Source of the DNA: Verrucomicrobiota bacterium | GTDB taxonomy: Bacteria; Verrucomicrobiota; Verrucomicrobiia; Chthoniobacterales; JAFAMB01 | Assembly: GCA_019239825.1 (NCBI GenBank) | Contig: JAFAZK010000145.1 | Location: 1-64,000 of the forward strand | Direction: 5' to 3' | Length of the DNA stretch: 64,000 nt | Shown: one piece after another, positions 1 to 64,000 of the stretch | Position numbering within the stretch: the stretch's first letter is position 1 | Layout: every line of letters begins with the position of its first letter | The notes under the pieces: generated by a model | Told to the model about the DNA's origin: nothing | The model's input: only the letters and a program-made list of their open reading frames with translations | Databases searched by the model: none | Position numbers and translations under genes: made by a program

Positions 1-1740
1 CGATACTACAACCTCGGCAAAATCAATTTCGTCGGAAACCAGAGTTTCCCCGAGAAATCGCTCAACGATTACATGATCGGCACGACTCGAGCCCGCCTTT
101 CCCAATTTCAAAAGCAACTCCCCTTCGTACAGGCGGATCTCGAGACCGGGGTCGGCCTTTTAAAAAACTATTATATCTCTCAAGGGTTTCCCAACGTGCA
201 GATTGAGCCCTTGCGATATCAATTTGATGATGCCCTCGACAACGTCGATGTCACTGTCATCATCAAAGAGGGCCAGAAATTTGTATTCGGGACAATCAGT
301 TTTCCGGATGTCCCTGGTATTCCGCCCTCAGCTTTTCAAGCTAAGGTCATTGAGTTGACCCAGCCACCCAAACCATATTCGGACTCCGCTGTTACCGAGT
401 TACAACGTGATATTCTCTATATTTTAAAGCGATATGGTCATGTAACCGCTCAGGTATCACTCAACGCTGATATCGCTTCCGCAAAAGGCGGCGCGGTTCC
501 GGTTAAGGTCAATATCCAGCCCGGACCCGTCTATCAATTCGGGCGAATCGTGGTAAACCAACGGCCAAATTCCAGACTCAAACCGGACTTCCTGCCGAAT
601 CGTTTCCAGCCGCTAATGGGACAGACCTATAGCCCACTGAAGCTACAGGAACTCGATACGCAAATGATCACCACCGGATTGTTTGATTCTCTCGATTTTC
701 AAGAGACGCCGATGCCAGACGATACCGTTCAACTCACTCTCAGTCCGGTTGAGGCGAAACAAAAGTATTTCAGCATATTCGGAGGTTACGATACTTTCTA
801 CGGCGTTATTTTCGGCGCTAGTTTCTCCGATCGTAACGTTGGCGGCGAAGGTCACATCTTTTCCGCATCTGCAGAAATTACCAGTCGCGGACCACAAGGA
901 AAAATCTCCTACGAAGACCCTTGGTTTCTTAACAGTAACCTCGATTTCTTAACCCAGCTCGGAATCGACGATCAGAATCTGTACGGGTATACGTTTGTCG
1001 ATGAATACATTCGCGCGAATCTGACGGCAAAATACGGCAAGACCCTGACGACCGGAACCTCGGAATACCAGACCGGTATTTTCGTGCTACTCCGCAACGC
1101 AAATCTCAGCCAGATCGATATTACCCCGGAATCGTTAGTAGGACCGACTAGTTATGACCTGGTGTCGGTTGGGCTCACCCAGACCTTCGATCATAGAGAC
1201 AACCCTCTGAACCCTCGCAAAGGTTGGATTCTGGAGTTGGCTGGCTCCGATTCGGAGTTGTTGCGTAACTATGTTAATTACGTCACGCTCACAGAGCGGT
1301 TCTCTCTTTATATCCCGATAGGGCCAACCGTTCTAGCCGCGGGTGTACGATTCGGCGGAATCTTTCCATCCGAAGGAGGGACCCTAGGAATTCCTATCGA
1401 AGAACGATTCTTCAACGGGGGCGCCACCACCGTGCGCAGCTTCCTGGAACGGAAGCTTGGACCCAAGGACATAGGTAACAATCCTTTGGGAGGATTGACC
1501 CGCTCGGTTTTCAATTTAGAAGATGATTTTCCCATCTATGCCGGCATCATCGGCGCTGTATTTTTCGATTCCGGTGGTTTGGGGAGTTCTCCATTCGACA
1601 ATTTCAGCACCGGCGTGGGATTAGGATTACGCTACAATTTGCCTGTAGGTCCTATCCGAGTCGATTATGGTATCAACCCAGCGCCGCGGAAAAACGACTC
1701 CTTCGGCGCGTTTAACCTGAGCTTCGGTTTCGCGTTTTAA
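1..1740 (+). CDS. Omp85/BamA-TamA family outer membrane assembly protein, 5' truncated
   Basis: The reading frame is open from base 1, so the gene begins before the window; the first internal ATG is at 73. The visible 579 residues begin with a POTRA-type strand (YYNLGKINFVGNQ), followed by two more POTRA-like segments to about residue 240. A membrane beta-barrel then runs to the C-terminus. The barrel carries a VRSF variant of the conserved VRG(F/Y) loop-6 motif, late strands reading GPIRVDYGINP, and a terminal aromatic residue (FGFAF). Proteins of this family insert beta-barrels into the outer membrane (BamA) or help translocation (TamA). Which one this is cannot be settled without the N-terminus. 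It is convergent with pstB. Confidence 0.9.
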   Translation, partial: RYYNLGKINFVGNQSFPEKSLNDYMIGTTRARLSQFQKQLPFVQADLETGVGLLKNYYISQGFPNVQIEPLRYQFDDALDNVDVTVIIKEGQKFVFGTISFPDVPGIPPSAFQAKVIELTQPPKPYSDSAVTELQRDILYILKRYGHVTAQVSLNADIASAKGGAVPVKVNIQPGPVYQFGRIVVNQRPNSRLKPDFLPNRFQPLMGQTYSPLKLQELDTQMITTGLFDSLDFQETPMPDDTVQLTLSPVEAKQKYFSIFGGYDTFYGVIFGASFSDRNVGGEGHIFSASAEITSRGPQGKISYEDPWFLNSNLDFLTQLGIDDQNLYGYTFVDEYIRANLTAKYGKTLTTGTSEYQTGIFVLLRNANLSQIDITPESLVGPTSYDLVSVGLTQTFDHRDNPLNPRKGWILELAGSDSELLRNYVNYVTLTERFSLYIPIGPTVLAAGVRFGGIFPSEGGTLGIPIEERFFNGGATTVRSFLERKLGPKDIGNNPLGGLTRSVFNLEDDFPIYAGIIGAVFFDSGGLGSSPFDNFSTGVGLGLRYNLPVGPIRVDYGINPAPRKNDSFGAFNLSFGFAF

Positions 1741-1760
1741 TCCGAAAACCCATTTTCGGA
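1741..1760 (+). terminator. hairpin directly after the Omp85 stop codon
   Basis: TCCGAAAA and TTTTCGGA form a perfect 8-bp stem with a 4-nt loop immediately after the stop codon. The T-run lies inside the stem rather than after it, so this is only a candidate intrinsic terminator. Confidence 0.4.
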
Positions 1761-1773
1761 TCTGGAGATCATC

Positions 1774-2050
1774 AGTTCCGTAGGAGCGAAATATTTATAG
1801 CCACCGCCACCCACAGGTCTTAGCTCCGTTAGGAGCGGCATCAAAAATAACGCGGCTACGACAAACCATGTTCCGAACCAGATGCGCTCCTACGGAGCCG
1901 CTTTAGCTACCACGGGCACCACCGGCAAAGCCCAAATTCAATCCACCACAGCAATAGCCAGATCACTATGCTGCGTTGAGAATTGCGATTTCAACGCTGA
2001 ACGATTCAGCGGATCAGATTTCCAGCTCCGTAAGAGCGCAATATTTGTAG
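1774..2050. repeat. cluster of R-family short palindromic repeats
   Basis: This gap holds four copies of a short repeat whose core AGCTCCG-TAG-GAGCG is palindromic and is followed in full copies by an AAATCTTTATAG-like tail. Copies lie at 1774-1800, 1822-1842, 1881-1898 (inverted) and 2024-2050. The last copy ends three bases before the pstB stop codon. Further copies occur near 7967-8066, 22631-22776 and 30853-30879. The organisation resembles REP sequences. No gene is supported in the gap. Confidence 0.75.
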
Positions 2051-2052
2051 CC

Positions 2053-2925
2053 TTAACCAAAACGCCCCGAAATATAATCCTCGGTCTGCTTTTGCGTGGG
2101 ATTCGTGAATAACTTTTCGGTCCGATCAAATTCGACGAGGTGGCCCAAGTAGAAGAACGCCGTCATATCGGAACAGCGCGTCGCTTGTTGCATGTTATGC
2201 GTCACAATGACGATGGTAAATTGATCTTTCAGGGCGAAGATTAACTCTTCGACCTTCGCCGTGGCAATCGGGTCGAGGGCCGAACAGGGCTCGTCCATCA
2301 AAATGACGCTGGGTTGCACGGCAATAGCGCGTGCGATGCAAAGTCGCTGCTGTTGGCCCCCGGACAGCCCAAGCGCGCTCTCGTGTAGCCGATTCTTTAC
2401 CTCCTCCCAAAGTGCCGCTCCCCTTAGGCTTTGCTCGACAACTCCATCGATTTTGTCACGATCTCGCACGCCCGAAATCCGTAAGCCATAGGCAATGTTC
2501 TCGTAGATCGACTTCGGGAAAGGATTGGACTTCTGAAACACCATGCCGACTTGCTTCCGCAGCTCGATCACATCGACACTGGGCGCATTAATGTTGGCTC
2601 CCTTGATCCGGATTTCGCCAGCCGTCACTCGGGCATTGTCCACAAGATCGTTCATTCGGTTGAAGCAACGAAGCAGCGTGGATTTGCCGCAACCGGAAGG
2701 TCCAATAAAAGCGGTAACCTCTTTCTCCGGTACCTTTAAGCTGATGCCATGTAATGCTTTCGACTGGCCATAATGGAAATCAACGGAATCGACGTCGATA
2801 ATGATTGTTTTGCCTGAGGTTAAACCCTTACCGGTCTCGGCAGAAGAGCGCTTTGTTGCAGTGCCGGCACCTGGAATCTGACCAGTCGCAGCCACCGGTT
2901 TTGCCTCAGCATTAGCGGGTTCCAT
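2053..2925 (-). CDS. pstB: phosphate ABC transporter ATP-binding protein PstB
   Basis: The 290-residue ABC ATPase carries Walker A (GPSGCGKST), the signature LSGGQQQRL and Walker B with the PstB-typical [13 protein letters not shown], followed by the H-loop VTHNMQQA. The C-terminal [10 protein letters not shown] is also PstB-like. PstB powers the PstCA permease that imports phosphate captured by PstS. Residues 1-45 form an Ala/Gly/Thr-rich extension not usual in PstB; the conserved fold starts near [13 protein letters not shown]. No pstS, pstC, pstA or phoU is in the window. The preceding porin operon appears to end in a terminator at 3069-3095, so pstB looks transcriptionally separate. Alternative in-frame starts inside the extension cannot be excluded. 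Confidence 0.93.
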
Positions 2926-3068
2926 AAGATTTGGTCTAAACTTTGCACTTCTAAAACATCCTCATCGAAGTGCAATGAGCGCCTTTACTCTGACAGCAAC
3001 CCGAAAAATGGCAACGTCTCGATTGTGGCGGATTTGTCGCAAATCTTGTCTTCGAGGAAGTTGCAAAA

Positions 3069-3095
3069 AGCCGGCCAGGTTCCTCCAGGCCGGCT
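3069..3095 (-). terminator. intrinsic terminator of the first porin-lipoprotein operon
   Basis: AGCCGGCC and GGCCGGCT form a perfect 8-bp stem with an 11-nt loop. Read on the minus strand the stem is followed by TTTTTGC, the expected intrinsic terminator layout. It lies 37 nt beyond the stop codon of the small lipoprotein gene. Confidence 0.65.
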
Positions 3096-3131
3096 CTAAA
3101 ATTTGCCCCAATGCGGGCACTCCCTCTTCAA

Positions 3132-3305
3132 TTAGCGATAACCAGCCGGGCCAAAGGGCCATCGGGCTTCGAATTCCCGTGAATCCGGGTTGTAGTACGC
3201 GGGATTCGAAGCACTAAGCGTGGCGGGCCTTGTCCCAGCGCAAGAGCAGAAAAGACACGAACCGATTCCGGCTAGAACCAAAAATTGCAATAAGATCCTT
3301 TTCAT
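3132..3305 (-). CDS. small lipoprotein downstream of porin 1 (WPFG family)
   Basis: This 57-codon gene is too short for usual ORF cut-offs. It encodes MKRILLQFLVLAGIG followed by a Cys-rich lipobox-like stretch (CLFCSC), so a lipidated Cys near residue 20 or 22 is likely. The mature part ends NPAYYNPDSREFEARWPFG then PAGYR. The last 25 residues are almost identical to those of the gene at 5797-5973, although the signal peptides differ. That is the pattern expected of selected coding sequence. It begins 26 nt after the stop of porin 1, with a weak AAGAGAA ribosome-binding site, and ends before a terminator. Function is unknown; it may be a periplasmic partner of the porin. Confidence 0.8.
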   Translation of the reverse strand: MKRILLQFLVLAGIGSCLFCSCAGTRPATLSASNPAYYNPDSREFEARWPFGPAGYR

Positions 3306-3331
3306 TTCTCTTAGTTCGTTTTCGGTGATCC

Positions 3332-4888
3332 TTAGAACCTGAGCGCTAGGTCCACTGCGAACACTTCCGAAGAATTCGCGCTATTAAGCGGGAACAAGCT
3401 CGGGCTAGTCGCGAAACCGCCGTAGAGGTTTCGGCTTAGGTTATTGGCGAACCAGCCCGTAAAGCCGAGTACCGCGAAATCGGTTAAGCTATAAGCTAAG
3501 CTGACGCGCCAACCGGCCGAATTCATATAGCTAAGGTTGAAGTCATTGCTGTTGATATTGGGATCATCCGACGCCAAGCCGACCTGCCGATAGTCCACCA
3601 ACAAGCTAAGATCGCCTGCCTTTTTGTTCTGCCCGATTCTCACACCAGCCAACCAGGCAAAGTAATCGCTGAATGACGGATGGACCAGCCCGGAGAAGAT
3701 CGGGGTGGTGCTGCCCTTCTTGTAAGTGACGGTGTCGAACAACGGGCCGTACACTTCGTTAAATCGTTCCTGGCCCCAAACGTTGTAGGACAGGTCCCAG
3801 TAGAGAGAAACGGGTATATTGGCGATCTTGAAGTTAACGTCTCCAGGTGCCTGCAAATAGAATTCATCCCGCGTGGTAACGGGGAACGGAGCTGCGTTAC
3901 CGAAAGTTCCGAATGCCCCAGTACCGGAAGGTGAAGTCGCAGTCACAGAGGTCGCCGGGTTCGGCTGTCCATTCGCAAGAACCCCTGTCGGACCGAGACC
4001 CGCTTCGTTCCAGATCTGAACGTCCGGCGCTTCGACGATCGTCAGTGCGCCGCCGAATAGCCGGATCCGGCTTAGCAACTGCGTCTCAAACATAAACGCA
4101 TCCGTCTTATCGAACGAGACACCCGAATCCGCGTTGTTATTATAAAAGATGAACTGCCCGGCGATCAGGCTGAGATCGAGCGGATTGACGCTCGGTGTCG
4201 GAGCAGGCGGCGGCGTTTTTCCGTCCTTACTATAACCGGCGGGCTCTCCCATGGATCCCCATCCGAACAGAGCGTGGAAGTCGATTCGCTCAACCAAACC
4301 CGTAGGTCCAACGTCTGGAGCCCAATTCAATTCCGTCGAGTAGAACGGGTTGTTCTGCTTACCGATGACAAATGTCAGACCGTCAATCGGCGCCCACCCA
4401 ATAAATGCGCGACTGATGTAGATGTTGTAGTTGTCGAAACCACTGGTGTAAGTCGCGTTGGTCGTAGTCCCGTCTTTGTTATCCGATGTCGACAGTTGCA
4501 CCCCGCCGAAAAAGTTGTCCGCCAGCTTGAAATCAGCATTTAAACGCAAACGGAAACGTAACCGTTGGCGTTGGATGTTTCTATCGAACGCGGTTCCAGC
4601 CGGAGGAAGCTGGTTCTCGTAGGTTTGATAATACTCCCGGAACCGCATATCCCCGTACAGGCTAAGCTCCTGAACCCAATCCCCAATCTTGATTTTGGTC
4701 TCGAGCCCTCCTTGGGTTGGAGCGGGTTCCTTGCTGACCTCAGTCTCTAATTTATCGGCTTCTTTTTGTGTCAGGATGCCTTTCTTGACGAGCACATCCA
4801 GCAAGGCGCTGTCATCGGCTCTAGCAATAGTAGCGCCGAACGCCAGCAAGCCACCGAGTGTGACAGCACAAATTTGTTTCGCGATCAT
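3332..4888 (-). CDS. outer membrane porin, Porin_5-like (porin 1)
   Basis: The 518-residue protein has a signal peptide ending near ARA-DDS. A short helical segment follows (SALLDVLVKKGILTQKEA), then a long beta-rich region with repeated YGDMRFREYY and RQRLRFRLRLNADF motifs and a terminal aromatic residue (DLALRF). This pattern fits the putative-porin family PF16930. The start is supported by AAGGAG about 13 nt upstream. A paralogue at 6003-7580 is closely similar along most of its length. A small lipoprotein gene follows at 26 nt. Phosphate or another anion is a guess as substrate, based on nearby pstB and the PHO-like sites before the paralogue. Confidence 0.88.
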   Translation of the reverse strand: MIAKQICAVTLGGLLAFGATIARADDSALLDVLVKKGILTQKEADKLETEVSKEPAPTQGGLETKIKIGDWVQELSLYGDMRFREYYQTYENQLPPAGTAFDRNIQRQRLRFRLRLNADFKLADNFFGGVQLSTSDNKDGTTTNATYTSGFDNYNIYISRAFIGWAPIDGLTFVIGKQNNPFYSTELNWAPDVGPTGLVERIDFHALFGWGSMGEPAGYSKDGKTPPPAPTPSVNPLDLSLIAGQFIFYNNNADSGVSFDKTDAFMFETQLLSRIRLFGGALTIVEAPDVQIWNEAGLGPTGVLANGQPNPATSVTATSPSGTGAFGTFGNAAPFPVTTRDEFYLQAPGDVNFKIANIPVSLYWDLSYNVWGQERFNEVYGPLFDTVTYKKGSTTPIFSGLVHPSFSDYFAWLAGVRIGQNKKAGDLSLLVDYRQVGLASDDPNINSNDFNLSYMNSAGWRVSLAYSLTDFAVLGFTGWFANNLSRNLYGGFATSPSLFPLNSANSSEVFAVDLALRF

Positions 4889-4924
4889 TGGTTAAGGTGC
4901 TCTCCTTGGTAAGAATACTTGCTG

Positions 4925-4952
4925 AGTATAGAAAGCCGAAACCTGCCGACAA
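4925..4952 (-). promoter_or_regulatory. candidate promoter of porin 1
   Basis: On the minus strand TTGTCG and TATACT are separated by 16 nt, giving a sigma70-like promoter with a leader of about 30 nt before the ATG at 4888. The bases further upstream to about 5010 are strongly A/T-rich. The rest of the stretch to 5137 holds nothing I recognise. Confidence 0.45.
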
Positions 4953-5137
4953 TGAAAAAAGTTCAATAAATGAAAATTTTTTAATCTTTCGGGTTTTGAA
5001 GATAACAAGCACGCACGGAATCACTTGCCGGGACAACTGGCGTCAAGAGTTTGGGTCCGACCGCAGCTGCCGTCACCCGTTCCGAGGCGCCTAACGAGAT
5101 GTGCGGTTGGGAGAGTGCGCCCTACAGGCGTTGACTT

Positions 5138-5438
5138 AAGTTTGGTGGGGCGAGGCTCCCTTTTGGCCCCAAGAGGTTATCGAAGCCGCCGATGTGCTTA
5201 TTCCCAAGGTTTTGCTAGGACGGAAGACTCGCCGAGCCGGGATTTGCAGTGCGGCCGCGGATGAGCGGACAATCCGACTAGTTTACCTCACCATCTCTCC
5301 AGGCCGACCGAATGTAGCTGCAAAACGTTGACCCGCGGCTCGGCGCGTCCAGTGACCTTACAGGACCAGGTAACTCTATAGGGCTCAATTCTCTGCAGCC
5401 ACTTACAGGACGATCGGGAGCCTCGCCCCACCAAACTT
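5138..5438. repeat. family A nested-palindrome element, copy A1
   Basis: The 301-bp element is bounded by perfect 23-bp inverted arms (5138-5160 and 5416-5438) containing TTTGGTGGGGCGAGGCTCCC. An inner inverted pair GCCGAGCCG/CGGCTCGGC lies at 5231-5239 and 5336-5344, about 93 bp from each end, so the element is symmetric. The right end abuts the stop codon of the small lipoprotein gene at 5439. It has no convincing coding sequence. Related copies are at 27115, 28501 and 43133. Confidence 0.85.
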
Positions 5439-5699
5439 CTACTGCTGCGGATTAGTGCCTAGGTCACCGAAGGGCCACGGTTTTTCGTAGCCTCTTTCAT
5501 CGGCGCTATAAGTTTCGGGCCGGCCCGGATTGGTGTATTGGTTCTGAGTGTTCCGGGCACTGTCGGTAAGGCCGGCGTTGCTAACGCCACCGTTGGTCTG
5601 GCCACTGTCTTGAGCACAGCTGGAAACCAAAGCCGCCAGTGCCAAAGGCGATAGAACGATTAGAACTCGACCGATTTTAAAGAGCATATTGTTGATCAT
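5439..5699 (-). CDS. small lipoprotein, third member of the WPFG group
   Basis: The 86-residue product has an N-terminus MINNMLFKIGRVLIVLSPLA, a hydrophobic core and a lipobox (LVSSC). A Gln/Asn/Thr-rich mature part ends YSADERGYEKPWPFG then DLGTNPQQ. The DER-x-YE-x-PWPFG ending resembles the DxREFExRWPFG ending of the two lipoproteins that follow the porins. The longer frame upstream of 5699 crosses a probable terminator and is not used. A start at 5687 is also possible. The stop codon directly touches element A1. Function is unknown. Confidence 0.65.
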   Translation of the reverse strand: MINNMLFKIGRVLIVLSPLALAALVSSCAQDSGQTNGGVSNAGLTDSARNTQNQYTNPGRPETYSADERGYEKPWPFGDLGTNPQQ

Positions 5700-5733
5700 T
5701 ATCTGACTGCAATCTCGTGTAAACAAACACATA

Positions 5734-5777
5734 GCCCGCAAAACACATCCGCAGGATAAGCGGCGCATTTTGCGGGC
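5734..5777 (-). terminator. candidate terminator after the second porin-lipoprotein operon
   Basis: GCCCGCAAAA and TTTTGCGGGC form a perfect 10-bp stem around a 24-nt loop, 20 nt beyond the stop of the lipoprotein gene. The bases after the stem on the minus strand are moderately T-rich (TATGTGTTTG). Confidence 0.5.
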
Positions 5778-5796
5778 TGATCGGAGTGCTAAGCTA

Positions 5797-5973
5797 TTAG
5801 CGATAGCCAGCCGGGCCAAATGGCCACCGCGACTCAAATTCCCGCGCATCAGGATTGTAATACGCAGGATTCATTTGCGGGCCGGTATACGCTTGGTGAT
5901 TCGTCGAGCAAGACGACAGCAAGGTCGAGCCCAGCCCTACGACACACAGAAGTAAAAGAGTTACTTTTTTCAC
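5797..5973 (-). CDS. small lipoprotein downstream of porin 2 (WPFG family)
   Basis: The 58-residue product starts at a GTG with GGAG 8 nt upstream. The signal peptide MKKVTLLLLCVVGLGS leads to a clear lipobox (LLSSC), so it should be lipidated at about Cys22. The mature part reads STNHQAYTGPQMNPAYYNPD then REFESRWPFGPAGYR, nearly identical at its end to the product of 3132-3305. It begins 29 nt after porin 2, copying the gene order at porin 1. Duplication of a two-gene unit, with conservation focused on the C-terminal peptide, suggests a specific shared role. No function is known to me. Confidence 0.85.
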   Translation of the reverse strand: MKKVTLLLLCVVGLGSTLLSSCSTNHQAYTGPQMNPAYYNPDAREFESRWPFGPAGYR

Positions 5974-6002
5974 GTTATTATCTCCAGTTCAGTAGAATCC
6001 CT

Positions 6003-7580
6003 TTAGAATTTTACACCGAAGTCGATCGCAAGCACCGTCGACGTGTTTCTGTTCGCGATCGGGAAGAGGCTCGGGCTCGTGGCGAACCCGCCATAAAGGT
6101 TCCGATCCAGATTGTTCGTGAACCAACCGGTGACTTGGAGCACGGCAAAGTCGGTCACGTTGAACGCAACACTGCCTCGCCAGCCGACCATGTTGAGATT
6201 GCTATCGCCAAAGTCATCAGAGTTGATGTTGGGATCGGCAGCCGCTATACCGATTTGCCGGTAATCAACCAGGAAGCTGATATCCCCTGCGTGCTTGTTC
6301 TGCCCAACCTTGATCCCCACCAACCAGCCGAAATAGTCCTGGAACGTCGGACGCACCGGGTTGCTGAAGTGCGCCGTGAACCCTGTCGCGTTGGTGCCCG
6401 TATATGTCACTTTACTGAAAAGAGGCCCGTAGACGTCAGTAAACCGCTGGGGACCCCAAACATTATACGTCGTGTCCCAGTAAAGCGTAACCGGGAGCTT
6501 GCCACCAAGAAGCTTGAACGTGATATCGCCAGGAGCTTGGAGATAAAACTCGTCCCGGCTGGTAACCGGGAACGGATTCGCATTGTTCAAAGTTCCAAAG
6601 GCGCCAGTACCGGACGGGGCAGTCGCGGTAATAGAGGTCGCCGGGTTCGGTTGTCCATTCGGAAGGACGCCTGTTGGGCCAAGGCCGGCATCATTCCAGA
6701 TTTGCACCTGCGGCCCAAACGTGATCGAGACGTTGCCGCCGAATAGCTTCACCTTCGTGAGCAACTGAGTATCAAACATGTACGCGTCGGTCTTGTCGAA
6801 GGACACGTTCGAGTCGGCATTGTTGTTGAAGAAGATAAACTGGCCAGCAATCAGGCTCACATCAATCGGGATACCACTCGGAGCTGGAGCAGGAGGCGGG
6901 GTCTTTCCGTCCTTAGAATACCCGGCTGGCTCGCCACCGGCATCCCAACCGAAGAGTCGATGGAAATCGACGCGTTCAACGATACCAGTTGGACCGGTAT
7001 CCGGGGCCCAGTTTAACTCGGTGGTGTAGAATGGGTTATTCTGTTTGCCGACAACAAAGGTCAAGCCGTCGATCGGCGCCCAGCCGATAAAGGCTCGGCT
7101 GATGTAGATATTATAGTTGTCGAAACCGCTCGTATAGGTGGCGTTTGTCGTTGCACCATCTTTGTTATCCGACGTCGACAATTCCACTCCGCCGAAGAAG
7201 TTATCGGCTAGTCTGAAAGTCGCATCCAAACGCAAGCGGAACCGGATGCGCTGCCGCTGAATATTTTGATCATAAGCGGTAGCGCCTGGCGGCTTGGGCA
7301 GTTGCGCCTCGTCTTTCTGATAGTAGTCGCGGAACCGGATATCCCCGTAAAGATCCAGTTCCTGGACCCAATCACCGATCTTGATGTTTGGACCTTGAGG
7401 ACCTTGCGTAACCGGCTCTTTGCTGACTTCAGCCTCGAGCTTTTCGGCTTCTGATTTGGTTAAGATACCTTTCTTGACGAGCACATCTAGCAATGCGCTG
7501 TCATCCGCTCGCACTACTCCAGCGGCCAGAAAGGCAAACAGGCCGCCTATAGCGAACAAACACAGTTTATTTCGTATCAT
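6003..7580 (-). CDS. outer membrane porin, Porin_5-like (porin 2)
   Basis: The 525-residue paralogue of porin 1 shares the signal peptide type, the DDSALLDVLVKKGILT segment, the YGDIRFRDYYQ and RQRIRFRLRLDATF strands and a terminal aromatic residue (VKF). The start at 7580 (MIRNKLCLF) is chosen over the longer frame to 7676 because AAGGAG lies about 11 nt upstream and a signal peptide begins there. A lipoprotein gene follows at 29 nt. Three 7-mers with 11-bp spacing about 120 bp upstream suggest control by an OmpR/PhoB-type regulator. Substrate is unknown; phosphate is a hypothesis. Confidence 0.88.
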   Translation of the reverse strand: MIRNKLCLFAIGGLFAFLAAGVVRADDSALLDVLVKKGILTKSEAEKLEAEVSKEPVTQGPQGPNIKIGDWVQELDLYGDIRFRDYYQKDEAQLPKPPGATAYDQNIQRQRIRFRLRLDATFRLADNFFGGVELSTSDNKDGATTNATYTSGFDNYNIYISRAFIGWAPIDGLTFVVGKQNNPFYTTELNWAPDTGPTGIVERVDFHRLFGWDAGGEPAGYSKDGKTPPPAPAPSGIPIDVSLIAGQFIFFNNNADSNVSFDKTDAYMFDTQLLTKVKLFGGNVSITFGPQVQIWNDAGLGPTGVLPNGQPNPATSITATAPSGTGAFGTLNNANPFPVTSRDEFYLQAPGDITFKLLGGKLPVTLYWDTTYNVWGPQRFTDVYGPLFSKVTYTGTNATGFTAHFSNPVRPTFQDYFGWLVGIKVGQNKHAGDISFLVDYRQIGIAAADPNINSDDFGDSNLNMVGWRGSVAFNVTDFAVLQVTGWFTNNLDRNLYGGFATSPSLFPIANRNTSTVLAIDFGVKF

Positions 7581-7699
7581 GAGGTTCTTTTCTCCTTGGA
7601 ACATTGCCCTGAGAGCTGCCCCCCATTTCCCACCTACAACCCGACACCGAGTCGCTAGAGCAGTCAGCCAGAACAACGACCCGAATTGAGCAGCCGCAT

Positions 7700-7728
7700 G
7701 TTACAATCATGTGACGGCTTGGTAACAA
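7700..7728 (-). promoter_or_regulatory. PHO-box-like direct repeat array upstream of porin 2
   Basis: On the plus strand GTTACAA, GTGACGG and GTAACAA begin at 7700, 7711 and 7722, exactly 11 bp apart with 4-bp spacers. Direct 7-mers at 11-bp period are the known layout of PhoB/PhoP-class operators. The array lies about 120 bp before the porin start. The consensus in this lineage is unknown, so assignment to PhoB is inference. Confidence 0.5.
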
Positions 7729-7966
7729 TTTAGCCACGATTGCGGGGCTTTTAGTGAGCATTACACGTCATCAGAATTCCCTCGGAACGAGCCCTCAGGT
7801 CTACCGCCAAGCGCAAATCTTCAGCGGTGCTAAAGCCTGGGCTCCGTTACCGGTCGGGATGAACTATCCTGGTTTATCCAGCGTCACCTCCTTACGAACC
7901 TGGATCAACGGGAGCTCTTCACCAGCCGCGCCTGTCTAGTCCCGCAGGCGCGGGGTTGAAGCACAG

Positions 7967-8066
7967 CTCCGCTGGAGCGAAGCGGCAGTTTCCGATTGAT
8001 GTCGCTCCGACGGAGCTGGTCTCGTTTTTTCGCCATGGGCTATAAAGATTTCGCTCCTACGGAGCT
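7967..8066. repeat. three R-family repeats in the gap before the two-component genes
   Basis: Palindromic copies lie at 7967-7985, 8001-8018 and 8041-8066; the last is a full-length inverted copy with the TATAAAGATTT tail. The preceding 7740-7960 contains a small inverted repeat (GCGCCTG/CAGGCGC, near 7928-7955) and no supported gene. Confidence 0.7.
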
Positions 8067-8076
8067 GGGAGCCTTC

Positions 8077-8165
<89 letters not shown>

Positions 8166-8230
8166 AACGCGTCGTCCTTTACCGCGGCAATGATCGGTGC
8201 TTCCATTAAAATGTTTTAATCGGCGGTTAA

Positions 8231-8260
8231 TTGTTTTGATCCCACGCCAAAATATATACT
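8231..8260 (+). promoter_or_regulatory. sigma70-like promoter of the two-component operon
   Basis: TTGTTT (8231-8236) and TATACT (8255-8260) are separated by 18 nt. The predicted transcription start, about 7 nt later, is nearly at the ATG at 8270. No ribosome-binding site is visible, so the message may be leaderless. Confidence 0.5.
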
Positions 8261-8269
8261 GCGCGCCGA

Positions 8270-8947
8270 ATGCGGATCCTATTGGTTGAGGATGAGGAAA
8301 AAGTATCTCGGTTCGTCACGCTCGGACTGAACGCCGAGCAATTTGTCGTGGACCTGGCTGCGGACGGAATCACCGGCTACGAGATGGCGACAGCCCATCC
8401 GTACGATATTTTGGTGGTTGATCTTATGCTGCCGCGATTGAGCGGTACCGAGCTCATTTCGCGCCTTCGACAGAACCAGGTTGAGACACCGGTCTTGGTG
8501 CTCACCGCTCGTGACCAGCTAGATGACAAAATAAAGAATTTCGAAAACGGGGCCGATGACTATCTAACAAAACCGTTCGCGTTTGCTGAACTCCTCGCTC
8601 GCATTCGAGCGTTGTTGCGACGGAGACCGGTGGGAAGCACGATGCTGACGGTCGGCGATCTTGAGATTGATTTGGTCACACGCCAGGTCAAGCGGGGCGG
8701 CAAGGTTTTGCGGCTGACCTCTAAAGAGTATGGGCTCTTAGAGTACCTCGCCTCCAATCCCGGCCGAGTACTCTCCCGAACCATGATTATTCAGTACGTC
8801 TGGGATCAAAGCTTCGAAGGTTTAACTAACATTGTCGACGTTTACATCCGGCATTTGCGACAGAAAATCGACGATCCCTTTGATCGAAAGCTCATCCGAA
8901 CGGTCCGTAGCGCCGGTTACATGCTGAGCGATCGTGACGACGAGTGA
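8270..8947 (+). CDS. OmpR-family response regulator
   Basis: The 225-residue protein starts MRILLVEDEEK. It has a receiver domain with phospho-acceptor Asp51 (VVDLMLP), conserved Thr (VLTARD) and Lys (YLTKPF), then an OmpR-type winged helix ending in VDVYIRHLRQKID and RTVRSAGYML. It is similar to regulators of heavy-metal or efflux operons (CusR/QseB type). The GTGA overlap with the kinase gene shows translational coupling. The efflux genes directly downstream are the likely target. No Shine-Dalgarno sequence precedes the start. Confidence 0.93.
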   Translation: MRILLVEDEEKVSRFVTLGLNAEQFVVDLAADGITGYEMATAHPYDILVVDLMLPRLSGTELISRLRQNQVETPVLVLTARDQLDDKIKNFENGADDYLTKPFAFAELLARIRALLRRRPVGSTMLTVGDLEIDLVTRQVKRGGKVLRLTSKEYGLLEYLASNPGRVLSRTMIIQYVWDQSFEGLTNIVDVYIRHLRQKIDDPFDRKLIRTVRSAGYMLSDRDDE

Positions 8948-10347
8948 ACACCAAGTCCATTCGGTTCCGTCTAATTGCAGGCTATACGGGGCTGATCACC
9001 GTCGTAGTCCTGGGGTTCGGGATTTACACTTATATGAAGGTCGATAATTACCTTAGGCTGGTATTGCAGCAGTCACTGCTCCGTCGCGCAGAGGCGATCG
9101 CGACCTCACTTAAGACCGACATCTATCGGCTAGGGGAAACCGGATTCGCGAAGCAGGTGCAAGTTCGGTATACACCAGAGCAAAACGATCGTTTCATCCG
9201 GATGTCCGAGCGGAGACAGGGGGTCTTCTATGTTTCCGGGCAACCGATCGACCGGAGCTTTGCTGCGTCCAAGGTGCCGCTCCCTGGGGACTGGCCATCG
9301 AAACCGGCAACGTTCACGGTGGACGCCGGCGGTGGGAGCAAGCTCCTGCTTGAGGTAGTTAAAGTTAACATCCCGGAACACGAATATTTAGTGGAGCTCG
9401 GGTTTTCTGAGAAAGACAACGACCGAGTATTACGCGGCCTGCTGACCACCCTCTTAATCGGCCTGCCGGTTGTGATCGTGGTTGCGGCAACCGGTGGCTC
9501 GGTCTTACTGCAAAGAACGCTGCGCCCCGTTAGAGACATGATCGATAAAGCCAACGAGATTTCTCATCACGAGCTCAACGCAAGGCTTCCGGTCCACTAC
9601 ACAGGGGATGATCTGGAGCGGTTATCAATCACTCTGAACCAAATGATCAGCCGGCTAGAAGAATCTTTGCAGAACAGCCGCCGTTTTACTAGCGATGCTT
9701 CTCATGAGCTACGTACGCCGTTAACCATTATCCGCGGCGAACTAGAGCAGCTGCTGGCACGTAAGGATATTCCCGACTCGATCGGGGACCGGGTCGCCAG
9801 TCTGCTGGAGGAAACAGATCGGCTTATTGGAATTGCGGAAGGCCTGCTTACTCTTTCCCGTTTAGACGCTGGCGAGGCGTTGCGTGAGAACGTTCACGCC
9901 GATTTAGGTGAATTGGCAACGACCACCGCCGAACAAATGTCCCTTCTAGCCGAGGAAAAGGCAATAGAGCTAACCTGCCTCCGCCACACGTCGGCAGAGG
10001 TTAAGGGAGACCGATCGCGCCTCAAACAGATCATTGTTAATCTGCTCGATAACGCGATCAAGTATACGCCGCAGCATGGTAAAATCCGGATCGAAGTCCG
10101 GGCCGAAAAACGGCATGCCTATCTCGAGGTAATTGATAGCGGGATTGGCATACCCAAAGAAGATCTGATCCGAATATTTGATCGTTTTCATCGGGCGGAC
10201 TCAGTTAGGTCCACTGCCATCCACGGAGCAGGTCTCGGCTTGTCGATTGTCCGGTCGATTTGCACTGCGCACGGCGGAAGGGCCTATGCAGAAAACGTGG
10301 CGGACGGAGGCTGCAAATTCGTCGTTGAACTGCCCTTGGCCGACTAA
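8944..10347 (+). CDS. HAMP-domain sensor histidine kinase
   Basis: The 467-residue protein begins with GTG overlapping the regulator gene by 4 nt. It has two membrane segments (about residues 10-30 and 160-185) enclosing a periplasmic sensor region, and a HAMP domain to about 240. The HisKA box has phospho-acceptor His254 (SDASHELRTPLT), followed by an HATPase domain with N (LLDNAIKYTP), G1 (DSGIGIP) and G2 (GAGLGLSIV) boxes. It should phosphorylate the upstream regulator. The signal sensed is unknown; the downstream efflux genes suggest a toxic compound or envelope stress. Confidence 0.93.
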   Translation: MNTKSIRFRLIAGYTGLITVVVLGFGIYTYMKVDNYLRLVLQQSLLRRAEAIATSLKTDIYRLGETGFAKQVQVRYTPEQNDRFIRMSERRQGVFYVSGQPIDRSFAASKVPLPGDWPSKPATFTVDAGGGSKLLLEVVKVNIPEHEYLVELGFSEKDNDRVLRGLLTTLLIGLPVVIVVAATGGSVLLQRTLRPVRDMIDKANEISHHELNARLPVHYTGDDLERLSITLNQMISRLEESLQNSRRFTSDASHELRTPLTIIRGELEQLLARKDIPDSIGDRVASLLEETDRLIGIAEGLLTLSRLDAGEALRENVHADLGELATTTAEQMSLLAEEKAIELTCLRHTSAEVKGDRSRLKQIIVNLLDNAIKYTPQHGKIRIEVRAEKRHAYLEVIDSGIGIPKEDLIRIFDRFHRADSVRSTAIHGAGLGLSIVRSICTAHGGRAYAENVADGGCKFVVELPLAD

Positions 10348-10370
10348 CCATTGACATGAAGGAGCTATCG

Positions 10371-11627
10371 ATGAGCGAGCTAGAAACACAGCCGTCACCC
10401 GTTGCGGTCGAGCCGAAGAAAAAAAGACGGCGCCAGCCGCGGTTCATCTTATTCGCAATTGGGGCCATTGTCGTCCTGGGCGCTGGATTTGCAGTTTGGC
10501 AGACGCTTTTTGGCGGGGAAAAGGATGCTACAGCCGTCGCGAGCCAGTCCAAGGTCGTCCCGGTGGTCAAAGCCGACCGCGAAGACCTGAAGACAGACGC
10601 AACCCTGCAGGCCGAATTCGTGCCTTACCAGGATATAGCAGTCCACGCCAAAGTCTCCGGCTACGTCAACAAGATCAAGGTCGATATCGGGGACCGGGTC
10701 AAACAAGGCGATTTGTTGGCCACACTCGAGATTCCGGAACTGCAGGATAACATTAACAAGGCTAAAGCATCTGTCTCCGCCACTGAACAAGAGATCGCCA
10801 AAGCGCAAGCGGACTACGACAATCAGCACCAGATTGATCAGCGTCTAGCGGATGTAGCGAAAGCGCATCCGAATATGGTTGCGCAACAAGATCTGGATAC
10901 GGCGAAATCAAAAGAAGTCGCCGCCCAAGGCGCCCTGGGAGCGGCGCAGCAGCACCGAGATGAGGCTCAAGCTGAGCTGGGTCGGCTAAACACGTTAGCC
11001 GCTTACGAGAAAATCACGGCTCCGTTCGATGGGATTATCACCGAGCGCTTCGCGGACGTTGGTTCGCTAATCCAGGCCGGAACAAATTCCAATACCCAAG
11101 CCTTACCGTTGGTCCAACTAGCTCAGGACGATCTGTTGCGCCTGCGATTCCCGGTCCCGGAGGCTCAGACTCCGCTCATTGAGAACGGAAAAAAAGTCGA
11201 AGTCACCGTCCCTGCTTTGAGTCGAACGTTTGCTGGCACCGTCACTCGATACGCATGGCTGATTAACCGCTCCACCAGAACCATGACGACCGAAGTCGAC
11301 GTAGAGAATCCGCAAGGCGTCATCAAGGCCGGTATGTACGCCTATGTGAAATTGCCCTTACAAATTGCTAGCCAGGCTTTAGCGGTTCCGTTGCAAGCAT
11401 TAACTGTCGGTGATGATCCTACGGTTTTTGTTTTGACCAAAGAAGGCAGGTTGCAGGAACGCAACGTGAAAGTCGGCTTGCGTACTCCGTACAAGGCCCA
11501 AATTCTTGGGGGGCTTGAGGAAGGAGACGTCGTCGTGGTGGGAAACCGCGCCGGACTGGTTGCCGGCGAAAAGGTAGAACCAAAGTTCGTGGAGCTCCCC
11601 AAAGTTAAGTTAGCTCAAGAAAATTGA
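10371..11627 (+). CDS. RND efflux periplasmic adaptor (membrane fusion protein)
   Basis: The start at 10371 (MSELETQ) is preferred over the ATG at 10356 because AAGGAG lies 7 nt upstream of it. The 418-residue protein has a cytoplasmic N-terminus, one membrane segment (FILFAIGAIVVLGAGFAVW) and a barrel-sandwich lipoyl domain (AKVSGYVNKIKVDIGDRVK). A long coiled-coil hairpin rich in Ala/Gln/Lys follows, with a second lipoyl half (EKITAPFDGIITERFADVGS) and beta-barrel plus membrane-proximal domains. It would bridge the RND pump and the TolC-like channel encoded downstream. It lies 23 nt after the kinase gene. Confidence 0.93.
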   Translation: MSELETQPSPVAVEPKKKRRRQPRFILFAIGAIVVLGAGFAVWQTLFGGEKDATAVASQSKVVPVVKADREDLKTDATLQAEFVPYQDIAVHAKVSGYVNKIKVDIGDRVKQGDLLATLEIPELQDNINKAKASVSATEQEIAKAQADYDNQHQIDQRLADVAKAHPNMVAQQDLDTAKSKEVAAQGALGAAQQHRDEAQAELGRLNTLAAYEKITAPFDGIITERFADVGSLIQAGTNSNTQALPLVQLAQDDLLRLRFPVPEAQTPLIENGKKVEVTVPALSRTFAGTVTRYAWLINRSTRTMTTEVDVENPQGVIKAGMYAYVKLPLQIASQALAVPLQALTVGDDPTVFVLTKEGRLQERNVKVGLRTPYKAQILGGLEEGDVVVVGNRAGLVAGEKVEPKFVELPKVKLAQEN

Positions 11628-11633
11628 TTCCTC

Positions 11634-12332
11634 ATGCCACCGGAAATTTCAAAAGGCCTCCTGAATCGGCTGACCGAGTTTGATTCTTGCTCCATAGCGG
11701 ACGCCATCGAAACCTTCGAGGTCCGGCTTCGGAACGAAGGGTTTAACGACCCGACCATTCGCTGCTTTTTCCCACAGTTTGCACCCATGATCGGGTATGC
11801 ATTCACCTTTAGGGTGAAATCGAGCGACCCGCCAATGAAGCCCGATTTCTATTTGAACCGGATGACCTGGACTCATCTGGAAGTTTCCTCAGTGCCTAAA
11901 GTCATTGTGATTGAGGATATCGGTACAAGGCCCGGAAGGGGAGCTCTCGTAGGCAAAACCCAAGCGGCGATCTTGAAAGCAATGGGTAGTACGGGAGTGA
12001 TTACTAACGGGGCTATTCGTGGGGTTAGGCAGTTTCAAAGACTAAGAATGCCGGCATTTGCCAGGAATCTTTCGGTCTCTCACGCCTATGTTCATGTGGT
12101 AGATGTGGGCACACCCGTAAATATTGCGGGCGTTCACATCAATCCCGGCGACCTGATTCATGGCGATGCGAATGGAATTGTCAATGTTCCGCTCGACTTA
12201 GCCGCCCGTATTCCAGAAGTCGCGGAAAGGCTGAAAGCTCGTGAGCAGGAGATCACTCGCTTTTGCGCTTCTGACGAGTTCTCGTTGAGCGAGCTCGGCA
12301 AAATTGTCGAAAACGGCCGATCCGATCGGTAA
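11634..12332 (+). CDS. RraA-family protein (HMG/CHA aldolase-like)
   Basis: The 232-residue protein begins 6 nt after the adaptor gene. The family motifs are visible: SIADAIE near the N-terminus, the glycine-rich GALVGKTQAAILKAMGSTG, TNGAIRGVRQF and GDLIHGDANGIVNVP, where the Arg and Asp bind substrate and metal in aldolases of this fold. Members are either 4-hydroxy-4-methyl-2-oxoglutarate/CHA aldolases or RNase E regulators. Sequence alone does not tell which, although conserved metal-site residues favour an enzyme. Its position inside an efflux operon is unusual and may mean it acts on the exported compound. Confidence 0.85.
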   Translation: MPPEISKGLLNRLTEFDSCSIADAIETFEVRLRNEGFNDPTIRCFFPQFAPMIGYAFTFRVKSSDPPMKPDFYLNRMTWTHLEVSSVPKVIVIEDIGTRPGRGALVGKTQAAILKAMGSTGVITNGAIRGVRQFQRLRMPAFARNLSVSHAYVHVVDVGTPVNIAGVHINPGDLIHGDANGIVNVPLDLAARIPEVAERLKAREQEITRFCASDEFSLSELGKIVENGRSDR

Positions 12333-12461
12333 GGGTTCTTCCGGGTTTACTGTGGGATTGGCTCCGTGACGAGCGGCGCAAAGCTACGATCGATTTTTAA
12401 AAATGATATCATCTGACAAGACAGCCGGGTCAGTGTCGAATTTTGCCGCGAAGCGGCTATA

Positions 12462-12691
12462 CAGGACAGCCCAGGCCTTTAGGCCTGGGTTAGACGAAAC
12501 ATTAAATCGCCCTGAAAGCGGCGACCGAGATTTGCGTTCTGGTGTCGAAACGTCGGTTCTCCAGACCCGCCGCCCAAACATCGGGTGCCACTTTTCCTCC
12601 TTCGTCCCCCCGGATCCCAAAACTACGGCAGAGAGGCAGGGCACCTTCGCATGCCAAATTAACCCGGGGCTGAAGCACCTGGGCTGTTCTG
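12462..12691. repeat. imperfect palindromic element (family E) between rraA-like and RND genes
   Basis: Arms 12462-12494 and 12659-12691 are inverted copies matching over roughly three quarters of 33 bp (shared core ACAGCCCAGG). A small perfect palindrome CCAGGCCTTTAGGCCTGG lies in the left arm, and a separate GC palindrome ACCCGCCGCGGCGGGT lies at 12696-12711 just before the pump gene. The 414-nt gap contains no supported gene. It may insulate or attenuate transcription into the pump gene. Confidence 0.55.
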
Positions 12692-12746
12692 TTAGACCCG
12701 CCGCGGCGGGTCGCAAGACGCTTACCAAGAACGAAAAAGCTCAGTT

Positions 12747-15700
12747 ATGTCGCGCTTTGCTATCCGCTATCCCTACCTGATCATCGTTTTCTGCCTCGTC
12801 ATCACGGTGGTCGGCGTCAGCAGCCTCCTTCGCATGCCGGTCGATCTGTTCCCGCCGATCAACATTCCGGTGGTAGTCGTGGCAACATTTTACTCCGGCA
12901 TGCCACCACAGGATATCGAGAACGATATTACCGGCACCTATGAACGGTTTTTTACCTTGGCCAGCGGCATCGATCATATTCAGTCCCGCTCACTTCCCGG
13001 CGTAAGCCTGATTAAGGTTTACTTCCATCCGGGAACCAATGCCGATACTGACGTTACCGCGATTTCAAACCTGGCAATGGCGAACCTGCGCCGTTTACCC
13101 CCCGGCACGTTGCCTCCAGTCGTTCTAAAATTTGACGCTTCCAGCCTGCCGGTCTGTCTCATCACTTTGCGCGGAGAAGGCTTGAACCAAGCCACCCTGC
13201 ACGACCTCGCTCAATACAATGTCCGCAACCAAGTAGCCAGCACGCCCGGCTCTTCCGTACCTCAACCGTTCGGTGGCAAGGTCCGTCAGATCCAAGTCTA
13301 TATCGACCCACTTAAACTTCAGGCTTACCAACTCAGCCCGATGGATGTGGTGCAAAAGATCAATAACGCCAACCTCATTCTGCCGGCGGGCGATGTAAAA
13401 ATCGGGCCGTTTGACTACAATCTCTACACCAATAGTCAACTATCCAATGTAGAACGAATTAACGAAGTGCCGTTGAAGATGGTGGACGGCCACCCGGTAT
13501 TGGTTGCCGATGTTGGCCAAGCGAAGGACGACGCCGCCATCCAGACAAACATTGTTCGGGTCAATGGACAGCGCTCGGTCTATATCCCGGTACTGAAGTC
13601 AGGAGCCGATGCCAATACCATCGCGGTGGTCGACGGTATCAGAAGCGCCGTATCCCACCTGTTGGATATTCCTAACCAACTGCAAACCAATGTGGTCTTC
13701 GATCAGTCTGCCTTTGTAAAGACTGCTATCGATAACCTGATTCATGAAGGTCTTATCGGCTTGGTCCTGACTGGTTTGATGATTTTGGTCTTTCTGGGCA
13801 ACGCCAGAGCAACTCTGGCCGTGTTTCTCTCCATTCCACTCTCGGCGTTAGCCACCTTCCTGGTGCTCTATTTTGGAGGTAGTTCGATTAACGCCATGAT
13901 CCTGGGAGGACTAGCTTTAGCCTTTTCCCGGTTGATCGATAACTCAGTTATCGTCTTGGAAAACATCTTTCGTCATATGGAGTTGGGCGAAACTCCGGAA
14001 GTGGCGGCTGAGAATGGCGGTAAAGAAGTCGCCCTGGCGGTTTTGGCGGCCACGCTAACAACTGCCATCGTGTTCTTCCCGGTTACCTTTCTCTCCGGGG
14101 TAAGCGTATTTCTCTTTTCGGCGCTGGCTTCCGCCGTGGTGTTTTCCTTATTCGCTTCCTATTTCGTTGCGATGACGGTCGTGCCGCTCTTTTGCGCCAA
14201 ACTCATTAAAGCGCATCAAGTGCATGCAGCGTCCGGCGAAGCTCATCACCAGCCGCCCAAAGGTTTGTGGAACGAGTTTAACTGGTGGTTCAATAATAAG
14301 TTCCATTCATTCCTCGATCGCTTCGACCGCGTACAAGGATTCGCGCTCGCGCGACCGGCCGCCACGGTCATTGGCATTCTGGGAATCTTTTGTTTGAGCT
14401 TTACCCTTTTACCCGCACTCGGACTCGCCTACTTCCCCAGGACCGACCCGGGCCAGTTCGTTATCAATTTAAAGGCGGCCACCGGAACCCGGGTTGAAAT
14501 CACTGAACGAGAGGTAGCCAAGACCGAAGACCTGATCAAAAAGATCGTCTCACCGAGTGACCTGCGGTTAGTAGTTTCGAACATTGGCGTGACCCCAGAC
14601 TTATCATCGATTTACACGAGCAACTCGTCCACCCATACCGCGTATGTGCAGGTTAGTTTGAACGAGGATCACAAGGTCGGTAGTTACGAATATATCAACC
14701 GGGTTCGGGCCGCCATGCAAAGGGAGTTGCCCCAGTTGTCGACCTATTTCCAGACCGGCGGTCTTGTGGACGCTATTCTCAATCAAGGGCTCCCCGCGCC
14801 CATCGACGTGCAAGTTAGTAGCAACGATCTAACCGAGGCCGCGAAGATTGCCGCCAACATCCGGCAACAAGTCAGCCGAATACCGGGCGTGGCAGATACT
14901 TATATTCCGGAAGATGTTGATGCTCCCTCTCTGCAGCTGGGAATTAATCGATATTATGCCCAGGAGATGGGGCTAAGTGAACATGAGGTTGTCAGTAATA
15001 TCATCACGTCGCTGACGTCTGATGGCATGATATCGCCAAGTTATTGGGTCGACCCAAAAAGCGGTAACCTCTACATGCTAACGGTTCAGTTTCCTGACAA
15101 CACCGTTCGATCCCTGGAAGACCTAAAGATGATGCCGGTCCGCTCTTCCGACCAGAAGAACACGACCAACTTAGGCAATCTCACTGATGTCAAATTGATC
15201 GAATCCCCAACCGAAGTAGATCACTACAAGCTACGCCGGGTTATTGACGTTTATGTATCCACTAAGGGTGAAGAGCTGAGCCGGGTCGCGGATGCGGTTA
15301 ACCAGGTCGTCAACCACGTTGAAAAACCGGGAAATGTGGTGATTTACGTGCGGGGCATTGTCGGCGCCATGAACTCGTCCATGCAATCCTTCGGGCTGGG
15401 CCTGCTCTTGTCGTTGGTATTAGTTTACCTAGTGCTGGTCGCACAGTTTCGATCGTTTGTGGACCCGTTTCTGATCCTGTTAGCCGTCCCTCCCGGGATA
15501 ACCGGCGTACTGTTAATCCTGACTACAACTGGGACTACCTTGAATATCATGTCACTGATGGGTCTCGTGATGATGGTAGGAATCGTGGTTTCTAACAGCA
15601 TCTTGATTGTCGAGTTCACTCATCGCCTGATCGCCGACGGCATGCCGTTACGAGAAGCGGTTCAATTCGCAGTCCGCGTCCGGCTTCGCCCGATCTTGAT

Positions 15701-15917
15701 GACTTCTCTAGCTACGGTGATCGGCTTGATCCCGATGGCGCTGGCGTTAGAAGCAGGAAGTGAATCCTATGCTCCCCTGGCCCGCGCGATTATTGGAGGA
15801 TTGCTTGTGTCTGTCACCTTGACGGTATTCATTGTGCCGTCCGCTGTCTATTTGGTGTATCGGAAACGGCACGGAAGTGGCTCTCCACCAACTGATCGGC
15901 CGGCGACAGCCCACTGA
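12747..15917 (+). CDS. RND efflux pump inner-membrane transporter (AcrB/HAE1-like)
   Basis: The 1056-residue protein starts MSRFAIRYPYLIIVF and has the RND layout: TM1, a large periplasmic loop, TM2-6, a second loop from about residue 560, and TM8-12 near the C-terminus (LVYLVLVAQFRSFVDPFLIL and GLVMMVGIVVSNSILIVEF). In TM4 the usual Asp-Asp pair is Asp398-Asn399 (SRLIDNSVIVLENI), so only one proton-relay Asp remains in that helix. It belongs with the adaptor upstream and the channel downstream. Substrate is unknown. Confidence 0.93.
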   Translation: MSRFAIRYPYLIIVFCLVITVVGVSSLLRMPVDLFPPINIPVVVVATFYSGMPPQDIENDITGTYERFFTLASGIDHIQSRSLPGVSLIKVYFHPGTNADTDVTAISNLAMANLRRLPPGTLPPVVLKFDASSLPVCLITLRGEGLNQATLHDLAQYNVRNQVASTPGSSVPQPFGGKVRQIQVYIDPLKLQAYQLSPMDVVQKINNANLILPAGDVKIGPFDYNLYTNSQLSNVERINEVPLKMVDGHPVLVADVGQAKDDAAIQTNIVRVNGQRSVYIPVLKSGADANTIAVVDGIRSAVSHLLDIPNQLQTNVVFDQSAFVKTAIDNLIHEGLIGLVLTGLMILVFLGNARATLAVFLSIPLSALATFLVLYFGGSSINAMILGGLALAFSRLIDNSVIVLENIFRHMELGETPEVAAENGGKEVALAVLAATLTTAIVFFPVTFLSGVSVFLFSALASAVVFSLFASYFVAMTVVPLFCAKLIKAHQVHAASGEAHHQPPKGLWNEFNWWFNNKFHSFLDRFDRVQGFALARPAATVIGILGIFCLSFTLLPALGLAYFPRTDPGQFVINLKAATGTRVEITEREVAKTEDLIKKIVSPSDLRLVVSNIGVTPDLSSIYTSNSSTHTAYVQVSLNEDHKVGSYEYINRVRAAMQRELPQLSTYFQTGGLVDAILNQGLPAPIDVQVSSNDLTEAAKIAANIRQQVSRIPGVADTYIPEDVDAPSLQLGINRYYAQEMGLSEHEVVSNIITSLTSDGMISPSYWVDPKSGNLYMLTVQFPDNTVRSLEDLKMMPVRSSDQKNTTNLGNLTDVKLIESPTEVDHYKLRRVIDVYVSTKGEELSRVADAVNQVVNHVEKPGNVVIYVRGIVGAMNSSMQSFGLGLLLSLVLVYLVLVAQFRSFVDPFLILLAVPPGITGVLLILTTTGTTLNIMSLMGLVMMVGIVVSNSILIVEFTHRLIADGMPLREAVQFAVRVRLRPILMTSLATVIGLIPMALALEAGSESYAPLARAIIGGLLVSVTLTVFIVPSAVYLVYRKRHGSGSPPTDRPATAH

Positions 15918-16030
15918 TCTCAGCCCCGCTCGCTAAAGAACGACGCAAGATGGATCAAGGCGCTTTTTGCAATCACGAACGGACCGTTAGCGTTCACAGC
16001 GATAGGCCGCAAGGACGTGAGGCCGGCGGC

Positions 16031-16310
16031 CTGGAGGGGGGCCGCTTTCGCCTGAGCTTAGTTGAACGCGCGTGGTTTACACGCTGCGCTTGCCTGGGAT
16101 GGCGAGGTGTTAGCAGGCGGCTCCCGCAAACGGCTCCTGACGCACCTAGGCACGCCGCATCTTGTCCCAACCAGGCAACGATGTTGGGTAAATTCACACG
16201 CTGGGTAATTCGCGGGAGCCGCCTGCTAGCCATAGTATCTGGACAGGCATGGCGCTGGGCTCCTAATACATCTGCTCGTCGTTCCCCAATCCAAAGCGGC
16301 TCCCCTCCAG
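16031..16310. repeat. family B nested-palindrome element, copy B1
   Basis: Outer arms 16031-16048 and 16293-16310 match CTGGAGGGGAGCCGCTTT with one mismatch. Inner arms 16111-16127 (TAGCAGGCGGCTCCCGC) and 16212-16228 are a perfect 17-bp inverted pair. The 280-bp element lies between the pump and channel genes and inside the longest open frame of the channel gene. Confidence 0.85.
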
Positions 16311-16330
16311 ACGCTGGGCATAAGTTAACG

Positions 16331-17833
16331 CTGGTAAACATTACAAAGGCGAAACGTCTGGTAAACGTATTGTGGCAATCGCTAATTCCGGTCTTGTTTG
16401 CTCCCAGTTGTCTCCATGCGCAGGGCATGGGCAGTCCAAAGCCGTCGCCGAGCCCCCTCGTCCAGAGTTCGACGAAAGCGACACCTTCGAAAACTAGCCG
16501 GGCGCTCAAACCGGTTACCCCACCTCCAAATATAAACGAAGGTCCACCAAAAAAACTTTCACTCAAGCAGGCAGAAGCTATCGCCCTTCGATATGCACCC
16601 TCACTGGGGGCTGCTTACTTCAATGCGCAAGCAGCCAAGGACGTTGTTAAAGAGGCCCGTTCTCAATTCTTTCCGCAAATCCAGGGCATCGTCACTGCGG
16701 TTGGAACTTCGAACGCGATCAAAAACGAATTCGGCGGAACGAATAGTTCTGTGCCCCAGATCCGGCTAGGTGCTTCCGGCGGACTCAACAATCCCACGAT
16801 TCTTAGCCGTGAATCTCAAGGGTTAAACATCACTCAGTTGATCTTTGATTTTGGCCGGACCGCTAATCTCACCGCCGCGGCCCACTTCGACGCATTATCT
16901 CAAGCTCAAAAAACGGAGTTAGTCCGGGCACAAGTCGTCTATCGAGTTGATCGTGCTTATCTGAACGTGCTCAAAGCGGAAGCTCTTTTGGATGTCGCGC
17001 AGCAAACCGTGTCAGACCGGCAAGTCTTATTCGATGACATCAAGGCTCTGGCCCAAAACAAATTGAAATCGGATCTGGATCAGAGCTTTGCTCAGGCTAA
17101 CCTCGACCAAGCAAAACAGCTGCTGCTCCAGACAGAGAACGCGGTGGGCGAAGCGTTCGCCGAGCTAAGCGCGGCACTCGGATACAAAATTGAGTACCGG
17201 TTCGAGCTATCGGAGCAACCGCTAACCCCATTCCCAAAAGAAACTGCAGACTCGCTCACCCAGTTGGCCTTAAGAATCCGACCTGACGTGATTGGCATGC
17301 GCGACCAAGTGCTTTCTGCCCAGAAACGGACATTGGCGGAAAGAGATGCTCGCTTGCCGAGCATCGCGGCCCTTGGAACGATCGGACGAACGCCGATAGG
17401 TGATCCCGGTGTCCAAGGTAATTACGCAGCAGCCGGTGTCGTGGTTCAGGTTCCGGTTTTTACCGGTGGGTTGCTTTCGTCTCGGCAAGACGAAGCCTTT
17501 TTGCGGGCAAATGCTGAGCAAAAGTCGCTGGATGATACCGAGACTCAGGTAGTTGCCGCCGTCCATGCGGCCTGGCTAGACGCTTCGACAGCGCTCAAGA
17601 ACATCGATGTCACCGAGGCGCTTGCCGCAAGCTCCGATCAAGCATTGATTCTGGCGGAAGCGCAATATCGGGCGGGTCAAACTTCGATCATCGAACTAAG
17701 CCAAGCTCAGCTGACAGATATTCAAGCCGAAATCTCCGCCGCCGCTGCGAAATACGATTACCAGATTCTGCGCACCGCCCTCGATTTTCAGGTGGGAACA
17801 ATCCAGTATGAAATCCCAAGGCCAGCTAAGTAA
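16331..17833 (+). CDS. TolC-like outer membrane efflux channel
   Basis: From about 16540 the protein is an OEP-family channel with two repeats of long helices (LKQAEAIALRYAPSLGAAYF, QAQKTELVRAQVVYRVDRAY) and short beta strands. A signal peptide is clear at KAKRLVNVLWQSLIPVLFAP then SCLHA. The open frame extends up to an ATG at 15950, and an ATG also occurs at 16180, but both starts would translate repeat B1 ahead of the signal peptide. The only starts placing the signal peptide at the N-terminus are non-standard (CTG at 16331 or ATT at 16340); TTG at 16370 would remove its basic part. I give 16331 as a minimal boundary; the true start is unresolved. Confidence 0.82.
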   Translation: MVNITKAKRLVNVLWQSLIPVLFAPSCLHAQGMGSPKPSPSPLVQSSTKATPSKTSRALKPVTPPPNINEGPPKKLSLKQAEAIALRYAPSLGAAYFNAQAAKDVVKEARSQFFPQIQGIVTAVGTSNAIKNEFGGTNSSVPQIRLGASGGLNNPTILSRESQGLNITQLIFDFGRTANLTAAAHFDALSQAQKTELVRAQVVYRVDRAYLNVLKAEALLDVAQQTVSDRQVLFDDIKALAQNKLKSDLDQSFAQANLDQAKQLLLQTENAVGEAFAELSAALGYKIEYRFELSEQPLTPFPKETADSLTQLALRIRPDVIGMRDQVLSAQKRTLAERDARLPSIAALGTIGRTPIGDPGVQGNYAAAGVVVQVPVFTGGLLSSRQDEAFLRANAEQKSLDDTETQVVAAVHAAWLDASTALKNIDVTEALAASSDQALILAEAQYRAGQTSIIELSQAQLTDIQAEISAAAAKYDYQILRTALDFQVGTIQYEIPRPAK

Positions 17834-17933
17834 GGGCGAAACGGTGATAAGGCGAATCGGCGAGATAGCGAAGGCCGTTATAACAGCAAATAATTGATCG
17901 ATTCACGCGGCGGTACCGCGGAGTTGCCAGTGC

Positions 17934-18236
17934 CTGGAGGGGAGCCGCTTTGCAATGTGGCAGCTCTGTCGGCTGTTAGCGGGCGGCTCCCGAGAACGTC
18001 TCTACGCGTCGCAGTTCAAGCGGCTGTGTCCTACTCGACTCCAATAAGCGAACACGTTGGGCAACACGGCACGCTAGGCGATTCCCGGGAATTACCAGCG
18101 TAATGTTCTGTCCATCGCGTCGATGCGATTGCGATTGAGACCGCGGCCGATAGAACTGCTACACGTTGAGACGTTCCCGGGAGCCGCCTGCTAACAATCG
18201 ATAGAGCTCCCACATTGAAAAGCGGCTCCCCTCCAG
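17934..18236. repeat. family B nested-palindrome element, copy B2
   Basis: Outer arms 17934-17960 and 18210-18236 are inverted with one mismatch in 27 bp. Inner arms at about 17975-18002 and 18168-18195 match with two mismatches in 28. The arms sit symmetrically about 41 bp from each end. The short ORFs within are translations of the palindrome. The rest of the gap (17834-18322) holds nothing else I recognise. Confidence 0.88.
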
Positions 18237-18322
18237 GGATCGATGGCTCCGCGATGGTGCCACTTGATAAACCTATTCTTTTCCCTACCCCAGTTTTCGA
18301 GGACGAAAACGATTATGGGTCT

Positions 18323-19018
18323 CTATCTCGCCGGGATAGCCAACCGATAACCGAATCCGCGAACAGTCTCAATATACCGGGCGCAGTCGCCAAGCTTATC
18401 TCTAAGCCGGCGCATATGGGTATCTACGGTCCGGGTATCGATGACCGAATCGTAGCCCCAGACATCGCTTAGTAGCCGGTCCCGGCCTTGTACCCGGCCG
18501 TGCCGCTCCATCAATATCCGGAGAAGCTTGAACTCAGTGGCCGTGCATTCCACGAGTCGATTGGCAGCCTTTACCTCGTGACGAGAACAATCGAGGATTA
18601 ACTCTCCGACCCTAATCCGTTCGCTGTCATCCTTATCCTTGGTAGAGCCGCGCCGGCGAAAGATCGCCCGGATGCGAAGGACGAGCTCTCTCGGACTGAA
18701 CGGCTTGATGACATAATCGTCGGCGCCGAGCTCGAACCCGATTACCCTATCAATTTCGTCCGCTCTCGCCGAAAGGATCAGAACCACCACCTCACGCGTC
18801 CGAATATCCCCTTTGATCGCACGACAGAGATCGAGCCCCGACATCTGGGGCAGCATCAGATCAAGAACAACCAAAGCTGGTGGATTACTTTTAATCAAGT
18901 CCAAGGCAGATAAACCATCTGCGCTCACTTCGACAGAGAACCCGGCCTTACCGAGGTGATGCCCAATCAGGTCGGCCACATCGGCTTCGTCCTCCACGAT
19001 TAGAATCCGTTCACTCAT
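18323..19018 (-). CDS. PhoB/OmpR-type response regulator, orphan
   Basis: The 231-residue protein has a receiver domain (MSERILIVEDEAD, phospho-acceptor Asp53 in VVLDLMLPQMSG, Lys in YVIKPFSPREL) and a winged-helix domain (ECTATEFKLLRILMERHGRV, DTRTVDTHMRRLRDKLG, ETVRGFGYRL), most similar to PhoB/RegX3 proteins. No histidine kinase gene is adjacent on either side: repeat B2 lies downstream and a micro-repeat region upstream. It could be the PhoB acting with pstB and the porin operons, but that is only a hypothesis. Confidence 0.92.
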   Translation of the reverse strand: MSERILIVEDEADVADLIGHHLGKAGFSVEVSADGLSALDLIKSNPPALVVLDLMLPQMSGLDLCRAIKGDIRTREVVVLILSARADEIDRVIGFELGADDYVIKPFSPRELVLRIRAIFRRRGSTKDKDDSERIRVGELILDCSRHEVKAANRLVECTATEFKLLRILMERHGRVQGRDRLLSDVWGYDSVIDTRTVDTHMRRLRDKLGDCARYIETVRGFGYRLAIPAR

Positions 19019-19090
19019 TAAGCGTACGCGAAAGGAACATGGTAAGACCGAGAAAAAAAAAGACGCAAGTCCCGAATATAAACAAATCTA

Positions 19091-19630
19091 CCGCGAATGG
19101 ACACGAATGAACGCGAATAAAAGACAATCACTCGTGTGAATTGGCGTCCCTTCGTAGCCTGTCCGCCATCGCTTATCGCACCAAAAAGTTCTCGATGTGG
19201 CTCCAGCCCGGGTGCCGCGAGAGATTGTCACGCGTGCCCGTATTTTGATACAGTGACCGGGGAAACGATGCTCTTACGCGCTGTCATCGAAGAGACCGAA
19301 ACTGAGATCGCCGTCGTGACCTTCTATAGACCAAACAAGCGAGATGCATTTGCGCTAACCAAGAGTAAAAAACGTCTGGCACAAAGGTTTCGCTCTACCT
19401 CTGCGTCCGCCGCGTCCTCTGCGCGAGGCTTTATCTTTAGGATTCAGGCAGCAATTGACACGCCGCGGACGTGAGACTAAACAATCGACCGCGAATGGAC
19501 ACGAATTGAAGCGAAGACAAAAGGAATAAATCCGACCGCAGATTTAATCGGCCGTCGTTAAAGCTATGGCAGACAGGCTGCGAACTCACGCGAATAGTTC
19601 ACCCCTTATTCGTGTTCATTCGCGGTTAAT
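19091..19630. repeat. inverted micro-repeat arms (CGCGAATGGACACGAATG type)
   Basis: Imperfect tandem 9-10 bp units (GCGAATGGAC, ACGAATGAAC, GCGAAT) occur at 19091-19120 and 19487-19518. The inverted form (TTATTCGTGTTCATTCGCGG) lies at 19607-19626. The arms flank a stretch with only a degraded coding fragment. Another unit-type repeat (CTCTGCGTCCGCCGCGTCCT) is at about 19398-19428. Confidence 0.65.
19136..19474 (+). pseudogene. possible remnant of a small toxin-like (DUF4258-like) gene
   Basis: The middle of this frame (GETMLLRAVIEETETEIAVV then TFYRPNK) resembles the C-terminal strands of DUF4258-like proteins. The start lacks a ribosome-binding site, the N-terminal part matches nothing I know, and the C-terminal third is translated micro-repeat. 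It may be a decayed toxin-antitoxin partner; a chance frame is equally possible. Confidence 0.25.
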
Positions 19631-19635
19631 TTTTT

Positions 19636-19705
19636 AATCTCCGAGATCCGGGTTAATGAGTATGGACTATAATCTCCGAGATCCGGGTCAATGAGTATAG
19701 ACTAC
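19636..19705 (+). repeat. 35-bp tandem duplication across an antitoxin-toxin junction
   Basis: Two 35-bp copies (19636-19670 and 19671-19705) differ at three positions. Each encodes a short tail NLRDPG(Q) ending in a stop that overlaps an ATGAGTAT(G/A)GACTA toxin start, the usual ATGA overlap of an antitoxin and its toxin. The frame of the tail is closed by a stop codon just upstream of the first copy, so the body of the antitoxin is absent. Confidence 0.6.
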
Positions 19706-20131
19706 TATGCGGACACCGGTTTCCTGATCTCACTTTACATCAACGAGACCACAACTGCTGCTGCTAACTCTGCTGTGAAAGCGGTCACGCAGCCCCTTCC
19801 ATTGATGCCGCTCGGTTTCCTTGAGCTTCGCAATGCTCTCTATCTGGCAGTGTTCAAGAAGCAAATACAAGAGAGAATCCGGCGCGCTGCCTGGCAAACG
19901 ATGGAGCGGGACATTCACAATCGGGTTTTTATGAAGGTTCAACTCGACACAGACAGGCTCCACGATAAGGCCGCCGACTTGGCTAATAAACATAGTGCGA
20001 CCGCAGGGACCCGCACCTTAGATCTCGTCCATGTCGCCGCAGCCCTGCTGCTTGGCACCAAGTTTTTCCTGAGTTTTGACCATCGTCAGCGAAACGTAGC
20101 TAAGCGCGAAGACCTCGAAATTCTTCCCTAA
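19691..20131 (+). CDS. PIN-domain ribonuclease (VapC-like toxin) without an intact antitoxin
   Basis: The 146-residue protein has the PIN fold acidic residues: Asp7 in YYADTGFLISLY, Glu in LGFLELRNALY, Asp in TRTLDLVHVAAALLLG and Asp in FLSFDHRQRN. VapC-type proteins are Mg-dependent RNases usually neutralised by an upstream antitoxin. Upstream lies only a duplicated seven-codon tail of such an antitoxin, cut off by micro-repeat DNA. The toxin is intact by length, so it may be tolerated because it is weakly translated, controlled elsewhere, or inactive. Confidence 0.85.
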   Translation: MSIDYYADTGFLISLYINETTTAAANSAVKAVTQPLPLMPLGFLELRNALYLAVFKKQIQERIRRAAWQTMERDIHNRVFMKVQLDTDRLHDKAADLANKHSATAGTRTLDLVHVAAALLLGTKFFLSFDHRQRNVAKREDLEILP

Positions 20132-20294
20132 CGACATGGGCACGGATCACAGGGACCACCGCAGGTGATCTACTGGCGTTCACGGTTACAGTTCACGGCT
20201 TAACGGTCGGAGCCACTTTTACGGTGGGCATGCAGCAAACCGGCGGCTGTCGCCAGGCGTCCTCCAATTTGCTATTTGCTATTCTGTAAAAAAA

Positions 20295-20324
20295 ATCTCC
20301 CCGCCTGTTTCCAGGCGGGGAGAT
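20295..20324 (-). terminator. intrinsic terminator of the LamB-like porin gene
   Basis: ATCTCCCCGCCTG and CAGGCGGGGAGAT form a perfect 13-bp stem with a 4-nt loop, followed on the minus strand by a run of T. It lies 34 nt past the stop codon. The rest of 20132-20294 contains a TTCACGGTTACAGTTCACGG micro-repeat and no gene. Confidence 0.9.
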
Positions 20325-20357
20325 CCAATTGCTGCTAACTAAGCTACTCGATTCGGT

Positions 20358-22253
20358 TTAGAAGAACCATTCAACCTGGGTGCCGAACAGCCATCCATGG
20401 TTGGTGTTGCCGTTGTAAGGAGGAGCGTAGTCACCGCCGCCGTTTTCTTGAATCGGTGTGGTCAACCCTTTGAGGTGGTCAGACCAAATGGCGTAGGTGG
20501 CAAAGAAACGGATCTCAGGCTTGGTATAATAACCGCCTTTCGGCTTGATGACTGGACCGACATCGAAGATGCCCATCCAACCCGAATGGCCGAAACCAGG
20601 GAAACCAGAAGCGCCATTCGTCGTGTTGCTCTCGTAGATACCCGCAAATTGCCCTTGGATAGCAATATTATCGGCAAGCCAGATGGCTGGACGCGTACCA
20701 AAGTCAACCCAGTGGGCGTGACCTGAAGCAACTTTCGAGCTGATTGGCTCGTTCGGATTAGCTACGTTTCCGCCGATGCCAACGCCAGGTCCGGTGAAAC
20801 CGCCTACTGCCGAACCATTATACGAATCGTTCCAGTTGGCCCAGAGACCAACAGAGAACCATGGCTGGGGTGGCGCAGGAGCCGGGGCTACCGGTGCTAC
20901 CGCTTTTCCGTCCTTCGACATTCCCGCAGCTGGGGCAGGCTCGGAGTGGTACCACGGTCCAGCAAGATAGAACTGGAACCCAGCCCTATAAGTGAACCCA
21001 TGGTCGAGCGCGTCGCCTATATTGATCTGTTGGCCGGCCGGCGTGGCAGGATGGTAGTGTAGGAACAGACTCTCGGCCGCTGAGACTCCACCGAAGTCAG
21101 TGCCCGAACCAAAGTTCGTTACACCTCTGCCGAACAGCGCATAGGCCGTGAACGAATTATTGCCGCCGCCAGGACCGAACTGCACATTATAGATTGCGCC
21201 GCCACCAATACCCCAAGCAGTATTCGTGTGAACCGGATTTGTCAGGTCAACGATATTGCCGTTGTTGTTGTAGGTCTGGTTGAAGGTACCGCCCTTTTCG
21301 ACGTTGCCGATCAGGACCAGCGCCAACGTGCCCACACCGACATTGATCTTCTCCAAGCGGACATCAAACGTGTGCTTAAAGTACGACCCGATACCCGGCG
21401 ATATATTGCTGGCATCCAGACCGCCAATCCAGGCAATCTCAAGTTGTCCGATACCAACGTTGACGTTTTGAACGCCAACGCCGTAACCGGACGTATCCAA
21501 CCAGAAATAATCGTCTGGATCGGTGTTAAACCGGTCGTAGAAACGTTGACCACCCCAGAACGTAACCTCAGGAGCAGTCTTGAAGACGTTGCTCACCGAT
21601 AGGAACGCCTGGCGCATCACGAAATCGAAATTGTTGCCGCTTCTGTTAATGTTACTACCCAGAATGTTACCATCGAACGTCGTGCGTTGCTGAACGTAAC
21701 GGATAGCCGGAGTGAACGTCATGGATACATCCATGACATCCGGGCTGTCACCCAACATATGGGCCTGCATCCAGGTCAATTCAAAGTAGGTGTCGTTTTC
21801 GTTACCCAAACGCTCACGCCCGCCGGGCGCTTGCGGTGAATCGAAACTGAAGTTGCCGCCGCCCCCGTTCCCGTTGAACTGGAAACCGGCACGGACGTAC
21901 GCCGAGAAGGTGAAGTTACGGGTCAACGATTTCAGAAATGACTCGTCAAGCGTTGGCGCTGCAGTGACTTCTTTACCATCGGCGTCGGTTAGGACGCGGG
22001 TATTCAGGATCGAACCGGTGTCAGCCTTGGATTCCAAGGATTTCATCTCGGCTTCCATCGCAGAAATACGATCTTCGTACTCCTTCTGCATCTTCTGCAT
22101 TTGGGTCTTCAATGCAGAAACGTCATTCTGATTCTGACCACTGTTTTGGTCAGCACTCTGGGCAAAAAGCCCACCAGAAGCCAGCAACGTAAGGCTCGCT
22201 GCTAGCAACGGTCTTAGACCCGGGAGTCTGGGGAAACTAACCGGAAGACACAT
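20358..22253 (-). CDS. LamB-like carbohydrate porin with N-terminal coiled coil
   Basis: The 631-residue protein has a signal peptide ending at LFA-QSA. A periplasmic coiled coil at about 40-75 (VSALKTQMQKMQKEYEDRIS) follows, then a beta-barrel with maltoporin-family signatures: FTFSAYVRAGFQFNG near the start, TYFELTW, PEVTFWGGQRFYDRFNTD then DYFWLDTSGYG, and a terminal FF. LamB-type porins pass sugars; the coiled coil usually trimerises or binds peptidoglycan in related proteins. The GAGGAG motif lies about 15 nt before the ATG, unusually far. A strong terminator follows the gene. Substrate is unknown. Confidence 0.88.
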   Translation of the reverse strand: MCLPVSFPRLPGLRPLLAASLTLLASGGLFAQSADQNSGQNQNDVSALKTQMQKMQKEYEDRISAMEAEMKSLESKADTGSILNTRVLTDADGKEVTAAPTLDESFLKSLTRNFTFSAYVRAGFQFNGNGGGGNFSFDSPQAPGGRERLGNENDTYFELTWMQAHMLGDSPDVMDVSMTFTPAIRYVQQRTTFDGNILGSNINRSGNNFDFVMRQAFLSVSNVFKTAPEVTFWGGQRFYDRFNTDPDDYFWLDTSGYGVGVQNVNVGIGQLEIAWIGGLDASNISPGIGSYFKHTFDVRLEKINVGVGTLALVLIGNVEKGGTFNQTYNNNGNIVDLTNPVHTNTAWGIGGGAIYNVQFGPGGGNNSFTAYALFGRGVTNFGSGTDFGGVSAAESLFLHYHPATPAGQQINIGDALDHGFTYRAGFQFYLAGPWYHSEPAPAAGMSKDGKAVAPVAPAPAPPQPWFSVGLWANWNDSYNGSAVGGFTGPGVGIGGNVANPNEPISSKVASGHAHWVDFGTRPAIWLADNIAIQGQFAGIYESNTTNGASGFPGFGHSGWMGIFDVGPVIKPKGGYYTKPEIRFFATYAIWSDHLKGLTTPIQENGGGDYAPPYNGNTNHGWLFGTQVEWFF

Positions 22254-22630
22254 TGTTTGATTTATTTACTCCTCGTTATCGGGGGATTGTGGTTGAAGGG
22301 CGTTTTAGGAGTACCGAAAATTGTGTCTAAATGTCTAGTCGAAATATGAATTTTTTTTAAACATTTTCGGCATCAGTATTGTCGCGCGACTCAGCGACTG
22401 AGAAAAGTTGAAGACATGTAATCCCTCGAAGGTAAGGTGAAGATGCTCGCCGAACCCGGGACAGACGTCGCCAGATAACCGTCCCAGACGGCTTGCCAGA
22501 GACGCAGCCGACCACCTGGCCAGCTGGCAGGTTTTTGAACTACGGCTCAGTAGGTCAATTAATTATAGCTTCTGCCAAAAACTGCACGGGTTCCCGAGAA
22601 GCGACGTCTGATGAGAGCCAACTTCTATGC

Positions 22631-22776
22631 CGCTCCTAACGGAGCTGGTCGCTCTCTACATTACCCGTTGCTATAAAGATTTCGCTCCTCCGGAGCTAGG
22701 CATGGGATCGGCTGAATCAAACCAGAACGAAATCAAGTTTTTCAACGCCAGCTCCGGAGGAGCGAAATCTTTATAG
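22631..22776. repeat. R-family repeats including a perfect inverted pair
   Basis: A short copy lies at 22631-22648. Full copies at 22671-22697 and 22750-22776 are perfect 27-bp inverted repeats of each other. The right copy overlaps the end of the HAD gene and supplies its stop codon. The remaining 22254-22630 contains the upstream region of the LamB-like gene and no supported gene. Confidence 0.8.
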
Positions 22777-23544
22777 CGCCGGACAGATCCTACGGAGTGC
22801 TTCGGCGACGCCGTCTCCACCAGCTTGTTCTGCTACGTAACCGCCGTGACATCTAACCCTTTCTTTGACCTCATCCACACTGTTGGCGGGACAAGCCAAA
22901 TGACGGGCGATCTCAGAGTCGAGCATCGGTAAATCGTTGAAGTTGTCCCCTGCGGCAAAAGTCTCATGCGGTTCAACTCCTAGATGAGTTTGCAGCGCTT
23001 TGAGTACAGACCCTTTATGATAAAACGAGTGGCAAAACCGGAGATAAATGGAGTTTCTCTGGAAAGACAAATTTGCGACCGGCCGGCATTTCAAGCGCAG
23101 GTATTCTACGGTGCGGTCCATCTCATCGTTGTTTTGCGCAATCAATCCAACCATCCGCCCATGCTCCCGATAGGAACGCACCTGTCGCTCATTCGTGATG
23201 TAAGCCTCGATCTCAGCCAAAAGTATAGCGGCCTCGATGTAGAGTTCCTCGTGATCTTGGTGGCATCGTTCATTCCATTCGGATAACGGTTCCCACCCTT
23301 GTTTCGTCCTGCAAAAGACCTCTCGTTCGGTCGTCAGTGCAAAGTCGGGTATCGCAGGGAAAAGTTCCATCCCTTGATCCACCAGGGCCAAATTGCGCCC
23401 CGTGTTAATAGCCAGCAGCGCGCCTCCTTTTCTCAGCGCGGCCAGACAACGCACTAATTCTTCACTAACCGCCGCTTTCCCATCCAACCAAGGCCCGACC
23501 ATGGTGCCGTCGAAATCTAAGCTGAGAAGGCGGAGGTTAGTCAT
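22771..23544 (-). CDS. HAD-superfamily phosphatase, Cof/IIB type
   Basis: The 257-residue protein has HAD motif I (LSLDFDGTMVG, nucleophile Asp), motif II (LLAINTGRN), motif III Lys (HKGSVLKALQ) and motif IV (FAAGDNFNDLPML). The cap between motifs II and III is of the C2B type found in Cof-like sugar or cofactor phosphatases. The final codons and TAA stop are contributed by an R-family repeat, so the C-terminus may have been trimmed. No operon partner is evident; an inverted micro-repeat separates it from the gspF gene upstream in sequence. Confidence 0.88.
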   Translation of the reverse strand: MTNLRLLSLDFDGTMVGPWLDGKAAVSEELVRCLAALRKGGALLAINTGRNLALVDQGMELFPAIPDFALTTEREVFCRTKQGWEPLSEWNERCHQDHEELYIEAAILLAEIEAYITNERQVRSYREHGRMVGLIAQNNDEMDRTVEYLRLKCRPVANLSFQRNSIYLRFCHSFYHKGSVLKALQTHLGVEPHETFAAGDNFNDLPMLDSEIARHLACPANSVDEVKERVRCHGGYVAEQAGGDGVAEALRRICPAL

Positions 23545-23559
23545 GCTAGAAACGGGTGG

Positions 23560-23732
23560 GAGGTGGCTGGAAAGTAATCAGTAGGTCAGTAATCAGTGCT
23601 CCACGAGCGACGGCTGAGCTTTGGAAATACTGGCTTTATGCAAACCGTCAAGTTCCGAACCGGATCTCAACATCGTGACAACTCTTACTGACTACTGGCT
23701 CACTGATTACTGATTACTAATCCGAGCCACCT
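23560..23732. repeat. inverted micro-repeat hairpin (AGTAATCAGTA type)
   Basis: Left arm 23560-23602 contains AGTAATCAGTAGGTCAGTAA; right arm 23686-23732 contains its inverse (CTGATTACTGATTACTAATC). The homology extends outward into GAGGTGGCT/AGCCACCTC. The arms enclose about 85 nt between the HAD and gspF genes. Confidence 0.75.
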
Positions 23733-23756
23733 CTCGTCGCTCGCCTCATGCCACCG

Positions 23757-24992
23757 TCATCCATTCTGCAACCCGGAGACGGCATCAAAGATGCCGTTAA
23801 TAATTGAGTAAGCGATAATGCCGACCATACCGGCCATTACAAAAATCACGACCGGTTGAATCAGCGCAGTCAGCCGCTGAATCTTGAGATTCAATTCCTT
23901 GTCATACTTCTGCCCGACCTTATCCAGCGCCTTAGCCAGATCACCCGTCTGCTCGCCAACGGCGACCATATCGATAAACATCGGTGGAAAATCGGTCAGC
24001 TTCTCTAATCCTCTCGAAAAAGATCCGCCTTCTCCCACGTAATCGGTTACCTTTTGAATGAGCACCTGCCAGTGTTCGTTGCCTGTCCCCCCTCTCACCA
24101 GTTGCAGGCCGTTCAGCAAAGGGAGACCATTTTGAACCAGGTTCGCCAACGTTTGAGCGAATTGAGCGTAGAAACGTCCGCGAAGCACCCCACCAACTAC
24201 AGGCAGTCCGATCTGGGTTTGATGCCACCAGCGACGACCTCCCGGCGTATGGATTAATTGCCAAAACCCGACAACGAGCAGCACGACAGCTCCCAAGATG
24301 GCCCACCAGTAATTCGCCATAAACCCACTGGTTTGGATCAATAACCGGGTCAATAACGGAATCTCTTTGCCGGTTTTTTCAAACAGGACCGTGATCTGCG
24401 GGACCAGATAGGTCATGAAAATGAAGATCAACCCAATACCGACCACGAAAATCATGGCCGGATAAGTCAACGCCGCAAACACCTTGGCTTGCAGGTCGTT
24501 CATGGTAACCAGAAACTGCGCTTGCCGGCGGAGCAGCTGAGGTAAAGATCCGCTTATTTCCCCGGCAGACACCAAATTGCAATACAAGTCGCCGAAACTC
24601 GGGCAGACAGCACGCATCGCCGAGGAAAGGCTGCTGCCGTCACGAACATGGGAACGAAGCGAACCGGCTACATTCTTTAGTGCAGAAAGCTCTTTGCGCT
24701 TCTCCATCACATGCAGGGCGGGGTCAATCTGCAGCCCGGCATCTAAAAGATCACTCAGTTCTTCGGTAAAACGAATGATCTGTACCCGGGAAAGACGGAA
24801 TTTGGTGGTTACAGCGGCGCGTTCCGCTACTGCCTGTTTGCGACCGTTTACACCGTCTTTCTCCTCGATCCTGATTGGTTGAAGCCGATCGACGTCGAGT
24901 TTTTTGAAGACCTCCGCCCGGCTTTGAGCCGTCAGTTCTCCGCGAACGCGTTTACCTCCTCGGTTCACTGCCTCAAAGACAAATGTCGGCAT
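23757..24992 (-). CDS. type II secretion/type IV pilus inner-membrane platform protein GspF/PilC
   Basis: The 411-residue protein has the N-terminal MPTFVFEAVNRGGKRVRGEL segment and two GspF domains, each with helical cytoplasmic parts (FTEELSDLLDAGLQIDPAL; FAQTLANLVQNGLPLLNGLQ). Three membrane segments are present, the last (PVVIFVMAGMVGIIAYSIIN) near the C-terminus. It anchors the assembly ATPase and drives pseudopilus or pilus assembly. The matching ATPase gene lies upstream in the transcription direction, separated by an inverted micro-repeat. No pilin, secretin or prepilin peptidase gene is in the window. Confidence 0.92.
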   Translation of the reverse strand: MPTFVFEAVNRGGKRVRGELTAQSRAEVFKKLDVDRLQPIRIEEKDGVNGRKQAVAERAAVTTKFRLSRVQIIRFTEELSDLLDAGLQIDPALHVMEKRKELSALKNVAGSLRSHVRDGSSLSSAMRAVCPSFGDLYCNLVSAGEISGSLPQLLRRQAQFLVTMNDLQAKVFAALTYPAMIFVVGIGLIFIFMTYLVPQITVLFEKTGKEIPLLTRLLIQTSGFMANYWWAILGAVVLLVVGFWQLIHTPGGRRWWHQTQIGLPVVGGVLRGRFYAQFAQTLANLVQNGLPLLNGLQLVRGGTGNEHWQVLIQKVTDYVGEGGSFSRGLEKLTDFPPMFIDMVAVGEQTGDLAKALDKVGQKYDKELNLKIQRLTALIQPVVIFVMAGMVGIIAYSIINGIFDAVSGLQNG

Positions 24993-25019
24993 ACTTAGCT
25001 CCCTTTCACTGGTCGCTCT

Positions 25020-25188
25020 GTGAGAGGTGAGAAGTGAGAAGTGAGAGGTGAGAGGTAACGACTGCAGGGGCTCTATTCGTAATTCCGAGCTTACGGATCA
25101 TAAAAGTTCTTCGGTACGATTCGTTTCGTTCGGTTTGAACGGCTGGCACGTAGAACCACCAATCACCTCTCACGTCTCACTTCTCACG
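25020..25188. repeat. inverted micro-repeat hairpin (GTGAGAGGTGAGAAG type)
   Basis: Left arm 25020-25060 consists of 7-8 bp GTGAGAGG/GTGAGAA units; right arm 25161-25188 is the inverse (ACCTCTCACGTCTCACTTCT). It occupies most of the gap between gspF and gspE and would form a long stem in a shared transcript. Confidence 0.75.
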
Positions 25189-25193
25189 CGTAG

Positions 25194-26891
25194 CTACTCC
25201 TCGGCCATCTCGAGATCAGAGGCGGTCACTCGGGCCACTTCTTCAATCGTAGTAACACCTTCGTACACCTTGGTCCAACCATACTGTCGCAGCGGCACCA
25301 TTCCTTCCTCGACAGACGCAGCGCGCAAGGCAGAAGCGGCTTTACCCGCGACGATCATGTCCTGAATTTGCGGCGACACCATACAAATTTCATAAATAGC
25401 AGCTCTGCCTTGGTAGCCCGTGTTGCGGCAAGCATGGCATCCGACCGCAGCGTAGGGGACATGGTCCCTATCGGGAGCGAAACCGACTTTTCGAAAGTAT
25501 TCAAAGGAGTACTCACCCGGCTGTTTGCACCGCGTACAAAGGACGCGCACCAGTCGTTGAGCGATAAATGCGCGAACTGAACTTGCCACCAGGAATGGCT
25601 CGATCCCCATATCCAGCAAACGGGTGATACCTCCGATCGCATCGTTCGTGTGCAAGGTGCTAAATACCAAGTGCCCGGTAAGCGCACCGCGGATGGCGAT
25701 CTCAGCCGTTTCCCGATCGCGCATTTCTCCCACCATAATCACGTTGGGATCACCTCGAAGAATGCTGCGCAGTCCATTGGCGAACGTCAGATCTATTTCA
25801 GGTTTAACCGCGATCTGTATCACCCCGGGAAGCTGATATTCCACCGGGTCCTCCACGGTCACGATGCGCCGTTCCTTGGTGTTTAAACTGGAGAGAAACG
25901 TGTAAAGCGAAGTCGACTTACCGCAACCGGTTGGCCCAGTCACTAGCACGATGCCATTGGGTAGCGACAAGAGATGTTCTATCTTGCGGCGAGAATCGGG
26001 ATCGAGACCCAAACGATCGAAGGTAAAGCGTTCTTGACCTAAAAGCCGGAGACTAACGCTTTCTCCGGTTACCGACGGAATCGTGGCTACGCGGACGTCA
26101 ATCGGTTGCCCATCCAATTCAAGATTGATACGTCCATCCTGCGGCAACCTGCGCTCGGCAATGTCCAGACGGGCCATCACTTTTAAACGCGAGATAACGG
26201 AAGCTTGCAGTACGCGGATATTCGCCGGAACCGGTACTTCGTGCAGAACACCATCAATCCGGTAGCGGATCCGGAGATCGTCCGCGACCGGCTCCCAATG
26301 AATATCTGTTGCCCGTTGCTCTAAGGCCTCGCGCAAAATCTGGTTCACAAATTTCACGACGGACGCTTCCGAATCGTCCATGTCGATAACGTTAGTCTCC
26401 TGACGCAGGTCCGGGCCATCAGCGTCGTTCGCCCGGCCTTCAATGAGCGCCTCAAAGGTTTCCGCACCGATTCCATATCCTTGTCTTAGCGCCTGCAAGA
26501 TCTGGGTCCTGGTCAGCATGTTGTAAACGATCTTCTGATCCAAGGCGGCCGCTAAGGCCTGACGTGCCACCAGATCAAACGGATCATATAGACCAACCCA
26601 AACCGTGTTGTTCTCGAGTCTCAGAGGCACGATCTGGTGCCGCAGCGCCACGCGAGCCGGTATTTTTTCGCGCAGGGGCGCGGCCACGGAATTGATCGCT
26701 TCTTCCCACCAAGGAATTCCGAGCCAGCCGCTCACTGCTCGCAGGAATTTCGCCTCATCTACGACCCGGGCGTCGAGAATAGCGCGAATCAACGACCTCT
26801 GATCCTCAGCGGCTCCGTGCAATATCTCTTCGCAGGCGCGGACGTCAGTGCAATGACTTTCGCGGGCGATTTTCAACAAATTTTGAATCAC
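25194..26891 (-). CDS. GspE/PilB-family assembly ATPase
   Basis: The 565-residue protein has an N-terminal GspE-N (MshEN) domain to about residue 150, a central N2 domain, and the ATPase core. The core carries Walker A with Lys325 (GPTGCGKSTSLYTF), the Asp box and Walker B (GDPNVIMVGEMRDRETAEIA), and the His box (GHLVFSTLHTND). A tetracysteine zinc motif (CTRCKQ ... CHACRNTGYQGR) lies near the C-terminus. It hydrolyses ATP to power pilus or pseudopilus assembly with the GspF protein encoded next. The sequence does not decide between T2SS and T4P. Confidence 0.94.
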   Translation of the reverse strand: MIQNLLKIARESHCTDVRACEEILHGAAEDQRSLIRAILDARVVDEAKFLRAVSGWLGIPWWEEAINSVAAPLREKIPARVALRHQIVPLRLENNTVWVGLYDPFDLVARQALAAALDQKIVYNMLTRTQILQALRQGYGIGAETFEALIEGRANDADGPDLRQETNVIDMDDSEASVVKFVNQILREALEQRATDIHWEPVADDLRIRYRIDGVLHEVPVPANIRVLQASVISRLKVMARLDIAERRLPQDGRINLELDGQPIDVRVATIPSVTGESVSLRLLGQERFTFDRLGLDPDSRRKIEHLLSLPNGIVLVTGPTGCGKSTSLYTFLSSLNTKERRIVTVEDPVEYQLPGVIQIAVKPEIDLTFANGLRSILRGDPNVIMVGEMRDRETAEIAIRGALTGHLVFSTLHTNDAIGGITRLLDMGIEPFLVASSVRAFIAQRLVRVLCTRCKQPGEYSFEYFRKVGFAPDRDHVPYAAVGCHACRNTGYQGRAAIYEICMVSPQIQDMIVAGKAASALRAASVEEGMVPLRQYGWTKVYEGVTTIEEVARVTASDLEMAEE

Positions 26892-27114
26892 AAATTAGAA
26901 GTGCCCGGTAGCTTAAACCTGTTATCCAGTCATCAGGATTCGTCCGACAGACCACCTTACCACAGGGACCTATTTTTGTCCCGTTTTGGCCTGCTAAGCA
27001 AGCAAAACGGTGGTACCAGGGGACTGGTCGATGAACAGCTGGCCCTCCGAGGGGACTAGGACGAAAGACTCGGCAGCGGCGAGCCCTGGAGAGCTACCTC
27101 TCTTGCGAGGCCTT

Positions 27115-27409
27115 CTTTGGTGGGGCGAGGCTCCCTAACGGCCCTATCATGTTAACGAAACCACAACAGTATTCTCGATCCCAACCTTCTGCTATGCCAA
27201 GACCCGTGCCGAGCCGCGGGTATCAGCGTGGCTGCGGATAATCGCCCGACCGCATAATCCACGCTGCCATTCTCGCACCAAGACCATTGCTGCGATGCTC
27301 AGACTCACGGCTCGGCGCGTCTATTGGCCTAACAAGATCAGGTGCCGTCATCGCGGTGGATTTCTTCGCAAACACGATAGAAACGTCCGGGAGCCTCGCC
27401 CTACCAAAA
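27115..27409. repeat. family A nested-palindrome element, copy A2
   Basis: Outer arms CTTTGGTGGGGCGAGGCTCC (27115-27135) and the inverse at 27389-27409 differ at one or two bases. Inner GCCGAGCCG/CGGCTCGGC arms lie at 27208-27216 and 27308-27316. The element is about 295 bp. The preceding 26892-27114 shows a weak hairpin near 26964 but no gene. Confidence 0.82.
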
Positions 27410-27439
27410 GAGAGTCCGCCCCCAAAGAGCGCTTCGCGT

Positions 27440-28339
27440 CTATCTAGCAGTCCCCATCAGCGCCTGGCGCATCGCAGCTAATGGAACGGGTTGGCCAAAC
27501 CAGTGTTCAAAGGCAAAAGCGCCTTGATGCAGTAACATTAGCCGGCCATCCACTGCCGGGACCCCGTTCTGTTCTGCCCAGGTTACCAGCGGCGTGTCTC
27601 CCTGCGGACGATAAACCATATCGAATAAGCGATGTTCTGGACGCAACCACTTCGGGTCCCAATCCAGGGGACCGTCCTTGAGTCCTAAAGATGACGCATT
27701 GATGATTAAGTCGGCTTCCAGGAAAACCCGTCGAAGTTGATGGAAATCCCAAAAGGTCACACCGGAATTCGAGACCAGTTCGCGACGAAGTCCGTCCATT
27801 TTTTCGACAGTACGGTTAACCAGCAAAAGCCTTTCCGGTCTCAGATTCGCCAAGAAACGGGCCGACGCCTGCCCTGCCCCGCCCCCGGCTCCTAGCAAGG
27901 CAATCTTGGATTTAGCTAATTCGACCCCAAAAGCATCGAACAGCGCGGACTGGAGACCGCGACCGTCCGTGTTGAATCCGATCAGCTTACCATCCTGGTT
28001 CACCACCGTGTTGATTGCGCCTAAGGCTTCGGCTTCGGAGTCAAGACGATCAACCAATCTATATCCGGCAATTTTGTGAGGGATGGTCAGATTCCAACCG
28101 ATAAATCCCAGCTTTCGCAAACATCTGAAAGCTGTCTCTAGCTGAGCCGGCGAAACCAGAAGTCGATCGTACCGGTAAGGTAGCCCACGGGCTTCCAGAG
28201 CCGCATTCTGCATCGGTGGTGAAAGCGAATGCTCCACGGGATCACCTAGCACCGCGAGTTGAAACCCTGCAGTGTTAGCGCCTGCTAACAACGCTTGTAG
28301 GCTCTCCACGGTCCACGCCACAGAAGATTTAAGATCCAC
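27440..28339 (-). CDS. aroE: shikimate dehydrogenase
   Basis: The protein (299 residues from the annotated GTG) catalyses NADPH-dependent reduction of 3-dehydroshikimate to shikimate. Visible motifs are the substrate site VEHSLSPPMQNAA, catalytic Lys in NLTIPHK, Asn/Asp in NTDGRGLQ, the NADP-binding glycines LLGAGGGAGQAS and the closing MLLHQGAFAFEHWFG. The conserved core starts near AGFQLAVLGDPVEHS. The upstream codons run directly into a CACAGATTAC micro-repeat, so the GTG at 28339 is uncertain and a GTG closer to the core (for example 28321) is possible. Confidence 0.93.
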   Translation of the reverse strand: MDLKSSVAWTVESLQALLAGANTAGFQLAVLGDPVEHSLSPPMQNAALEARGLPYRYDRLLVSPAQLETAFRCLRKLGFIGWNLTIPHKIAGYRLVDRLDSEAEALGAINTVVNQDGKLIGFNTDGRGLQSALFDAFGVELAKSKIALLGAGGGAGQASARFLANLRPERLLLVNRTVEKMDGLRRELVSNSGVTFWDFHQLRRVFLEADLIINASSLGLKDGPLDWDPKWLRPEHRLFDMVYRPQGDTPLVTWAEQNGVPAVDGRLMLLHQGAFAFEHWFGQPVPLAAMRQALMGTAR

Positions 28340-28364
28340 AGATTACACAGATTACGCAGATTAG
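28337..28364. repeat. micro-repeat at the aroE start (CACAGATTAC units)
   Basis: Three imperfect tandem units of CACAGATTA(C) run from 28337 to 28364 and overlap the annotated start codon of aroE. No inverted partner is seen nearby. Confidence 0.7.
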
Positions 28365-28404
28365 AAGGCATCGAAAGGCAAGAAAAAGTCGCTTATCCCC
28401 AAGC

Positions 28405-28841
28405 GGAGGGGCGTTGCATTCCGCTTTCGCAGCTAAAACGGATGTCGACGCTCGGAAAGTGTTTTCAGGTTTGTCGTGCGGAGAGACGCGACGCCCGGGA
28501 ACTTTGGTGGGGCGAGGCTCCCGAACGTTATATGGTGTTTGCGAAGAATCCACTGTGGTGGCGCCGCCTGATCTTGTTAGGCCGATCGACGCGCCGAGCC
28601 ATGGGTCTGAGCGTTGCAGCACCATTTAGCTTTGCCGCGAGATTTGGTGGCGTGGATTAGGCGGTCGGACGGTTAGCCGCAACCACACTGAATACCCGCG
28701 GCTCGGCACGGGTTTTGGCATCCGGGGGCGCTGGGATCGAGTACACTTGCGGCTTCGTTAACATCATAGGGTGATAAGGGAGCCTCGCCCCACCAAAGTC
28801 GACCCAATTTTAGCTGCGAAAGCTGAATGCAACGCCTCTCC
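28405..28841. repeat. family C inverted arms enclosing a family A element
   Basis: Arms 28405-28438 and 28808-28841 share CGTTGCATTC and CTTTCGCAGCTAAAA and match in inverted orientation with two mismatches in 34 bp. They enclose copy A3 and form a compound palindrome of about 437 bp between aroE and gltX. Confidence 0.75.
28501..28799. repeat. family A nested-palindrome element, copy A3
   Basis: Perfect 22-bp inverted arms lie at 28501-28522 and 28778-28799 (core TTTGGTGGGGCGAGGCTCCC), with inner arms GCCGAGCC/GGCTCGGC. Length is 299 bp. It is nested inside the family C arms. Confidence 0.85.
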
Positions 28842-28897
28842 GGTCTGGGATCAGCGACACTTTCGGGGCTGCGGATCTTAATTTCGGATTTCGGGAA

Positions 28898-30250
28898 TTA
28901 TCTATTAAACCTCTCGATCGTCCGCTCCAACCGGGCTAGCACGCGCTCCCGTCCCAACACTTCCAGCATGTGATAAAGACTCGGCCCAAATGAGCGCCCA
29001 CTCACTGCCAGCCGCGCGGGATGGATTAGCTCCGCTGTTTTGCAGGGAATGCTCTTAGCCAAAGTCTTCAGCGCATTTTCCAATGCCTCCGGATTCCACT
29101 CAGCCGTTGATTGAAAGGTTTCCCGTAACTTGCCGAGACGCGACATCACCTCCGGATCCGCCTTCGCCGAGCCTTCCGCGCGAGCAGCGCCGCCAAAGGT
29201 TTTAGCGACCGCTTCTGGATCGTATTCGTAGTCCTCGCTAAAAAAGTAGCCGATCCAATCCGGGACATCTTTCAGGAATTTTATCTTCTCCTGAACAAGC
29301 TTAAGTACGTCGGTCAGATACGCCTCATCCGTGACTTGAATCCCCGCCTTTTCAATGAACGGCAGGCTTAATTCCCGAAACCGCGACACCGGCATTTGCG
29401 ACAAGTACTGGTGATTCAGCCAATTACATTTGTCCAAATCGAAGGACGCATTGCGTCGATTTACTTTTTCCAAATCAAAGAGCTGAATCGTTTCCTCGAT
29501 ATCCAATTTCTCGCGATTGTCTTTGGGAGACCAGCCAAGCAGGCACAGATAATTCCGGACCGCTTCCGGCGCGTAACCTTCCTCGATATAAGTCGCGATA
29601 CTCGATCCTTCATCGCGTTTGCTCATCTTGGAACCATCTCGATTAAGAATTAATGGGATATGCGCAAAGCGCGGCGGCTCGATCTCCAACGCCTGGTAAA
29701 GAGCGACGTGTTTGGACGTATTGGTCAGGTGGTCTTCGCCTCGGATCACGTGCGATATTTTCATTTCGATATCGTCGACCACGTTAACGAAATGGAAGAT
29801 CCACGAGCCATCCGGCCGGCGGATGGTCATATCGGGCTCCATACTACGATCGAACTCGATCCGCCCACAGACTAAGTCGTCTACCACAACGGGACGGCGT
29901 GGTGAACGAAAGCGAATAGCGCCTTGGTCCTCATACACCAGCCATTTTTCTTCAAGAATTTTGAGGTACTTCTCGTAAATTGCGCTCCGCTCGCTCTGAA
30001 AATAAGGACCGAACTCTCCTCCTTTATCTGCGCCTTCATCCCATTCAAGCCCGAGCCAACGAAGCCCTTCATAGATCACAGCAACTGCCTCTTCACGTTC
30101 GCGACTCTTATCCGTGTCCTCGATCCTGAGAACAAAGACGCCCTGATTATGCCGGGCAAACAGCCAATTAAAAAGCGCAGTGCGGGCCCCGCCGACGTGC
30201 AAGAACCCGGTCGGCGAAGGAGCAAAGCGAACCCTGACTGGAGTACTCAT
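28898..30250 (-). CDS. gltX: glutamyl-tRNA synthetase
   Basis: The 450-residue class I synthetase begins MSTPVRVRFAPSPTGFLHVG. It has the HIGH-type motif (HVGG), IRIEDTDKSRE, the KMSKR signature (GSKMSKRDEGSS) and a C-terminal anticodon-binding domain. It charges tRNA-Glu (or also tRNA-Gln in bacteria using the transamidation route). Length is slightly under the usual 465-485, but all catalytic blocks are present. It stands alone between repeat elements. Confidence 0.95.
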   Translation of the reverse strand: MSTPVRVRFAPSPTGFLHVGGARTALFNWLFARHNQGVFVLRIEDTDKSREREEAVAVIYEGLRWLGLEWDEGADKGGEFGPYFQSERSAIYEKYLKILEEKWLVYEDQGAIRFRSPRRPVVVDDLVCGRIEFDRSMEPDMTIRRPDGSWIFHFVNVVDDIEMKISHVIRGEDHLTNTSKHVALYQALEIEPPRFAHIPLILNRDGSKMSKRDEGSSIATYIEEGYAPEAVRNYLCLLGWSPKDNREKLDIEETIQLFDLEKVNRRNASFDLDKCNWLNHQYLSQMPVSRFRELSLPFIEKAGIQVTDEAYLTDVLKLVQEKIKFLKDVPDWIGYFFSEDYEYDPEAVAKTFGGAARAEGSAKADPEVMSRLGKLRETFQSTAEWNPEALENALKTLAKSIPCKTAELIHPARLAVSGRSFGPSLYHMLEVLGRERVLARLERTIERFNR

Positions 30251-30338
30251 TGACTAACCAATTCTCGCGTAGGGGTGGGTTTCAACTAATTTTTGGCTAC
30301 CTGGGAGCCTTGTCGCCGCTGTGTTGCACACCCAGAGC

Positions 30339-30619
30339 CTGGAGGGGAGCCGCTTTTGCCCGTCCTAAGTTGAACGGACGTTCTTGGAGAAATGCGTGTA
30401 CCAGACTGAGCGTGTGCCTGGCAGGCGGCTCCCGCTAACGTCCTGAGATCTCGCCACCGATCACATGGTCGTTCGGTTCGAAAGATCAAACACCGTTCGG
30501 TTAATTTACGCGTCGAGACGTTTCCGGGAGCCGCCTGCTAAAGGACTATGAGTTGTGCTACGATTGTTCGCCTTGTCCTGCCGGCGGTTCCGCCACATTC
30601 AAAAGCGGCTCCCCTCCAG
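30339..30619. repeat. family B nested-palindrome element, copy B3
   Basis: Perfect 19-bp outer arms CTGGAGGGGAGCCGCTTTT lie at 30339-30357 and 30601-30619. Inner arms GGCAGGCGGCTCCCG and CGGGAGCCGCCTGC lie near 30420-30435 and 30525-30538. Length is 281 bp. It fills the gap between gltX and the DUF6600-like gene. Confidence 0.87.
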
Positions 30620-30701
30620 GCGCTCACCTCGAAAAACACGTCGGGATTCGGTCTCTGATATTGCGCTAGACTTCTCGGCTTGCTTACACATCGTCACCCT
30701 A

Positions 30702-32507
30702 ATGTTGCCGCGCGTGCGAAAACTCCTGGCCCTGGTTTTTCTGATCGCGATTTCTCTCGTGGGGTCGGTAGCCAACCCGTCGCCAACCCCGACTCAACGT
30801 CCCCTCCCCCTGGCAATCGGCAAAAGCCCTTCGAACGACCCCAGACCGGCTTCTACAAAGATTTCGCTCCTACGGAGCTGGACCGTCATCCGGGGCGTTA
30901 AGTCAGCGGTCCCACCACGGCCTGACGTTTTCCGCGTTCTGTTATCGCAGACGCGTTCGTTGTCACTCCAAAACTCCATTGCTCCAACACTCCAATACTC
31001 CGTCACTCCTCCTCCAATCCACTCCTCCACGGTATACGAGGAATCCCCAGTCCCAAACCAGGCTGACCTCAACGACTCCTACGACGTATTCTACCACCAA
31101 CTATCTGCTGATGGACATTGGCTCTTTGCGGAGAATTTCGGGTATGTCTATCAGCCCAAAGTAGCCGAGAAAGACCCGAATTGGCGCCCTTACACGAACG
31201 GGCATTGGGAGGCGACAGACCGCGGTTGGTATTGGGATACCGACGAGCCGTTCGGTTGGGCTACCTATCACTATGGACGCTGGGCAAACATCGACGGCAC
31301 CGGATGGGTTTGGACGCCCGGGATCGATTGGTCGCCAGCTTGGGTCTCATGGCGAATCTGCGACAACGGTTTTGTCGGCTGGGCTCCCCTACCGCCGGAA
31401 TGTCCCCGACCTAGCGATGCCGTCCCGATCGGGAGTTGGTGCGATTCCTATGCCGATATCGGACCCGAGGCGTTTTGTTTTTTGCCGTTCAACGCGTGGT
31501 TCAAACCAAGCTATGTCGGGTTATTTGCTCCGGCATCTCAGAATCGGGAACTGATTAACGCGAGCCGTAATGTTACCAACATTTCGGCAAGCAAAACGAC
31601 GATCAGCGACTTTGGTCCCCGCCCAGACTTCATTGCCCAAGAAACGGGACAAGAAGTTAAGACCTATCAACTTCATTACTCTGAAGTCAGGGGACAACAT
31701 AATTTCTCGAGGTCCATCAACGGCAATCTGCTGAATGTCGAGGGCCCTGCGGTCAAGCTGAAGGCGAATGCCACTAAGGTGCCCACGGTCATAAAGACAA
31801 TCGTAAGGCCTGCCGTCAATAAGGGCTGGAACGGTTTGACCAAAGAAGACATCGACGGTGTGCATCAGAAATATGCTTCGGAGGCGCACATCCCGAGACA
31901 TCTGCCAAATAAGCCAATCGAGCGGGTCAATCTGGTGCCAAGCGCAACCCCAGCGGTGGCCCGGTCAGCCAGTGATCAGAAACAAAAAGAACCCAAGGAG
32001 CACAAGGCGACCGCGAACGCGAGCCCTCAAAAAGAGACCAAAGAAAAGACGGCAACCGCCTCAGCCCACAAGAAGACCGCGAAGCATAAAACGGCCTCCG
32101 AATCGGAGGACGAAAGCGGTTCGAAGGGAGAGAGCAAATCGAAGGTAAAATCAAAGACGGCTAAGGCATCTAAGGAGACTCAGGATACTGACGAATCTAA
32201 GACTCCAAACAAGAAGACGGCCAAGAGTGGCAGCGCTAAGAGCGACGGCCAGTCAAAGAGCACAAAGACCTCGAAGAGCTCGGGCGGATCGAAGGGCGAA
32301 GATTCCGGGGCCGAAGGCTCGAAGAGCAGCACTGGCTCGAAAGATGAAGGGTCGAAGAGCGGTTCGAAGAAAAGTTCGAACGGTGAAGACTCCAGGGGCG
32401 ATGGGTCCAAGAAAAGCGGAAGCTCGAAGCGTGAAGGACCTAAGAGTGAATCGACGAGCGAAGGCCCGAAGAGAAGCCAGAAGAAGTCTTCAGACGAAAA
32501 AGACTAA
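30702..32507 (+). CDS. secreted DUF6600/YXWGXW-like protein with a long Lys/Ser-rich tail
   Basis: The start at 30702 (MLPRVRKLLALVFLIAISLV) gives a signal peptide; the longer frame to 30555 would begin in repeat B3. The 601-residue protein has a Trp/Gly/Tyr-rich central domain (GHWEATDRGWYWDTDEPFGW, YGRWANIDGTGWVWTPGIDW, FVGWAPLPPECP) of the DUF6600 kind. About 190 residues of low complexity rich in Lys, Ser, Thr, Gly and Glu follow. Between the signal peptide and the domain, residues 51-60 are encoded by an R-family repeat and about 89-110 by an ACTCC micro-repeat, so this linker seems to tolerate insertions. Function is unknown; the strongly basic tail may bind nucleic acid or surface polymers. 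Confidence 0.8.
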   Translation: MLPRVRKLLALVFLIAISLVGSVANPSPTPTQRPLPLAIGKSPSNDPRPASTKISLLRSWTVIRGVKSAVPPRPDVFRVLLSQTRSLSLQNSIAPTLQYSVTPPPIHSSTVYEESPVPNQADLNDSYDVFYHQLSADGHWLFAENFGYVYQPKVAEKDPNWRPYTNGHWEATDRGWYWDTDEPFGWATYHYGRWANIDGTGWVWTPGIDWSPAWVSWRICDNGFVGWAPLPPECPRPSDAVPIGSWCDSYADIGPEAFCFLPFNAWFKPSYVGLFAPASQNRELINASRNVTNISASKTTISDFGPRPDFIAQETGQEVKTYQLHYSEVRGQHNFSRSINGNLLNVEGPAVKLKANATKVPTVIKTIVRPAVNKGWNGLTKEDIDGVHQKYASEAHIPRHLPNKPIERVNLVPSATPAVARSASDQKQKEPKEHKATANASPQKETKEKTATASAHKKTAKHKTASESEDESGSKGESKSKVKSKTAKASKETQDTDESKTPNKKTAKSGSAKSDGQSKSTKTSKSSGGSKGEDSGAEGSKSSTGSKDEGSKSGSKKSSNGEDSRGDGSKKSGSSKREGPKSESTSEGPKRSQKKSSDEKD

Positions 32508-32633
32508 CCCCGGCCGAAGGTGGAAGAAAAACGCGCTCTCATCTGCTAGCATCGCCAGCGCCTTGGGCATTCATTATCCGCGATGAGCCGTTGGGACCGG
32601 TCCCGGTTTTTGGCTCTGGGCGGTTAGCCCTGT

Positions 32634-32852
32634 CTAATAGAACCAGTTGTAGCCCGGGTCGGGGCTCTCGGCGGTTTGCTCTGCCGCGTGTTGGCGCGGT
32701 TCGACGTAGTTAGCTGCATGATTTTTGATCTTTGGCGTCAACATGGTACAAGCCATCAGCGTTAGGAAGCCGCTAACCAACGTAGAATAACATAGATGGT
32801 TAGTAGGTTTGATAATTTTGTTAGTTGAGTTAGTCCGATTGAGTAGCGTCAT
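32634..32852 (-). CDS. small lipoprotein of unknown function
   Basis: The 72-residue product has AGAGG six nt before the ATG. It has an unusually long polar N-terminus (MTLLNRTNSTNKIIKPTNHL), a hydrophobic core and a lipobox (LMAC). The short mature region ends SPDPGYNWFY. The aromatic ending recalls the WPFG lipoproteins at 3132-3305 and 5797-5973, but similarity is slight. No operon partner is present. Confidence 0.6.
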   Translation of the reverse strand: MTLLNRTNSTNKIIKPTNHLCYSTLVSGFLTLMACTMLTPKIKNHAANYVEPRQHAAEQTAESPDPGYNWFY

Positions 32853-33016
32853 GGTAACCTCTTTTCTCTCATATACCGAGGGAGCCGCGGTTCTATTCCC
32901 AAGACGCGTACGTTAGAGCCGCGTTTGTTCCGGAAACACCACGGGCTCAGTCTGAGGTTTTACCCAAAGAGTGGGCAGGAGGGAGTTAGACCTGGATGTG
33001 CATTTTGCCGAACGGT

Positions 33017-33340
33017 CTAGAGGGAGCCGCTTTTGACTGTTGCTCGGAACCTGAGCTGACCGGGCAAATAGGCATTGTACGGCCGAGACGTTTCCCTGGC
33101 AGGCGGCTCCTGGGAACGTCCCACAAAATGTTTCACCTAGTGACCTGTCGGCGAAATAACATAGCCTTCGCGGACAGGTCACTAGTCGCGCGGCCGGTCG
33201 GAAACAATCGACGGCGGTAGATTGTAAGGGCGTCAGGGCCGATTTCGGGAGCCGCCTGCTAAGCACACGCCTACGCCGCAAACGCCGGGTTTCAGAAATT
33301 TGCGTGCAAACGGGCTCGGGTAAAAGCGGCTCCCCTCCAG
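33017..33340. repeat. family B nested-palindrome element, copy B4
   Basis: The left arm 33017-33034 is a slightly diverged CTAGAGGGAGCCGCTTTT; the right arm 33322-33340 is the standard inverse. Inner arms lie at 33097-33120 and 33245-33261. A third central pair CTAGTGACCTGTC/GACAGGTCACTAG lies at 33138-33150 and 33173-33185. Length is about 324 bp. Confidence 0.82.
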
Positions 33341-33378
33341 CATCCCCAACCCGATACGCGGGTGCAATTCCAACTCGG

Positions 33379-33468
33379 CGCAGTACTCCAGTACTCCAGT
33401 ACTCCATCACTCCATCACTCCGCGTGGCCGGATTCGAGGACGAGGACGACGACGAGTACGAGAACGAA
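33379..33468. repeat. micro-repeats upstream of the Pup-ligase-like gene
   Basis: AGTACTCC/ATCACTCC units (33379-33421) are followed by CGAGGACGAGGACGACGACG-type units (33437-33468). The same ACTCC type occurs at 30966-31029 and 38398-38432. The open frame continues through them to 33304, but the translated product is repeat-derived. Confidence 0.7.
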
Positions 33469-33600
33469 GCGCCTGGTGAGACGGTCTGCCTACCCCCGGG
33501 CTTTATCCCACAGCGGTGTCAAACAAAGCCTCTTTTCCCACAACGTTTTCTCCCAAGTTCCGGTTGCCAGTGCTGGCGTTTCGTTAGAGACTCACAGGGC

Positions 33601-34995
33601 ATGAATCGGGTAGCTGGACTCGAAACTGAATACGGGTGTCTAATTTCCGAGGACCAAGCGCAGAGCCAGGCTGACGCCTGGCCCGTGAAAATTAAGAACC
33701 ATCTCTTCCGCAAATGTCGAGTCGGCGCGATCGACTTACATTATCGGGATTACGAAGAGCCGCCGGGAAACGGCGGTTTTCTTTTGAACGGAGGCCGCTT
33801 GTACCTCGATATGGGCCACCTGGAATATTCGTCTCCAGAATGCCTCTCGCTCCGGGACCTGGTGGCTTACGATATCGCCGGAGACATGCTCTTACACCAG
33901 GCGATCAGCGAGCTCGGAGTCGAAGACAAAGTCTCCTTTTTAAAGAACAATATCGACCATCACACCGGCGCCACCTTTGGGTGTCACGAGAATTATCTGA
34001 TGCGGCGAGAAGCCCAGTTCACACCCGAGATCCTGGCTTCGCTACTCGCATTCCTGGCCACTCGACAGATCTTTTCCGGCGCAGGTAGAGTCGGGCAAGC
34101 CAATCCGCTCGCATTCGACTTCGAGGTGCCCGACCGCCCCGGACATGTCCCTTTCCAAATCAGCCAACGGGCGGACCATATCGTTAACGACATTTATCAA
34201 TGGGTCCAATTTAACCGGGCGATTATCAACGCCCGCGACGAACCGTTGGCGGACTACCGAAAATATCGCCGGCTCCACCTCTTGATTGGCGACTCCAACA
34301 TGAGTCCGTTCGCGACGGCGCTAAAGATTGGCACTACGGTCTGCATCTTAACTCTGCTCGAAGAGAACTTGATGCCCGACAGCATCGCTCTCAGAGACGC
34401 CGTGCTGGCCACTCGCGAGATCTCGCGAAACCCAGATGGTCATTGGCTGGTCGAAATGGACGACGGATCTACCCAGGACGCCCTGGACATTCAATATCAG
34501 TTCCTGGAACAGGCGCACCGCTACCTGCATGGATCCGATGATGAAACCGATTGGATCCTGGAAATTTGGGGATTTACTTTGGACGCACTAAAGCGAAAAC
34601 CCGACCTCTTAATAGGTGGTGTTGATTGGATCTCCAAACGCTGGTTGCTCAATATGTTTATCGAAGACCAGGGCCTCTCCTGGCAAGATCCCTGGATTCA
34701 GAGCCTGGACTTGGAATATCACAACATTCATCCCGAGCGCGGCCTTTTCTTCGCTTTGAAACCGGCCAAGGCGATTGGCGAGTTTAACGCTTCAGTCCGG
34801 CGTCAGGAAACCAAGTACACGGCTCCAACTAATACCCGGGCAGCCGGTCGTTCCCGAGCGGTGGCCCTTTTCCAGAAGAAGAACCTCCCCTACATCATCA
34901 ATTGGGATTCGATCGCTCTCGAGAGTCAGGACTACTTGTCAATGCCTGATCCCTTTAAGACGTACGCAGATGCGGTGGACATTTTCCTGAAATAG
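33601..34995 (+). CDS. Pup ligase/deamidase superfamily enzyme (PafA/Dop-like)
   Basis: The start at 33601 (MNRVAGLETEYG) matches the N-terminus of PafA and Dop; the longer frame translates repeats. The 464-residue enzyme shows the metal/ATP Glu residues (ETEYG), Asp70 in NGGRLYLDMG with HLEYSSPE, KNNIDHHTGATFGCHENYL, INARDEPLADYRKYRRLHLL and GDSNMSPFATALKIGTT. PafA ligates Pup to lysines and Dop deamidates or removes it. GRVG after the CHENY block and the C-terminal NWDSI resemble Dop, but class assignment is uncertain. Related enzymes are known in Gram-negative phyla with Pup-like UBact proteins. No Pup-like or proteasome gene is in the window. Confidence 0.88.
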   Translation: MNRVAGLETEYGCLISEDQAQSQADAWPVKIKNHLFRKCRVGAIDLHYRDYEEPPGNGGFLLNGGRLYLDMGHLEYSSPECLSLRDLVAYDIAGDMLLHQAISELGVEDKVSFLKNNIDHHTGATFGCHENYLMRREAQFTPEILASLLAFLATRQIFSGAGRVGQANPLAFDFEVPDRPGHVPFQISQRADHIVNDIYQWVQFNRAIINARDEPLADYRKYRRLHLLIGDSNMSPFATALKIGTTVCILTLLEENLMPDSIALRDAVLATREISRNPDGHWLVEMDDGSTQDALDIQYQFLEQAHRYLHGSDDETDWILEIWGFTLDALKRKPDLLIGGVDWISKRWLLNMFIEDQGLSWQDPWIQSLDLEYHNIHPERGLFFALKPAKAIGEFNASVRRQETKYTAPTNTRAAGRSRAVALFQKKNLPYIINWDSIALESQDYLSMPDPFKTYADAVDIFLK

Positions 34996-35050
34996 ACGGA
35001 CCGTTCATCCGTCAAACCGTTGACGACTAATTGACGTGAGGTTTCACCCC

Positions 35051-35530
35051 ATGAACATGAATCATATTGCCCGACTACGATCGGCGTTCCCCGCCCTAGC
35101 TCTCGTGCTGCTGATCTCGGCAGCCACCTCCTTGCGAGCAGCGGAACTGACTTGGCAGACCGACTTCGCTGAGGCATCCAAGCAGGCAGCCCAAGATCAT
35201 AAGTATATCCTGCTGGATTTTACCGGCTCCGATTGGTGCCCTTGGTGCATTAAAATGGACAAGGAGGTCTTTAACGGATCGCAATTCTCGGATTTCGCCG
35301 CGAAGAACCTGGTCCTCGTAAAAGTGGACTTCCCGAGGAAAGCCGCCCAGAGCCCAAATGAAAAGAGCCAAAATGAGGAGTTGGCCAAGAAATACGGCAT
35401 AGAAGGGTTCCCCACCTATGTTCTCCTCGACTCGAACGGCAAAGAGGTTCGCCGGCAAGTCGGTTACCTACAGGGAGGCGCTACCGCGTTTATCGGCTGG
35501 CTGGCGTTGTCCGGACAGACCCAGGGGTGA
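35051..35530 (+). CDS. exported thioredoxin-fold protein
   Basis: The start at 35051 is chosen because TGAGGT lies 8 nt upstream; the GTG at 35036 is less likely. The 159-residue protein has a signal peptide (ALALVLLISAATSLRA) and one thioredoxin domain with active site DWCPWC, the cis-Pro loop GFPTYVLLD and a C-terminal helix. It probably reduces or isomerises disulfides in the periplasm. It lies 55 nt after the Pup-ligase-like gene in the same direction. Confidence 0.88.
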   Translation: MNMNHIARLRSAFPALALVLLISAATSLRAAELTWQTDFAEASKQAAQDHKYILLDFTGSDWCPWCIKMDKEVFNGSQFSDFAAKNLVLVKVDFPRKAAQSPNEKSQNEELAKKYGIEGFPTYVLLDSNGKEVRRQVGYLQGGATAFIGWLALSGQTQG

Positions 35531-35539
35531 TGGCCGCCA

Positions 35540-35673
35540 AACTCGCCTGAGGCTCGTTCGAATGACAAATGACGGATAACAAATGACAAAATGTCGTGTT
35601 CGAGCTCCGGGGACATGACCGATCTGTCATCTGTCATTTGTGATCTGTCATTCAAACGAGCCTAAGGCGAGTT
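35540..35673 (+). repeat. inverted micro-repeat hairpin directly upstream of pncB
   Basis: Arms 35540-35596 and 35614-35673 are inverted copies. The outer part AACTCGCC(T)GAGGCTCGTT and adjacent AATGACAAATGAC-type units pair for about 55 bp with few mismatches. The right arm ends 6 nt before the pncB ATG, and no Shine-Dalgarno sequence is visible. The structure could terminate upstream transcripts or hide the pncB start. Confidence 0.75.
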
Positions 35674-35679
35674 CATGCC

Positions 35680-37155
35680 ATGACTCCCGATCGTGCATCC
35701 CCGGCCCTCTTAACTGATCTTTATCAGTTAACGATGGCTTACGGTTACTGGAAAGAAGGGCTGCGCGATAAGGAAGCCGTTTTCCATCTGACGTTTCGCC
35801 ACCAACCTTTCGGAAGTGGATATACGATCGCCTGCGGGCTTGCGGATGCGATTGAGTACATTGAAAACTTTCGTTTTTATCCTGACGATCTTCAATACCT
35901 GGAAGGCCTCAAGGATGGAGAGGATAAACCGCTGCTTGAGCCCGCGTTCCTCGATTACTTAGCGGAGCTAGTCATCGACTGCGACGTGGATGCAGTGCCG
36001 GAGGGTACGGTCGTATTCCCTCATGAGCCACTGCTAAGAATCAACGGGCCGTTGCTGCAATGCCAGCTGGTTGAGACCACTCTGCTCAACATCATCAACT
36101 TCCAAACTTTAATCGCCACGAAGTCGGCTCGCATCTGCCTGGCCGCGCAAGGAGCGCCGGTCTTGGAGTTTGGTCTTCGCCGCGCGCATGGACCGGATGG
36201 CGGACTAGCCGCCAGTCGAGCCGCTTACATCGGCGGCTGCGCCGCAACCTCCAATGTGCTCGCCGGCAAAGTCTTTGGAATACCGGTGAAAGGCACGCAT
36301 GCTCACAGCTGGGTGATGACGTTCAATTCGGAACTGGAAGCATTCGCTGCCTTCGCCAAAGCCATGCCGTCGAATTCGATCTTTCTGGTCGACACTTACG
36401 ACACTCAGCAAGGAATCCGGCATGCCATCGAAGTCGCCAAAGAACTTCGGAAACAGGGCCACCAGTTTTCGGGTATCAGACTGGACTCTGGAGACCTTGC
36501 TCGCTTGAGCATCACCGCGCGCCGCCTGCTGGATGAGGCGGGCTTTCCGGACGCAAAAATTGTCGCAAGCAACGACCTCGACGAATACATCATCAACAGT
36601 CTTCGTGAGCAAGGCGCCCGGATCGACGTCTGGGGTGTCGGCACCAAGCTGGTGACTGCTTTCGATCAGCCCGCGTTAGGCGGTGTCTTTAAACTCGGCG
36701 CCGTCCGCGACCGCGGCGGTAAATGGGAGTATAAGATCAAGCTTTCAGAACAAGCCGTTAAAGTTTCGAACCCGGGCATGTTACAGGTCCGGCGCTTCAA
36801 CGCCGGCAACGAGTATTTCGCCGATATGATGTTTGACGAAGCCGGCTCGTATTCATTGTCGCGAACCATCGTTGATCTGGCCGACGTTACCTTGCGTCGG
36901 AGAATCCCCAAGGACGCGCATGGTCAGGACCTGTTAGTACCAATTTTTCGCGCGGGAAAGTTAGTTTATGACCGGCCCCCGATCCATGAAGTAAGGAAAA
37001 CCGCGGCGGCTCAACTAGGAAAGTTTTACTCAGGAATCAAGCGTTTGTTGAATCCTCACCTCTATCCGGTTGGTCTAGAATACAACCTGAACGAGTTGAA
37101 GACGAGATTGATCGCAGAGCACCGCAGGGAAACGGATTTGGCGCCTGAAGACTAG
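35680..37155 (+). CDS. pncB: nicotinate phosphoribosyltransferase
   Basis: The 491-residue enzyme converts nicotinate and PRPP to nicotinate mononucleotide in NAD salvage. Family motifs are [15 protein letters not shown] at the N-terminus, [40 protein letters not shown] and [10 protein letters not shown]. It is of the longer bacterial class. pncA follows after 190 nt, so both salvage steps from nicotinamide are together. Each of the two genes is preceded by an inverted micro-repeat instead of an obvious ribosome-binding site. Confidence 0.95.
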
Positions 37156-37343
37156 GTGCCTAGAGTAAAGCAGTAAGCAGTAAATAGTCGATAGTAGCTA
37201 GAAATTACCGTAACCAATAGACGAGTTAGAAGAACTAGGAAAATCAGTGGTAGTAAAACAGGCAGTCGTCTGCCGGCTCCTCCTAACTCCTGAGCTGCTC
37301 ACTGACTACTGCTTACTGTTTACTGCTTACTGCTTAGAGCCCC
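37156..37343 (+). repeat. inverted micro-repeat hairpin directly upstream of pncA
   Basis: Left arm 37156-37198 (AAAGCAGTAAGCAGTAAATA) and right arm 37292-37343 (TACTGCTTACTGTTTACTGC) are inverted. A weaker inner pair (GAGTTAGAAG/TCCTAACTC) lies between them. The right arm ends 2 nt before the pncA ATG, the same arrangement as at pncB with unrelated unit sequence. Confidence 0.75.
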
Positions 37344-37345
37344 CC

Positions 37346-37948
37346 ATGAAAGCCCTGATCATTGTTGACGTGCAGAACGACTTCCTCCCGGGAGGCGCTT
37401 TAGCGGTTGCCGAAGGGGATCTGGTAGTTCCAGTTATTAACCAATTGAGTCGCGAGTTCGATCTTGTGTTTACCACTCAGGATTGGCACCCGGCGAACCA
37501 CTGTAGCTTTGCGGCCTCGCACCCAGGCAAGAAGATTGGTGACCGGATCCTGGTTGGTGGGCAGGAACAAGTTCTTTGGCCGGTGCACTGCGTGCAGAAC
37601 AGCTTTGGCGCTGAGCTCGCTGCCGGATTGAATCCACAAGTGATCTCAGGTGGTGTTCACATTAGTAAGGGAACCGATGAGCGAGTGGACAGCTACAGTG
37701 GATTCTTCGAAAACCAAAGAAAACGCGCCACCGGCCTTAACGAACTCTTAAGACAGCATGGAGCCGACGATCTCACCATCGTGGGGTTAGCCACAGACTA
37801 CTGTGTTAAGGCAACCGTACTGGACGCACTTGAGCTCGGCTTTGCCGTCACCGTGTTAACCAAAGCTTGCCGGGCCGTTAATCTCTCCTCCGATGATGGT
37901 GCTAAGGCTCTCGCCGCGATGCGAACCGCGGGAGCCAAGGTGGTATAG
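37346..37948 (+). CDS. pncA: nicotinamidase
   Basis: The start at 37346 (MKALIIVDVQNDFLPGGALA) is used because the longer frame is translated micro-repeat. The 200-residue isochorismatase-fold enzyme shows the catalytic Asp (DVQNDF), metal-binding TQDWHPANHCSF, catalytic Lys (HISKGTDERVDSYSGF) and nucleophilic Cys (GLATDYCVKATVLDA). It hydrolyses nicotinamide to nicotinate, the substrate of the preceding PncB. Confidence 0.95.
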   Translation: MKALIIVDVQNDFLPGGALAVAEGDLVVPVINQLSREFDLVFTTQDWHPANHCSFAASHPGKKIGDRILVGGQEQVLWPVHCVQNSFGAELAAGLNPQVISGGVHISKGTDERVDSYSGFFENQRKRATGLNELLRQHGADDLTIVGLATDYCVKATVLDALELGFAVTVLTKACRAVNLSSDDGAKALAAMRTAGAKVV

Positions 37949-37951
37949 GAA

Positions 37952-37997
37952 GGTGAGAGGTGATTGGTGAGAGGTGATTGGGAGAGGTGATTGGTGA
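37952..37997. repeat. micro-repeat GGTGAGAGGTGATTGGTGAG units after pncA
   Basis: Four imperfect GGTGAGAGGTGATT units follow the pncA stop. A short inverted match (CACCAATAACCAATCACTT) occurs at 42029-42047, on the other side of the autotransporter gene. The gap 37949-38454 also contains an ACTCC micro-repeat at 38398-38432; I see no gene in it. Confidence 0.65.
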
Positions 37998-38454
37998 TGC
38001 GGATCGTCCTAACATACCGGATGATCGGGACGACAGGCATCCGCCGCAGATCCTGCGCGCGCTTCAGCAGCAGCGCAGTATGGTGTTCGGGAAGCCGATT
38101 GTGCTTGATCTGCCCGGGTCCAATTTACTAACCTTTCCTCTGTCGAGGCTGCGGTTCAGCTCTCGTCCGGTCGATACCTCCGGGAAGGGTGGTCATTAAG
38201 CAGGACGCGAACAGATAAAATTTTATACCCGCTTGATATGGCGAATTGTGACTTCGAAGCAGCCGGAAAAGAGCGCAGACCTGGGCGCGCGGCTGGAAGC
38301 GATCGCTTGAGTAAAATTAATCAAAGCACCAATGCACGCTGAAAGAACTTGCAACCGGCTGCCACGCAATCCCCGGCGAGATCAATCGCAAAAGACCAGT
38401 ACTCCACCACTCCAAAACTCCATCACTCCGGCTCCGAGCCGGAGCGCTATCTTC

Positions 38455-41400
38455 ATGGCGAGGGCAATTCCGAAGCTACCTTCACCACGTCGAGCTTGGC
38501 TCGGTTTCACCTCGCCGGTACTGCTGGCTGGCGTGTTGGTGCAGTTTGTTGCTATGTGGGCGGGCACTCACACGGCGCGCGCGCAGGAAACCTGGATACT
38601 GAATCCCACAACAGACTTCAATACCGCTGCTAACTGGTCACCCCCGACGGTGCCGACGGGACCGGCGACGGCCATCTTTGCTGCGTCCAATACCACCAAC
38701 ATCACGTTCAGTGCAGACACGTCTGTCGGCGCGTTCCAGTTCAATGCTGGAGCGCCGGCGTATTCGTTCAGCATTTCACCCAATGCAACCAATCACTTGC
38801 ATTTTACTGGGGCCGGTATTGTCAATAATTCCTCGAACCTCCCTACTCTGACTAACACTGGTAACGAAATATTCTTCGTAAGCAATAGCTCGGCCGGTAA
38901 TGCCATTATCGTCAACCAGTCCGCTGGACAGTTGGAATTCGAAAATAACAGCAACGCCGGCACCGCTACCATCACGAACAACTCCGGAAGCGACACAATT
39001 TTCGTCAGCGGGTCCTCGGCGGGTAGCGCCACTATCACCATAAACTCGGGCGCGTTCACTGAGTTTCAAGATTCGAGTACGGCCAACAACGCTACCGTCA
39101 TCACGAACTCGGGCGGGACGACCGGTATTGAAGACACGGCCACCGGCGGCAACGCCCGGTTCATAACTAACGCCGGAGGGATCCTTGACATTTCCCATCT
39201 TACTTCAAGTGGGACAACAGTTGGGTCAATTGAAGGGGCAGGCACCTATCAACTCGGCTCGAAGGCACTGACCGTCGGGCAAAACAATTTGAGTACCGAG
39301 GTTAGTGGAACTATCACCGATGGCGGCTCTAACGGCGGTGTGGGCGCCTCACTGATCAAGGTCGGTAGCGGAACGTTGACGCTATCAGGCACTAACACCT
39401 ATACCGGCGGCACAACCATCTCGGCCGGTACGTTGCAACTGGGCGACGGCGGCATAACCGGTTCGATCGTAGGTAATGTTATTGATAACGCCACACTGGC
39501 CTTCGATCGCAGTAACGCTGTTACGTTCGCAGGTGTAATCTCAGGGACTGGTAATCTCACTCAGATCGGTTCGGGTACTACGATCCTCACCGGTAACAAC
39601 ACCTACAACAGCGGGACTACGATCAGCCAGGGTACCCTCCAACTTGGCAATGGTGGCACGACTGGTTCGATTGTCGGCAATGTAGTCGACAATGGTGTCT
39701 TTGCGATTGATCACTCTAACTCGTTCACCTTTACAGGCGTTATCTCCGGAAGCGGTGCTTTTCAACAACTCGGCACGGGCGAAACGGTGCTCACTGGCAG
39801 TAATACATACTCGGGCACAACCACGGTGAATGCGGGCACTTTAGCCGCCGGTTCGCCCACCGCTTTCAGCCCCAATTCACAGTTTTCAGTGAGCGCCGGC
39901 GCAACTCTTGACCTGAACGGATTTAACAGCACGATCGGCTCACTGACGGGCGGCGGCCTCGTAATAAACGGGTCGGTTTCGACACCAGTGACGTTGACAC
40001 TCGGCGGCGATAATTCGAACACCACGTTTAGCGGAGTCATCGGAGGAACCGGTCTTGGTACTTTGGCCCTCACCAAAATCGGCGGTGGCACCTTGATTCT
40101 GACCGGCGCTAACGTCTACACGGGTGGAACCACCATTGATGCCGGTACCTTACAGATCGGTAATGGCGGAACCACCGGCAGCATCAGGGGGAATGTCCGT
40201 GACAATGGTACTTTCGCTTTTGACCGCAGCAACGCTTACACCTTTTCGGGTCAGATCAGCGGTAAAGGCAGCGTGGTGCAATCCGGTAGTGGAGCATTAA
40301 CCTTAAGCGGAGCTAACACGTATTCTGGCGGAACAACGATAAATGCTGGGACGCTGATTGTTGATAACGCCCGAGCCTTGGGTCGCGGCGATGTCGCCCT
40401 TATGGGTGGTATACTGACTGCCGATCCTCAGCCGATTAATGTCCGGGGCAATTATTTCCAGGGCGCAAACGGCACCCTGCAGCTCCACATTGCCGGTGCG
40501 AACCCGGGACAGTACGATTTTCTTAATGTAACCGGCAACGCCACTCTGGGCGGCACCTTACAATTAATCAATCAGAGTTTTGCGCCCAAAGCGGGTGATA
40601 CGTTGACTCTGGTAAAGACCGGTGGAGTGATCACTAACACCTTCGCTCACTTTATCGATCCGTTTACTCCCGGATCCGGATTCAACACGATTGACCTGGT
40701 TTACAGTGCGCACTCCGTCGAGTTGGAGTTTCTGAACAAGACAACCCCAATTATTAATACGATCAATTTCGCGTCTTTTGCGCAAACTCCGAATCAACTT
40801 GCGTCCGCAGAATTATTGGACGCGGTCGAGCTTGATCCCAAGGCCGCGAGTCTAGTCGCATTTTTCCTGGGACAACCATTGACTAATATTCCGGGCGATC
40901 TCGTCTTGATTTCCCCCGAAGCGTTGACCTCGTTTTATGAGTTCAGCTTTTCAGGCGCGAATCTGCAGCGTCTAACGTTGGAAAACCACTTAGATGAAAT
41001 CCGGGCCGAAAGTGGCTCATTGAACCCAAGTCCAGAAGCTGGCAACGTTGGTCTGGAAAAAGGTTCCTCCTTCGACGGTAAATCCGCTAAAAACCCGGTT
41101 GAGCCCGTTCTACAACCCGTGAGCCTACCGGTTTGGAATCTATGGGCAAGTGGGTTTGGCGACTTCGTGAATGTCGATTCCGACTCTAATGCCAGAGGCT
41201 ATCGCTTTACCAACAGCGGCTTCGATTTGGGTTTCGATTACCGGTTCCTGGACCATTTCGCGGTTGGAGTGATGGGCAACTACACCTACACCTGGGCCGA
41301 CCTCCGGCCCGGCTCAGTGGCGGTCAATAGTGGCCGGGGCGGGTTATATGCAACCTATTTTACCGGAGGCTATTACCTCAACCTAGGGGCCTACGGCGGC

Positions 41401-41943
41401 TACAACACCTACGATTCGAACCGGCGCGGGCTAGGCGGTAACGCTACCGGCAACACCGATGGAGCAGAATGGAGCGGCTTTATCAGTACTGGGTACGATT
41501 TTCATCATGGTGCTCTCACCATCGGTCCAATCGCTTCGCTACAGTACACCAATGTTTATGTGTACGGGTTTAGGGAGATTGGTTCTTTAGTGCCGATGAG
41601 CATCCACTCCGACTCGGAGGAATCATTACGAAGTGACCTTGGCTTCAGAGCTTTCTATCAGTTCCACGTCGGTAGCATAGTCTTGGCGCCCTACCTGAAA
41701 GCAACCTGGGAACATGAATTCAAGTATTCGGCATTGCCGGTCACTGCGAGTTTGGCCGACTTCCCTGGTCCAACCGAAACTTTCTTTGGTCCGGTTGAAG
41801 GCCAGGACAGCGCCATCGTGAGCACGGGCCTTTCCGTTCAATGGACGCCCAGAGTGTCGAGCTATGTCGGTTACGATGGCCAATTTGGCCGGGGACGATA
41901 CAACTCAAACGCCGTTAACGGCGGGGTCAGGGTTAGTTGGTGA
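38455..41943 (+). CDS. autotransporter with PATR passenger repeats
   Basis: The start at 38455 (MARAIPKLPSPRRAWLGFTS) has GGAG 10 nt upstream and begins an extended signal peptide; the longer frame starts in a micro-repeat. The 1162-residue protein has a Ser/Thr/Asn/Gly-rich passenger with five PATR units of the form GTLTLSGTNTYTGGTTISAG (about 39360-40370), predicting a beta-helix. A linker follows, then a C-terminal 12-strand autotransporter beta-domain from about PVWNLWASGFGDF to the final VRVSW. It should secrete its own passenger to the surface by the type Va route. Function of the passenger is unknown; adhesion is common in the family. Confidence 0.92.
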   Translation: MARAIPKLPSPRRAWLGFTSPVLLAGVLVQFVAMWAGTHTARAQETWILNPTTDFNTAANWSPPTVPTGPATAIFAASNTTNITFSADTSVGAFQFNAGAPAYSFSISPNATNHLHFTGAGIVNNSSNLPTLTNTGNEIFFVSNSSAGNAIIVNQSAGQLEFENNSNAGTATITNNSGSDTIFVSGSSAGSATITINSGAFTEFQDSSTANNATVITNSGGTTGIEDTATGGNARFITNAGGILDISHLTSSGTTVGSIEGAGTYQLGSKALTVGQNNLSTEVSGTITDGGSNGGVGASLIKVGSGTLTLSGTNTYTGGTTISAGTLQLGDGGITGSIVGNVIDNATLAFDRSNAVTFAGVISGTGNLTQIGSGTTILTGNNTYNSGTTISQGTLQLGNGGTTGSIVGNVVDNGVFAIDHSNSFTFTGVISGSGAFQQLGTGETVLTGSNTYSGTTTVNAGTLAAGSPTAFSPNSQFSVSAGATLDLNGFNSTIGSLTGGGLVINGSVSTPVTLTLGGDNSNTTFSGVIGGTGLGTLALTKIGGGTLILTGANVYTGGTTIDAGTLQIGNGGTTGSIRGNVRDNGTFAFDRSNAYTFSGQISGKGSVVQSGSGALTLSGANTYSGGTTINAGTLIVDNARALGRGDVALMGGILTADPQPINVRGNYFQGANGTLQLHIAGANPGQYDFLNVTGNATLGGTLQLINQSFAPKAGDTLTLVKTGGVITNTFAHFIDPFTPGSGFNTIDLVYSAHSVELEFLNKTTPIINTINFASFAQTPNQLASAELLDAVELDPKAASLVAFFLGQPLTNIPGDLVLISPEALTSFYEFSFSGANLQRLTLENHLDEIRAESGSLNPSPEAGNVGLEKGSSFDGKSAKNPVEPVLQPVSLPVWNLWASGFGDFVNVDSDSNARGYRFTNSGFDLGFDYRFLDHFAVGVMGNYTYTWADLRPGSVAVNSGRGGLYATYFTGGYYLNLGAYGGYNTYDSNRRGLGGNATGNTDGAEWSGFISTGYDFHHGALTIGPIASLQYTNVYVYGFREIGSLVPMSIHSDSEESLRSDLGFRAFYQFHVGSIVLAPYLKATWEHEFKYSALPVTASLADFPGPTETFFGPVEGQDSAIVSTGLSVQWTPRVSSYVGYDGQFGRGRYNSNAVNGGVRVSW

Positions 41944-42042
41944 GCTCCTAGCAAGCTGTTGAAGACAACTCCGTAAAACTCAGAGCCTTTCGGAAGCTTC
42001 GCTGCCAAAGCTGAATCCCGGGCCGTCCTCACCAATAACCAA

Positions 42043-43059
42043 TCACTTTTCGGCAGAAGAGCGCCGGTCCAGCGCTAAGCGGCAAATCTCAGAGCATAGC
42101 TCGGGAAAGGAAATGCCTACGGCCGCAGCAGCCTTGGGAAGCAGGCTCTGAGCCGTCATTCCAGGCAACGTATTTGTTTCCAAGCACCAGATACCGCCTT
42201 CGGGATCTAGTCGGAAATCGACCCGGCTATAATCACGTAGTTTTAAGGCGCGATGGGCTCGCAGAGCCAATTCCTGAAAACGAGTGGTTTGTTCCGGGGA
42301 CACGTCGGCTGGAAAGATTTCCTCCGCGCCGCCGGGCTGGTACTTGCTCTGATAATCAAAAATATCTGAGCATTTGGGGATGATCTCGCCCACGGCTAAT
42401 GCTCGGTCACCGAGGATCCCTACGGTGAATTCGCGACCCGGAATGAATCGTTCCAGCATCACCTCGTCATCATGCCGATACGCTTCCTCGATCGCAGATT
42501 GGATCTCTTCGATTCGATGAACAATGGTCAACCCGACTGTTGAGCCCTGTTTGTTCGGCTTCACCACCAAAGGAAACCCAAGCTTTGCTGCCGCTGATTC
42601 CGAGTCGACCGGAGCCATAAGCCAATCCGGGGTTGGAACTTTCGCAGCTAGAAAAAGACGCTTTGCGAGATCTTTATCCATCGCAGCGGCGCTGCCGACA
42701 TGGTCGCTGCCGGTATAGAGAACGCCGGCCGCACTGAACACCGCCTGGACTGTTCCATCTTCGCCCGTCCCACCATGCAAAGCCAGAAACACCACATCCG
42801 CGTCCGTAAAATAGGAAGGCTGCACGATACCGCCCGTCTTCGCTTTTACGACTTCAAGATCATGACTTGTTGGCGGCTCAGGAGCGATGCCTCTGGAAAG
42901 AAGCGCTTGGACTTCAGGTTCCGACAGGACGCCTCGGAAAGTTTCGACTGCCAACACATTGTGGCCAGCTTCTTTCAGCGCCTTGGTGACTTGAATACCG
43001 CTGGCAATAGAGACATCACGTTCCGAGCTATTACCACCGAAGAGAACTGCTATTTTCAT
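42043..43059 (-). CDS. ddl: D-alanine-D-alanine ligase
   Basis: The start at 43059 (MKIAVLFGGNSSERDVSIAS) is preferred over 43107 because Ddl proteins begin at this strand; neither has a strong ribosome-binding site. The 338-residue ATP-grasp enzyme shows HGGTGEDGTVQ, GSDHVGSAAAMDKDLAKRL, PLVVKPNKQGSTVG, RFIPGREFTVGIL and the closing LETNTLPGMTAQSLLPKAA. It makes the D-Ala-D-Ala dipeptide of peptidoglycan. No other wall genes are adjacent. Confidence 0.94.
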   Translation of the reverse strand: MKIAVLFGGNSSERDVSIASGIQVTKALKEAGHNVLAVETFRGVLSEPEVQALLSRGIAPEPPTSHDLEVVKAKTGGIVQPSYFTDADVVFLALHGGTGEDGTVQAVFSAAGVLYTGSDHVGSAAAMDKDLAKRLFLAAKVPTPDWLMAPVDSESAAAKLGFPLVVKPNKQGSTVGLTIVHRIEEIQSAIEEAYRHDDEVMLERFIPGREFTVGILGDRALAVGEIIPKCSDIFDYQSKYQPGGAEEIFPADVSPEQTTRFQELALRAHRALKLRDYSRVDFRLDPEGGIWCLETNTLPGMTAQSLLPKAAAAVGISFPELCSEICRLALDRRSSAEK

Positions 43060-43132
43060 TCGTGGGAACTTCGAGAAGACAACTTTAGACCCTTGGAGTG
43101 TCGTCAAGTCGGGTCAAAGCACAAGGGCAAAA

Positions 43133-43390
43133 TGGTAGGGCGAGGCTCCTCTCTATGGTGGGGCGCGGCTCCCGAAGAATCCTACACTTGGTGCGAAGGA
43201 ATCGACGGTGAACTTCCAAATAGCCATTGCTAGGCCTGAAAACTCGCCGAGCCGTGGCCTATCGCGCACCACGGCTCGGCGCAACTCTTAGGCCTGGCTC
43301 ATTGATCGGTTGGCGTTCGTACTATTTACCGCTGGTGGAACGATGGGCTCTACGGAGCCTCGCCCCACCAAATTTAGCCTCGCCCTACCA
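43133..43390. repeat. family A nested-palindrome element, copy A4 (doubled ends)
   Basis: The outer arms are doubled: TGGTAGGGCGAGGCT (43133-43147) pairs perfectly with 43376-43390, and a second TGGTGGGGC-type end at 43157 pairs with 43355-43371. The inner arms GCCGAGCCGTGG and CCACGGCTCGGC (about 43246-43257 and 43269-43280) are a perfect pair. Length is 258 bp. The right end lies 4 bp from the stop of the next gene. Confidence 0.8.
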
Positions 43391-43394
43391 AGAA

Positions 43395-44132
43395 TCATAA
43401 CGCGCACTCGATGGAGATATCTGTCGCCGAGACTTTCTTGTACCAGGCCCGTATCGCCTTGACCACTTTCCCGTCAAAGTGCGCATTAGCCGGCACACGA
43501 ACTTTGCGAACACTGCAGCCACAATCAAAGAGCGTCGCCGCTAGGGCTTCAGACGCTGCCCTTTCATCGCGGCTTTCGTTCTTGGGATTTATCAGCAAGA
43601 TCGGGTAACACGGCAAGGCCGGGAGCGGTTTCGGACGGAATGGAGATTTCGGGCGAATCAGGATCGCGCCTCCAAGTAATTCCGAATGCACGAATAGCAA
43701 GGTGACCGCGAGCGTAGCTCCGTCACCCGCGCCTACCACGACGGTTTTAGCCGGATCGAGGTTATATTCTTTCGCAGCCCAGTTAAAGAATTGGGAGACC
43801 CGGTCTGCTCGGTCGATGAAACAAGGCTCGCCAGGGGCAAACTCTTGTGGGGTCCCCAGAAAAGAAAACCCCGGCTGGTAATCGAACAGCCCTCGCAGCG
43901 CGATCACGTTCGTTTTGCCGTCCTCTGCACCGGCCTCAACGATAGACAACAAATCTTCTTCATTTCCGCCGGAGTCGTGTAAAAGAACGAAAACCGGTTC
44001 GGCACCCGGCTCTGCGCGTTCGGCAGAAATGAACCGATGAAAAAAATCTCGGTCGGATAAGGCTTCTGTCAGGCCAACCGAACCATCAGTAATTCGGCTT
44101 AAATCTTCGGTGCCGGGACGATCAGATCTCAT
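43395..44132 (-). CDS. alpha/beta-hydrolase-fold protein lacking the Ser nucleophile motif
   Basis: The start at 44132 (MRSDRPGTEDL) overlaps the TetR stop by 11 nt, indicating coupling; the frame also extends to 44207. The 245-residue protein resembles the phospholipase/carboxylesterase group: VFVLLHDSGGNEEDLL (oxyanion region), a strand-turn-helix VVGAGDGATLAVTLL, HSELLGGAILIRPKSPF and a late His (NAHFDGKV). At the nucleophile elbow, relatives have G-x-S-x-G, but here the pattern is G-A-G-D-G, so Ser is replaced by Gly. The Asp position (INPKNESRD) also looks altered. It may be a non-catalytic ligand-binding relative. Confidence 0.75.
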   Translation of the reverse strand: MRSDRPGTEDLSRITDGSVGLTEALSDRDFFHRFISAERAEPGAEPVFVLLHDSGGNEEDLLSIVEAGAEDGKTNVIALRGLFDYQPGFSFLGTPQEFAPGEPCFIDRADRVSQFFNWAAKEYNLDPAKTVVVGAGDGATLAVTLLFVHSELLGGAILIRPKSPFRPKPLPALPCYPILLINPKNESRDERAASEALAATLFDCGCSVRKVRVPANAHFDGKVVKAIRAWYKKVSATDISIECAL

Positions 44133-44736
44133 GAGGATGAACCGGTAGCGACGAGCTCCCACTCGCATGGATTTGTAGCGTGGTCGAGACCAATGAAAAA
44201 ACGGCATCGGCGAAGCCCTCGAGGGAAGCGGTTTTTGCGTGACTCCACTCTAGCGCCGCTCCGCAGATGGCCCAACTTGCCATAGTCGCTCTTAGCTCCA
44301 ATTCGCTCTTAGAAGCTTCCGGGATGGTCTGATGTAAGCCGATCAACAGAAAATCTCTCAGAAGCGACTTAATCTTCGACTCCGCCACGGGCGCGAATTG
44401 TCGTTGATGCTTTTGGCAGCGGGAAGCCATATCGGCAAAGAAATCGCAAACCGCACGGATGAGCTGCTTAACACTCTCGGGGCAAGTTCCAATAGACCCT
44501 GCCATTCTGGCTTCAAGCATGGCTTGAAAGCTGTCGGCAATGATATCTTCGAGCAGGGCGAACTTGTCCGGAAAATGATCGTAAAAGGTGGCTCGGTTTA
44601 CCGTGGAGCGTTCCGCGATGTCATTAACGGTGATTTCCTCGAATGTCTTCTCGGCAAGAAGCTCCGAAAAAGCTCGATGCAAAAGCTGTCGCGTTCTTTT
44701 GATGCGGGGATCTAAGATAGCAACAGTCGATTTCAT
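44122..44736 (-). CDS. TetR-family transcriptional regulator
   Basis: The 204-residue protein has an N-terminal TetR helix-turn-helix (FEEITVNDIAERSTVNRATF then YDHFPDKFALLEDII) and a variable C-terminal ligand-binding domain. It overlaps the hydrolase-like gene by 11 nt and begins 184 nt after the thioesterase stop, in the same direction as the polyketide synthase genes. A role in controlling the cluster or its own operon is plausible but unproven. Confidence 0.88.
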   Translation of the reverse strand: MKSTVAILDPRIKRTRQLLHRAFSELLAEKTFEEITVNDIAERSTVNRATFYDHFPDKFALLEDIIADSFQAMLEARMAGSIGTCPESVKQLIRAVCDFFADMASRCQKHQRQFAPVAESKIKSLLRDFLLIGLHQTIPEASKSELELRATMASWAICGAALEWSHAKTASLEGFADAVFSLVSTTLQIHASGSSSLPVHPHEI

Positions 44737-44789
44737 GAAAACTCCGCTAAAGGTAGCATGCAGTCGATCAGCATCAAACGCAGTATTAA

Positions 44790-44801
44790 CGACAGATGTC
44801 G
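44790..44801. promoter_or_regulatory. candidate TetR-type operator
   Basis: CGACA-GA-TGTCG is an inverted repeat with 5-bp half-sites in the region upstream of the TetR start at 44736. It is short and may be chance. A GC palindrome at 44862-44873 lies between it and the thioesterase gene; no clear terminator is seen. Confidence 0.25.
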
Positions 44802-44920
44802 TGTTTCGACTTTCACCCCGCTAGGGAAGTGATGCTCTTTCGGATCAAGGTCTGTGGCGATGCCGCCGGCGGCGGACCGGCTTAGAGGAAATCTCGTCTA
44901 CTTTTGGTCCGATTCAGCAA

Positions 44921-45706
44921 TTACGCATTGCTCCCGGCCAAGATCGAAATTTGGGCAAGAATCGAATGGAAAATCGATTCTCGATTATTTCGAATAAAGA
45001 AGTGATCTCCATCAAACATCTTCAGCTCGAAGCCGCTTTTCGTGTGTGAACGCCAGGCGTCCAAATCCCTTTCCTTTGCCGTGGAATCGGCGTTTCCTCC
45101 AAACGCGTAGATCGGACAATCCAACGGATCCTGTTCCTCATAAACGTACGTCTCAAGTGCCGTTATATCGGCACGCAGGACCGGAATGAGGAGCTTCATT
45201 AGTTCCGCATCTTTCAGGATGATAGCCGGCATTCCACCATAACGGCGGGTGACCTCGGCAAGAAATAAATTGTCCGGCAGGCGGTGCACGGGAACATCCT
45301 GTTGTGGCAGGTGAGGTGCACGTCGAGCCAGAGCGTACAACGCTAACGGCGCGCTGATCTTTCGTCTGCGCAGCTCGCGGACAAGCTCAAAAGCGACAAG
45401 CGCACCCAGGCTATATCCATACAAGATATAGGGCCGATCCAGATAAGGGTTAATCTCCGAAGCAAGGTTTTCGACGATGGTCTGAATTCGAGTAAATGGA
45501 GATTCGCGAAGACGATTCTCCCTGCCCGGGAGTTGGATTGGGCAGATATCAAGAACCCCCGGCAGAAAATCCTTCCAGGTAGCGAACTGGAACGCTCCGC
45601 TGCCGGAATGAGGTAAGCAAAAAAGTCTGCAGAGCGCTCTAGAACTTGTTCGACCTCCAGCAATCCAAGGCGTTGTTCCGGCGGCCATGCTAGTGTCCTG
45701 TCCCAT
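44921..45706 (-). CDS. free-standing thioesterase of the polyketide synthase cluster
   Basis: The 261-residue alpha/beta hydrolase has the nucleophile elbow GYSLGA with Ser99, a lid region (APHLPQQDVPVHRLPD), the Asp strand (PIYAFGGNADSTAKERDL) and the catalytic His (FDGDHFFI). This is the type II thioesterase pattern, whose members remove stalled or wrong acyl groups from carrier proteins. It begins 27 nt after the last synthase gene. Because that synthase has no fused thioesterase, this enzyme could also release the product. Confidence 0.9.
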   Translation of the reverse strand: MGQDTSMAAGTTPWIAGGRTSSRALCRLFCLPHSGSGAFQFATWKDFLPGVLDICPIQLPGRENRLRESPFTRIQTIVENLASEINPYLDRPYILYGYSLGALVAFELVRELRRRKISAPLALYALARRAPHLPQQDVPVHRLPDNLFLAEVTRRYGGMPAIILKDAELMKLLIPVLRADITALETYVYEEQDPLDCPIYAFGGNADSTAKERDLDAWRSHTKSGFELKMFDGDHFFIRNNRESIFHSILAQISILAGSNA

Positions 45707-45733
45707 AGATAACGTGGCTTTCGCCGCTGCATC

Positions 45734-48700
45734 TCATTTAATCTCCTCGAGCTTCTTCAGCAGCAAATGTGCGATCTCCTCTTCGCTCAAGTCATCAACC
45801 GGCTGACCGGATGACGGAGCCCTCTCAGGATCCACTTGCGGCTCGCTAATTTCGGTCTTCGATTCAGGGGCGAATTTCAGAGCCTCGCAGAGGATATAGT
45901 CGGTCAGCGCTCTGATGTTTGGATAGTTAAAGATCAGCGTGGAAGGAAGTTCTTGGCCTAAGCTACTTTCCAGCCGACCTTTTAATTCGACCGCCATGAG
46001 AGAATCCAAGCCCAGGTCGAAAAGACCTTGCTCCAAGTCGATCTCGCGTGAGGGATGGAATCCTAGAACGCTGGCCACCAGGGAACGCAAGTGCCCGATC
46101 ACTATCTCTCGGCGGCGAACTGGCGACGCGTTTTGTAGTTCCTGGGTCAGATTCGATTTTGGCGCCGTAGATTTTTGTAGTGGAGCTCTTTGGTGTTCCG
46201 GAGAATATCGGCGTTGAATCTCAGCGAATAGAGGACGCCTGCGCCGTGCTTCGTAGACGCCTCGCAATGTATTCCAATCGACGGACGCCACGATGCCGGA
46301 GGTTCTATCAGCCGAGATAAGCCGCTCCAACGCGGTTAGTGCCCGGTCACAGGGCATCGGACGCAAGCCGGCGCGTTCGAACTCCTCTTTGTCCGTTTTA
46401 GATGCGACCCGCATTTCCTCCCAAGTCCCCCAGTTCACAGATAACGCTCGAAGACCGCGCTTCCGACGCCAATGGGCCAGCATGTCGAGCGCCTGATTCG
46501 CGGCCGCGTAGTGACCTAAACCAGCCGCTCCCCACAAACCTGTGGTGGACGAAAAGAGCACGAAAAAGTCCAGCTCCATACCGAGGGTGAGTCGGTTGAG
46601 CACCCATGCACCCAGCGCTTTTGCCCGGCACATCTGTTGCATTGCTGCCAGATCTAGATCGCGGATAGAACGACCCGTCATTTCTACGGCGCAATGGGCG
46701 ATTCCTCGAAGCGGATAATCTTCTGTGGCGACACGATTCAAGATCTGTCGCATCGCGTTTTCATCGGCTACATCGGCTCTCGCGACGGTGATTCTTGTAC
46801 CCAGTTTTTCCGCTTTGACTATCGCCTCGATAGCTTCGCGATGCGGGTCGTCCACAGGCAAATCCGGCCATAGGGTCCGGTCCGGGAAATCACGGCGCGA
46901 AACCAACACCAAATGACGGGCGCCCTTTACAGCCATCCAATTCGCGATACGCAGCCCCAACCCGCCCAGCCCACCAGTGATCAGATAAGTTCCGTCACCG
47001 CACAGGAAAAGAGGCTCCGCCGCCGGTTCCTCGGCGCGCACCAATCGGGGCACGAGACGCTCACCGTTTCGATAGGCTATGGCGTCTTCCTCGCCGGCAT
47101 GTTTGATCTCGCGCCAGATGGCAACTGCCGATTCTTGCGGCGACGCATCAGGATCAAGATCAACGATGGAGCCCAACTGGCTGGGATTTTCCAAGGAAAG
47201 AACGCGCCCGAGTCCCCAGGTTAGAGCTTGGATTGGCTGACACACCTCAGTATTCGTGCCGCCTTTCGAAGAGATCAACTGTCCGCCCTTCGTGGCTAAC
47301 CAAACACGGGCATCGGACCCAGAGGTCGCTGCGAAGAGCGCTTGCGCGGTATGCAGCACTCCTGCGCCGATGCGTTGTTGGGCGGCTTCCCAAGCGACTG
47401 CCGTTGTCTCGACCGAAAGTTCCTCGTCCATCGGCCACAAGTTCAAGACACCTTTCAGCGGAGCCAGGCAATGCGCACTCGCGTCCAAAAGTAAGCGCTG
47501 GAAATCACTTGGCCGCAACGGATTGACGGTTGCCCTGTACCCCGATCCAAACTGGTATTCTTCGGCCTGTAAAACGAGAACCGATTTTTGCCCCTCTTTT
47601 GCGAGCAGATCTGCGATTTGTTCCCCTATCCCTTGGTTATCAGCGAGAACTAGCCACAAGCCGCCAAGCGCGATTTCGGTTTCCTGACTATCGATTCTGA
47701 CCGGCTTGCGGCCAAGCAAGACCGCCTGCTGAGCCATTTCAATGTTTCCAGTCGAGGAGTCTGTAGTCGTCTCAAGTCCCATTTCCTGGAACAACGTGGT
47801 CCACTGACCGGCTGTAAGCAGAGGGGAATCGGAGCGCAAAGTGGCATCTTGGAATCGCCACCAGCCGTCAGTCATGCCGAACGTCAAATCGACCCATCGC
47901 TGTCGGAGTGTTGCTTCCAGCAGAATCAAAAGGCCGCCAGAAGCCAGGAGGCTAACGGTATATCCGAGTGATGTGCGGAGATCGCACGTGGCATGCAAGG
48001 CATTGGCCGCGATAACCACATCGAACGACTGCTCTTCGAAGCCCTGCTCACCAGGCGGCTTCTCGATGTCCAGAAGTTGATAGCTGACGAACGGATGGTT
48101 GCGGAATTCATCGCGCGCACGTGCCAGAAAGAGAGGAGAAACGTCGCTGAAAACATATTGTGTGCGTTCAGCAGAGAGGTGCGGAAGCAGGAATGATGTC
48201 GTTCCGCCAGTCCCCGCACCGACTTCGAGGATCCGAATCGGGCGATTTTTGGGCGCTTTCTCAGTTGCCGCGACCAACACTTGCCGGACGACAGTGTTTA
48301 AGGCGCGCGCGAACGGCGAGCGACGATAGAGAGCATTTGCAGTATCAAAGTCGCCACCTGGGAAAAGCAGTTGTAGCGGATCGCAAGTTCCACGTAGAAC
48401 CTCATCCAGCCGGTCTGCGCATCTCGCGGTCAGCGTGATTTCGGCGGAACAGGCCGGGAATTCTTGTTTCAACCGATAGGCTTCGGACTGTAGATCGGCG
48501 AATTGCAACTCTGGACATTTGCGTACGATCCAGCGATCGCCGTCGCGAGTTAGAACACCTTCCTCGGACAAGACACCGAGCAGCCTTTCGAAGAGGCGCC
48601 GCTGAGTTGAAACGATGCCTAGCCGCCCAGCCAATTCTTGCGTGGTGAAGTGGTCACCTGAAGAATACGGCCAACCCATTCGCAAAAAGGCCCGACAGAT

Positions 48701-51700
48701 AAACGCGCCACTGAGATCCTCTAGTTGTTCGATCAACGCACCGTAAATCGACAAACCTTCCGCCGCAGAAATCGCCGACAGGTCTCCCCTCGCCTTTTCG
48801 GCGAGTAATCCGGGTATCGGAATGAACTCGCTCGGAGAACTGACTGCGGCTTCCTTCAGCTCGATCGCGGCTGCCTGCTGCCTGCGCCACTCGATCTGGT
48901 AGAACCAGTTTTCGTCTTTCAACCCGGCGACACGGGCAATCGCCTCGCGGGGGGCACGTTTTAGTTGGAGTCCCAAGATTTCCGCGATGAGTCTACCGTT
49001 GTCGTCATAGAGCCGGATATCCGCGCCGAATGCCTCTCCAGTCGGGGCGAGAGGCGAGCGCAAGACGGCATGGTTCCACAATCGGCCGGGAGCAACCGAG
49101 TAAATAGTGAATCGCTCAAGGCCGATCAACAAGTAGCCGCAGTCAACGGTATCGGCGGGCAGTGCGGCACCTAACAAGTGAAAACAGGAGTCCAAGAACG
49201 CTGGATGGATCCGGTACGGTTCAGTCTCGACGGCCAAGCTATCAGGCAGGCGATTTTCGGCGATGGCCTCGCCATCACGCCGTCGGATGCTCGCGATCCC
49301 TCGGAATCGATCACCAAATTCGAGACCCAAAGGAATTAGCGACTCGTATAAAGAGATTGGATTTATTTCCTCCTGACATCGAGCCCACACCTCCTCGCGA
49401 TTCCAATTGGGTGGCGCTATCTCGGGAACCGGAATACCAATTTTTACTCGACCGGTGGCATTTGTGCGCCAAACGCTTTCTGTTTTTCCGTGTGCGGGTT
49501 CCGAGGTGTTCCGACTGCAAACTTGGAAGCTCACCCCGTCTTCGCCGGCCTCGTCCAAGATCAACTGCACCTTGTACGATCCGTCCTCCGGCAAGAAAAG
49601 CGGTTCGCGAACATGCAGGTTGGTTAACTCGCACGGCAACGATTCGGACCTGGCAAGATTGGCAACCGCAGCAGCGCCAGCTAATGCCATCTCTATGTAC
49701 ACCGGTGATGGCATCATCGGCCGGCCAAAGATTCGATGATCGTGAAGAAAGGCGGGATGTTCGACGCCCAGGTCGACTTCGAAAACTGCGCCGGGGATCG
49801 CCGGAGAATCGAGACGCTCTCCTAAGAAGGGATGGGCATTCCCGGTGTGAGACCTCGACTCCTGTTTCTTCCGCGAATTAACGGCGACACTCTCCTGGAG
49901 CCAAAATCGGCTGCGCTGAAAAGGATAAGTGGGCAGCGAGGCACGTTTACCAGCGAATGATGTTGGTATACCCGTCCAATCAAGATCTACTCCCTCAACA
50001 TACAGTGTAGAGACCGCCTCCAGAAGACTTTCCCAGTCTTGCTGGCCGCGATTCAAGCTAGAGGTCCAGACAACCTCGGCTTCCGGTGCTGTCGCCCGAG
50101 CCATTCCGGTCAGAACTGAGTGCGGTCCGATTTCGAGAAATACCGAGTGCCCAATCTTACGTAATGCACGGATGGAATCCGCGAATCGAACCGGATTTCG
50201 AATCTGACGGCGCCAATATTCTGGAGCCGACATCAGGCCCGGAGTAGCCAGTTCACCGGTTACGTTTGAAACGATGGGAACCAGCGGCTCGGATAACTGA
50301 ACGCTCGCAGCGACCCGTTGGAACGAGTCGAGAATCGGATCCATCGACTTGGAATGGAACGCATGAGAAACCGCGAGCGATCTAAACTGTACGCCTTCGT
50401 TCTTCAACTCCGCCAAGAGCCGATCAACCGCAACGGATTCGCCAGAAACGACAACGTTAGCGGGACCATTAGCACACGCAATCGCAACATCACTTCCTTG
50501 GGCGTCGATGGCCCGGGACACGCGGGATTCATCCGTGAAGATGGCCGCCATGGCACCTCCGGCGGGAAGAGAGCCCATTAGGCGGCCTCGTTCTGCAATG
50601 AGTCGGAGCCCATCCTCGAGACTGAACACTCCAGCGATGCAGGCTGCTACATACTCACCGACGCTGTGGCCGAGCACCGCGCCGGGTTCCAGGCCCCACG
50701 ATCGCCACATTGCTGCCAATGCATATTCAAGAGCGAATAGAGCCGGTTGGGTTAGTTGCGTCTGGTCAACTCGATGATCTGAGCGGCTGCCGTCGGCGAA
50801 CAGCGCCTCCAGCAACGGAATTTCCAGCAGCGGATTTAGAATTTCCGCGCACTTCTCCAACTCGCGACGGAAGACTGGCTGGGTCTCGAACAAGCCGCTA
50901 CCCATACCTGGATACTGCGACCCCTGCCCGGTGAACATGAAGACCACTCCGAGCGTTCCCGATTTTATCGAACGGCCGCTCCAAATTCCGGCGCTTTTTT
51001 GGCCAGATCGAAAAGATGCCAAACGTTCGCGTGCTTCTGATAGATTCTGCGCCAGTATTGCCAGACGATATTTGAAGTGGGAACGACCGGTAGCCCCGGT
51101 GCGGCAAACATCCACCAGGTTAAGGTCTGGGCTCTCATTGAAAAGTTGTTGGTATTTTCCAGCCAGCTCCAATAAAGCGGATTCGCTTCGAGCGCTTAAA
51201 ATCAGCAACTCTGGCGATGATAGATTGTCGAGGGTCCGGATGTTCTGAGCCTCAGGTAATACGCCACCGGTAGGAGGGTCGGACACGATTACGTGCGCAT
51301 TTGTTCCGCTGAATCCAAACGAGCTGACGCCGGCGATCCGTTGCCCGCGTTCCCGGGTCCACGGCGTAGGCGCGGTCGCTACCGCGATGGGCAGATCGCC
51401 CCAGTCAATATGCGGATTCAGTTTCTGTAGATGAAGGCTGGGCGGAACTTTTTCGTGACGGAGCGCGAGAATCGTTTTGATCAAGCCGGCGATACCAGCC
51501 GCTGACTCGGCGTGTCCGAAGTTCGTCTTCACCGAACCGATTCTTAACGGAGAGTTCAGACTGCGACCGGGACCGAAAACCTCCGCCAGCGCGTGCGCCT
51601 CGATTGGATCCCCAAGTGAAGTGCCCGTACCGTGGGCTTCGATGTAATCTACATCACCGGCCTCAAGACTTGCGTTGGCCAGTGCTTCTCGAATAACCGC

Positions 51701-52669
51701 TACCTGCGATGGGCCGTTAGGAGCAGTCAAACCATTGCTCCTGCCATCCTGATTAGAGGCGGTTCCGCGAATTAATGCCAGAATACGATCACCATCAGCC
51801 CGGGCATCGGAAAGTCGTTTTAATACGATCACTCCGCATCCTTCGCTCCGGACGAAGCCGTCGGCGGATGCATCAAAAGCCTTACATCGGCCGTTGGGGG
51901 ACATCATATGCGCCTTTGACAGCACAACCGTCGTGTCCGGCATCAGGATGAGATTCACTCCGCCGGCTAAGGCGGCGCGGCATTCACCCGCGCGCAAGCT
52001 TTGACAAGCCAGGTGAACTGCCACTAGGGATGCAGAGCAACCCGTATCCACAGACAGGGATGGACCCTGCAACCCTAGGAGGTACGAGATGCGTCCAGAA
52101 GCAACGCTATGTGCGTTGCCGGTGGCAACATATGCGTCGACCGAATCCCGGCCAGTTTCGAACTGTTTAAGAAAATAATCGTTGTTGCAGACGCCGACGA
52201 ACACTCCCGTTTGTGAACCCGTCAAGCGGTCGGGACATAAACCCGCGTTTTCTAATGCCTCCCAGGTCACCTCGAGCAGGACCCGTTGCTGAGGATCCAT
52301 ACCCGTAGCCTCGCGTGGCGAGATACCGAAAAACTCTGGATCGAATTGATCGATGCCATCCAGGAATCCGCCCCATCGAGTGTTCATTTTTCCGGTCGAG
52401 TCGGGATCCGGGTCGAAAAGGGCGTCGATATCCCAACGATCAGGAGGCACCTCGACAATGGCATCGCGCCCCTCAATCAATAAACGCCAAAACGAATCTG
52501 GATCGTTTACTCCGCCCGGGAAACGACAGCCAATACCGATCACCGCGATCGGGTCGGCCGAGCGCTGCTCCAGGCGTTCCAACCTGGCATTCAGCTCCGC
52601 CGCCAATAGAGCGAGCCGTTTCGGTGGCAGTCCGGCAATGCGTTCAAGAAAATTCATTCGATCATTCAT
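45734..52669 (-). CDS. modular type I polyketide synthase, KS-AT-DH-MT-KR-ACP (PKS-C)
   Basis: The 2311-residue single-module synthase has an N-terminal docking helix (FLERIAGLPPKRLALLAAEL), then the following domains. KS has Cys211 in [20 protein letters not shown] and KTNFGHAE. AT has Ser669 in GHSVGEY and HAFHS, the malonyl type. DH has His978 (HRIFGRPMMP) and Asp1160 (HPAFLDSCFH). A C-methyltransferase has Glu1482 in LEVGAGTGGTTS. KR has GGLGGLG and Tyr2054 in GHYAAANQ. ACP has Ser2223 in [10 protein letters not shown]. The C-terminus ends LSEEEIAHLLLKKLEEIK without a thioesterase. Predicted chemistry is one malonyl extension, alpha-methylation, ketoreduction and dehydration to an alpha-methyl enoyl thioester. 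It overlaps the upstream synthase gene by 4 nt (ATGA). Confidence 0.93.
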   Translation of the reverse strand: MNDRMNFLERIAGLPPKRLALLAAELNARLERLEQRSADPIAVIGIGCRFPGGVNDPDSFWRLLIEGRDAIVEVPPDRWDIDALFDPDPDSTGKMNTRWGGFLDGIDQFDPEFFGISPREATGMDPQQRVLLEVTWEALENAGLCPDRLTGSQTGVFVGVCNNDYFLKQFETGRDSVDAYVATGNAHSVASGRISYLLGLQGPSLSVDTGCSASLVAVHLACQSLRAGECRAALAGGVNLILMPDTTVVLSKAHMMSPNGRCKAFDASADGFVRSEGCGVIVLKRLSDARADGDRILALIRGTASNQDGRSNGLTAPNGPSQVAVIREALANASLEAGDVDYIEAHGTGTSLGDPIEAHALAEVFGPGRSLNSPLRIGSVKTNFGHAESAAGIAGLIKTILALRHEKVPPSLHLQKLNPHIDWGDLPIAVATAPTPWTRERGQRIAGVSSFGFSGTNAHVIVSDPPTGGVLPEAQNIRTLDNLSSPELLILSARSESALLELAGKYQQLFNESPDLNLVDVCRTGATGRSHFKYRLAILAQNLSEARERLASFRSGQKSAGIWSGRSIKSGTLGVVFMFTGQGSQYPGMGSGLFETQPVFRRELEKCAEILNPLLEIPLLEALFADGSRSDHRVDQTQLTQPALFALEYALAAMWRSWGLEPGAVLGHSVGEYVAACIAGVFSLEDGLRLIAERGRLMGSLPAGGAMAAIFTDESRVSRAIDAQGSDVAIACANGPANVVVSGESVAVDRLLAELKNEGVQFRSLAVSHAFHSKSMDPILDSFQRVAASVQLSEPLVPIVSNVTGELATPGLMSAPEYWRRQIRNPVRFADSIRALRKIGHSVFLEIGPHSVLTGMARATAPEAEVVWTSSLNRGQQDWESLLEAVSTLYVEGVDLDWTGIPTSFAGKRASLPTYPFQRSRFWLQESVAVNSRKKQESRSHTGNAHPFLGERLDSPAIPGAVFEVDLGVEHPAFLHDHRIFGRPMMPSPVYIEMALAGAAAVANLARSESLPCELTNLHVREPLFLPEDGSYKVQLILDEAGEDGVSFQVCSRNTSEPAHGKTESVWRTNATGRVKIGIPVPEIAPPNWNREEVWARCQEEINPISLYESLIPLGLEFGDRFRGIASIRRRDGEAIAENRLPDSLAVETEPYRIHPAFLDSCFHLLGAALPADTVDCGYLLIGLERFTIYSVAPGRLWNHAVLRSPLAPTGEAFGADIRLYDDNGRLIAEILGLQLKRAPREAIARVAGLKDENWFYQIEWRRQQAAAIELKEAAVSSPSEFIPIPGLLAEKARGDLSAISAAEGLSIYGALIEQLEDLSGAFICRAFLRMGWPYSSGDHFTTQELAGRLGIVSTQRRLFERLLGVLSEEGVLTRDGDRWIVRKCPELQFADLQSEAYRLKQEFPACSAEITLTARCADRLDEVLRGTCDPLQLLFPGGDFDTANALYRRSPFARALNTVVRQVLVAATEKAPKNRPIRILEVGAGTGGTTSFLLPHLSAERTQYVFSDVSPLFLARARDEFRNHPFVSYQLLDIEKPPGEQGFEEQSFDVVIAANALHATCDLRTSLGYTVSLLASGGLLILLEATLRQRWVDLTFGMTDGWWRFQDATLRSDSPLLTAGQWTTLFQEMGLETTTDSSTGNIEMAQQAVLLGRKPVRIDSQETEIALGGLWLVLADNQGIGEQIADLLAKEGQKSVLVLQAEEYQFGSGYRATVNPLRPSDFQRLLLDASAHCLAPLKGVLNLWPMDEELSVETTAVAWEAAQQRIGAGVLHTAQALFAATSGSDARVWLATKGGQLISSKGGTNTEVCQPIQALTWGLGRVLSLENPSQLGSIVDLDPDASPQESAVAIWREIKHAGEEDAIAYRNGERLVPRLVRAEEPAAEPLFLCGDGTYLITGGLGGLGLRIANWMAVKGARHLVLVSRRDFPDRTLWPDLPVDDPHREAIEAIVKAEKLGTRITVARADVADENAMRQILNRVATEDYPLRGIAHCAVEMTGRSIRDLDLAAMQQMCRAKALGAWVLNRLTLGMELDFFVLFSSTTGLWGAAGLGHYAAANQALDMLAHWRRKRGLRALSVNWGTWEEMRVASKTDKEEFERAGLRPMPCDRALTALERLISADRTSGIVASVDWNTLRGVYEARRRRPLFAEIQRRYSPEHQRAPLQKSTAPKSNLTQELQNASPVRRREIVIGHLRSLVASVLGFHPSREIDLEQGLFDLGLDSLMAVELKGRLESSLGQELPSTLIFNYPNIRALTDYILCEALKFAPESKTEISEPQVDPERAPSSGQPVDDLSEEEIAHLLLKKLEEIK

Positions 52670-55600
52670 TCACTTGCCACGCTTCCGATCCCTTTGCCCT
52701 CGAACAACCGATCGATTTCAGCGTCATCAAGGTTTTCGATGTGGCTGAGCACATCCAATGCGGCGGGAGTCGCAGCAGGTCGTTTCGGGGATTCCGGTTC
52801 TTCGAGCTTCAGCGCGTTTCGGCTCAGATAATCGGTTAATCCATCCAGCGTCGGGTAATCGAAGAGCAACGTAGCTGGGAGACTACCACCAACGGCATCG
52901 CCTAGTCGATTCCGAAGCTCAACGGCCATCAGCGAATCCAGACCGAACTCATGCAGGGGCTTGTTGTTCGGTAAAGACCCTGAGTTTTGCAGTCCTAACA
53001 CGCGCGCGACTTCGTTTCGTATCTGCTCAAGCACCACACTCCGCCGTCGATTCGGAGCCGCAGCGTCGAGGCGTTGTCTGAAGGCTGCCGATTTTGAAAG
53101 ACCACGTTCTGTCCTGACATCTCCGGCTTCGCCGATTTCACTCTGGTCATAGGATCGTTGATCAATCGAAGTGGCGGCCTGCACGAAGTCGTTCAGGAAC
53201 TCCGGCGAATGGCCGCCCGGCTGCGAGTTGCGCAAAAATTTGGCCCAATCAACCGGCGAGATCATGACCTGAGACCGACCAGCCATCAACGCGACTTCCA
53301 ACGCCTGGAAACCGGCGCCAGGCTCAAGTACGCCGTACCCTGACTCCCGGGCCCGGCTAATCAGTCCGCGGTCAACCGCCATTCCCGCTCCGGCCCAAGC
53401 GCCCCAATTGATGCTGAGCGACGGTTTGCCGGCGGCGTTCCGAGCCTGAGCCAGACCGTTCAGGAAAGCGTTAGCGGCCGCATAGCTGCTTTGTCCGGGA
53501 GAGCCGAACACCGACGCGATCGACGAGAAAAACACGCAAAAATCAAGCGGGTCTGATGCGGTCAAACGGTGCAAGACCAGGCTGCCGGCGACTTTCGGTG
53601 CGAAAACGGTCGCGAAGCGTTCCCAGCTTTGTTGGAGCAAAATGCCGTCGTCCAGTACGCCCGCCGAATGAATGACTCCGCGGAGCGGAGGCATTGTCTC
53701 TCTCAGGTCTTCCAATACATCCCGCATCGCTTTCTCGTCCGAGATGTCTGCTTGCACACAACGTAGTTGAACGCCGCGCGCTTGGATTGCCTGGAAAGTG
53801 CTATTGCTATGTTCAGGGGCCTGCCTTCCGGTCAGGACCAGGTGCCGGGCGCCACGGTCCGTCAGCCATTGCGCGGCCATCAACCCAACGCCGCGGAAGC
53901 CGCCGGTAATCAAATAGGTGCCATCTGCATCGAGGCTAAAGGTGGTTTTGGGTCGAAAAGTTTCAGCGTGAGAAACCACGACTTTTCCGATGTGACGACC
54001 CTGCGCCATGAACCGGAAAGCTGCTTCGGCGTACCGTAACGAAAACACCCGGTGAGGCAATGGACCCAGTTCGTCCCGGTCGACTGCTGCCACCAACTCA
54101 CGCAGCATAGAGCCGATCAGTTCGGGATTTCCCCGAGCCTCGACGCTCCAGTCAACGATGTGGTACTGGATCCCGCGACCCAAACTGGCGACTCGTTCCG
54201 GTTCCCAGATTCCGCGTTTACCGATCTCCAGGAATCGCCCGTTCTGCGCAATGACCTGAAAACTGTGATCCACAAACTGGTCAGCGAGCGAGTTCAGGAC
54301 CACATCCACGCCTCGGCCATTTGTCAGTTTTAAGATTTGGGCAGCGAAATCCAAGGAACGTGAATCCAGCACATGAGCTACTCCCATCGATTTCAGGAGC
54401 GCCCGTTTTTCCGGTGAACCAGCTGTGGCAAAGATCTTAGCGCCCACACGCTTGGCCAGCGTGACTGCCGCGAACCCAACCCCGCCGGCTGCGGCGTGGA
54501 TCAAAACCGTATCTTCAGGCTGCAATTTGCCAAGATGACGCAAGGTGAAATACGCCGTGATGTATGCCACCGGCAGAGTTACTGCCGCGTCGAAGCTGAG
54601 CCGAGCAGGCTTGGGAGCAACCAACGCCGTCGGAGTCGTGACGTAAGCTCCAAAGCTGCCGGGTGCTAGCCCTACCACTTTATCACCAAGTGCAAATTCG
54701 GTGACGCCATGACCCAGGGCGACAATTTCGCCCGCGAACTCCGCTCCCAATGGCCCGGCATCGCCCGGGTACAACCCCATCACGTTCATGACGTCGCGAA
54801 AGTTCAGCGCCGTAGCGTACACCCGAATTTCGACTTCCCCTGCTGCAGGCGAGCGCCGCTCCCGCAAATCTAGTTTAAGATTCTCGAGGGAGCCGCGATT
54901 CGAGAACGTGAGTTCGTACGGCTGGCCGGCAAGCCGCGTAATCGGATCGGTGGTTAGATCGACTGCCTTTCTTAAACGCTGCAACCGGGCGCCTAATTGG
55001 TGGCCGGAGCGGATCGCGATCTCGTTTTCGGCCGGTTCGGCATCCAGCGTTGCAGCCAATGATTCGATCGCTTCGGTCCCGGTAGGATCAAGGTCAAGCC
55101 GAACGCAGCGGAATTCCGGATGCTCAAGACCGATTACTTTGCCCAGTCCCCACAGCGCCGCGCCCGCGGGAGAAAGGGCTCGGTCAGCCGGATCCGCTTT
55201 GTGTGCGCCCCGAGTGCACAGCCACAACCTGGGTGGTTGTGTTCCGGCGTGCCGGACAAGCGCTTGGACTAATTGTAGGGCTGCCCCGCAGTAAAACTCC
55301 GTTTCGTGCTCGCAACCAGTCGCAGCCGAGTCGTCGACGCTTGCGTCCAGCGGCCAGAGATAAACCACTCCGTCCAGCGGCGTATCATCGCGACGGAAAT
55401 AACGATCCACCAATCTGTCGAAGCCACTCTGGCGGACGGAACCCAGATTTTCATCCGTCTTAGAACTATCAATTATGACGTCATCTTGGAGGCAAGCCAA
55501 TACCGGCTGATCGCCGCGTGAGACCAAAAAATCGGCAAGTTTTTGACCGGTTCCTGCTCGGTCGCCAAGTATGAGCCAGCGCCGCGGTCGAACTGATGGC

Positions 55601-58600
55601 AGCGAGCCCACCGAGTTTTCGGGGTTAGACACCAGTTCTACGGAGCGCTTGTTTGCTATAGACTCGGAGGCCGCGGTCTCCGACCCAACCAAGGGCACCC
55701 AAACCGTTTCATAAATCGAGCCATCGACATTTCGATGAATGGCTCGCTCCAGCGCTGCGCGCTGCGCGCGTTTGAAGGACATCCCACGGATCTCCGCGAC
55801 AAGGCGTCCGTTTTCGTCCGCGATCTGGAACCGAGCTTTGACCGTCTCCTGTTTAGTTGAATCACCCTGAATCGAGGCAACGCTCCAAAGTTTTCCAGTC
55901 GGCGCGCCGAAAACCCGAATCGATTCGATCCCCAGCGGCATAAACAGCTCTGGGTCAGTGTCTATCTCATCGACGGCGCCGGCGACAACTTGAATACAGG
56001 CATCCAGCAATGCAGGATGGACGGCATATTCGTCGGCCTCGCACCCTAATAGCAGCGGGGCTTCGATTTGCCCGAGAGCCTGGCCGGGTCGCCGCCAGAG
56101 ACGGGTTACGCCGCGAAAACGTGGACCAAAATCGACTCCGCGCCGCTGGTAACTCGCGTAGAATCGTTCGGAACCGAATTCCTCTGCTTCGTGGCGGAAC
56201 AGGTCCACATCGATCGTTGCCGAAGCGGGTTTTTCGCGTGCGACCAGATTTCCGGAGGCATGCAGTTGCCAGATGTCTTCGGCGCCGATCGCAGTCACTT
56301 TCGAGCTGAACACTTCAAAGCGAGCAGTCCCATCCTGATTGCGCGATAACACGACCTGTAGGCGTTTCGTTTCGCTGTCTTCCAGCGCCAGCGCCTGACC
56401 TATCACCAGGTTTTCGATCGCCCAAGAATTCTTTTCCAATCCGAGGCCCGCAGCGGCACGCACCGTTTCCACATAGGCCGTCGCTGGGAAAACGATTCGG
56501 CCAAACAGACGATGATCTTCGAGGAACGGATGCGAGGTCGCGCTGATTTCTGATTCGAAGACGGGATTTTTCAAGGACGGCGAGCTGATGCGCCGCGCTG
56601 CTAAAGGATGCAACGTCGCTGCCGTTTCAGGCCGAACCGCTTTTTTTGTCGGACGCTCGACCAAGTAACGTTCACGCTGAAACGGATAGGTCGGTAGAGT
56701 TAAACGCCGCCGGGAATAGTCGCGATCGAATCCAGACCAATCGACCGCAACACCATTCACATACAATTCGCTCAAGCTGGCGAACATTTGGGCCCAATCG
56801 TCGCTTCCGCGCCGCAACGATGGCAGCCAGTGGGCTCCTTCGATATCGGCGCATCTACGGCCGATTGAGAGCAGCGTCGGGCTGGGCCCAATCTCGACGA
56901 ACAGCGTACAACCTGCGTTGGCCAGGGTCCGAACCGAATCTGTAAATTGCACCGGTTCGCGGAGATGCCGCGCCCAATAACCCGGTTGGCCAATCTCAGG
57001 TCCGGTTGCGATGCGCCCGGTCAGGTTGGAAATCAATCGAAGCCGAGGTGTACCGAAAGACACTTTTGCAGCGGCCTGCGTGAAGGGCTCAACTACCGGG
57101 TCCATCAGCGGCGAATGAAATGCGTGGGACACAGGCAAGTGCCTGAACGCGATCGCTCCGCTTTTCAGTTTGGTTGTTACGAGATCGATTTCTTCTCCGG
57201 GACCCGAAATCACCGTTTGATCCGGCGCATTCAAGGCCGCAATCGACACTCGGCCCGGCAAGATTTCCCGAATCATGTCGGCTGGCGCCATGACGGCCAC
57301 CATTTTGCCGCCTGCTGGCTGAACCTGCATCAGCCGAGCTCGTTCCGCGATCAGGGTGAGTCCATCTTCCAAACTGAACACTCCGGCTACACAAGCGGCG
57401 ACGTACTCGCCAACGCTATGGCCGACCACATAAGCCGGTTGCACTCCCCACGACCGCCAAAGCTCATTCAAAGCATATTCGAGCGCGAACAATGCTGGCT
57501 GCGTAAACCGAGTTTGATCCAACAGAGACCCGGCTTCGGCCGCTGGAAAGAGAAGGTCCAGCAATGAACGATCGAGGTAAGGACGAAGCGCAACCGCACA
57601 ACGATCGAGAGCCCGTGCAAAGGTCGGCGATGTTTCGTAAAGCTGTTTTCCCATACCTGGGTATTGCGCGCCCTGGCCGGTAAACAGAAAAGCGATTTTT
57701 GGCCGATCGATGCCGTCCCACGACCCCCGCACTAAGCCTGGCGCAACCGGGTCCGACAAATTCGCTCGCAACACGGCGGCGGCCGTTTGGCCGTCAGCGC
57801 CGAGGACCGCCAGACGGTGCTGGAAATGGGACCGGCCAGTATTGGACGTATAACAAAGATCAGAAAACTCACCCGGGCTGGCTGCTTGAATCCGCTCCGC
57901 GTATCCCTCCACAAGCGTGCGCAAGGCGGATTCGGTTCGCGCCGAAATTGTGAGCAAATGGAGCGGACGGTCCGGGTTCGATCTTTCGCTAGCAGCGAAA
58001 GGTGCTTCCTCGAGCAGAACGTGCGCGTTAGTGCCGCTAAACCCGAAAGAGCTAATGCCGGCAATGCGCGTACCGTTTACGGGCTTCCAGAACTGTCGTT
58101 CGCCGACGACCTTCACCGGCAGTTTTTGCCAAGGAATGTGAGGGCTGGGTTCCTTAAAGTTCAAATGCTGCGGAAGTTCCTGATGAACCAACGACAGGAC
58201 CACCTTGATCAATCCGCTGACCCCCGCAGCCGCTTCGAGATGACCAACATTGGTCTTTAGGGAACCGATCAATAAGGGCGTTCCAGGATCGCGACCGGCG
58301 CCAAAGACCGTTCCCAGCGCTTGTACTTCAATCGGGTCGCCCAGAGAGGTGCCGGTGCCGTGAGCTTCAATGTAGCTAACGTCTCGCGGGTTGACTTGGG
58401 CATTCTCCAGCGCATCGCGGAGTACCGCTTCCTGGGAGGGGCCGTTCGGAGCGGTTAACCCGCTGCTCGGCCCATCCTGGTTTACGGCGGAACCGCGGAT
58501 CACGGCCAGGATGCGATCACGATTTGCCAGCGCGTCGCCCAGGCGTTTCAAGATGACCACGCCGCAGCCTTCACCACGGACAAAACCATCCGCTGCGGCA

Positions 58601-59394
58601 TCGAACGTTTTGCACTTCCCGTCGGGCGCCAACATTCGTGCTCGAGACAATGCCGAAAACACTTCGGGTGAAAGAATGACATTCACCCCGCCGGCCAACG
58701 CCAGGTCGCATTGTTGATCGCGTAATCCCTGACACGCCAAATGGACCGCTACGAGCGAGGATGAACAGGCGGTGTCAACCGAGATGCTCGGGCCTTGCAA
58801 TCCCAGCGTATAAGATAACCGGCCAGAGGCGATGCTGTGCGCGATGCCAGACGCGTAATACATGTCCAGTAAGGCAGGGTCGCCCGATTCGAGCAGCAGT
58901 TGAGAGTAGTCGTTGCTGCAGACGCCGACATAAACACCCGTTTTGGTCTTTGCCAGATCCGCCGGCGATTGTCCTGCGTTTTCGAGCGCTTCCCAAGCCA
59001 CCTCGAGCAAAAGACGCTGCTGGGGATCCATGGTCAGCGCCTCCCTCGGCGAGATTTCAAAGAACTGAGGCTCGAAACGATCGACCTGATCCAAAAACCC
59101 GCCAAAACGAGTGGCGATCTTCCCTGGGCTATCCGGATTGGGGTCGTAATATGCGTCGACATCCCAGCGGTCCGAAGGGATCTCTCGGATTCCGCTCTCG
59201 CCCTGGTGGAGCAATTGCCAGAATTGTTCCGGGGTACTCGCACCGCCCGGTATCCGGCAGCCAACCCCGACAATAGCGATAGGTTCGTGCCTCTGTCTTT
59301 TGGCCGCAGCCAGCTCCGCCTGTAATTCTTCGATGGCGAGCAAGGCCCGCTTTAATGGCGAGAGTTCCGCCGATTTCGTGCTCATTGACGACAA
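52666..59394 (-). CDS. modular type I polyketide synthase, fully reducing KS-AT-DH-ER-KR-ACP (PKS-B)
   Basis: The 2242-residue single-module synthase opens with the docking segment [21 protein letters not shown] has Cys210 (DTACSSS) and [14 protein letters not shown] has Ser660 (GHSVGEY) and malonyl-type HAFHS. DH has His961 ([10 protein letters not shown]) and Asp1131 ([10 protein letters not shown]). A structural half-KR precedes the ER, whose NADPH loop is [11 protein letters not shown] at about 1633. KR has GGFRGVG, the B-type LDD motif ([11 protein letters not shown]) and Tyr1971 (SSYAAANAF). ACP has Ser2154 ([10 protein letters not shown]). The module should add a two-carbon unit reduced to methylene. 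The C-terminal docking tail ([14 protein letters not shown]) differs from the other synthases here. Confidence 0.94.
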
Positions 59395-59417
59395 ATTAAT
59401 AAAGGACGGTTTGGCGA

Positions 59418-62400
59418 TTATCTTTGTTCGAGCCGTTTCAAAAGCAAAGCTTCAGCTTCGTCTTCGGAAAGCGCTTCGACTTCTAAAACGCGGGCGGCGC
59501 TAAACACCACCTCCGGTTCGTTTGCTTCGCCTGAGTCCGCGGCCGCGGGTTGGTCAGACAGGCAACTGAGCAGAAAAGTCGAGATCGACGCGATCGTAGG
59601 ATAATCAAACATCAGGGTCGCCGGCAAGGTTTGCTCCAGCCCAAGGCCTGATTCTAGCAGGTTCCGCAGTTGAACCGCCATAAGCGAGTCCAATCCCAGC
59701 TCCATCAACCGATGATGAATGCCAAGCCGGCGATCTGGCGCGAGCTGAAGCACATTGATCACCTGCCCGCGAACGTAGTCGTTCATTAACTGTTCTCGCT
59801 CGTCGGGTAATGCCGATTCCAGGCGTAGCCGCAAGTCGGGCGCTGGCGCGGGCAAATCCGTGATGAGTTCCGCGGGCATCGTCGCCAGCGGGACCCGATC
59901 CGTTGGCAGTACAAGCGGTGAATCGGAGATCTCCTCGGCCCCAAAAATCGGGGTACGCGCCAGCATAACGTGCTGGCCGAACACTTCGGCCGGTGAATCT
60001 TTTTCAGGAAGCGCAACGGCTTCAACAAAACCGCGTTCTAAAAGAGCGGTTTGCCATCGCGCAGGTGAGAGCAAAGGATGATCACGCCGCAAATCATCTG
60101 CAAAATGTTGCCAGCCTTCGATCAGTCCCGTCGTGAAATCGAACCAACCGTGGTGACGAGTAACTTCAAGCAGCACCAAAATACCACCCGGCCGTAAGAG
60201 CCGGCTTATTCGCCGTAATGCACCATCCAGGTCGCGAACCGCATGGACGGCGTTCACCGCGACAACGGCGTCGAACGCGTTCGGAACAAAGCCTTGGCTT
60301 TCAATTTCTTTTTCCAGATCAAAGGTCGCAAACCGGGCGAATGGAAATGCACCAAACCGCTCGCGAGCACGCGTCAGGAATAGATCGGAAACGTCCGTAA
60401 ACACGTACTCCGATCGGTCCGGATCGAGCAGAGGCAATAACAGGGATGAGGTTGCGCCGGTACCCGCTCCAATTTCCATGACGCGAAACGGCCGGTTTGT
60501 TCTTGAGGCGATTGCCGCAGCGTCGACGGCCGAGACAGCAATCGAATTGGCGTAACGGTTGATGTTTGCGCCCACATACAAGCGTTCAGCGAGAACGGCC
60601 GAACCTTTCGGAAAAAGCGTCTCCAGCGGGCTCTCCCGGCCAGCGATCACCGGGGTAAGCTTCTCTCCGCAGTTGAGCACGTAGGCTAGCAGATCGGGAT
60701 CATCCGCTAGCGCCTGTTTTGTCTCCTCGATTCGAGCATTGAGATCGAAGTCCGGTAAAGGCTGGTCGCTAACAAATGCCCCCTCCTGCTCCCGCAATCT
60801 GCCGGTCGCCGCTAAACGCTCCAGCCATCTGTGGAGCAAAGCTTTGTACATTCCCGGAATTCCGAGACTGTGCAGCAACGAATCCGCATCGTGGGTTTCT
60901 CCCGGTGCAGCGAACGCGCCTAGGGTGCGCAATGCCGACGCCGCATGCGCCGTCGTCAACCGGTCCAAGCAGTCCCATTTTCCGGGGTAGGTCGCAGTAT
61001 TAACGCCAATGGGAGTTTGTTGCGATTGACGCAGCCCCGCTCTGCGCGCGGCTTGCCAGGATGCCTCCGGCTCAAGCCGGACCGTTTTCGATCGCTTGGG
61101 GCTTGAATCGAACCAATAACGTGAGCGCTGAAATGGATAGGCCGGCAAAGTGACTCGGCAGCGAGGATAGTCGCGTTCAAATCCAGCCCAATTGATATCA
61201 GAACCGCTCAAGTAAAGCGTTCGCAGCGATTCTAACATCTGCAGCCAGTTGCCGCGGCCGGGGCGCAAAGAAGGCAGGTAGGTAACTTCTGTTCCCAGAC
61301 ACGAGCGCGACATCCCAAGAAGCACCGGGCGCGGTCCCAGCTCCAACAACGTGTTGACACCCTGTTGTTGGATCCTTTGAATCGCGGCCATAAACTGGAC
61401 CGGTGCGATGATTTGACGACGCCAATAATCGGGCGCGCCTACCAAGTTCGTATCCGCAACCGAACCGGTTACAGTTGAAACAAATGTGGTATCGAGCTGT
61501 CCGTACTGCACCGTTGCCGCCACTTGCCCGAACGCGTCCGCGATAGGGTGCATTAAAGGGGAATGAAACGCGTGCGAGACCACCAGGTCCGAGGCTTTAA
61601 CTCCTTCGGATTCGAGCCGATCCAGGACGGCTTGGACATCGTGACTTTGACCGGAAATAACCACCAGCTCAGGCCCGTTAACTGCCGCGATCGAAACCGA
61701 ACGCGTACCGGTGGAGATGATCGCAGCTTCAACCGACTGTAAGTTTGCGAAAACCACGGCCATACGGCCGCCGGTTGGCAACGACTGCATCAGGCGCCCC
61801 CGTTCAGCGATTAGTCGCAGTCCATCTTCAAAACTGAAAGCGCCCGCGACACAGGCAGCGGTGTATTCTCCAAGGCTGTGGCCCATCACCATGGCCGGTC
61901 GAATTCCCCAAGAACGCCACAACTCGGCTAAAGCATATTCGATGACAAACAAGGCCGGCTGGCAATAAGCAGTATTATCGATTAGCGACTGATCCCCGGA
62001 TTCCGGATAAAGAACCGAAAGGAGCGGTTTCTCCAAATACTCCCGCAGGAGCTCATCGCTTCGATCCAGGATCCGCCTGAACGTGGGCGAGGTTTCGTAC
62101 AAATCGCGTCCCATTCCAACATATTGGGAACCTTGTCCGCTAAACAGAAACGCGACGGGAGGCGATTTCAGGCCGATCGTTTCCTCGAACGGAATGCTTG
62201 AATTAGCCTTCTGACCCGAGCACTCAAGCAAACCGTCACGAATTTGCCGAGTGTTTTCACCGACAATCGCCACCCGTTCAGAGAAATGGGCCCGACCCGC
62301 GTTGGCCGTGTAACATACATCAGCCAGTTGATTCTCGGTTACAGCATCGAGACGGTCCGCTAATGCACTCGCGAGCTGCTGCACTCCTTCTCGGGTGCGT

Positions 62401-63842
62401 GCGGATATAGCAAGAATATGGACGGGGCGGTCCGTTGGAGCAGCAGGCGTGGCCACTTCCGGCGCTTCTTCGATGACCAGATGGGCATTAGTACCGCTGA
62501 AGCCGAATGAACTTAGGCCTGCGATCCGCTTACCGTTTATCTGGTTCCACGGTGTCAAGGTGGTGGGAACGAAGATCGGCCAGCGATCCCAGTCGATGTA
62601 CGGATTTTTTTTGGTCAGATGAAGGTGCGGCGGAATGGACTTGTGCTGAAGTGCGAGTATCACTTTCAGCAATCCCGCCACACCGGCCGCCGCTTCCAGG
62701 TGGCCGATGTTTGTCTTGATCGAACCGAGCGCAAGCGGTTGATCAGCGGACCGGTCTTGGCACAGAACGGCGCAGGCCGCCTGCACTTCAATCGGGTCGC
62801 CCAGCGACGTTCCGGTTCCGTGCGCTTCTAAATAGCTGATTTCATGAGGCGCGACGCCAGCTGCGGCTAGGGCTTCACGAATCACCGCTTCCTGGGCCGG
62901 ACCGTTCGGCGCGGTAAGCCCGCCGCTGCGCCCATCTTGATTGACGGCCGAGCCTCGAATTACGGCTAGAATGCGATTGCCGTCGGCTTTAGCTGACGAA
63001 AGCGTTTTTAGAGCGACAACACCACACCCTTCACCTCGGACATATCCGTCCGCGCTGGCGTCAAAGGTCTTGCAACGCCCATCGGGAGCGAGCATGCGTG
63101 ACTTGGAGAAGTTGATGTTCGCTTCGGGCGAAAGGATCAGGTTGACTCCCGCAGCGAGAGCGAGATTGCATTCTCCTGCGCGTAAACTGCGACAGGCCTG
63201 ATGAACGGCTACAAGCGAAGCCGAACAGGCCGTGTCAATCGCCATCGCTGGGCCATGGACGCCGAGAAAATAGGCAAGCCGGCCAGCTGCGGCACTGTAG
63301 GAATTCCCCAGTGCAGAATAGGCGTCGATGCGTTCCTCGTCGCGGTAAACCATTCGCCAGTAGTCATTGTTTCCGATTCCGAGGAAGACGCCGGTTTGAC
63401 TGTCGCGGAGCGCGCCAGGAGCAATTGCGGCATTTTCCAATGCTTCCCAGGAAGTCTCGAGCAACAGCCGATGTTGTGGATCCAGGCTGATGGCCTCGCG
63501 CGGAGATACACCGAAGAATTCCGCATCGAATTGATCCACCTCGGTCAGGAACGCACCGTGGCGGGTATTCATTTTGCCGGGTTTGTCCGGATCAGGATCG
63601 TAATAATCTTCGAGCTTCCAACGATCAGGCGGAATTTCGGTCACCGTGTTGACCCCCTGGGCCAGAATTCGCCACAGGGACGATTCATCCCTTGCGCCGC
63701 CTGGAAGACTTAGTCCCAAACCGACAATAGCGATGGGTTCCTTTTGCCGCCGTTCAACTTCGTCCAGTTTCGCGCGCAACCTACGCAGCTCCGAAAGAGC
63801 ACGTTTTAAGGGAGAAAGTTGCTCTTGTGAGTCGTCATTCAT
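59418..63842 (-). CDS. modular type I polyketide synthase, KS-AT-MT-ACP (PKS-A)
   Basis: The 1474-residue single-module synthase starts with a docking coil ([20 protein letters not shown]). KS has Cys206 (DTACSAS), [12 protein letters not shown] and KTNIGHLE; AT has Ser656 (GHSLGEY) and malonyl-type HAFHS. A methyltransferase is preceded by a winged-helix-like segment and carries Glu1123 in MEIGAGTGATSS. ACP has Ser1386 ([10 protein letters not shown]). There is no KR, DH or ER, so the beta-keto group should remain; C-methylation between the carbonyls is most likely, with O-methylation of the enol an alternative. The C-terminal tail LSEDEAEALLLKRLEQR is a docking helix of the same type as the partial synthase upstream. 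PKS-B begins 23 nt later. Confidence 0.93.
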   Translation of the reverse strand: MNDDSQEQLSPLKRALSELRRLRAKLDEVERRQKEPIAIVGLGLSLPGGARDESSLWRILAQGVNTVTEIPPDRWKLEDYYDPDPDKPGKMNTRHGAFLTEVDQFDAEFFGVSPREAISLDPQHRLLLETSWEALENAAIAPGALRDSQTGVFLGIGNNDYWRMVYRDEERIDAYSALGNSYSAAAGRLAYFLGVHGPAMAIDTACSASLVAVHQACRSLRAGECNLALAAGVNLILSPEANINFSKSRMLAPDGRCKTFDASADGYVRGEGCGVVALKTLSSAKADGNRILAVIRGSAVNQDGRSGGLTAPNGPAQEAVIREALAAAGVAPHEISYLEAHGTGTSLGDPIEVQAACAVLCQDRSADQPLALGSIKTNIGHLEAAAGVAGLLKVILALQHKSIPPHLHLTKKNPYIDWDRWPIFVPTTLTPWNQINGKRIAGLSSFGFSGTNAHLVIEEAPEVATPAAPTDRPVHILAISARTREGVQQLASALADRLDAVTENQLADVCYTANAGRAHFSERVAIVGENTRQIRDGLLECSGQKANSSIPFEETIGLKSPPVAFLFSGQGSQYVGMGRDLYETSPTFRRILDRSDELLREYLEKPLLSVLYPESGDQSLIDNTAYCQPALFVIEYALAELWRSWGIRPAMVMGHSLGEYTAACVAGAFSFEDGLRLIAERGRLMQSLPTGGRMAVVFANLQSVEAAIISTGTRSVSIAAVNGPELVVISGQSHDVQAVLDRLESEGVKASDLVVSHAFHSPLMHPIADAFGQVAATVQYGQLDTTFVSTVTGSVADTNLVGAPDYWRRQIIAPVQFMAAIQRIQQQGVNTLLELGPRPVLLGMSRSCLGTEVTYLPSLRPGRGNWLQMLESLRTLYLSGSDINWAGFERDYPRCRVTLPAYPFQRSRYWFDSSPKRSKTVRLEPEASWQAARRAGLRQSQQTPIGVNTATYPGKWDCLDRLTTAHAASALRTLGAFAAPGETHDADSLLHSLGIPGMYKALLHRWLERLAATGRLREQEGAFVSDQPLPDFDLNARIEETKQALADDPDLLAYVLNCGEKLTPVIAGRESPLETLFPKGSAVLAERLYVGANINRYANSIAVSAVDAAAIASRTNRPFRVMEIGAGTGATSSLLLPLLDPDRSEYVFTDVSDLFLTRARERFGAFPFARFATFDLEKEIESQGFVPNAFDAVVAVNAVHAVRDLDGALRRISRLLRPGGILVLLEVTRHHGWFDFTTGLIEGWQHFADDLRRDHPLLSPARWQTALLERGFVEAVALPEKDSPAEVFGQHVMLARTPIFGAEEISDSPLVLPTDRVPLATMPAELITDLPAPAPDLRLRLESALPDEREQLMNDYVRGQVINVLQLAPDRRLGIHHRLMELGLDSLMAVQLRNLLESGLGLEQTLPATLMFDYPTIASISTFLLSCLSDQPAAADSGEANEPEVVFSAARVLEVEALSEDEAEALLLKRLEQR

Positions 63843-63935
63843 GTCGGTTGGGTCAGGGAAAAATGAGAGGAGCGAAAAGAAGTGCCGCCGTGGTGCTATT
63901 CGATTGGACCAACTGGTTTCGTATCTTAGGTCTGA

Positions 63936-64000
63936 TTAGACCCCCGATTCTTTCAGTTGGTTCAGTTCCTCTAATAGCAACGATTCGGCCTCGCTTTCAG
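63936..64000 (-). CDS. C-terminal end of a further polyketide synthase, truncated by the window edge
   Basis: Only the last 21 codons are visible, reading ESEAESLLLEELNQLKESGV before the stop. This matches the C-terminal docking helices of PKS-A and PKS-C in this locus, so an upstream synthase gene almost certainly lies beyond base 64000. It ends 93 nt before the PKS-A start and shares its direction. Confidence 0.7.
   Translation of the reverse strand, partial: ESEAESLLLEELNQLKESGV

Follow-up and report, generated by a model that had tools for sequence, protein, structure and literature searches.

The window, i.e., the whole 64,000-nucleotide stretch of a soil Verrucomicrobiota genome that was analyzed, harbors four copies of a nested palindromic repeat, termed family A. 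In each copy, inverted outer arms enclose inverted inner arms. The copies, and two additional outer motifs bracketing the fourth, lie at the following positions:

5138-5438, no strand assigned: element A1, long type; outer arms 5138-5160 / 5416-5438, inner arms 5230-5239 / 5336-5345
27116-27408, no strand assigned: element A2, long type; outer arms 27116-27135 / 27389-27408, inner arms 27207-27216 / 27308-27317
28503-28797, no strand assigned: element A3, long type; outer arms 28503-28522 / 28778-28797, inner arms 28592-28601 / 28699-28708
43134-43149, plus strand: extra outer motif GGTAGGGCGAGGCTCC, bracketing A4 on the left
43154-43372, no strand assigned: element A4, short type; outer arms 43154-43173 / 43353-43372, inner arms 43245-43254 / 43272-43281, loop of 17 nt
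43376-43389, minus strand: extra outer motif (AGCCTCGCCCTACC), bracketing A4 on the right

A search of the window with TTTGGTGGGGCGAGGCTCCC (up to 3 mismatches) yielded 8 matches, all of them at the four elements, as compared to 0.01 expected from shuffled sequences. Thus, the four copies proposed by the first-pass annotation were confirmed, as were the perfect 23-bp ends of A1, and inner inverted arms were located in all four. The window contained no Rfam match. A3 is enclosed by the arms of another inverted repeat (28382-28438 / 28808-28864). The closest sampled relative of A2 is A3, with 80% identity in inverted orientation. Since the two are mutual closest sampled relatives and flank one gene in inverted orientation, a local copying event is likely. 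This gene (ORF 27440-28339, within the span 27116-28797) resembles shikimate dehydrogenase.

Further repeats and genes share the window. A second nested-palindrome family, family B, with AGCAGGCGGCTCCCG and AAGCGGCTCCCCTCCAG boxes, occurs at 16031-16310, 17934-18236, 30339-30619 and 33098-33340; it has two-box ends like those of family A, with two spacings, of about 44 and 80 bp. The short GC-rich palindromes of family C (GCTATAAAGATTTCGCTCCTACGGAGCT) were seen at 1773-1802, 8032-8068, 22663-22782 and 30845-30879. Octanucleotide arrays of the CTCCAGTA / CTCCATCA type lie near gene starts (33377-33424, 38401-38430, and also 30951-31026). What looks like a polyketide synthase cluster occupies 45734-63842: three very large consecutive ORFs on the minus strand (2311, 2242 and 1474 aa), which have repeated segments in common.

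The search was extended to the 6.67-Mb assembly. With up to 3 mismatches, the 19-bp end gave 386 matches (188 on the plus and 198 on the minus strand), as compared to 0 and 1 for the reversed control; family A thus has further copies in the genome. With up to 2 mismatches, 327 matches were obtained in the window's own genome, and 129 and 215 in two Verrucomicrobiota MAGs of the same genus. In total, this genome carries about 190 copies of family A. Inverted pairs are the main form: in 0.82 Mb of sampled contigs, 73 plus/minus end pairs were found versus 46 unpaired matches, about half of which were weak (4-5 mismatches). Most pairs measured 208-214 or 270-300 bp, giving two main size classes of about 211 and 287 bp.

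Each half of an element runs from a near-invariant outer arm, TTTGGTGGGGCGAGGCTCCCGAACG, through weak boxes near 40 and 75 to the inner arm, CGCCGAGCCG. The tag is GTGG or GTAG, and in most of 102 copies the inner arm begins 86-87 bp after GGT on both sides. The inner arms enclose a loop of either 17-18 nt or about 95 nt. The spacer sequence drifts while its length is kept, and identity between copies outside the outer arms is about 65%. The middle of the elements had been described as not obviously conserved; this applies to the drifting spacers, but the weak boxes, GCGAAG at about 40 bp and TAGGCC at about 75 bp from the end, reappear in each half. Almost all copies are intergenic, with 2 of 57 classified copies inside a predicted gene, and no preference for the orientation of the genes around family A copies was found.

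A comparison with other genomes related these ends to repetitive extragenic palindromes (REPs). A sister genus within the same family carries both motifs, outer and inner, as one unit: 3 nt apart, they form a 25-bp GTAG-type REP, GGTAGGGCGAGGCTCC-GYC-CGAGCC. This compact REP frequently forms inverted doublets about 95 bp long, which are ordinary, classic REPINs. In the window's genus, the REP halves are almost always separated by a spacer of about 70 nt. The split form gave 254, 19, 52 and 98 matches in four genomes of this genus, where the compact form was nearly absent (0, 1, 0 and 1 matches), and no match in the other 93 genomes searched. Single sequences of the compact type were also present in one Planctomycetaceae MAG and two viral contigs. 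Since the compact form is more widely spread, it is presumably ancestral. Because the sister genus joins both motifs, the nested palindromes can be read as the two halves of a REP with a loop expanded by about 70 nt, and because these halves lie so far apart, the small REP hairpin has been lost in the window's genus.

Next, family A ends were linked to a transposase gene. A fragment resembling a REP-associated tyrosine (HUH) transposase (RAYT) adjoins an A half-element in a related MAG. It pointed to element L293, which was reached by tblastn with RAYT proteins followed by a protein search. L293 is a 752-bp element on contig 327 of the window's own genome, outside the window (1152-1903 of the locus, about 14415-15166 of the contig). 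It reads outer end (1152), inner arm (1237, i.e., 85 bp beyond the outer end), ORF (1324-1782), inner arm (1811) and outer end (1888-1903). Thus, an encoded transposase with matching ends, which the first-pass annotation had proposed to look for, is present in the same genome: the two-box ends of about 105 bp surround an ORF in L293 and occur without a gene in about 190 genome copies. The ORF is intact, begins with GTG and encodes 152 residues. Its product passes the NCBIfam equivalog REP_Tyr_transpos (82.1 bits versus a cut-off of 80), matches the solved TnpA-REP structure 4er8 (E 9e-10) and contains both an HUH motif (HLH) and YMMMNP. With 12.7 versus 23 bits, it remains under the cut-off of Pfam Y1_Tnp. 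A search with this Pfam family missed L293 and revealed three other RAYT-like genes in the own genome, none flanked by A; likewise, none of the genus-wide Y1_Tnp matches was flanked by A. No cargo or genes were found between A ends 0.3-5 kb apart in the sequence first scanned.

The L293 gene has one close match in genome G000, the next best being 37% identical. Orthologues lie beside uvrA (assigned from its sequence) in genomes G002 and G003, so this place is kept in three species. Compared with one orthologue, dN was 0.084 and dS 1.22 (dN/dS about 0.07), and two of the species differ at 60% of the synonymous sites in the RAYT gene. The copies in G002 and G003 both carry a small frameshifting deletion, which may reflect decay or assembly error. 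As the contigs in these two genomes begin within the gene or at its start, both element ends are visible in one genome only. Together, these sequences indicate that the transposase is vertically inherited as a single copy.

RAYT genes were also seen near other repeats. Family B units symmetrically flank a RAYT gene in this genome (L298), in G001 (L299) and in G002 (L300). L071 of this genome and L140 of G002 hold RAYT genes flanked by family C. At L296 (925-1428), a RAYT with 56% identity to the A transposase precedes the REP GTAGGGATGAGCTCC, which also brackets some A copies, e.g., at L045 and L085. Another palindromic family, GGTAGGGCGAAAATCTCGGCGCGC, is related by its tag (L099 1327-1550, L187 6791-7041, L080 2016-2120) and is enclosed in L080 by another pair of end motifs.

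Taken together, family A is best read as a non-autonomous, REPIN-like population spread by a RAYT (probability about 0.8). Two altered REPs of the GTAG/GTGG type, in inverted orientation, would make up each element; its outer arm (GGTGGGGCGAGGCTCC) and inner arm (GCCGAGCCG) would represent the halves of one ancestral REP whose hairpin loop expanded to a spacer of nearly fixed length, about 70 nt. In single-stranded DNA, outer arm would pair with outer arm and inner arm with inner arm. The RAYT would then recognize the tag and the arms at their fixed spacing, excise the strand and reinsert it elsewhere without target duplication. That the L293 transposase acts on the A copies is suggested by the shared ends, and single-strand chemistry is suggested by analogy to IS200/IS605 and RAYT enzymes. 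Family A has very probably been mobilized as a RAYT/REPIN system, and it may still be active. This reading is supported by analogy, because family B is accompanied by a separate RAYT between B ends. The earlier suggestion of a non-autonomous mobile element is therefore strengthened by L293, with the same split ends and a transposase inside, while transposition itself is deduced.

With respect to insertion, no target duplication was found at family A copies, direct matches between flanks being at chance level, and clean empty sites free of any other insert were sought between species and not found. In 63 slot comparisons between species, some slots being counted twice, A was present in both in 28, a half in 9 and nothing in 26. 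Orthologous pairs were defined by position, orientation and similarity, and 10 of 13 positional pairs were kept after retesting against a null. In these 10 pairs, the outer 17-mers were 92.6% and the inner 10-mers 86.5% identical, as compared to 72.9% for spacers and 73.5% for loops; the arm values are biased upward because the set was picked by recognizable ends. The gap between arms and spacers is large despite this bias, given that 60% of synonymous sites have changed. Thus, copies differ in presence or absence between species and their arms evolve slowly in place, being either selected there or renewed.

Many copies are surrounded by further inverted layers. The 150-bp flanks were mutually inverted beyond the 95% null in 38 of 115 copies, as compared to 1 of 115 with direct repeats. 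Oppositely oriented heptanucleotide arrays, or other REPs, often make up these layers. In some orthologous slots (L099 vs. L152, L058 vs. L080), an outer layer is common to both while the centre differs. Insertion at a palindrome axis, or template switching in hairpins, could be the source of such layers. Heptanucleotide arrays also occur as inverted pairs in the window (25017-25061 with 25157-25188, and 37168-37196 with 37301-37342). A scan of 1.74 Mb yielded 103 arrays of period 7, as compared to 20 of period 6 and 14 of period 8; 61 of the 103 had an inverted partner within 450 bp and 6 a direct partner (control 3), and their unit sequences are highly variable.

With several conserved boxes at a fixed spacing, the long inverted ends also resemble the multi-site ends of some transposons. 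Family A might accordingly represent MITEs of a DDE-type transposon with multi-box terminal inverted repeats of about 100 bp, and the RAYT gene would have landed inside one copy. This is improbable: besides the missing target duplications and the lack of other cargo between A ends in the initially scanned sequence, L293 carries a gene of exactly the class predicted by REP-derived ends, the place of this gene beside uvrA is kept in three species, and the compact relatives are plain REPs. Slightly more credit, although it is still unlikely, can be given to the idea that the copies were founded by past transposition and are now maintained by the host, e.g., for protein binding, chromosome organization or mRNA ends, with the arms kept by selection. 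The intergenic placement fits this idea, as does the identity of 92.6% for outer 17-mers versus 72.9% for spacers, with 60% of RAYT synonymous sites different, although this orthologous set is biased to recognizable ends. However, for two thirds of the slots, the species do not have an intact copy in common, and a preference for gene orientation was lacking. A RAYT origin would agree with maintenance by the host as well; the two readings part only over what preserves the arms.

The possibility that the elements are genes for a structured RNA, with the fold rather than the sequence conserved as the first-pass annotation had considered, is the least probable of these. The long hairpin showed strong predicted folding (z of -5.5 and -13.9), which is explained by the arms being inverted. 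In a covariation alignment of 19 short-type copies, most arm pairs never varied, and covariation on the proposed stems was only slightly above that of shuffled alignments (16 of 500 reached it). The few compensatory changes, which had been suggested as a check, were seen chiefly along the edges of the outer stem, at positions 17-26 and in the first flanking bases. Pairing of the spacers between halves was 49.7% versus 48.2% after shuffling, close to expectation at most positions. Because covariation is weak and the spacers barely pair, RNA structure is not the main constraint, and beyond the arms a conserved fold found no support. Within the halves, lateral hairpins (GGCCT/AGGCC) that had been noticed by eye showed neither covariation nor consistent pairing. 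A bidirectional terminator was rejected on account of AAA instead of a T-run past the stem and no preference for convergent genes. Integron attC sites were dropped on placement, since the copies are dispersed and do not separate cassettes.

The RAYT/REPIN reading places family A among known systems. REPINs and their RAYT have been described in Pseudomonas fluorescens as groups GI-GIII (PMC3116915, PMC8049555). Family A resembles them in having a pair of REPs in inverted orientation, tagged ends that are near-invariant, an interior that drifts in sequence but not in length, intergenic placement, doublets as the main form and a single-copy, vertically inherited RAYT. In contrast to REPINs of roughly 70-110 bp, the A elements measure 211-287 bp, each REP is split by the spacer of about 70 nt, there are two loop classes, and the RAYT is enclosed by the split ends, each present as a complete copy. 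TIRtrons (TIRYT; PMC3733652) are RAYT-like genes flanked by long terminal inverted repeats. A RAYT-like gene within long inverted ends and a repeat family built from those ends are common to both. The published TIR repeats are described as moderately abundant and mostly unrelated to REPs, unlike the roughly 190 A copies with ends derived from a GTAG-type REP. GTAG-tagged REPs, which include those of Opitutus terrae in Verrucomicrobia (PMC3733652), resemble family A in the GTAG/GTGG tag and the small GC-rich stem; the split form is not known to be described among them. MITEs, too, are short non-coding elements that end in terminal inverted repeats and have a coding relative sharing these ends; family A differs in the missing target duplication and in a transposase of the HUH type instead of the DDE type. 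Regarding the earlier view that no named family has this form, the ends are altered GTAG-type REPs and the system is of the REPIN/RAYT or TIRtron kind, but the split form appears to be new: judged against the open-access literature and a few individual papers, a split REP at fixed spacing is a new variant.

A more general proposal is tentative and on balance rather doubtful: RAYTs might be able to use split REP ends, with two boxes at a fixed distance in place of a single small hairpin, and the elements might settle repeatedly at existing palindrome axes, so that slots would become concentric hairpins whose centres are exchanged between species. To our knowledge, how RAYTs recognize and copy REPINs is poorly understood. 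Given naturally split and compact REPs in sister genera and a transposase with the same ends, it could be tested which parts (tag, outer arm, inner arm or spacing) a RAYT needs. In addition, the conservation of the arms in place at 60% synonymous divergence bears on whether REPIN populations serve their hosts.

Follow-up and report, generated by a model that had tools for sequence, protein, structure and literature searches.

Family B of a Verrucomicrobiota genome is probably a REPIN population with long-loop REPs and a RAYT gene between them

Family B, a set of nested inverted repeats in the genome of a Verrucomicrobiota bacterium, is very probably (we put it at about 0.88) a REPIN population, made up of non-autonomous REP doublets for which a RAYT found between B REPs is the likeliest enzyme. 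By definition, REPINs are pairs of REPs in inverted orientation that are associated with RAYTs (Bertels and Rainey 2011, PMC3116915). The elements of family B are extragenic, are present in some relatives and absent in others at orthologous sites, and often sit in the centre of larger palindromes.

Copies of family B in the window and in the genome

The window, that is, the whole 64,000-nt stretch of DNA that was analysed, is contig C316 of the source genome (G000; 6.67 Mb in 349 contigs). The first-pass annotation had reported four copies of family B in it, and all four are present where it placed them, with the arms that it described. B1 (16031..16310) is a REPIN of two facing long-loop (L) REPs, with loops of 64 and 66 nt, a centre of 86 nt and a left outer arm that carries a single change (GGGGGGCCGC). 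B2 (17934..18236) is built from two short-loop (S) REPs, with two loops of 27 nt and a centre of 185 nt. Its left REP (17934..17993, + strand) reads CT, foot GGAG, stem GGGAGCCGC, loop, stem GCGGCTCCC, and its right REP (18178..18236, - strand) has the same anatomy on the opposite strand. This copy had been said to be symmetrical to the base, and its core-to-core spacing is 43 bp on each side (17940-17983 and 18179-18222). The fold of B2 is a single long rod (-108.3 kcal/mol, z -13.8). B3 (30339..30619) is of the L/L type (loops 64 and 63 nt, centre 90 nt), and full-length relatives of it exist elsewhere in G000 and in the related genomes G002 and G003 (69-78% over ~290 bp). In B4 (33017..33340), also a REPIN, the left outer arm is degenerate (CTAGAGGGAGCCGC) and the left inner arm is changed; a separate 19-bp inverted repeat (33137-33185, 95%, 11-nt loop) occupies its centre.

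The window holds 17 occurrences of the nine-base core GGGAGCCGC, where 1.0 would be expected, and no shuffle reached this count. Over the whole genome, the 14-mer TGGAGGGGAGCCGC, with at most one mismatch, yields 224 matches on the plus and 204 on the minus strand (428 in total), and its reversed control yields 0 and 2 on the two strands. Family B is a family of small, presumably mobile DNA hairpins with roughly 200 copies in this genome. Among the matches listed in the named collection, exact arm matches are all in three Verrucomicrobiota MAGs (JAFAIO, JAFAHI and JAFAVN).

Elements were counted in 81 stretches (1.365 Mb), picked mostly for holding hits, in which outer (O) and inner (I) arms were tokenised. 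The complete order O+ I+ I- O- is the commonest arrangement there, with 56 elements; the same stretches hold 18 solo halves, and head-to-tail arrays occur as well (for example C261:360-1400). The fixed order, together with the fixed spacings, excludes the alternative raised with the original description, namely that the palindromes are short opposite repeats paired by chance.

Each half of a B element is a REP

The outer arm contains GGGAGCCGC and the inner arm GCGGCTCCC, which are complementary, so that each half of an element is a hairpin. Since the outer arm pairs with the inner to form a single stem, each half is one REP, and a family B element is two REPs facing each other, that is, a REPIN. 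The two-tier layout first proposed keeps its arms and their order, but it reads better as two facing hairpins than as a palindrome within a palindrome. That each half is a hairpin of its own, that loops come in two discrete lengths and that the palindrome often extends past the element had escaped the first reading.

A REP consists of CT, the foot GGAG, a 9-bp stem and a large loop. The stretch between the arms measures either 27-28 nt (S) or ~62-66 nt (L), with almost nothing intermediate in G000 and three related MAGs, and the whole REP is ~60 (63) or ~97-100 nt long. Despite these fixed length classes the loop sequence is highly variable in all four species; the element centre, mostly 83-97 nt long, is also variable in sequence. 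Conservation at the core arm positions is ~90-98% over the 358 halves compared and drops outside CT-GGAG; CT stands directly before GGAG in 269 of these halves, and within the foot every position is 94-96% conserved.

Compensated differences support the O/I stem. Family C carries the stem GGGCGTTGC/GCGACGCCC at positions that match the B stem, and a short-loop REP of a sister genus, GGAG-GGGAGCTGC-TT-GCAGCTCC, shows a compensated change in the corresponding stem. In family B itself double changes occur at three stem positions, all of them Watson-Crick, a weak count given that shuffles reach a mean of 0.44 and a maximum of 3. Lone halves and direct tandem arrays argue that the half is the unit. 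In single-strand folding B elements form long rods, and folding of the whole element prefers one long rod to two separate REP hairpins; O/O and I/I pairing therefore competes with O/I pairing. Given this folding, either the rod or two separate REP hairpins could be the substrate of the enzyme.

B elements are extragenic and polymorphic among relatives

Called ORFs are overlapped by 5 of the 56 B elements and by 81% of random placements, which makes the family extragenic; the ORFs were called with a simple codon model, and some of the overlaps may reflect over-extended starts. B1, inside the called ORF 15950-17833, is a possible example. Neighbouring genes show no orientation bias (30 co-directional, 10 convergent and 7 divergent pairs, against 185, 55 and 57 in the intergenic background). 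A comparison of insertion sites between relatives, proposed with the first description as a check, reveals presence and absence at orthologous sites, many B sites being empty.

These data bear on the possibility that B elements are terminators, mRNA stabilisers or structured RNAs selected locus by locus, the link to a RAYT being secondary. Such a host function would agree with strong predicted folding, with arms conserved above loops (median nearest-neighbour identities of 0.94 and 0.74) and with the nearness of gene 3' ends (median distance 54.5 bp), but it does not sit well with the lack of preference for convergent gene pairs. Furthermore, loops fold like shuffled sequence (mean z of 0.01 for L loops, and S loops do no better), a search of Rfam gave no family match at gathering score, relatives are empty at many sites, and one orthologous pair shows decay of the arms along with the rest of the element. 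We consider a host function improbable.

A RAYT gene lies between family B arms

An ORF at G000:C227:6630-7043, at least 138 aa long, is enclosed by inverted S halves of family B. It scores 86.9 bits against NCBIfam NF047646 (REP-associated tyrosine transposase; cut-off 80), is barely over the cut-off of Pfam Y1_Tnp, and aligns to the TnpA-REP 4er8 (E 1.4e-7). Its motifs are HIH, WQ and YVRNNP, and PEHIH and YVR[NKL]NP are kept in four orthologues. This B RAYT was missing from an initial family search of the genome.

The gene is found between inverted B arms in four species, G000, G001, G002 and G003, with orthologue identities of 82% in G002, 82% in G003 and 66% in G001. The arms around it are S halves in G000 and G002 and L halves in G001; in G003 outer arms only were recognised. 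It adjoins the same peptidase gene in G000 and G001, and G002 aligns across the locus; this common locus indicates vertical inheritance. The B RAYT is under purifying selection, with dN/dS of 0.10-0.19 for G000, G002 and G003 (values for G001 are unreliable, synonymous sites being saturated). G003 has an additional RAYT copy with three stops, also between B arms, and one intact B-type RAYT was found per genome.

Other candidates were considered. An IS200/IS605 insertion sequence would be a mobile multi-copy transposase with ends, and what we found is a single intact B RAYT at a locus common across relatives. The genome's three strongest Y1_Tnp genes (L026-L028) were rejected as partners of B, their flanks holding other short palindromes. 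In the window, the short palindromes TTTCGCTCC-TACGGAGC at 22665-22782 and near 30860 resemble those beside one of these genes (L026, on C143).

A conventional MITE origin, by deletion from a DDE transposon whose transposase sites, terminal and subterminal, are 18 bp long, would account for terminal inverted repeats, near-constant length and full-length subfamilies. However, a RAYT is the sole gene that turned up between B arms, and this in four species, target duplications of 3-12 bp are not in excess over chance at 56 elements, and the end of a DDE transposon leaves lone halves and head-to-tail arrays unexplained, which makes this origin very unlikely.

No comparable RAYT was found in seven genomes of sister genera (G004-G010), where the best match is partial (60.6 bits), and this absence weighs little, as copies may be missed in metagenome-assembled genomes. 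Counts of B arms follow the same boundary: they are at background in the sister genomes save G009 and G010, which have a short-loop REP relative and a few B-like arms. The B-like arms on short contigs of G010 (L273 580; L280 298, a full L-type half) may stem from contamination or transfer.

B elements are often nested in larger palindromes

The sequence flanking a B element on its left recurs as an inverted copy on its right, with a pair specific to the locus (z = 17 at 60 bp). A flank symmetry score of at least 15 is reached by 36% of the elements, which are thus centred in a larger palindrome, compared with 3% of controls between elements, 9% of random intergenic points and 2% of controls with a 280-bp gap. 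Filled and empty orthologous sites were compared by split alignments, which show the nesting at a few sites: where B sits inside a long palindrome in G000, G003 has a long palindrome alone (L260, L078), and the same holds for G002 at L171 and L109. Family A elements, too, are nested in palindromes that occur without them in relatives. At a single orthologous site either insertion or precise loss would fit, and tolerance rather than targeting could explain the enrichment of palindromes around B.

That the palindromes formed locally, through fold-back repair or template switching, with flank symmetry as a result, would suit locus-specific inverted repeats in the flanks and a genome rich in low-complexity inverted repeats, but not the recurrence of arms and loop subfamilies across hundreds of unrelated loci, outer palindromes without B in relatives (L260, L171) or a single outer element with its centre occupied by different families, and we dismiss it as highly improbable.

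Inverted repeats from low-complexity runs (GTGAGAAGTGAGAGG, AAGCAGTAAGCAGTAA) lie in the window at 25027-25187, 37168-37335 and 23573-23711, and no RAYT was found for them. Because some low-complexity flanking palindromes are of this kind, another process also makes palindromes here. Separately, an intergenic site can carry B elements of different loop type in different species, S in one and L in the other (L078 19526-19739 and L221; window 17934-18236 and G002:C683), which suggests insertion hot spots or replacement.

Families A and C have RAYTs of their own

Families A and B had been proposed to share a mechanism. Our results support this: their ends differ, and their RAYTs are homologous, each lying between its own inverted arms; mobilisation itself we infer. 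In the window, family A, which has its own RAYT, is represented at 5138..5438 (arms TTTGGTGGGGCGAGGCTCCC) and at 27116..27408, a site that is empty in G003. A third A element (28501-28799) occupies the centre of an outer REPIN of family C (28382..28864); at this site G003 is without A and C, and what G002 carries there is a B element together with a C arm.

The A RAYT (G000:C327) is 38% identical to the B RAYT and lies between inverted A arms, and for the RAYT of G002:C427 one A arm is seen, downstream. The C RAYT of G000 (G000:C337:53596-54000, equivalent to L239 1501-1905) carries one TAG stop between family C arms; C RAYTs without a stop lie between C arms in G002:C503 and G003:C350. C RAYTs are 52-56% identical to the B RAYT. 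Further RAYTs, in G003:C312 and G002:C163, are flanked by other inverted repeats, and the repeat of G003:C312, GTGGAGCGCTGCCTCGCTTGCGAGGCC, is similar to the outer palindrome that encloses the B elements of L097 and L118.

Discussion

Read as a REPIN-RAYT system, family B would work by analogy with characterised TnpA-REP enzymes. The RAYT would bind the folded REP on single-stranded DNA, read the GGAG foot and cleave beside it. The foot takes part in the choice of cleavage site, and A3G4 matches CT in one system (PMC8266576); A3 and G4 of the B foot should likewise pick out CT, which makes the CT before GGAG the expected site here. The enzyme would then copy or move the doublet to new extragenic sites that are single-stranded or hairpin-forming, often within other palindromes. 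Paralogous RAYTs would pair with families A and C likewise. For binding, cleavage, the single-strand intermediate and target choice we rely on this analogy. The foot, GGAG and not GT[AG]G, counts against the reading, as do loops far longer than those of described REPs.

We also put forward, tentatively and as possible rather than probable, that RAYT-driven REPINs preferentially enter hairpin loops, including those of other REPIN families, and so build intergenic regions up into onions of unrelated palindromes, and that the loop lengths of ~27 and ~64 nt are set by the geometry of the RAYT-DNA complex and not by sequence.

Family B resembles the REPIN-RAYT system of PMC3116915 in that inverted doublets are the main unit, spacers are variable, location is extragenic, solo REPs and clusters occur and the RAYT is flanked by its own REPs. 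On the other hand, the GI and GII 16-mers of that system start 71 and 110 bp apart and the family B doublet spans ~210-290 bp, each of its REPs having a long loop of fixed length class. Under a broad definition of REPIN-RAYT systems family B belongs, judging by copy number, inverted pairs, the flanked RAYT and the predicted HUH and catalytic tyrosine; under a strict GTAG-REP definition its foot and length exclude it.

Among RAYT subclasses, most of those bearing REPs have GT[AG]G feet, and the hairpins of some classes are without them (PMC6006769). Family B shares features with the REPtron of TnpA-Y1 subclass 2.4 (PMC6006769), a likeness rather than a formal assignment: both have WQ, Y-x-x-N-N-P, three G-C pairs at the stem base, a foot plus stem of 13 nt and a REP family for each RAYT, whereas B has EHIH instead of NH[IFV]H, GGAG instead of GT[AG]G and a very long loop. 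REPs measure 20-40 bp and the spacers of their dimers mostly 20-100 bp; TIRtrons carry long TIRs, which are sometimes double palindromic (Di Nocera 2013, PMC3733652). Like B, TIRtrons/TIRYTs place a RAYT-like gene between long inverted repeats that are partly self-complementary and occur as repeat families as well; going by the text of that paper, the repeats flanking the B RAYT differ in keeping a REP-like foot and stem. The GTAG REPs of Opitutus terrae (PMC3733652) share with B the phylum (Verrucomicrobia), several REP families per genome and the formation of dimers, but are of the short GTAG class, and the available text of that paper mentions no long-loop form in the phylum. The new features of family B are its REPs of 63 or 100 nt against 20-40, the GGAG foot in place of GT[AG]G, and the onion-like nesting.

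How RAYTs spread REPs and how sites are chosen are not settled in the field. In this genus a single genome has several parallel RAYT-REP families, an enlarged REP combines one stem with two fixed loop sizes, a short-loop relative exists in the sister genus, and orthologous sites occur both filled and empty; with all of this, stem recognition, foot choice (GGAG versus GTAG) and target choice become testable. Finally, some of the long intergenic palindromes of these soil bacteria can be traced concretely to the nesting.

Follow-up and report, generated by a model that had tools for sequence, protein, structure and literature searches.

Inverted arms of tandem micro-repeats as probable ends of small mobile elements that carry IVP or GxxExxY genes

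The inverted micro-repeat arms of this DNA are probably terminal inverted repeats, the ends of small mobile elements whose gene-bearing copies carry an IVP or a GxxExxY gene. Here, IVP stands for the 23S-rRNA-IVP/four-helix-bundle family (S23p, PF05635) and GxxExxY for the nuclease-like family that Pfam names PDDEXK_3. We observed directly the anatomy of the elements, their association with the two kinds of gene, the covariation of protein and arm, the dispersal of the unit families, filled and empty sites on plasmids, and a non-coding copy inside a gene. An element would be laid out as tandem units of 7 to 10 bp, a body, and the same units inverted, and the body of a gene-bearing copy would be one short gene, either IVP/four-helix-bundle or GxxExxY (PDDEXK_3). 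The encoded protein would recognize its own arms and would move coding as well as non-coding copies or help them to move. Insertion would occur into intergenic gaps, often flush with a stop codon, different families would reuse the same gaps, and the arms would decay independently after insertion to leave one-armed remnants.

Arms and elements of the window

The window, which is the whole 64-kb stretch of DNA that was analyzed, had been read from its letters as carrying tandem short units at eight or more sites, several of them paired as inverted arms. Both statements held. Tandem units of 7 to 10 bp were present at all of the listed places, and in 5 of 10 window stretches, inverted pairing exceeded that of 300 of 300 dinucleotide shuffles. 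The stretches that passed the shuffle test were the arm pairs of AGTAATC, GTGAGAR, AATGACA, AGTAAGC, and CGCGAATGGA. Stretches 28330, 30960, 33375, 37945, and 38395 gave no pairing beyond shuffles, three of the five being too short and scoring 0 by construction. The CACAGATTA site, the three ACTCC sites, and the GGTGATT site are single arms in the window.

The AGTAATC element is non-coding and was delimited by its arrays and their pairing, with a left arm at 23573..23597 (plus strand) and an inverted right arm at 23685..23718 (minus strand); as a whole (23573-23718), it presumably sits between a HAD-like gene and pilC. The GTGAGAR element, delimited likewise, has a left arm at 25020..25056 (plus) paired with a right arm at 25163..25187 (minus), folds as RNA with a z of -7.1, and occupies (25020-25187) what we take to be the gap between pilC and pilB. 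A third, non-coding element at 35540..35673, to which no strand is assigned, lies between a thioredoxin-like gene and pncB; its AATGACA arms (35561-35590 and 35622-35651) are nested within a longer palindrome with an outer CTCGCCTGAGGCTCG (CTCGCC) stem. In the gap between pncB and pncA, an AGTAAGC left arm at 37164..37184 (plus) pairs with a right arm at 37295..37336 (minus). The CGCGAATGGA arms, built of 10-bp units, are found at 19091..19118 and 19490..19506 (both plus), and the latter is the shuffle-tested partner of an inverted arm at 19608..19630 (minus). What may be the remnant of a gene, a 112-aa frame, lies at 19136-19474, with CGCGAATGGA arms on either side. Single arms were found directly past pncA (37951..37998, plus, GGTGATT/GGTGAGA units), at 28337..28363 (plus, CACAGATTA/CGCAGATTA), and, for the ACTCC family (TGGAGTAT on the opposite strand), at 30965..31009, 33381..33421, and 38401..38429 (all minus). 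Flank scores, the shuffle test, and folds all indicated complementary, stem-forming termini, and the RNA folds of window elements had z values against shuffles of -7.1, -11.0 (35540-35673), -3.9, and -4.3. Elsewhere in the window, a tandem CGAGCA/CGAGCGC array at 8076-8170 resembles the CGAGCACG arms that are paired at L014:18400 and L040:11106.

Genes between the arms and insertions on plasmids

The arms bracket two gene families. Profile matches in the genome numbered 15 for PF05635, 11 of them over the cut-off, and 9 for PF13366; the IVP set left out L062 and L063, which fell below the family cut-off, kept L060, which also did, and excluded L061 and L102 as second pieces of the same genes. 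With an inverted score of at least 36 as the threshold of the flank test, inverted arms bracketed all 11 own-genome IVP genes that had two flanks (a 12th was cut by a contig end) and 8 of the 9 own-genome GxxExxY genes. Control ORFs of the own-genome sample were bracketed in 7 of 473 cases, and one of the seven was itself a GxxExxY gene. Bracketing extended to 15 of 19 IVP genes (a 20th was cut) from three congeneric species, to 7 of 9 from further genera of the family, where another 4 of the 13 loci were too short in flank to be scored, and to 23 of 29 GxxExxY genes across the phylum (a 30th was cut). Named IVP loci from many phyla (n = 80, two of them cut) were bracketed in 36 of 78 cases, or 48 of 78 at a threshold of 30, and the neighboring ORFs in these loci in 3 of 153. 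Because 30 of the 78 named loci scored below 30, many IVP copies must have lost their arms or never had them. Direct repeats reaching 36 were found at 0 of 11 own-genome, 0 of 19 genus, 0 of 9 family, and 4 of 78 named IVP genes and at 1 of 9 own-genome and 4 of 29 phylum-wide GxxExxY genes. The orientation of IVP genes relative to their neighbors was near the base rate, and a preferred orientation within operons, which plasmid cases had suggested, was not borne out. GxxExxY neighbors were on the same strand more often than were other pairs in a small comparison set (8 of 20).

Gene-bearing partners were found for 7 of the 8 listed unit families. Coding partners were L051 in the own genome and L106 in genome G003 for AGTAATC, L052 for AGTAAGC, L059, L060, and L104 for GTGAGAR, L101 in G002 for GGTGATT (inverted score 33), and L057 and L109 for ACTCC; GxxExxY genes were the partners of CGCGAATGGA (L070) and CACAGATTA (L066). 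No coding partner for AATGACA was found among the loci examined. IVP elements have units of 7 to 8 bp, rarely 9, and GxxExxY elements have units mostly of 9 to 10 bp. Moreover, each protein subfamily, judging by the sequences compared, has its own unit. Among 70 IVP loci, from which L148 was dropped as a duplicate of L100 with the same arms, similarity of the 5' arm tracked protein identity with a Mantel rho of 0.65 (0 of 2000 permutations), and between-phylum pairs alone gave a rho of 0.48 (n = 713 pairs, which are not independent of one another, so that no p value is attached). Arm similarity rose only when the arm was read in the direction of the gene. The correlation of arm with protein, which holds also between phyla, leads us to conclude that the arm belongs to a unit that travels with the gene.

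The copies in the window are non-coding. An IVP/S23p (PF05635) frame is found in the body of coding copies and not in that of window copies, which are either deletion derivatives or copies of a MITE-like kind with other bodies. Derivative forms exist within GTGAGAR arms: the IVP gene is truncated in L059 and has lost an internal part in L060. The spacers were considered as decayed IVP or GxxExxY genes, and this was rejected because the profile search matched the body of only L060, 1 of the 43 paired elements of the sample. Nearly all non-coding copies in the own genome have a unique body, and two copies at different loci have 22 of 27 positions of a body segment in common. Descent of non-coding from gene-bearing copies was shown for few. 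Only 4 of the 43 elements lay mostly within an ORF, compared with 78% of random segments, and none of the window elements or compared sites is in a 23S rRNA helix, all of them being placed between protein genes.

Insertion is seen on plasmids, where IVP genes occurred in 38 records, mostly of cyanobacteria of the Nostoc kind; the close filled and empty records are cyanobacterial and come from outside the genus of the window. At sites 1, 3, 4, 5, and 6, some records were filled and others empty, with flanks 86-98% identical. Site 1 was filled on Trichormus and Scytonema plasmids and empty in Aulosira and Tolypothrix, which were 97-98% identical to the query. The element at site 1 ends in AAATCAGAATTCAG...CTGAGTTCTTCTTT, and the GTAAT at both sides is likely a 5-bp target duplication; on a Nostoc plasmid, the element is reduced to its left arm and a piece of the gene. 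Site 3 was filled in two records, empty in one, and occupied in another by a different non-coding element with GGGAAC arms. Site 4 was filled in two records and empty in three, and in one of the filled copies (L265), the IVP gene is itself interrupted by a 182-bp non-coding element with arms of the same kind. The query used for this insertion resembled sequence in 43 plasmid records, some of the matches being due to its IVP-gene part. At sites 5 and 6, filled and empty records matched at about 90% and 88.5%, and the insertion coincides with the stop codon of the gene upstream of it, these genes being a phage-type integrase and cas10. No target duplication was evident at sites 3, 4, 5, and 6, and at the latter two, the original target is uncertain, since the final codons of the gene upstream are not the same either. 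Site 2, between cas6 and cas4, was rejected as a clean empty site because Dolichospermum has another inverted-repeat insert there, and copies on two Calothrix plasmids were rejected as separate insertions because the surrounding genes are common to both. IVP genes also stand in plasmid CRISPR loci, between cas10 and cmr3 in L269 (Picosynechococcus PCC 7003) and between cas6 and cas4 in L254 (Anabaena sp. 90).

Movement need not be the work of the bracketed gene. An unrelated host enzyme could move the elements in trans, with the IVP and GxxExxY proteins as passengers that profit from the element or protect it. In keeping with passengers, one architecture is common to two unrelated proteins, neither protein is a known transposase, and movement is seen in a non-coding copy whose body is unrelated, the one inside the IVP gene of L265. 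Arm sequence, however, follows protein subfamily across phyla, the Y1 genes are bracketed by palindromes of their own and not by micro-repeat arms, and the elements were not seen to share any other gene. We therefore regard the passenger explanation as unlikely and prefer elements that are served by the proteins they encode.

Orthologous gaps, unit families, and inverted geometry

Different families occupy the same gaps in related species. The pncB-pncA gap holds AGTAAGC in the own genome (G000), AGTAATC in G003, and GTAACGA in G006, which belongs to another genus. The thioredoxin-pncB gap holds AATGACA in the own genome and CAGGAGTT arms in G003, and the gap at L012:1826 holds AGTAAYC, AGTAAGC, GTGAGAR, or GTGAKTR-like arms, depending on the species. 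When 38 own gene pairs were compared with three relatives, an element was found in both gaps in 11 cases, in the own gap only in 8, in that of the relative only in 5, and in neither in 51, counts that are pooled, are not corrected for gap length, and come from relatives that are not independent. Selection might keep a hairpin in such gaps, as a transcript end, an RNase III cut, or an mRNA-stabilizing stem, and elements might be recruited or replaced to supply it. Indeed, folding of the window elements is much stronger than that of shuffles (z of -3.9 to -11.0), and the gap counts are those of sister species in which different families fill the same gaps. Against a need for the hairpin, some orthologous gaps are empty: the pilB-pilC element is kept in G002, but G001 has the gap without an element, and the element at L012:15974 is found in G003 alone, the gap being empty in three of four species. 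Moreover, arms change without compensation, one insertion fell within an IVP gene, and the association with genes would go unexplained. We consider hairpin selection very improbable as the explanation of the arms.

How the arms arise had been answered differently by the sequence-only reading, which took the units to be unique to their sites and suggested that arms emerged independently, short seeds at the site being extended by a hairpin-templated or reverse-transcription-like step. The arms of one site do match each other, and array length and unit copy number do vary. The units, however, belong to dispersed families. BLAST gives 116 genome matches for GTGAGAR, and in the own-genome sample (40 stretches and the window, together 635 kb of the 6.67-Mb genome), AGTAATC forms 24 arrays, and AATGACA, AGTAAGC, GGTGATT, CAGGAGTT, CGCGAATGGA, and others also recur. 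Unit families are found in the genus and in other phyla as well. One off-register 8-bp unit (AGTGAGTC and variants) is common to many left and right AGTAATC arms at different loci, and thus, these arms are copies of a common end. At L026:1011, AGTAATC arms are nested around CAGGAGTT. A heptamer consensus for all units, RRTRANN, was enriched among good fits but was set aside, since the frequent AGTAATC arrays match it imperfectly owing to their off-register unit.

Arms that grew from seeds might be expected to change in length and to change together, and the sequence-only reading had proposed comparing them across strains. Two elements kept between G000 and G002 (pilB-pilC and L012:3994) differ by nine arm substitutions (3+1 and 4+1) and by the gain of one 7-bp unit. 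A unit gain was seen, as growth in place would have it, but 0 of the 10 changes were mirrored in the other arm. Independent evolution of the two arms, which that reading had itself named as counterevidence, is what was found. Both arms may indeed differ together between species at orthologous sites, but the spacer then differs as well, and therefore, replacement by another element fits better than re-writing of the arms. In addition, empty sites lack both arms and body, and no RVT_1 protein was found in the assembly. The shared families, the common layout, the unmirrored changes, and the missing RVT_1 protein make growth from local seeds highly improbable, and we return to arms as the ends of mobile elements.

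Dispersal did not go with a loss of inversion bias, a combination that had also been named as counterevidence. An inverted partner within 350 bp was found for 74 of 167 period-7/14 arrays in the 635-kb sample, a direct partner for 2, and a match in a control region 4-6 kb away for 5. Because 20 of the 40 sample stretches were picked around GTGAGA matches and the others blind, only the blind part is unbiased; blind contigs and the window together gave 15 inverted, 0 direct, and 1 control match for 39 arrays. The earlier suggestion that a shared geometry reflects an active process was borne out; the inverted families are probably the ends of elements. Ordinary slippage microsatellites paired by chance would explain tandem units that slip and vary in copy number and deserve next to no credence in view of 74 inverted against 2 direct partners and of the association with genes.

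Candidate proteins and known systems

The IVP and GxxExxY proteins are natural candidates for the role of reading the ends. No catalytic domain is known in IVP, and no recognized transposase or recombinase domain was found there; the NCBIfam name of the family is four helix bundle, and solved homologues, such as 2GSC of X. campestris, are uncharacterized bundles. IVP matches the Avd model below its cut-off. The passages of PMC10053308 covered here relate IVP to Avd, a protein of diversity-generating retroelements, and a title cited there describes a Xanthomonas homologue as an assembly of five four-helix bundles. A reverse transcriptase (RVT_1, PF00078) was sought and not found in the assembly, which is 95.8% complete. 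Y1 transposases were rejected as movers, as the three Y1 genes of the genome are flanked by their own, different palindromes and so are unlikely to serve the arms. The window has GCTCCTCCGGAGCT palindromes of a REP/REPIN-like family at 22665-22697 and 22750-22782, and palindromes of this kind also flank L288, a Y1 transposase gene of the genome.

We tentatively propose a broader reading, which is plausible but far from secure: the elements may form a widespread and so far unrecognized class that moves without a transposase of known kind, in which IVP or GxxExxY proteins read the arms, as DNA or as an RNA stem, and move anything between them. The rRNA intervening sequences would then be one landing site, and the heptamer repeats of cyanobacteria, Xanthomonas, and other bacteria would be footprints. 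If so, two common "hypothetical" families (four helix bundle/S23p and GxxExxY) would gain a context and a testable role, the origin of many intergenic micro-repeats would be explained, and rRNA intervening sequences would be connected with intergenic elements. The plasmid strains offer a place where movement could be measured. Among open-licence PMC papers, none was found that joins micro-repeat arms with IVP or GxxExxY genes or with mobility, and the letters of the repeats gave only unrelated matches, apparently primers, or none.

Several known systems share some of these features. Diversity-generating retroelements differ in that here no PF00078 reverse transcriptase stands beside the Avd-like protein. 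REP/REPIN-RAYT systems likewise pair dispersed inverted repeats with a single gene family, but here the Y1 genes lie between palindromes of their own, and the arms are not linked to Y1. MITEs are similarly short, non-coding, and intergenic, with terminal inverted repeats; the ends here, however, are tandem micro-repeats, the bodies are mostly unique, and the partner gene is no known transposase. Internal sequence is shared by one weak pair in the own genome, and the cyanobacterial copy is similar to sequences of plasmid records. Empty sites are present, with a likely GTAAT duplication at one site and none evident elsewhere. Conventional MITE-like repeats also occur in the window, at 27116-27408 and 28382-28864, with GGGAGCCTCGCCCCACCAAA ends and copies elsewhere in the genome and in the genus; another family, with GGGAGCCGCTTTTG ends, occurs at 30334-30624 and 33022-33334. 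The STRR sequences are heptanucleotide repeats of cyanobacteria. They resemble the arms as heptamer arrays and occur in the group where plasmid IVP genes are mostly found, but they have no linked gene or inverted architecture, as far as the listed descriptions go.

Closer likenesses are found in two further cases. In Xanthomonas (GGGAATC) and Nostoc (GGGGA(C/T)T), heptamers are tandem and intergenic, and convergent pairs number 70 and 75 in two Xanthomonas genomes (PMC4692102). They thus resemble the present arms in being tandem, intergenic, and convergent, Xanthomonas being compared by description only. The passages of that paper covered here describe the heptamers as generally unassociated with mobile elements, do not mention xcc0516, and draw no link to a gene family. 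TAACTGA heptamers of Beggiatoaceae are almost all direct, according to the part of PMC4679880 covered. Finally, the intervening sequence of Coxiella is treated, in the part of PMC4990558 covered, as a selfish element that has an S23p frame and whose ends complement each other; older suggestions recounted there make such sequences transposition remnants or mobile elements, with the frame aiding mobility. Like the elements here, the rRNA intervening sequences of Coxiella and Leptospira are short, have stem-forming complementary borders, and have one S23p gene as the body (PMC4990558). Unlike them, the present elements lie in gaps between protein genes rather than in rRNA helices and have subfamily-specific tandem arms of 7-10 bp units; many copies are non-coding, some carry a protein of a second family, and sites are filled in some records and empty in others.

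Follow-up and report, generated by a model that had tools for sequence, protein, structure and literature searches.

Three adjacent genes in a 64,000-nucleotide stretch of DNA (hereafter the window) from a soil-type Verrucomicrobiota bacterium encode polyketide synthase (PKS) proteins, which raises the question of which compound they help to build and where the rest of the pathway lies. A first-pass annotation had described proteins A, B, and C as a cis-AT assembly line with one module per protein, and the domain architectures that it gave for all three agree with our Pfam domains. The features are as follows:

63936..64000, minus: 3' end of P0008 (...ER-KR-ACP), the upstream module gene (C316:63936-66345), truncated on its 5' side where the contig stops
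59418..63842, minus: PKS protein A (P0001), KS-AT-MT-ACP, 1474 aa (Pfam, motif survey)
62616..63740, minus: A ketosynthase (KS), Cys in DTACSAS (Pfam, motifs)
61197..62150, minus: A acyltransferase (AT), malonyl type, GHSLG, ERGR, HAFH (Pfam, motifs)
60177..60479, minus: A C-methyltransferase (MT) core, EIGAGTG and NAVHA (Pfam, motifs, MT tree)
59571..59777, minus: A acyl carrier protein (ACP) (Pfam)
52666..59394, minus: PKS protein B (P0002), KS-AT-DH-ER-KR-ACP, 2242 aa (Pfam, motifs)
58156..59286, minus: B KS (Pfam)
56752..57690, minus: B AT, GHSVG and HAFH (Pfam, motifs)
55747..56610, minus: B dehydratase (DH) ([15 protein letters not shown]) (Pfam, motifs)
53974..54843, minus: B enoylreductase (ER) (Pfam)
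53392..53922, minus: B ketoreductase (KR), LDD motif (B-type) (Pfam, motif)
52825..53028, minus: B ACP (Pfam)
45734..52669, minus: PKS protein C (P0003), KS-AT-DH-MT-KR-ACP, 2311 aa (Pfam, motifs)
51428..52555, minus: C KS (Pfam)
49991..50944, minus: C AT, GHSVG and HAFH (Pfam, motifs)
48941..49834, minus: C DH, HRIFGRPMMP and DSCFH (Pfam, motifs)
47927..48229, minus: C MT core (Pfam)
46415..46993, minus: C KR, W present, no LDD (A-type pattern) (Pfam, motif)
45893..46090, minus: C ACP (Pfam)
44921..45706, minus: type II thioesterase (TE) P0004, GYSLG (Pfam)
44122..44736, minus: TetR-type regulator, border gene (90% identical homolog at the PKS-free site of genome G003)

Pfam matches in A were 1e-94 for KS, 7e-62 for AT, 1e-20 for MT, and 1e-10 for ACP, and the scores for all six domains of B and all six of C were far above the cut-off; C also had a weak match to an MT helix-turn-helix that fell under its Pfam cut-off. 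Every active-site motif surveyed was present, in keeping with the earlier view that the catalytic residues are intact: the KS Cys/His/His, the AT GHSxG, carboxylate-binding Arg, and HAFH (the malonyl-type motif in every AT), the DH HxxxGxxxxP and DxxxQ/H, the ER and KR nucleotide motifs with the KR S/Y, the MT ExGxGxG and NxxHA, and the ACP DSL. KS, AT, and ACP lie on one polypeptide in A, B, and C, as in modular type I cis-AT PKSs. The 2242 aa of B assume a TTG start, with an alternative ATG three codons further in, and the C gene shares four bases with the end of B. The A-type KR pattern of C is also seen in its Chloroflexota counterpart, and A/B-type calls are unreliable for MT-containing modules such as this one. 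Two other types of PKS were considered and rejected: a trans-AT system, because ATs are present in all condensing modules of the cluster in this genome (G000), and an iterative highly reducing PKS, because A, B, and C are three proteins with differing domain sets and docking ends.

These proteins make up only the middle of a pathway, and none of the three has a release domain in cis. Downstream of the PKS genes come the type II thioesterase and then TetR, while upstream the contig (C316) stops at 66345, 2.3 kb past the window and inside P0008; the truncation of the cluster is thus due to the contig end and not merely to the window edge. The loading module, which had been expected past position 64000, was found elsewhere in this genome, on contig C220. 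This contig encodes P0007, ACP-KS-AT-AT-(cut); P0005, KS-AT-DH-KR-ACP; and P0006, TubC_N-C-A-PCP-TE. AT1 of P0007 has neither the malonate-binding Arg nor HAFH and therefore probably loads a monocarboxylic acyl-CoA. At the other end, the acidic C-terminus of P0005 (...EEGEL) faces the TubC_N domain of P0006, as in hybrid PKS-NRPS lines, and the TE of P0006 has a Cys nucleophile. The A-domain code of P0006, DILQLGMIWK, has been reported for Gly-activating domains (PMC12283262). The KS tree (65 sequences) shows a weak grouping of the P0007 KS with a PKS on contig C164. This PKS, a stand-alone highly reducing enzyme of 2577 aa, was considered for the pathway and rejected; proteins about as large are common across the order.

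Are C316 and C220 two halves of one locus? We found no sequence overlap between their ends and used synteny instead. In G003, a genome of the same genus, one contig carries Wza-like and lipoprotein genes homologous to the C220 flank, 4.2 kb from homologs of the C316 flank (TetR, 90%; hydrolase, 85%; D-Ala-D-Ala-ligase-like, 91.5%) and with no PKS between them, which indicates that C220 and C316 come from opposite sides of a single locus. The synteny of the flanks is good but imperfect, as glmS adjoins the lipoprotein gene on C220 but has another location in G003, and the lipoprotein homologs match at only 65%. GlmS itself is 61% identical to that of a Verrucomicrobiales MAG, 56% to that of a Thermogutta MAG, and 41-49% to others, in support of an origin in Verrucomicrobiota. 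The misplaced glmS, the lack of overlap, and the nature of the bin (a metagenome-assembled genome (MAG) of 349 contigs with 8% contamination) would all fit two separate pathways, with the window line using another, unbinned loader and ending by hydrolysis, and C220 being a hybrid cluster of its own. We consider this very unlikely given the G003 synteny, the matching docking classes, and the complementary cut genes, with P0007 at the 3' side on C220 and P0008 at the 5' side on C316, both on the minus strand. Furthermore, the genome has no other unpaired modular KS or DH, the window line lacks a cis release domain, and a single Chloroflexota contig holds all five counterparts. About 1.5 kb between P0007 and P0008, within the first module, is unsequenced; a DH is assumed there, and an additional module could also sit in this gap.

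On a single-locus reading, the docking termini are compatible with the order ...P0008>A>B>C>P0005>P0006. One C-terminal docking class is common to P0008, A, and C, and one N-terminal class to A, B, and P0005; the odd pair, the C-terminus of B and the N-terminus of C, differs from the rest, and the same junction carries a pair of this kind in all five other clusters that we identified. One of these, an uncharacterized cluster in the Chloroflexi MAG L.E.CH.71 (JACAES010000035.1, G216:C150), has collinear counterparts of A, B, C, P0005, and P0006 with the same docking pairs, as well as a type II TE. Full-length identities are 52% for A, 47% for C, 50% for P0005, and 42% for P0006; in place of B is a KS-AT-DH-MT-ER-KR-ACP protein (53% over 1245 aa), and the best full-length Chloroflexota match of B is another module with the same domain set. 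In contrast to the window line, this cluster has three PKS modules upstream of A with no ACP-KS-AT-AT loader, an extra MT in the B counterpart, and an NRPS that lacks a TE in cis and has the A-domain code DLTKIGEVGK, which we take to be Asn-type. Three further uncharacterized clusters, in Acidobacteria DX1.bin66 (JAJYSV010000007.1), Ruegeria spongiae, and Allosediminivita pacifica, have a reduced module, KS-AT-MT-ACP, a fully reducing module, and an MT-KR module in the same order, as well as a glycine-type A domain, and those of DX1.bin66 and R. spongiae also have a type II TE; their loaders, MT and DH presence, and downstream modules in all three differ from those of the window line. Lastly, in a genome of the same order and another family (G046), genes g3-g4-g5-g6-g7-g8 parallel P0008-A-B-C-P0005-P0006 and end in a Gly-type C-A-PCP-TE whose TE has Ser instead of the Cys in P0006. 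Counterparts of P0004 are 44%, 39%, and 36% identical in the Chloroflexota, Acidobacteriota, and Ruegeria clusters, respectively.

Domain phylogenies and docking ends were mostly concordant by position across these clusters. The MTs of the KS-(AT)-MT-ACP position, six in all, fall into a single clade (support 1.0), and the KR of C falls with three position-C counterparts inside a clade (0.955). In the ER tree, P0008 groups with the module preceding the A counterpart in Acidobacteriota (0.909), and B with its Chloroflexota counterpart (0.867). The KS of A groups with three counterparts (UFBoot 86) and that of P0005 lies in a clade with its Chloroflexota counterpart (UFBoot 92), but the B and C positions had weak support (77 or less) and the Chloroflexota position-A KS lies outside the A clade. 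The first-pass annotation had made its product fragment conditional on A, B, and C acting collinearly, and such use is backed by the docking termini and by the same order on one Chloroflexota contig. Lines with one module per protein can stutter, and the chromosomal order (P0005, P0006, P0007...C) differs from the proposed order of use, so that non-collinear or iterative use, in which a protein acts more than once to give a longer or different product, has some appeal. We find it unlikely, as a single pass agrees with the docking classes and with the order that five other clusters retain, while acknowledging that sequence alone cannot show single use.

On the basis of domain content, motifs, the order of the genes, synteny linking the contigs, and positional counterparts, we conclude that A, B, and C are probably extension modules two to four of a single cis-AT PKS-NRPS line, P0007/P0008>A>B>C>P0005>P0006, with a predicted glycine-ended product. 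The substrates chosen, the sequence in which the proteins act, a one-gene first module with its DH in the gap, the product, and the form of release are predicted from sequence. P0007 plus P0008 (ACP-KS-AT-AT-[gap]-ER-KR-ACP) would carry out starter loading and the first extension, with AT1 probably loading the monocarboxylic acyl-CoA and AT2 malonyl-CoA. A would then add malonate, C-methylate it, and leave the ketone; B would add malonate with full reduction; C would add malonate with C-methylation, reduction, and dehydration; P0005 would add an enoyl unit; and P0006 would add glycine and release the chain via its Cys TE. The fragment predicted earlier for A to C, acyl-CO-CH(CH3)-CH2-CH2-CH=C(CH3)-CO-, follows from the domains and extends to a predicted backbone of R-CH2CH2-CO-CH(CH3)-CH2CH2-CH=C(CH3)-CH=CH-CO-NH-CH2-CO-, a doubly methylated keto-diene ending in glycine, where R is the starter. 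An acetyl starter and a free acid would give C16H25NO4, with a calculated [M+H]+ of 296.186.

Parts of this line resemble known systems. The tandem ATs of P0007 behind an N-terminal ACP and KS presumably correspond, in domain arrangement, to those of the combined myxobacterial loading and first-extension proteins StiA, MxaF, and MtaB. In structure, the predicted product would resemble the trichostatin A motif Aroyl-CO-CH(CH3)-...-CH=C(CH3)-CH=CH-CO-N, from which it would differ by an extra CH2CH2, another starter, and glycine. The TE of P0006 has a Cys nucleophile in GxCxG in common with the ObiF1 and SulM thioesterases (PMC6668435, PMC11298585), but they are only distantly alike (best PDB match NocB, 1.7e-11), and glycine cannot form a beta-lactone.

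The cluster might also be a divergent form of a pathway already in MIBiG, since myxobacteria and cyanobacteria, which have closely related KS domains, contain KS-AT-MT-ACP and DH-MT-KR modules too. We regard this as improbable, because we found no characterized cluster with a matching architecture in the literature and the best-matching relatives, which come from uncharacterized MAGs or strains, share about 44-52% full-length identity. Literature searches on the loader type, AT decay, and a matching product yielded no directly relevant work. The earlier remark that verrucomicrobial polyketides are trans-AT concerns characterized compounds; beyond these, uncharacterized PKS, NRPS, and hybrid clusters are already known from soil Verrucomicrobiota, including Chthoniobacterales (PMC8692599). 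When GTDB contigs were scanned for protein A by itself, there was no match, in a set that possibly leaves out the window's own genome, and no ortholog was found among 11 family and 213 order genomes, the best being the 48% match in G046.

This rarity within the order, where among 213 genomes the line occurs only here apart from the diverged G046 cluster, might indicate that it is decayed or non-functional, and AT domains have indeed decayed in related clusters: they are truncated or absent in five modules in G046 and lost or broken in two modules in DX1.bin66. Decay or loss of function is extremely unlikely for the window line itself, as no stop or frameshift was seen in its modules and every checked active-site motif is intact.

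The core of the line (a reduced module, KS-AT-MT-ACP, a fully reducing module, and an MT-KR module) recurs in Chloroflexota, Acidobacteriota, two Alphaproteobacteria, and another verrucomicrobial family, and its presence in such distant phyla suggests a compound worth keeping. As its order is repeated in three further phyla and a verrucomicrobial relative, an undescribed compound family can be sought. Tentatively, and at slightly under even chances, we propose that this core plus a mostly glycine-type NRPS defines an undescribed family in at least four phyla (Verrucomicrobiota, Acidobacteriota, Chloroflexota, and Pseudomonadota), two members of which are losing their cis ATs module by module. 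If so, the AT-decay series would be a snapshot of a cis-AT line becoming AT-deficient and borrowing its remaining ATs, and it bears on the origin of AT-less PKSs. Three orphan modules become part of an almost complete, testable pathway for which both a backbone and a mass are predicted, in a phylum with few characterized polyketides. The isolates R. spongiae and A. pacifica, which have related clusters, could serve to look for the compound class with no need to culture the verrucomicrobium. Separately, the decay of AT domains in the two related clusters is in-frame, and it may be more unusual than the main finding.

The window covers bases 1-64000 of a 66,345-base contig (C316) from a genome bin of 6.67 Mb in 349 contigs (95.8% complete, 8.1% contamination). 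The first-pass annotation had described three one-module PKS proteins here. Their genes adjoin one another, and Pfam domains, all scoring far over the curated cut-offs, bore out the architectures. A motif survey also upheld its claim of intact active sites, recovering all expected residues and, in each AT, the malonyl-type HAFH together with the carboxylate-binding Arg. The pieces of the assembly line are as follows:

59418-63842, minus strand: A, KS-AT-MT-ACP
52666-59394, minus strand: B, KS-AT-DH-ER-KR-ACP
45734-52669, minus strand: C, KS-AT-DH-MT-KR-ACP
Contig C316 end: P0008, ER-KR-ACP, cut at its 5' side
Contig C220: P0007, ACP-KS-AT-AT, cut at its 3' side
Contig C220, same strand as P0007: P0005, KS-AT-DH-KR-ACP
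Contig C220 (L015:4507-8742), same strand as P0007: P0006, TubC_N-C-A-PCP-TE

A type II thioesterase gene and then a TetR gene come after the window PKS genes. The loading module had been expected past position 64000, but C316 stops 2.3 kb beyond the window, inside P0008, and holds only this cut protein there; the ACP-KS-AT-AT protein sits on C220 instead. Because no other unpaired modular KS or DH is left in the genome, the simplest reading makes P0007 and P0008 a single gene, with a missing stretch of ~1.5 kb that should include a DH. The ends of the two contigs do not overlap. On one contig of a same-genus genome, G003, the Wza-like and lipoprotein genes that flank the cluster on C220 have homologues (65% for the lipoprotein gene), and 4.2 kb from these lie homologues of the C316 flank genes (TetR 90%, hydrolase 85%, D-Ala-D-Ala-ligase-like 91.5%), with no PKS in the interval, which argues that the PKS cluster sits between these flanks in the window genome, with the caveat that glmS adjoins the lipoprotein gene on C220 but is on a different contig in G003. 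The G003 interval is filled by other genes, including a NusG-like gene and a 603-aa gene (L174:8984-10795, G003:C565) that appears carbamoyltransferase-like by eye. The D-Ala-D-Ala-ligase-like gene beside the cluster (42043-43107) is closely matched (58-91%) in just four of the searched relatives. Most others have more distant ligases, and this gene is possibly a second paralogue.

No close orthologue was found in 11 genomes of the family and 213 of the order, and the best relatives among the matches listed in a motif-based scan of a sample of GTDB contigs reached 39-56% identity in the best segment. The fetched and annotated clusters share one recurrent module core:

Chloroflexota (G216:C150): ...KS-AT-DH-ER-KR-ACP / KS-AT-MT-ACP / KS-AT-DH-MT-ER-KR-ACP / KS-AT-DH-MT-KR-ACP / KS-AT-DH-KR-ACP / C-A-PCP
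Acidobacteriota (G213:C29): KS-DH-ER-KR-ACP / KS-AT-MT-ACP / KS-AT-DH-ER-KR-ACP / KS-(broken AT)-MT-KR-ACP / C-A-PCP
Ruegeria and Allosediminivita: KS-AT-DH-ER-KR-ACP / KS-AT-MT-ACP / KS-AT-DH-MT-ER-KR-ACP / KS-AT-DH-MT-KR-ACP / KS-AT-DH-ER-KR-ACP
G046 (another family, same order): similar module series, ATs decayed

Reciprocal best matches to the Chloroflexota cluster span most of the length of A (52%), C (47%), P0005 (50%) and P0006 (42%), while B matches its positional counterpart at 53% over 1245 residues, although another Chloroflexota module with the same domain set outscores that counterpart overall. In domain trees, all six MTs of the KS-(AT)-MT-ACP position fall in a single clade (support 1.0), and the KR of C groups with three position-C counterparts (0.955), G046 g2 also falling inside. 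The ER of P0008 groups with that of the Acidobacteriota module preceding the A counterpart (0.909), and the B ER groups with the Chloroflexota ER at the corresponding position (0.867). The KS tree places A with three counterparts (UFBoot 86), the Chloroflexota position-A KS lying outside, and P0005 with its Chloroflexota counterpart (UFBoot 92); B and C are weakly placed. Positional conservation of the domains is well supported overall, though not in each single tree.

P0008, A and C end in docking sequences of one class (...LSEDEAEALLLKRLEQR type), which fits the single class of N-termini found on A, B and P0005. The B C-terminus and C N-terminus (MNFLERIAGLPPKRLALLAAEL...) are unlike the common docking classes, and each of the five further clusters examined has this odd pair at the matching junction. 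The acidic C-terminus of P0005 (...NEFEEGEL) lies opposite TubC_N, with which P0006 begins as its docking domain. Each docking end is employed once if the proteins act in the order P0007/P0008 > A > B > C > P0005 > P0006; because classes were assigned by eye and several proteins fall in one class, the docking ends support this order rather than prove it.

In malonyl-ATs, the Arg holds the malonate carboxylate. AT1 of P0007 has AHSLG, ESSRAQA and VAAHS in place of the malonyl-AT GHSxG, ERGRLMQ and HAFH, and because it lacks this Arg it likely takes a monocarboxylic starter; AT2 keeps the Arg. Motif mapping gave the P0006 A-domain code as DILQLGMIWK, a code reported for domains that activate glycine (PMC12283262). 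The Acidobacteriota A domain carries exactly this code, as does one A domain apiece in the clusters of Ruegeria and Allosediminivita. In the releasing TE of P0006, Cys replaces Ser (GGDCAGG), whereas the G046 counterpart has Ser; ObiF1 and SulM TEs likewise use a Cys nucleophile (PMC6668435, PMC11298585), but the P0006 TE is only distantly related to solved TEs. The collinear product would be R-CH2CH2-CO-CH(CH3)-CH2CH2-CH=C(CH3)-CH=CH-CO-Gly, freed as an acid or otherwise. This prediction is clearer, and easier to test, than what could be drawn from the window by itself. The KR of C, like its Chloroflexota counterpart, has no LDD motif but carries the W found in A-type domains, and with the DH it could give a Z double bond, a rule that is unreliable here. 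Uncharacterised PKS, NRPS and hybrid clusters are documented in soil Verrucomicrobiota, Chthoniobacterales included (PMC8692599), and literature searches found no characterised pathway matching the cluster or its cross-phylum family. The system is of a well-known kind, and this cluster appears to be a new member.

Across the seven modules of the G046 PKS-NRPS on C9/C35 (L070:893-19276, L071:7273-17498, L072:1500-5243, L067:1-11911), the AT is nearly wholly gone in two, has lost the active-site Ser and HAFH region to in-frame deletions in three, and is intact in two. In the Acidobacteriota cluster (L154/L155; G213:C29:30617-35821 and 46904-52537) the AT is missing from one module and broken in a second (GYGTG for GHSxG, plus a central deletion). 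Reading frames are open throughout in both clusters, which look like cis-AT lines in transition to an AT-deficient state, and this decay merits separate study. The window genome also encodes, on C164 (L016:4377-14435), a stand-alone highly reducing-type PKS of 2577 aa (KS-AT-DH-MT-ER-KR-ACP); after it come a lone condensation domain and a fatty-acid desaturase. Across the order, PKS proteins near this size (about 2550-2650 aa) were found repeatedly. Elsewhere in the window, a Pup ligase (PafA-like) gene (33304-34995) is a sign that the bacterium may have a Pup-proteasome system, and 38332-41943 encodes a 1203-aa autotransporter with passenger-associated transport repeats.
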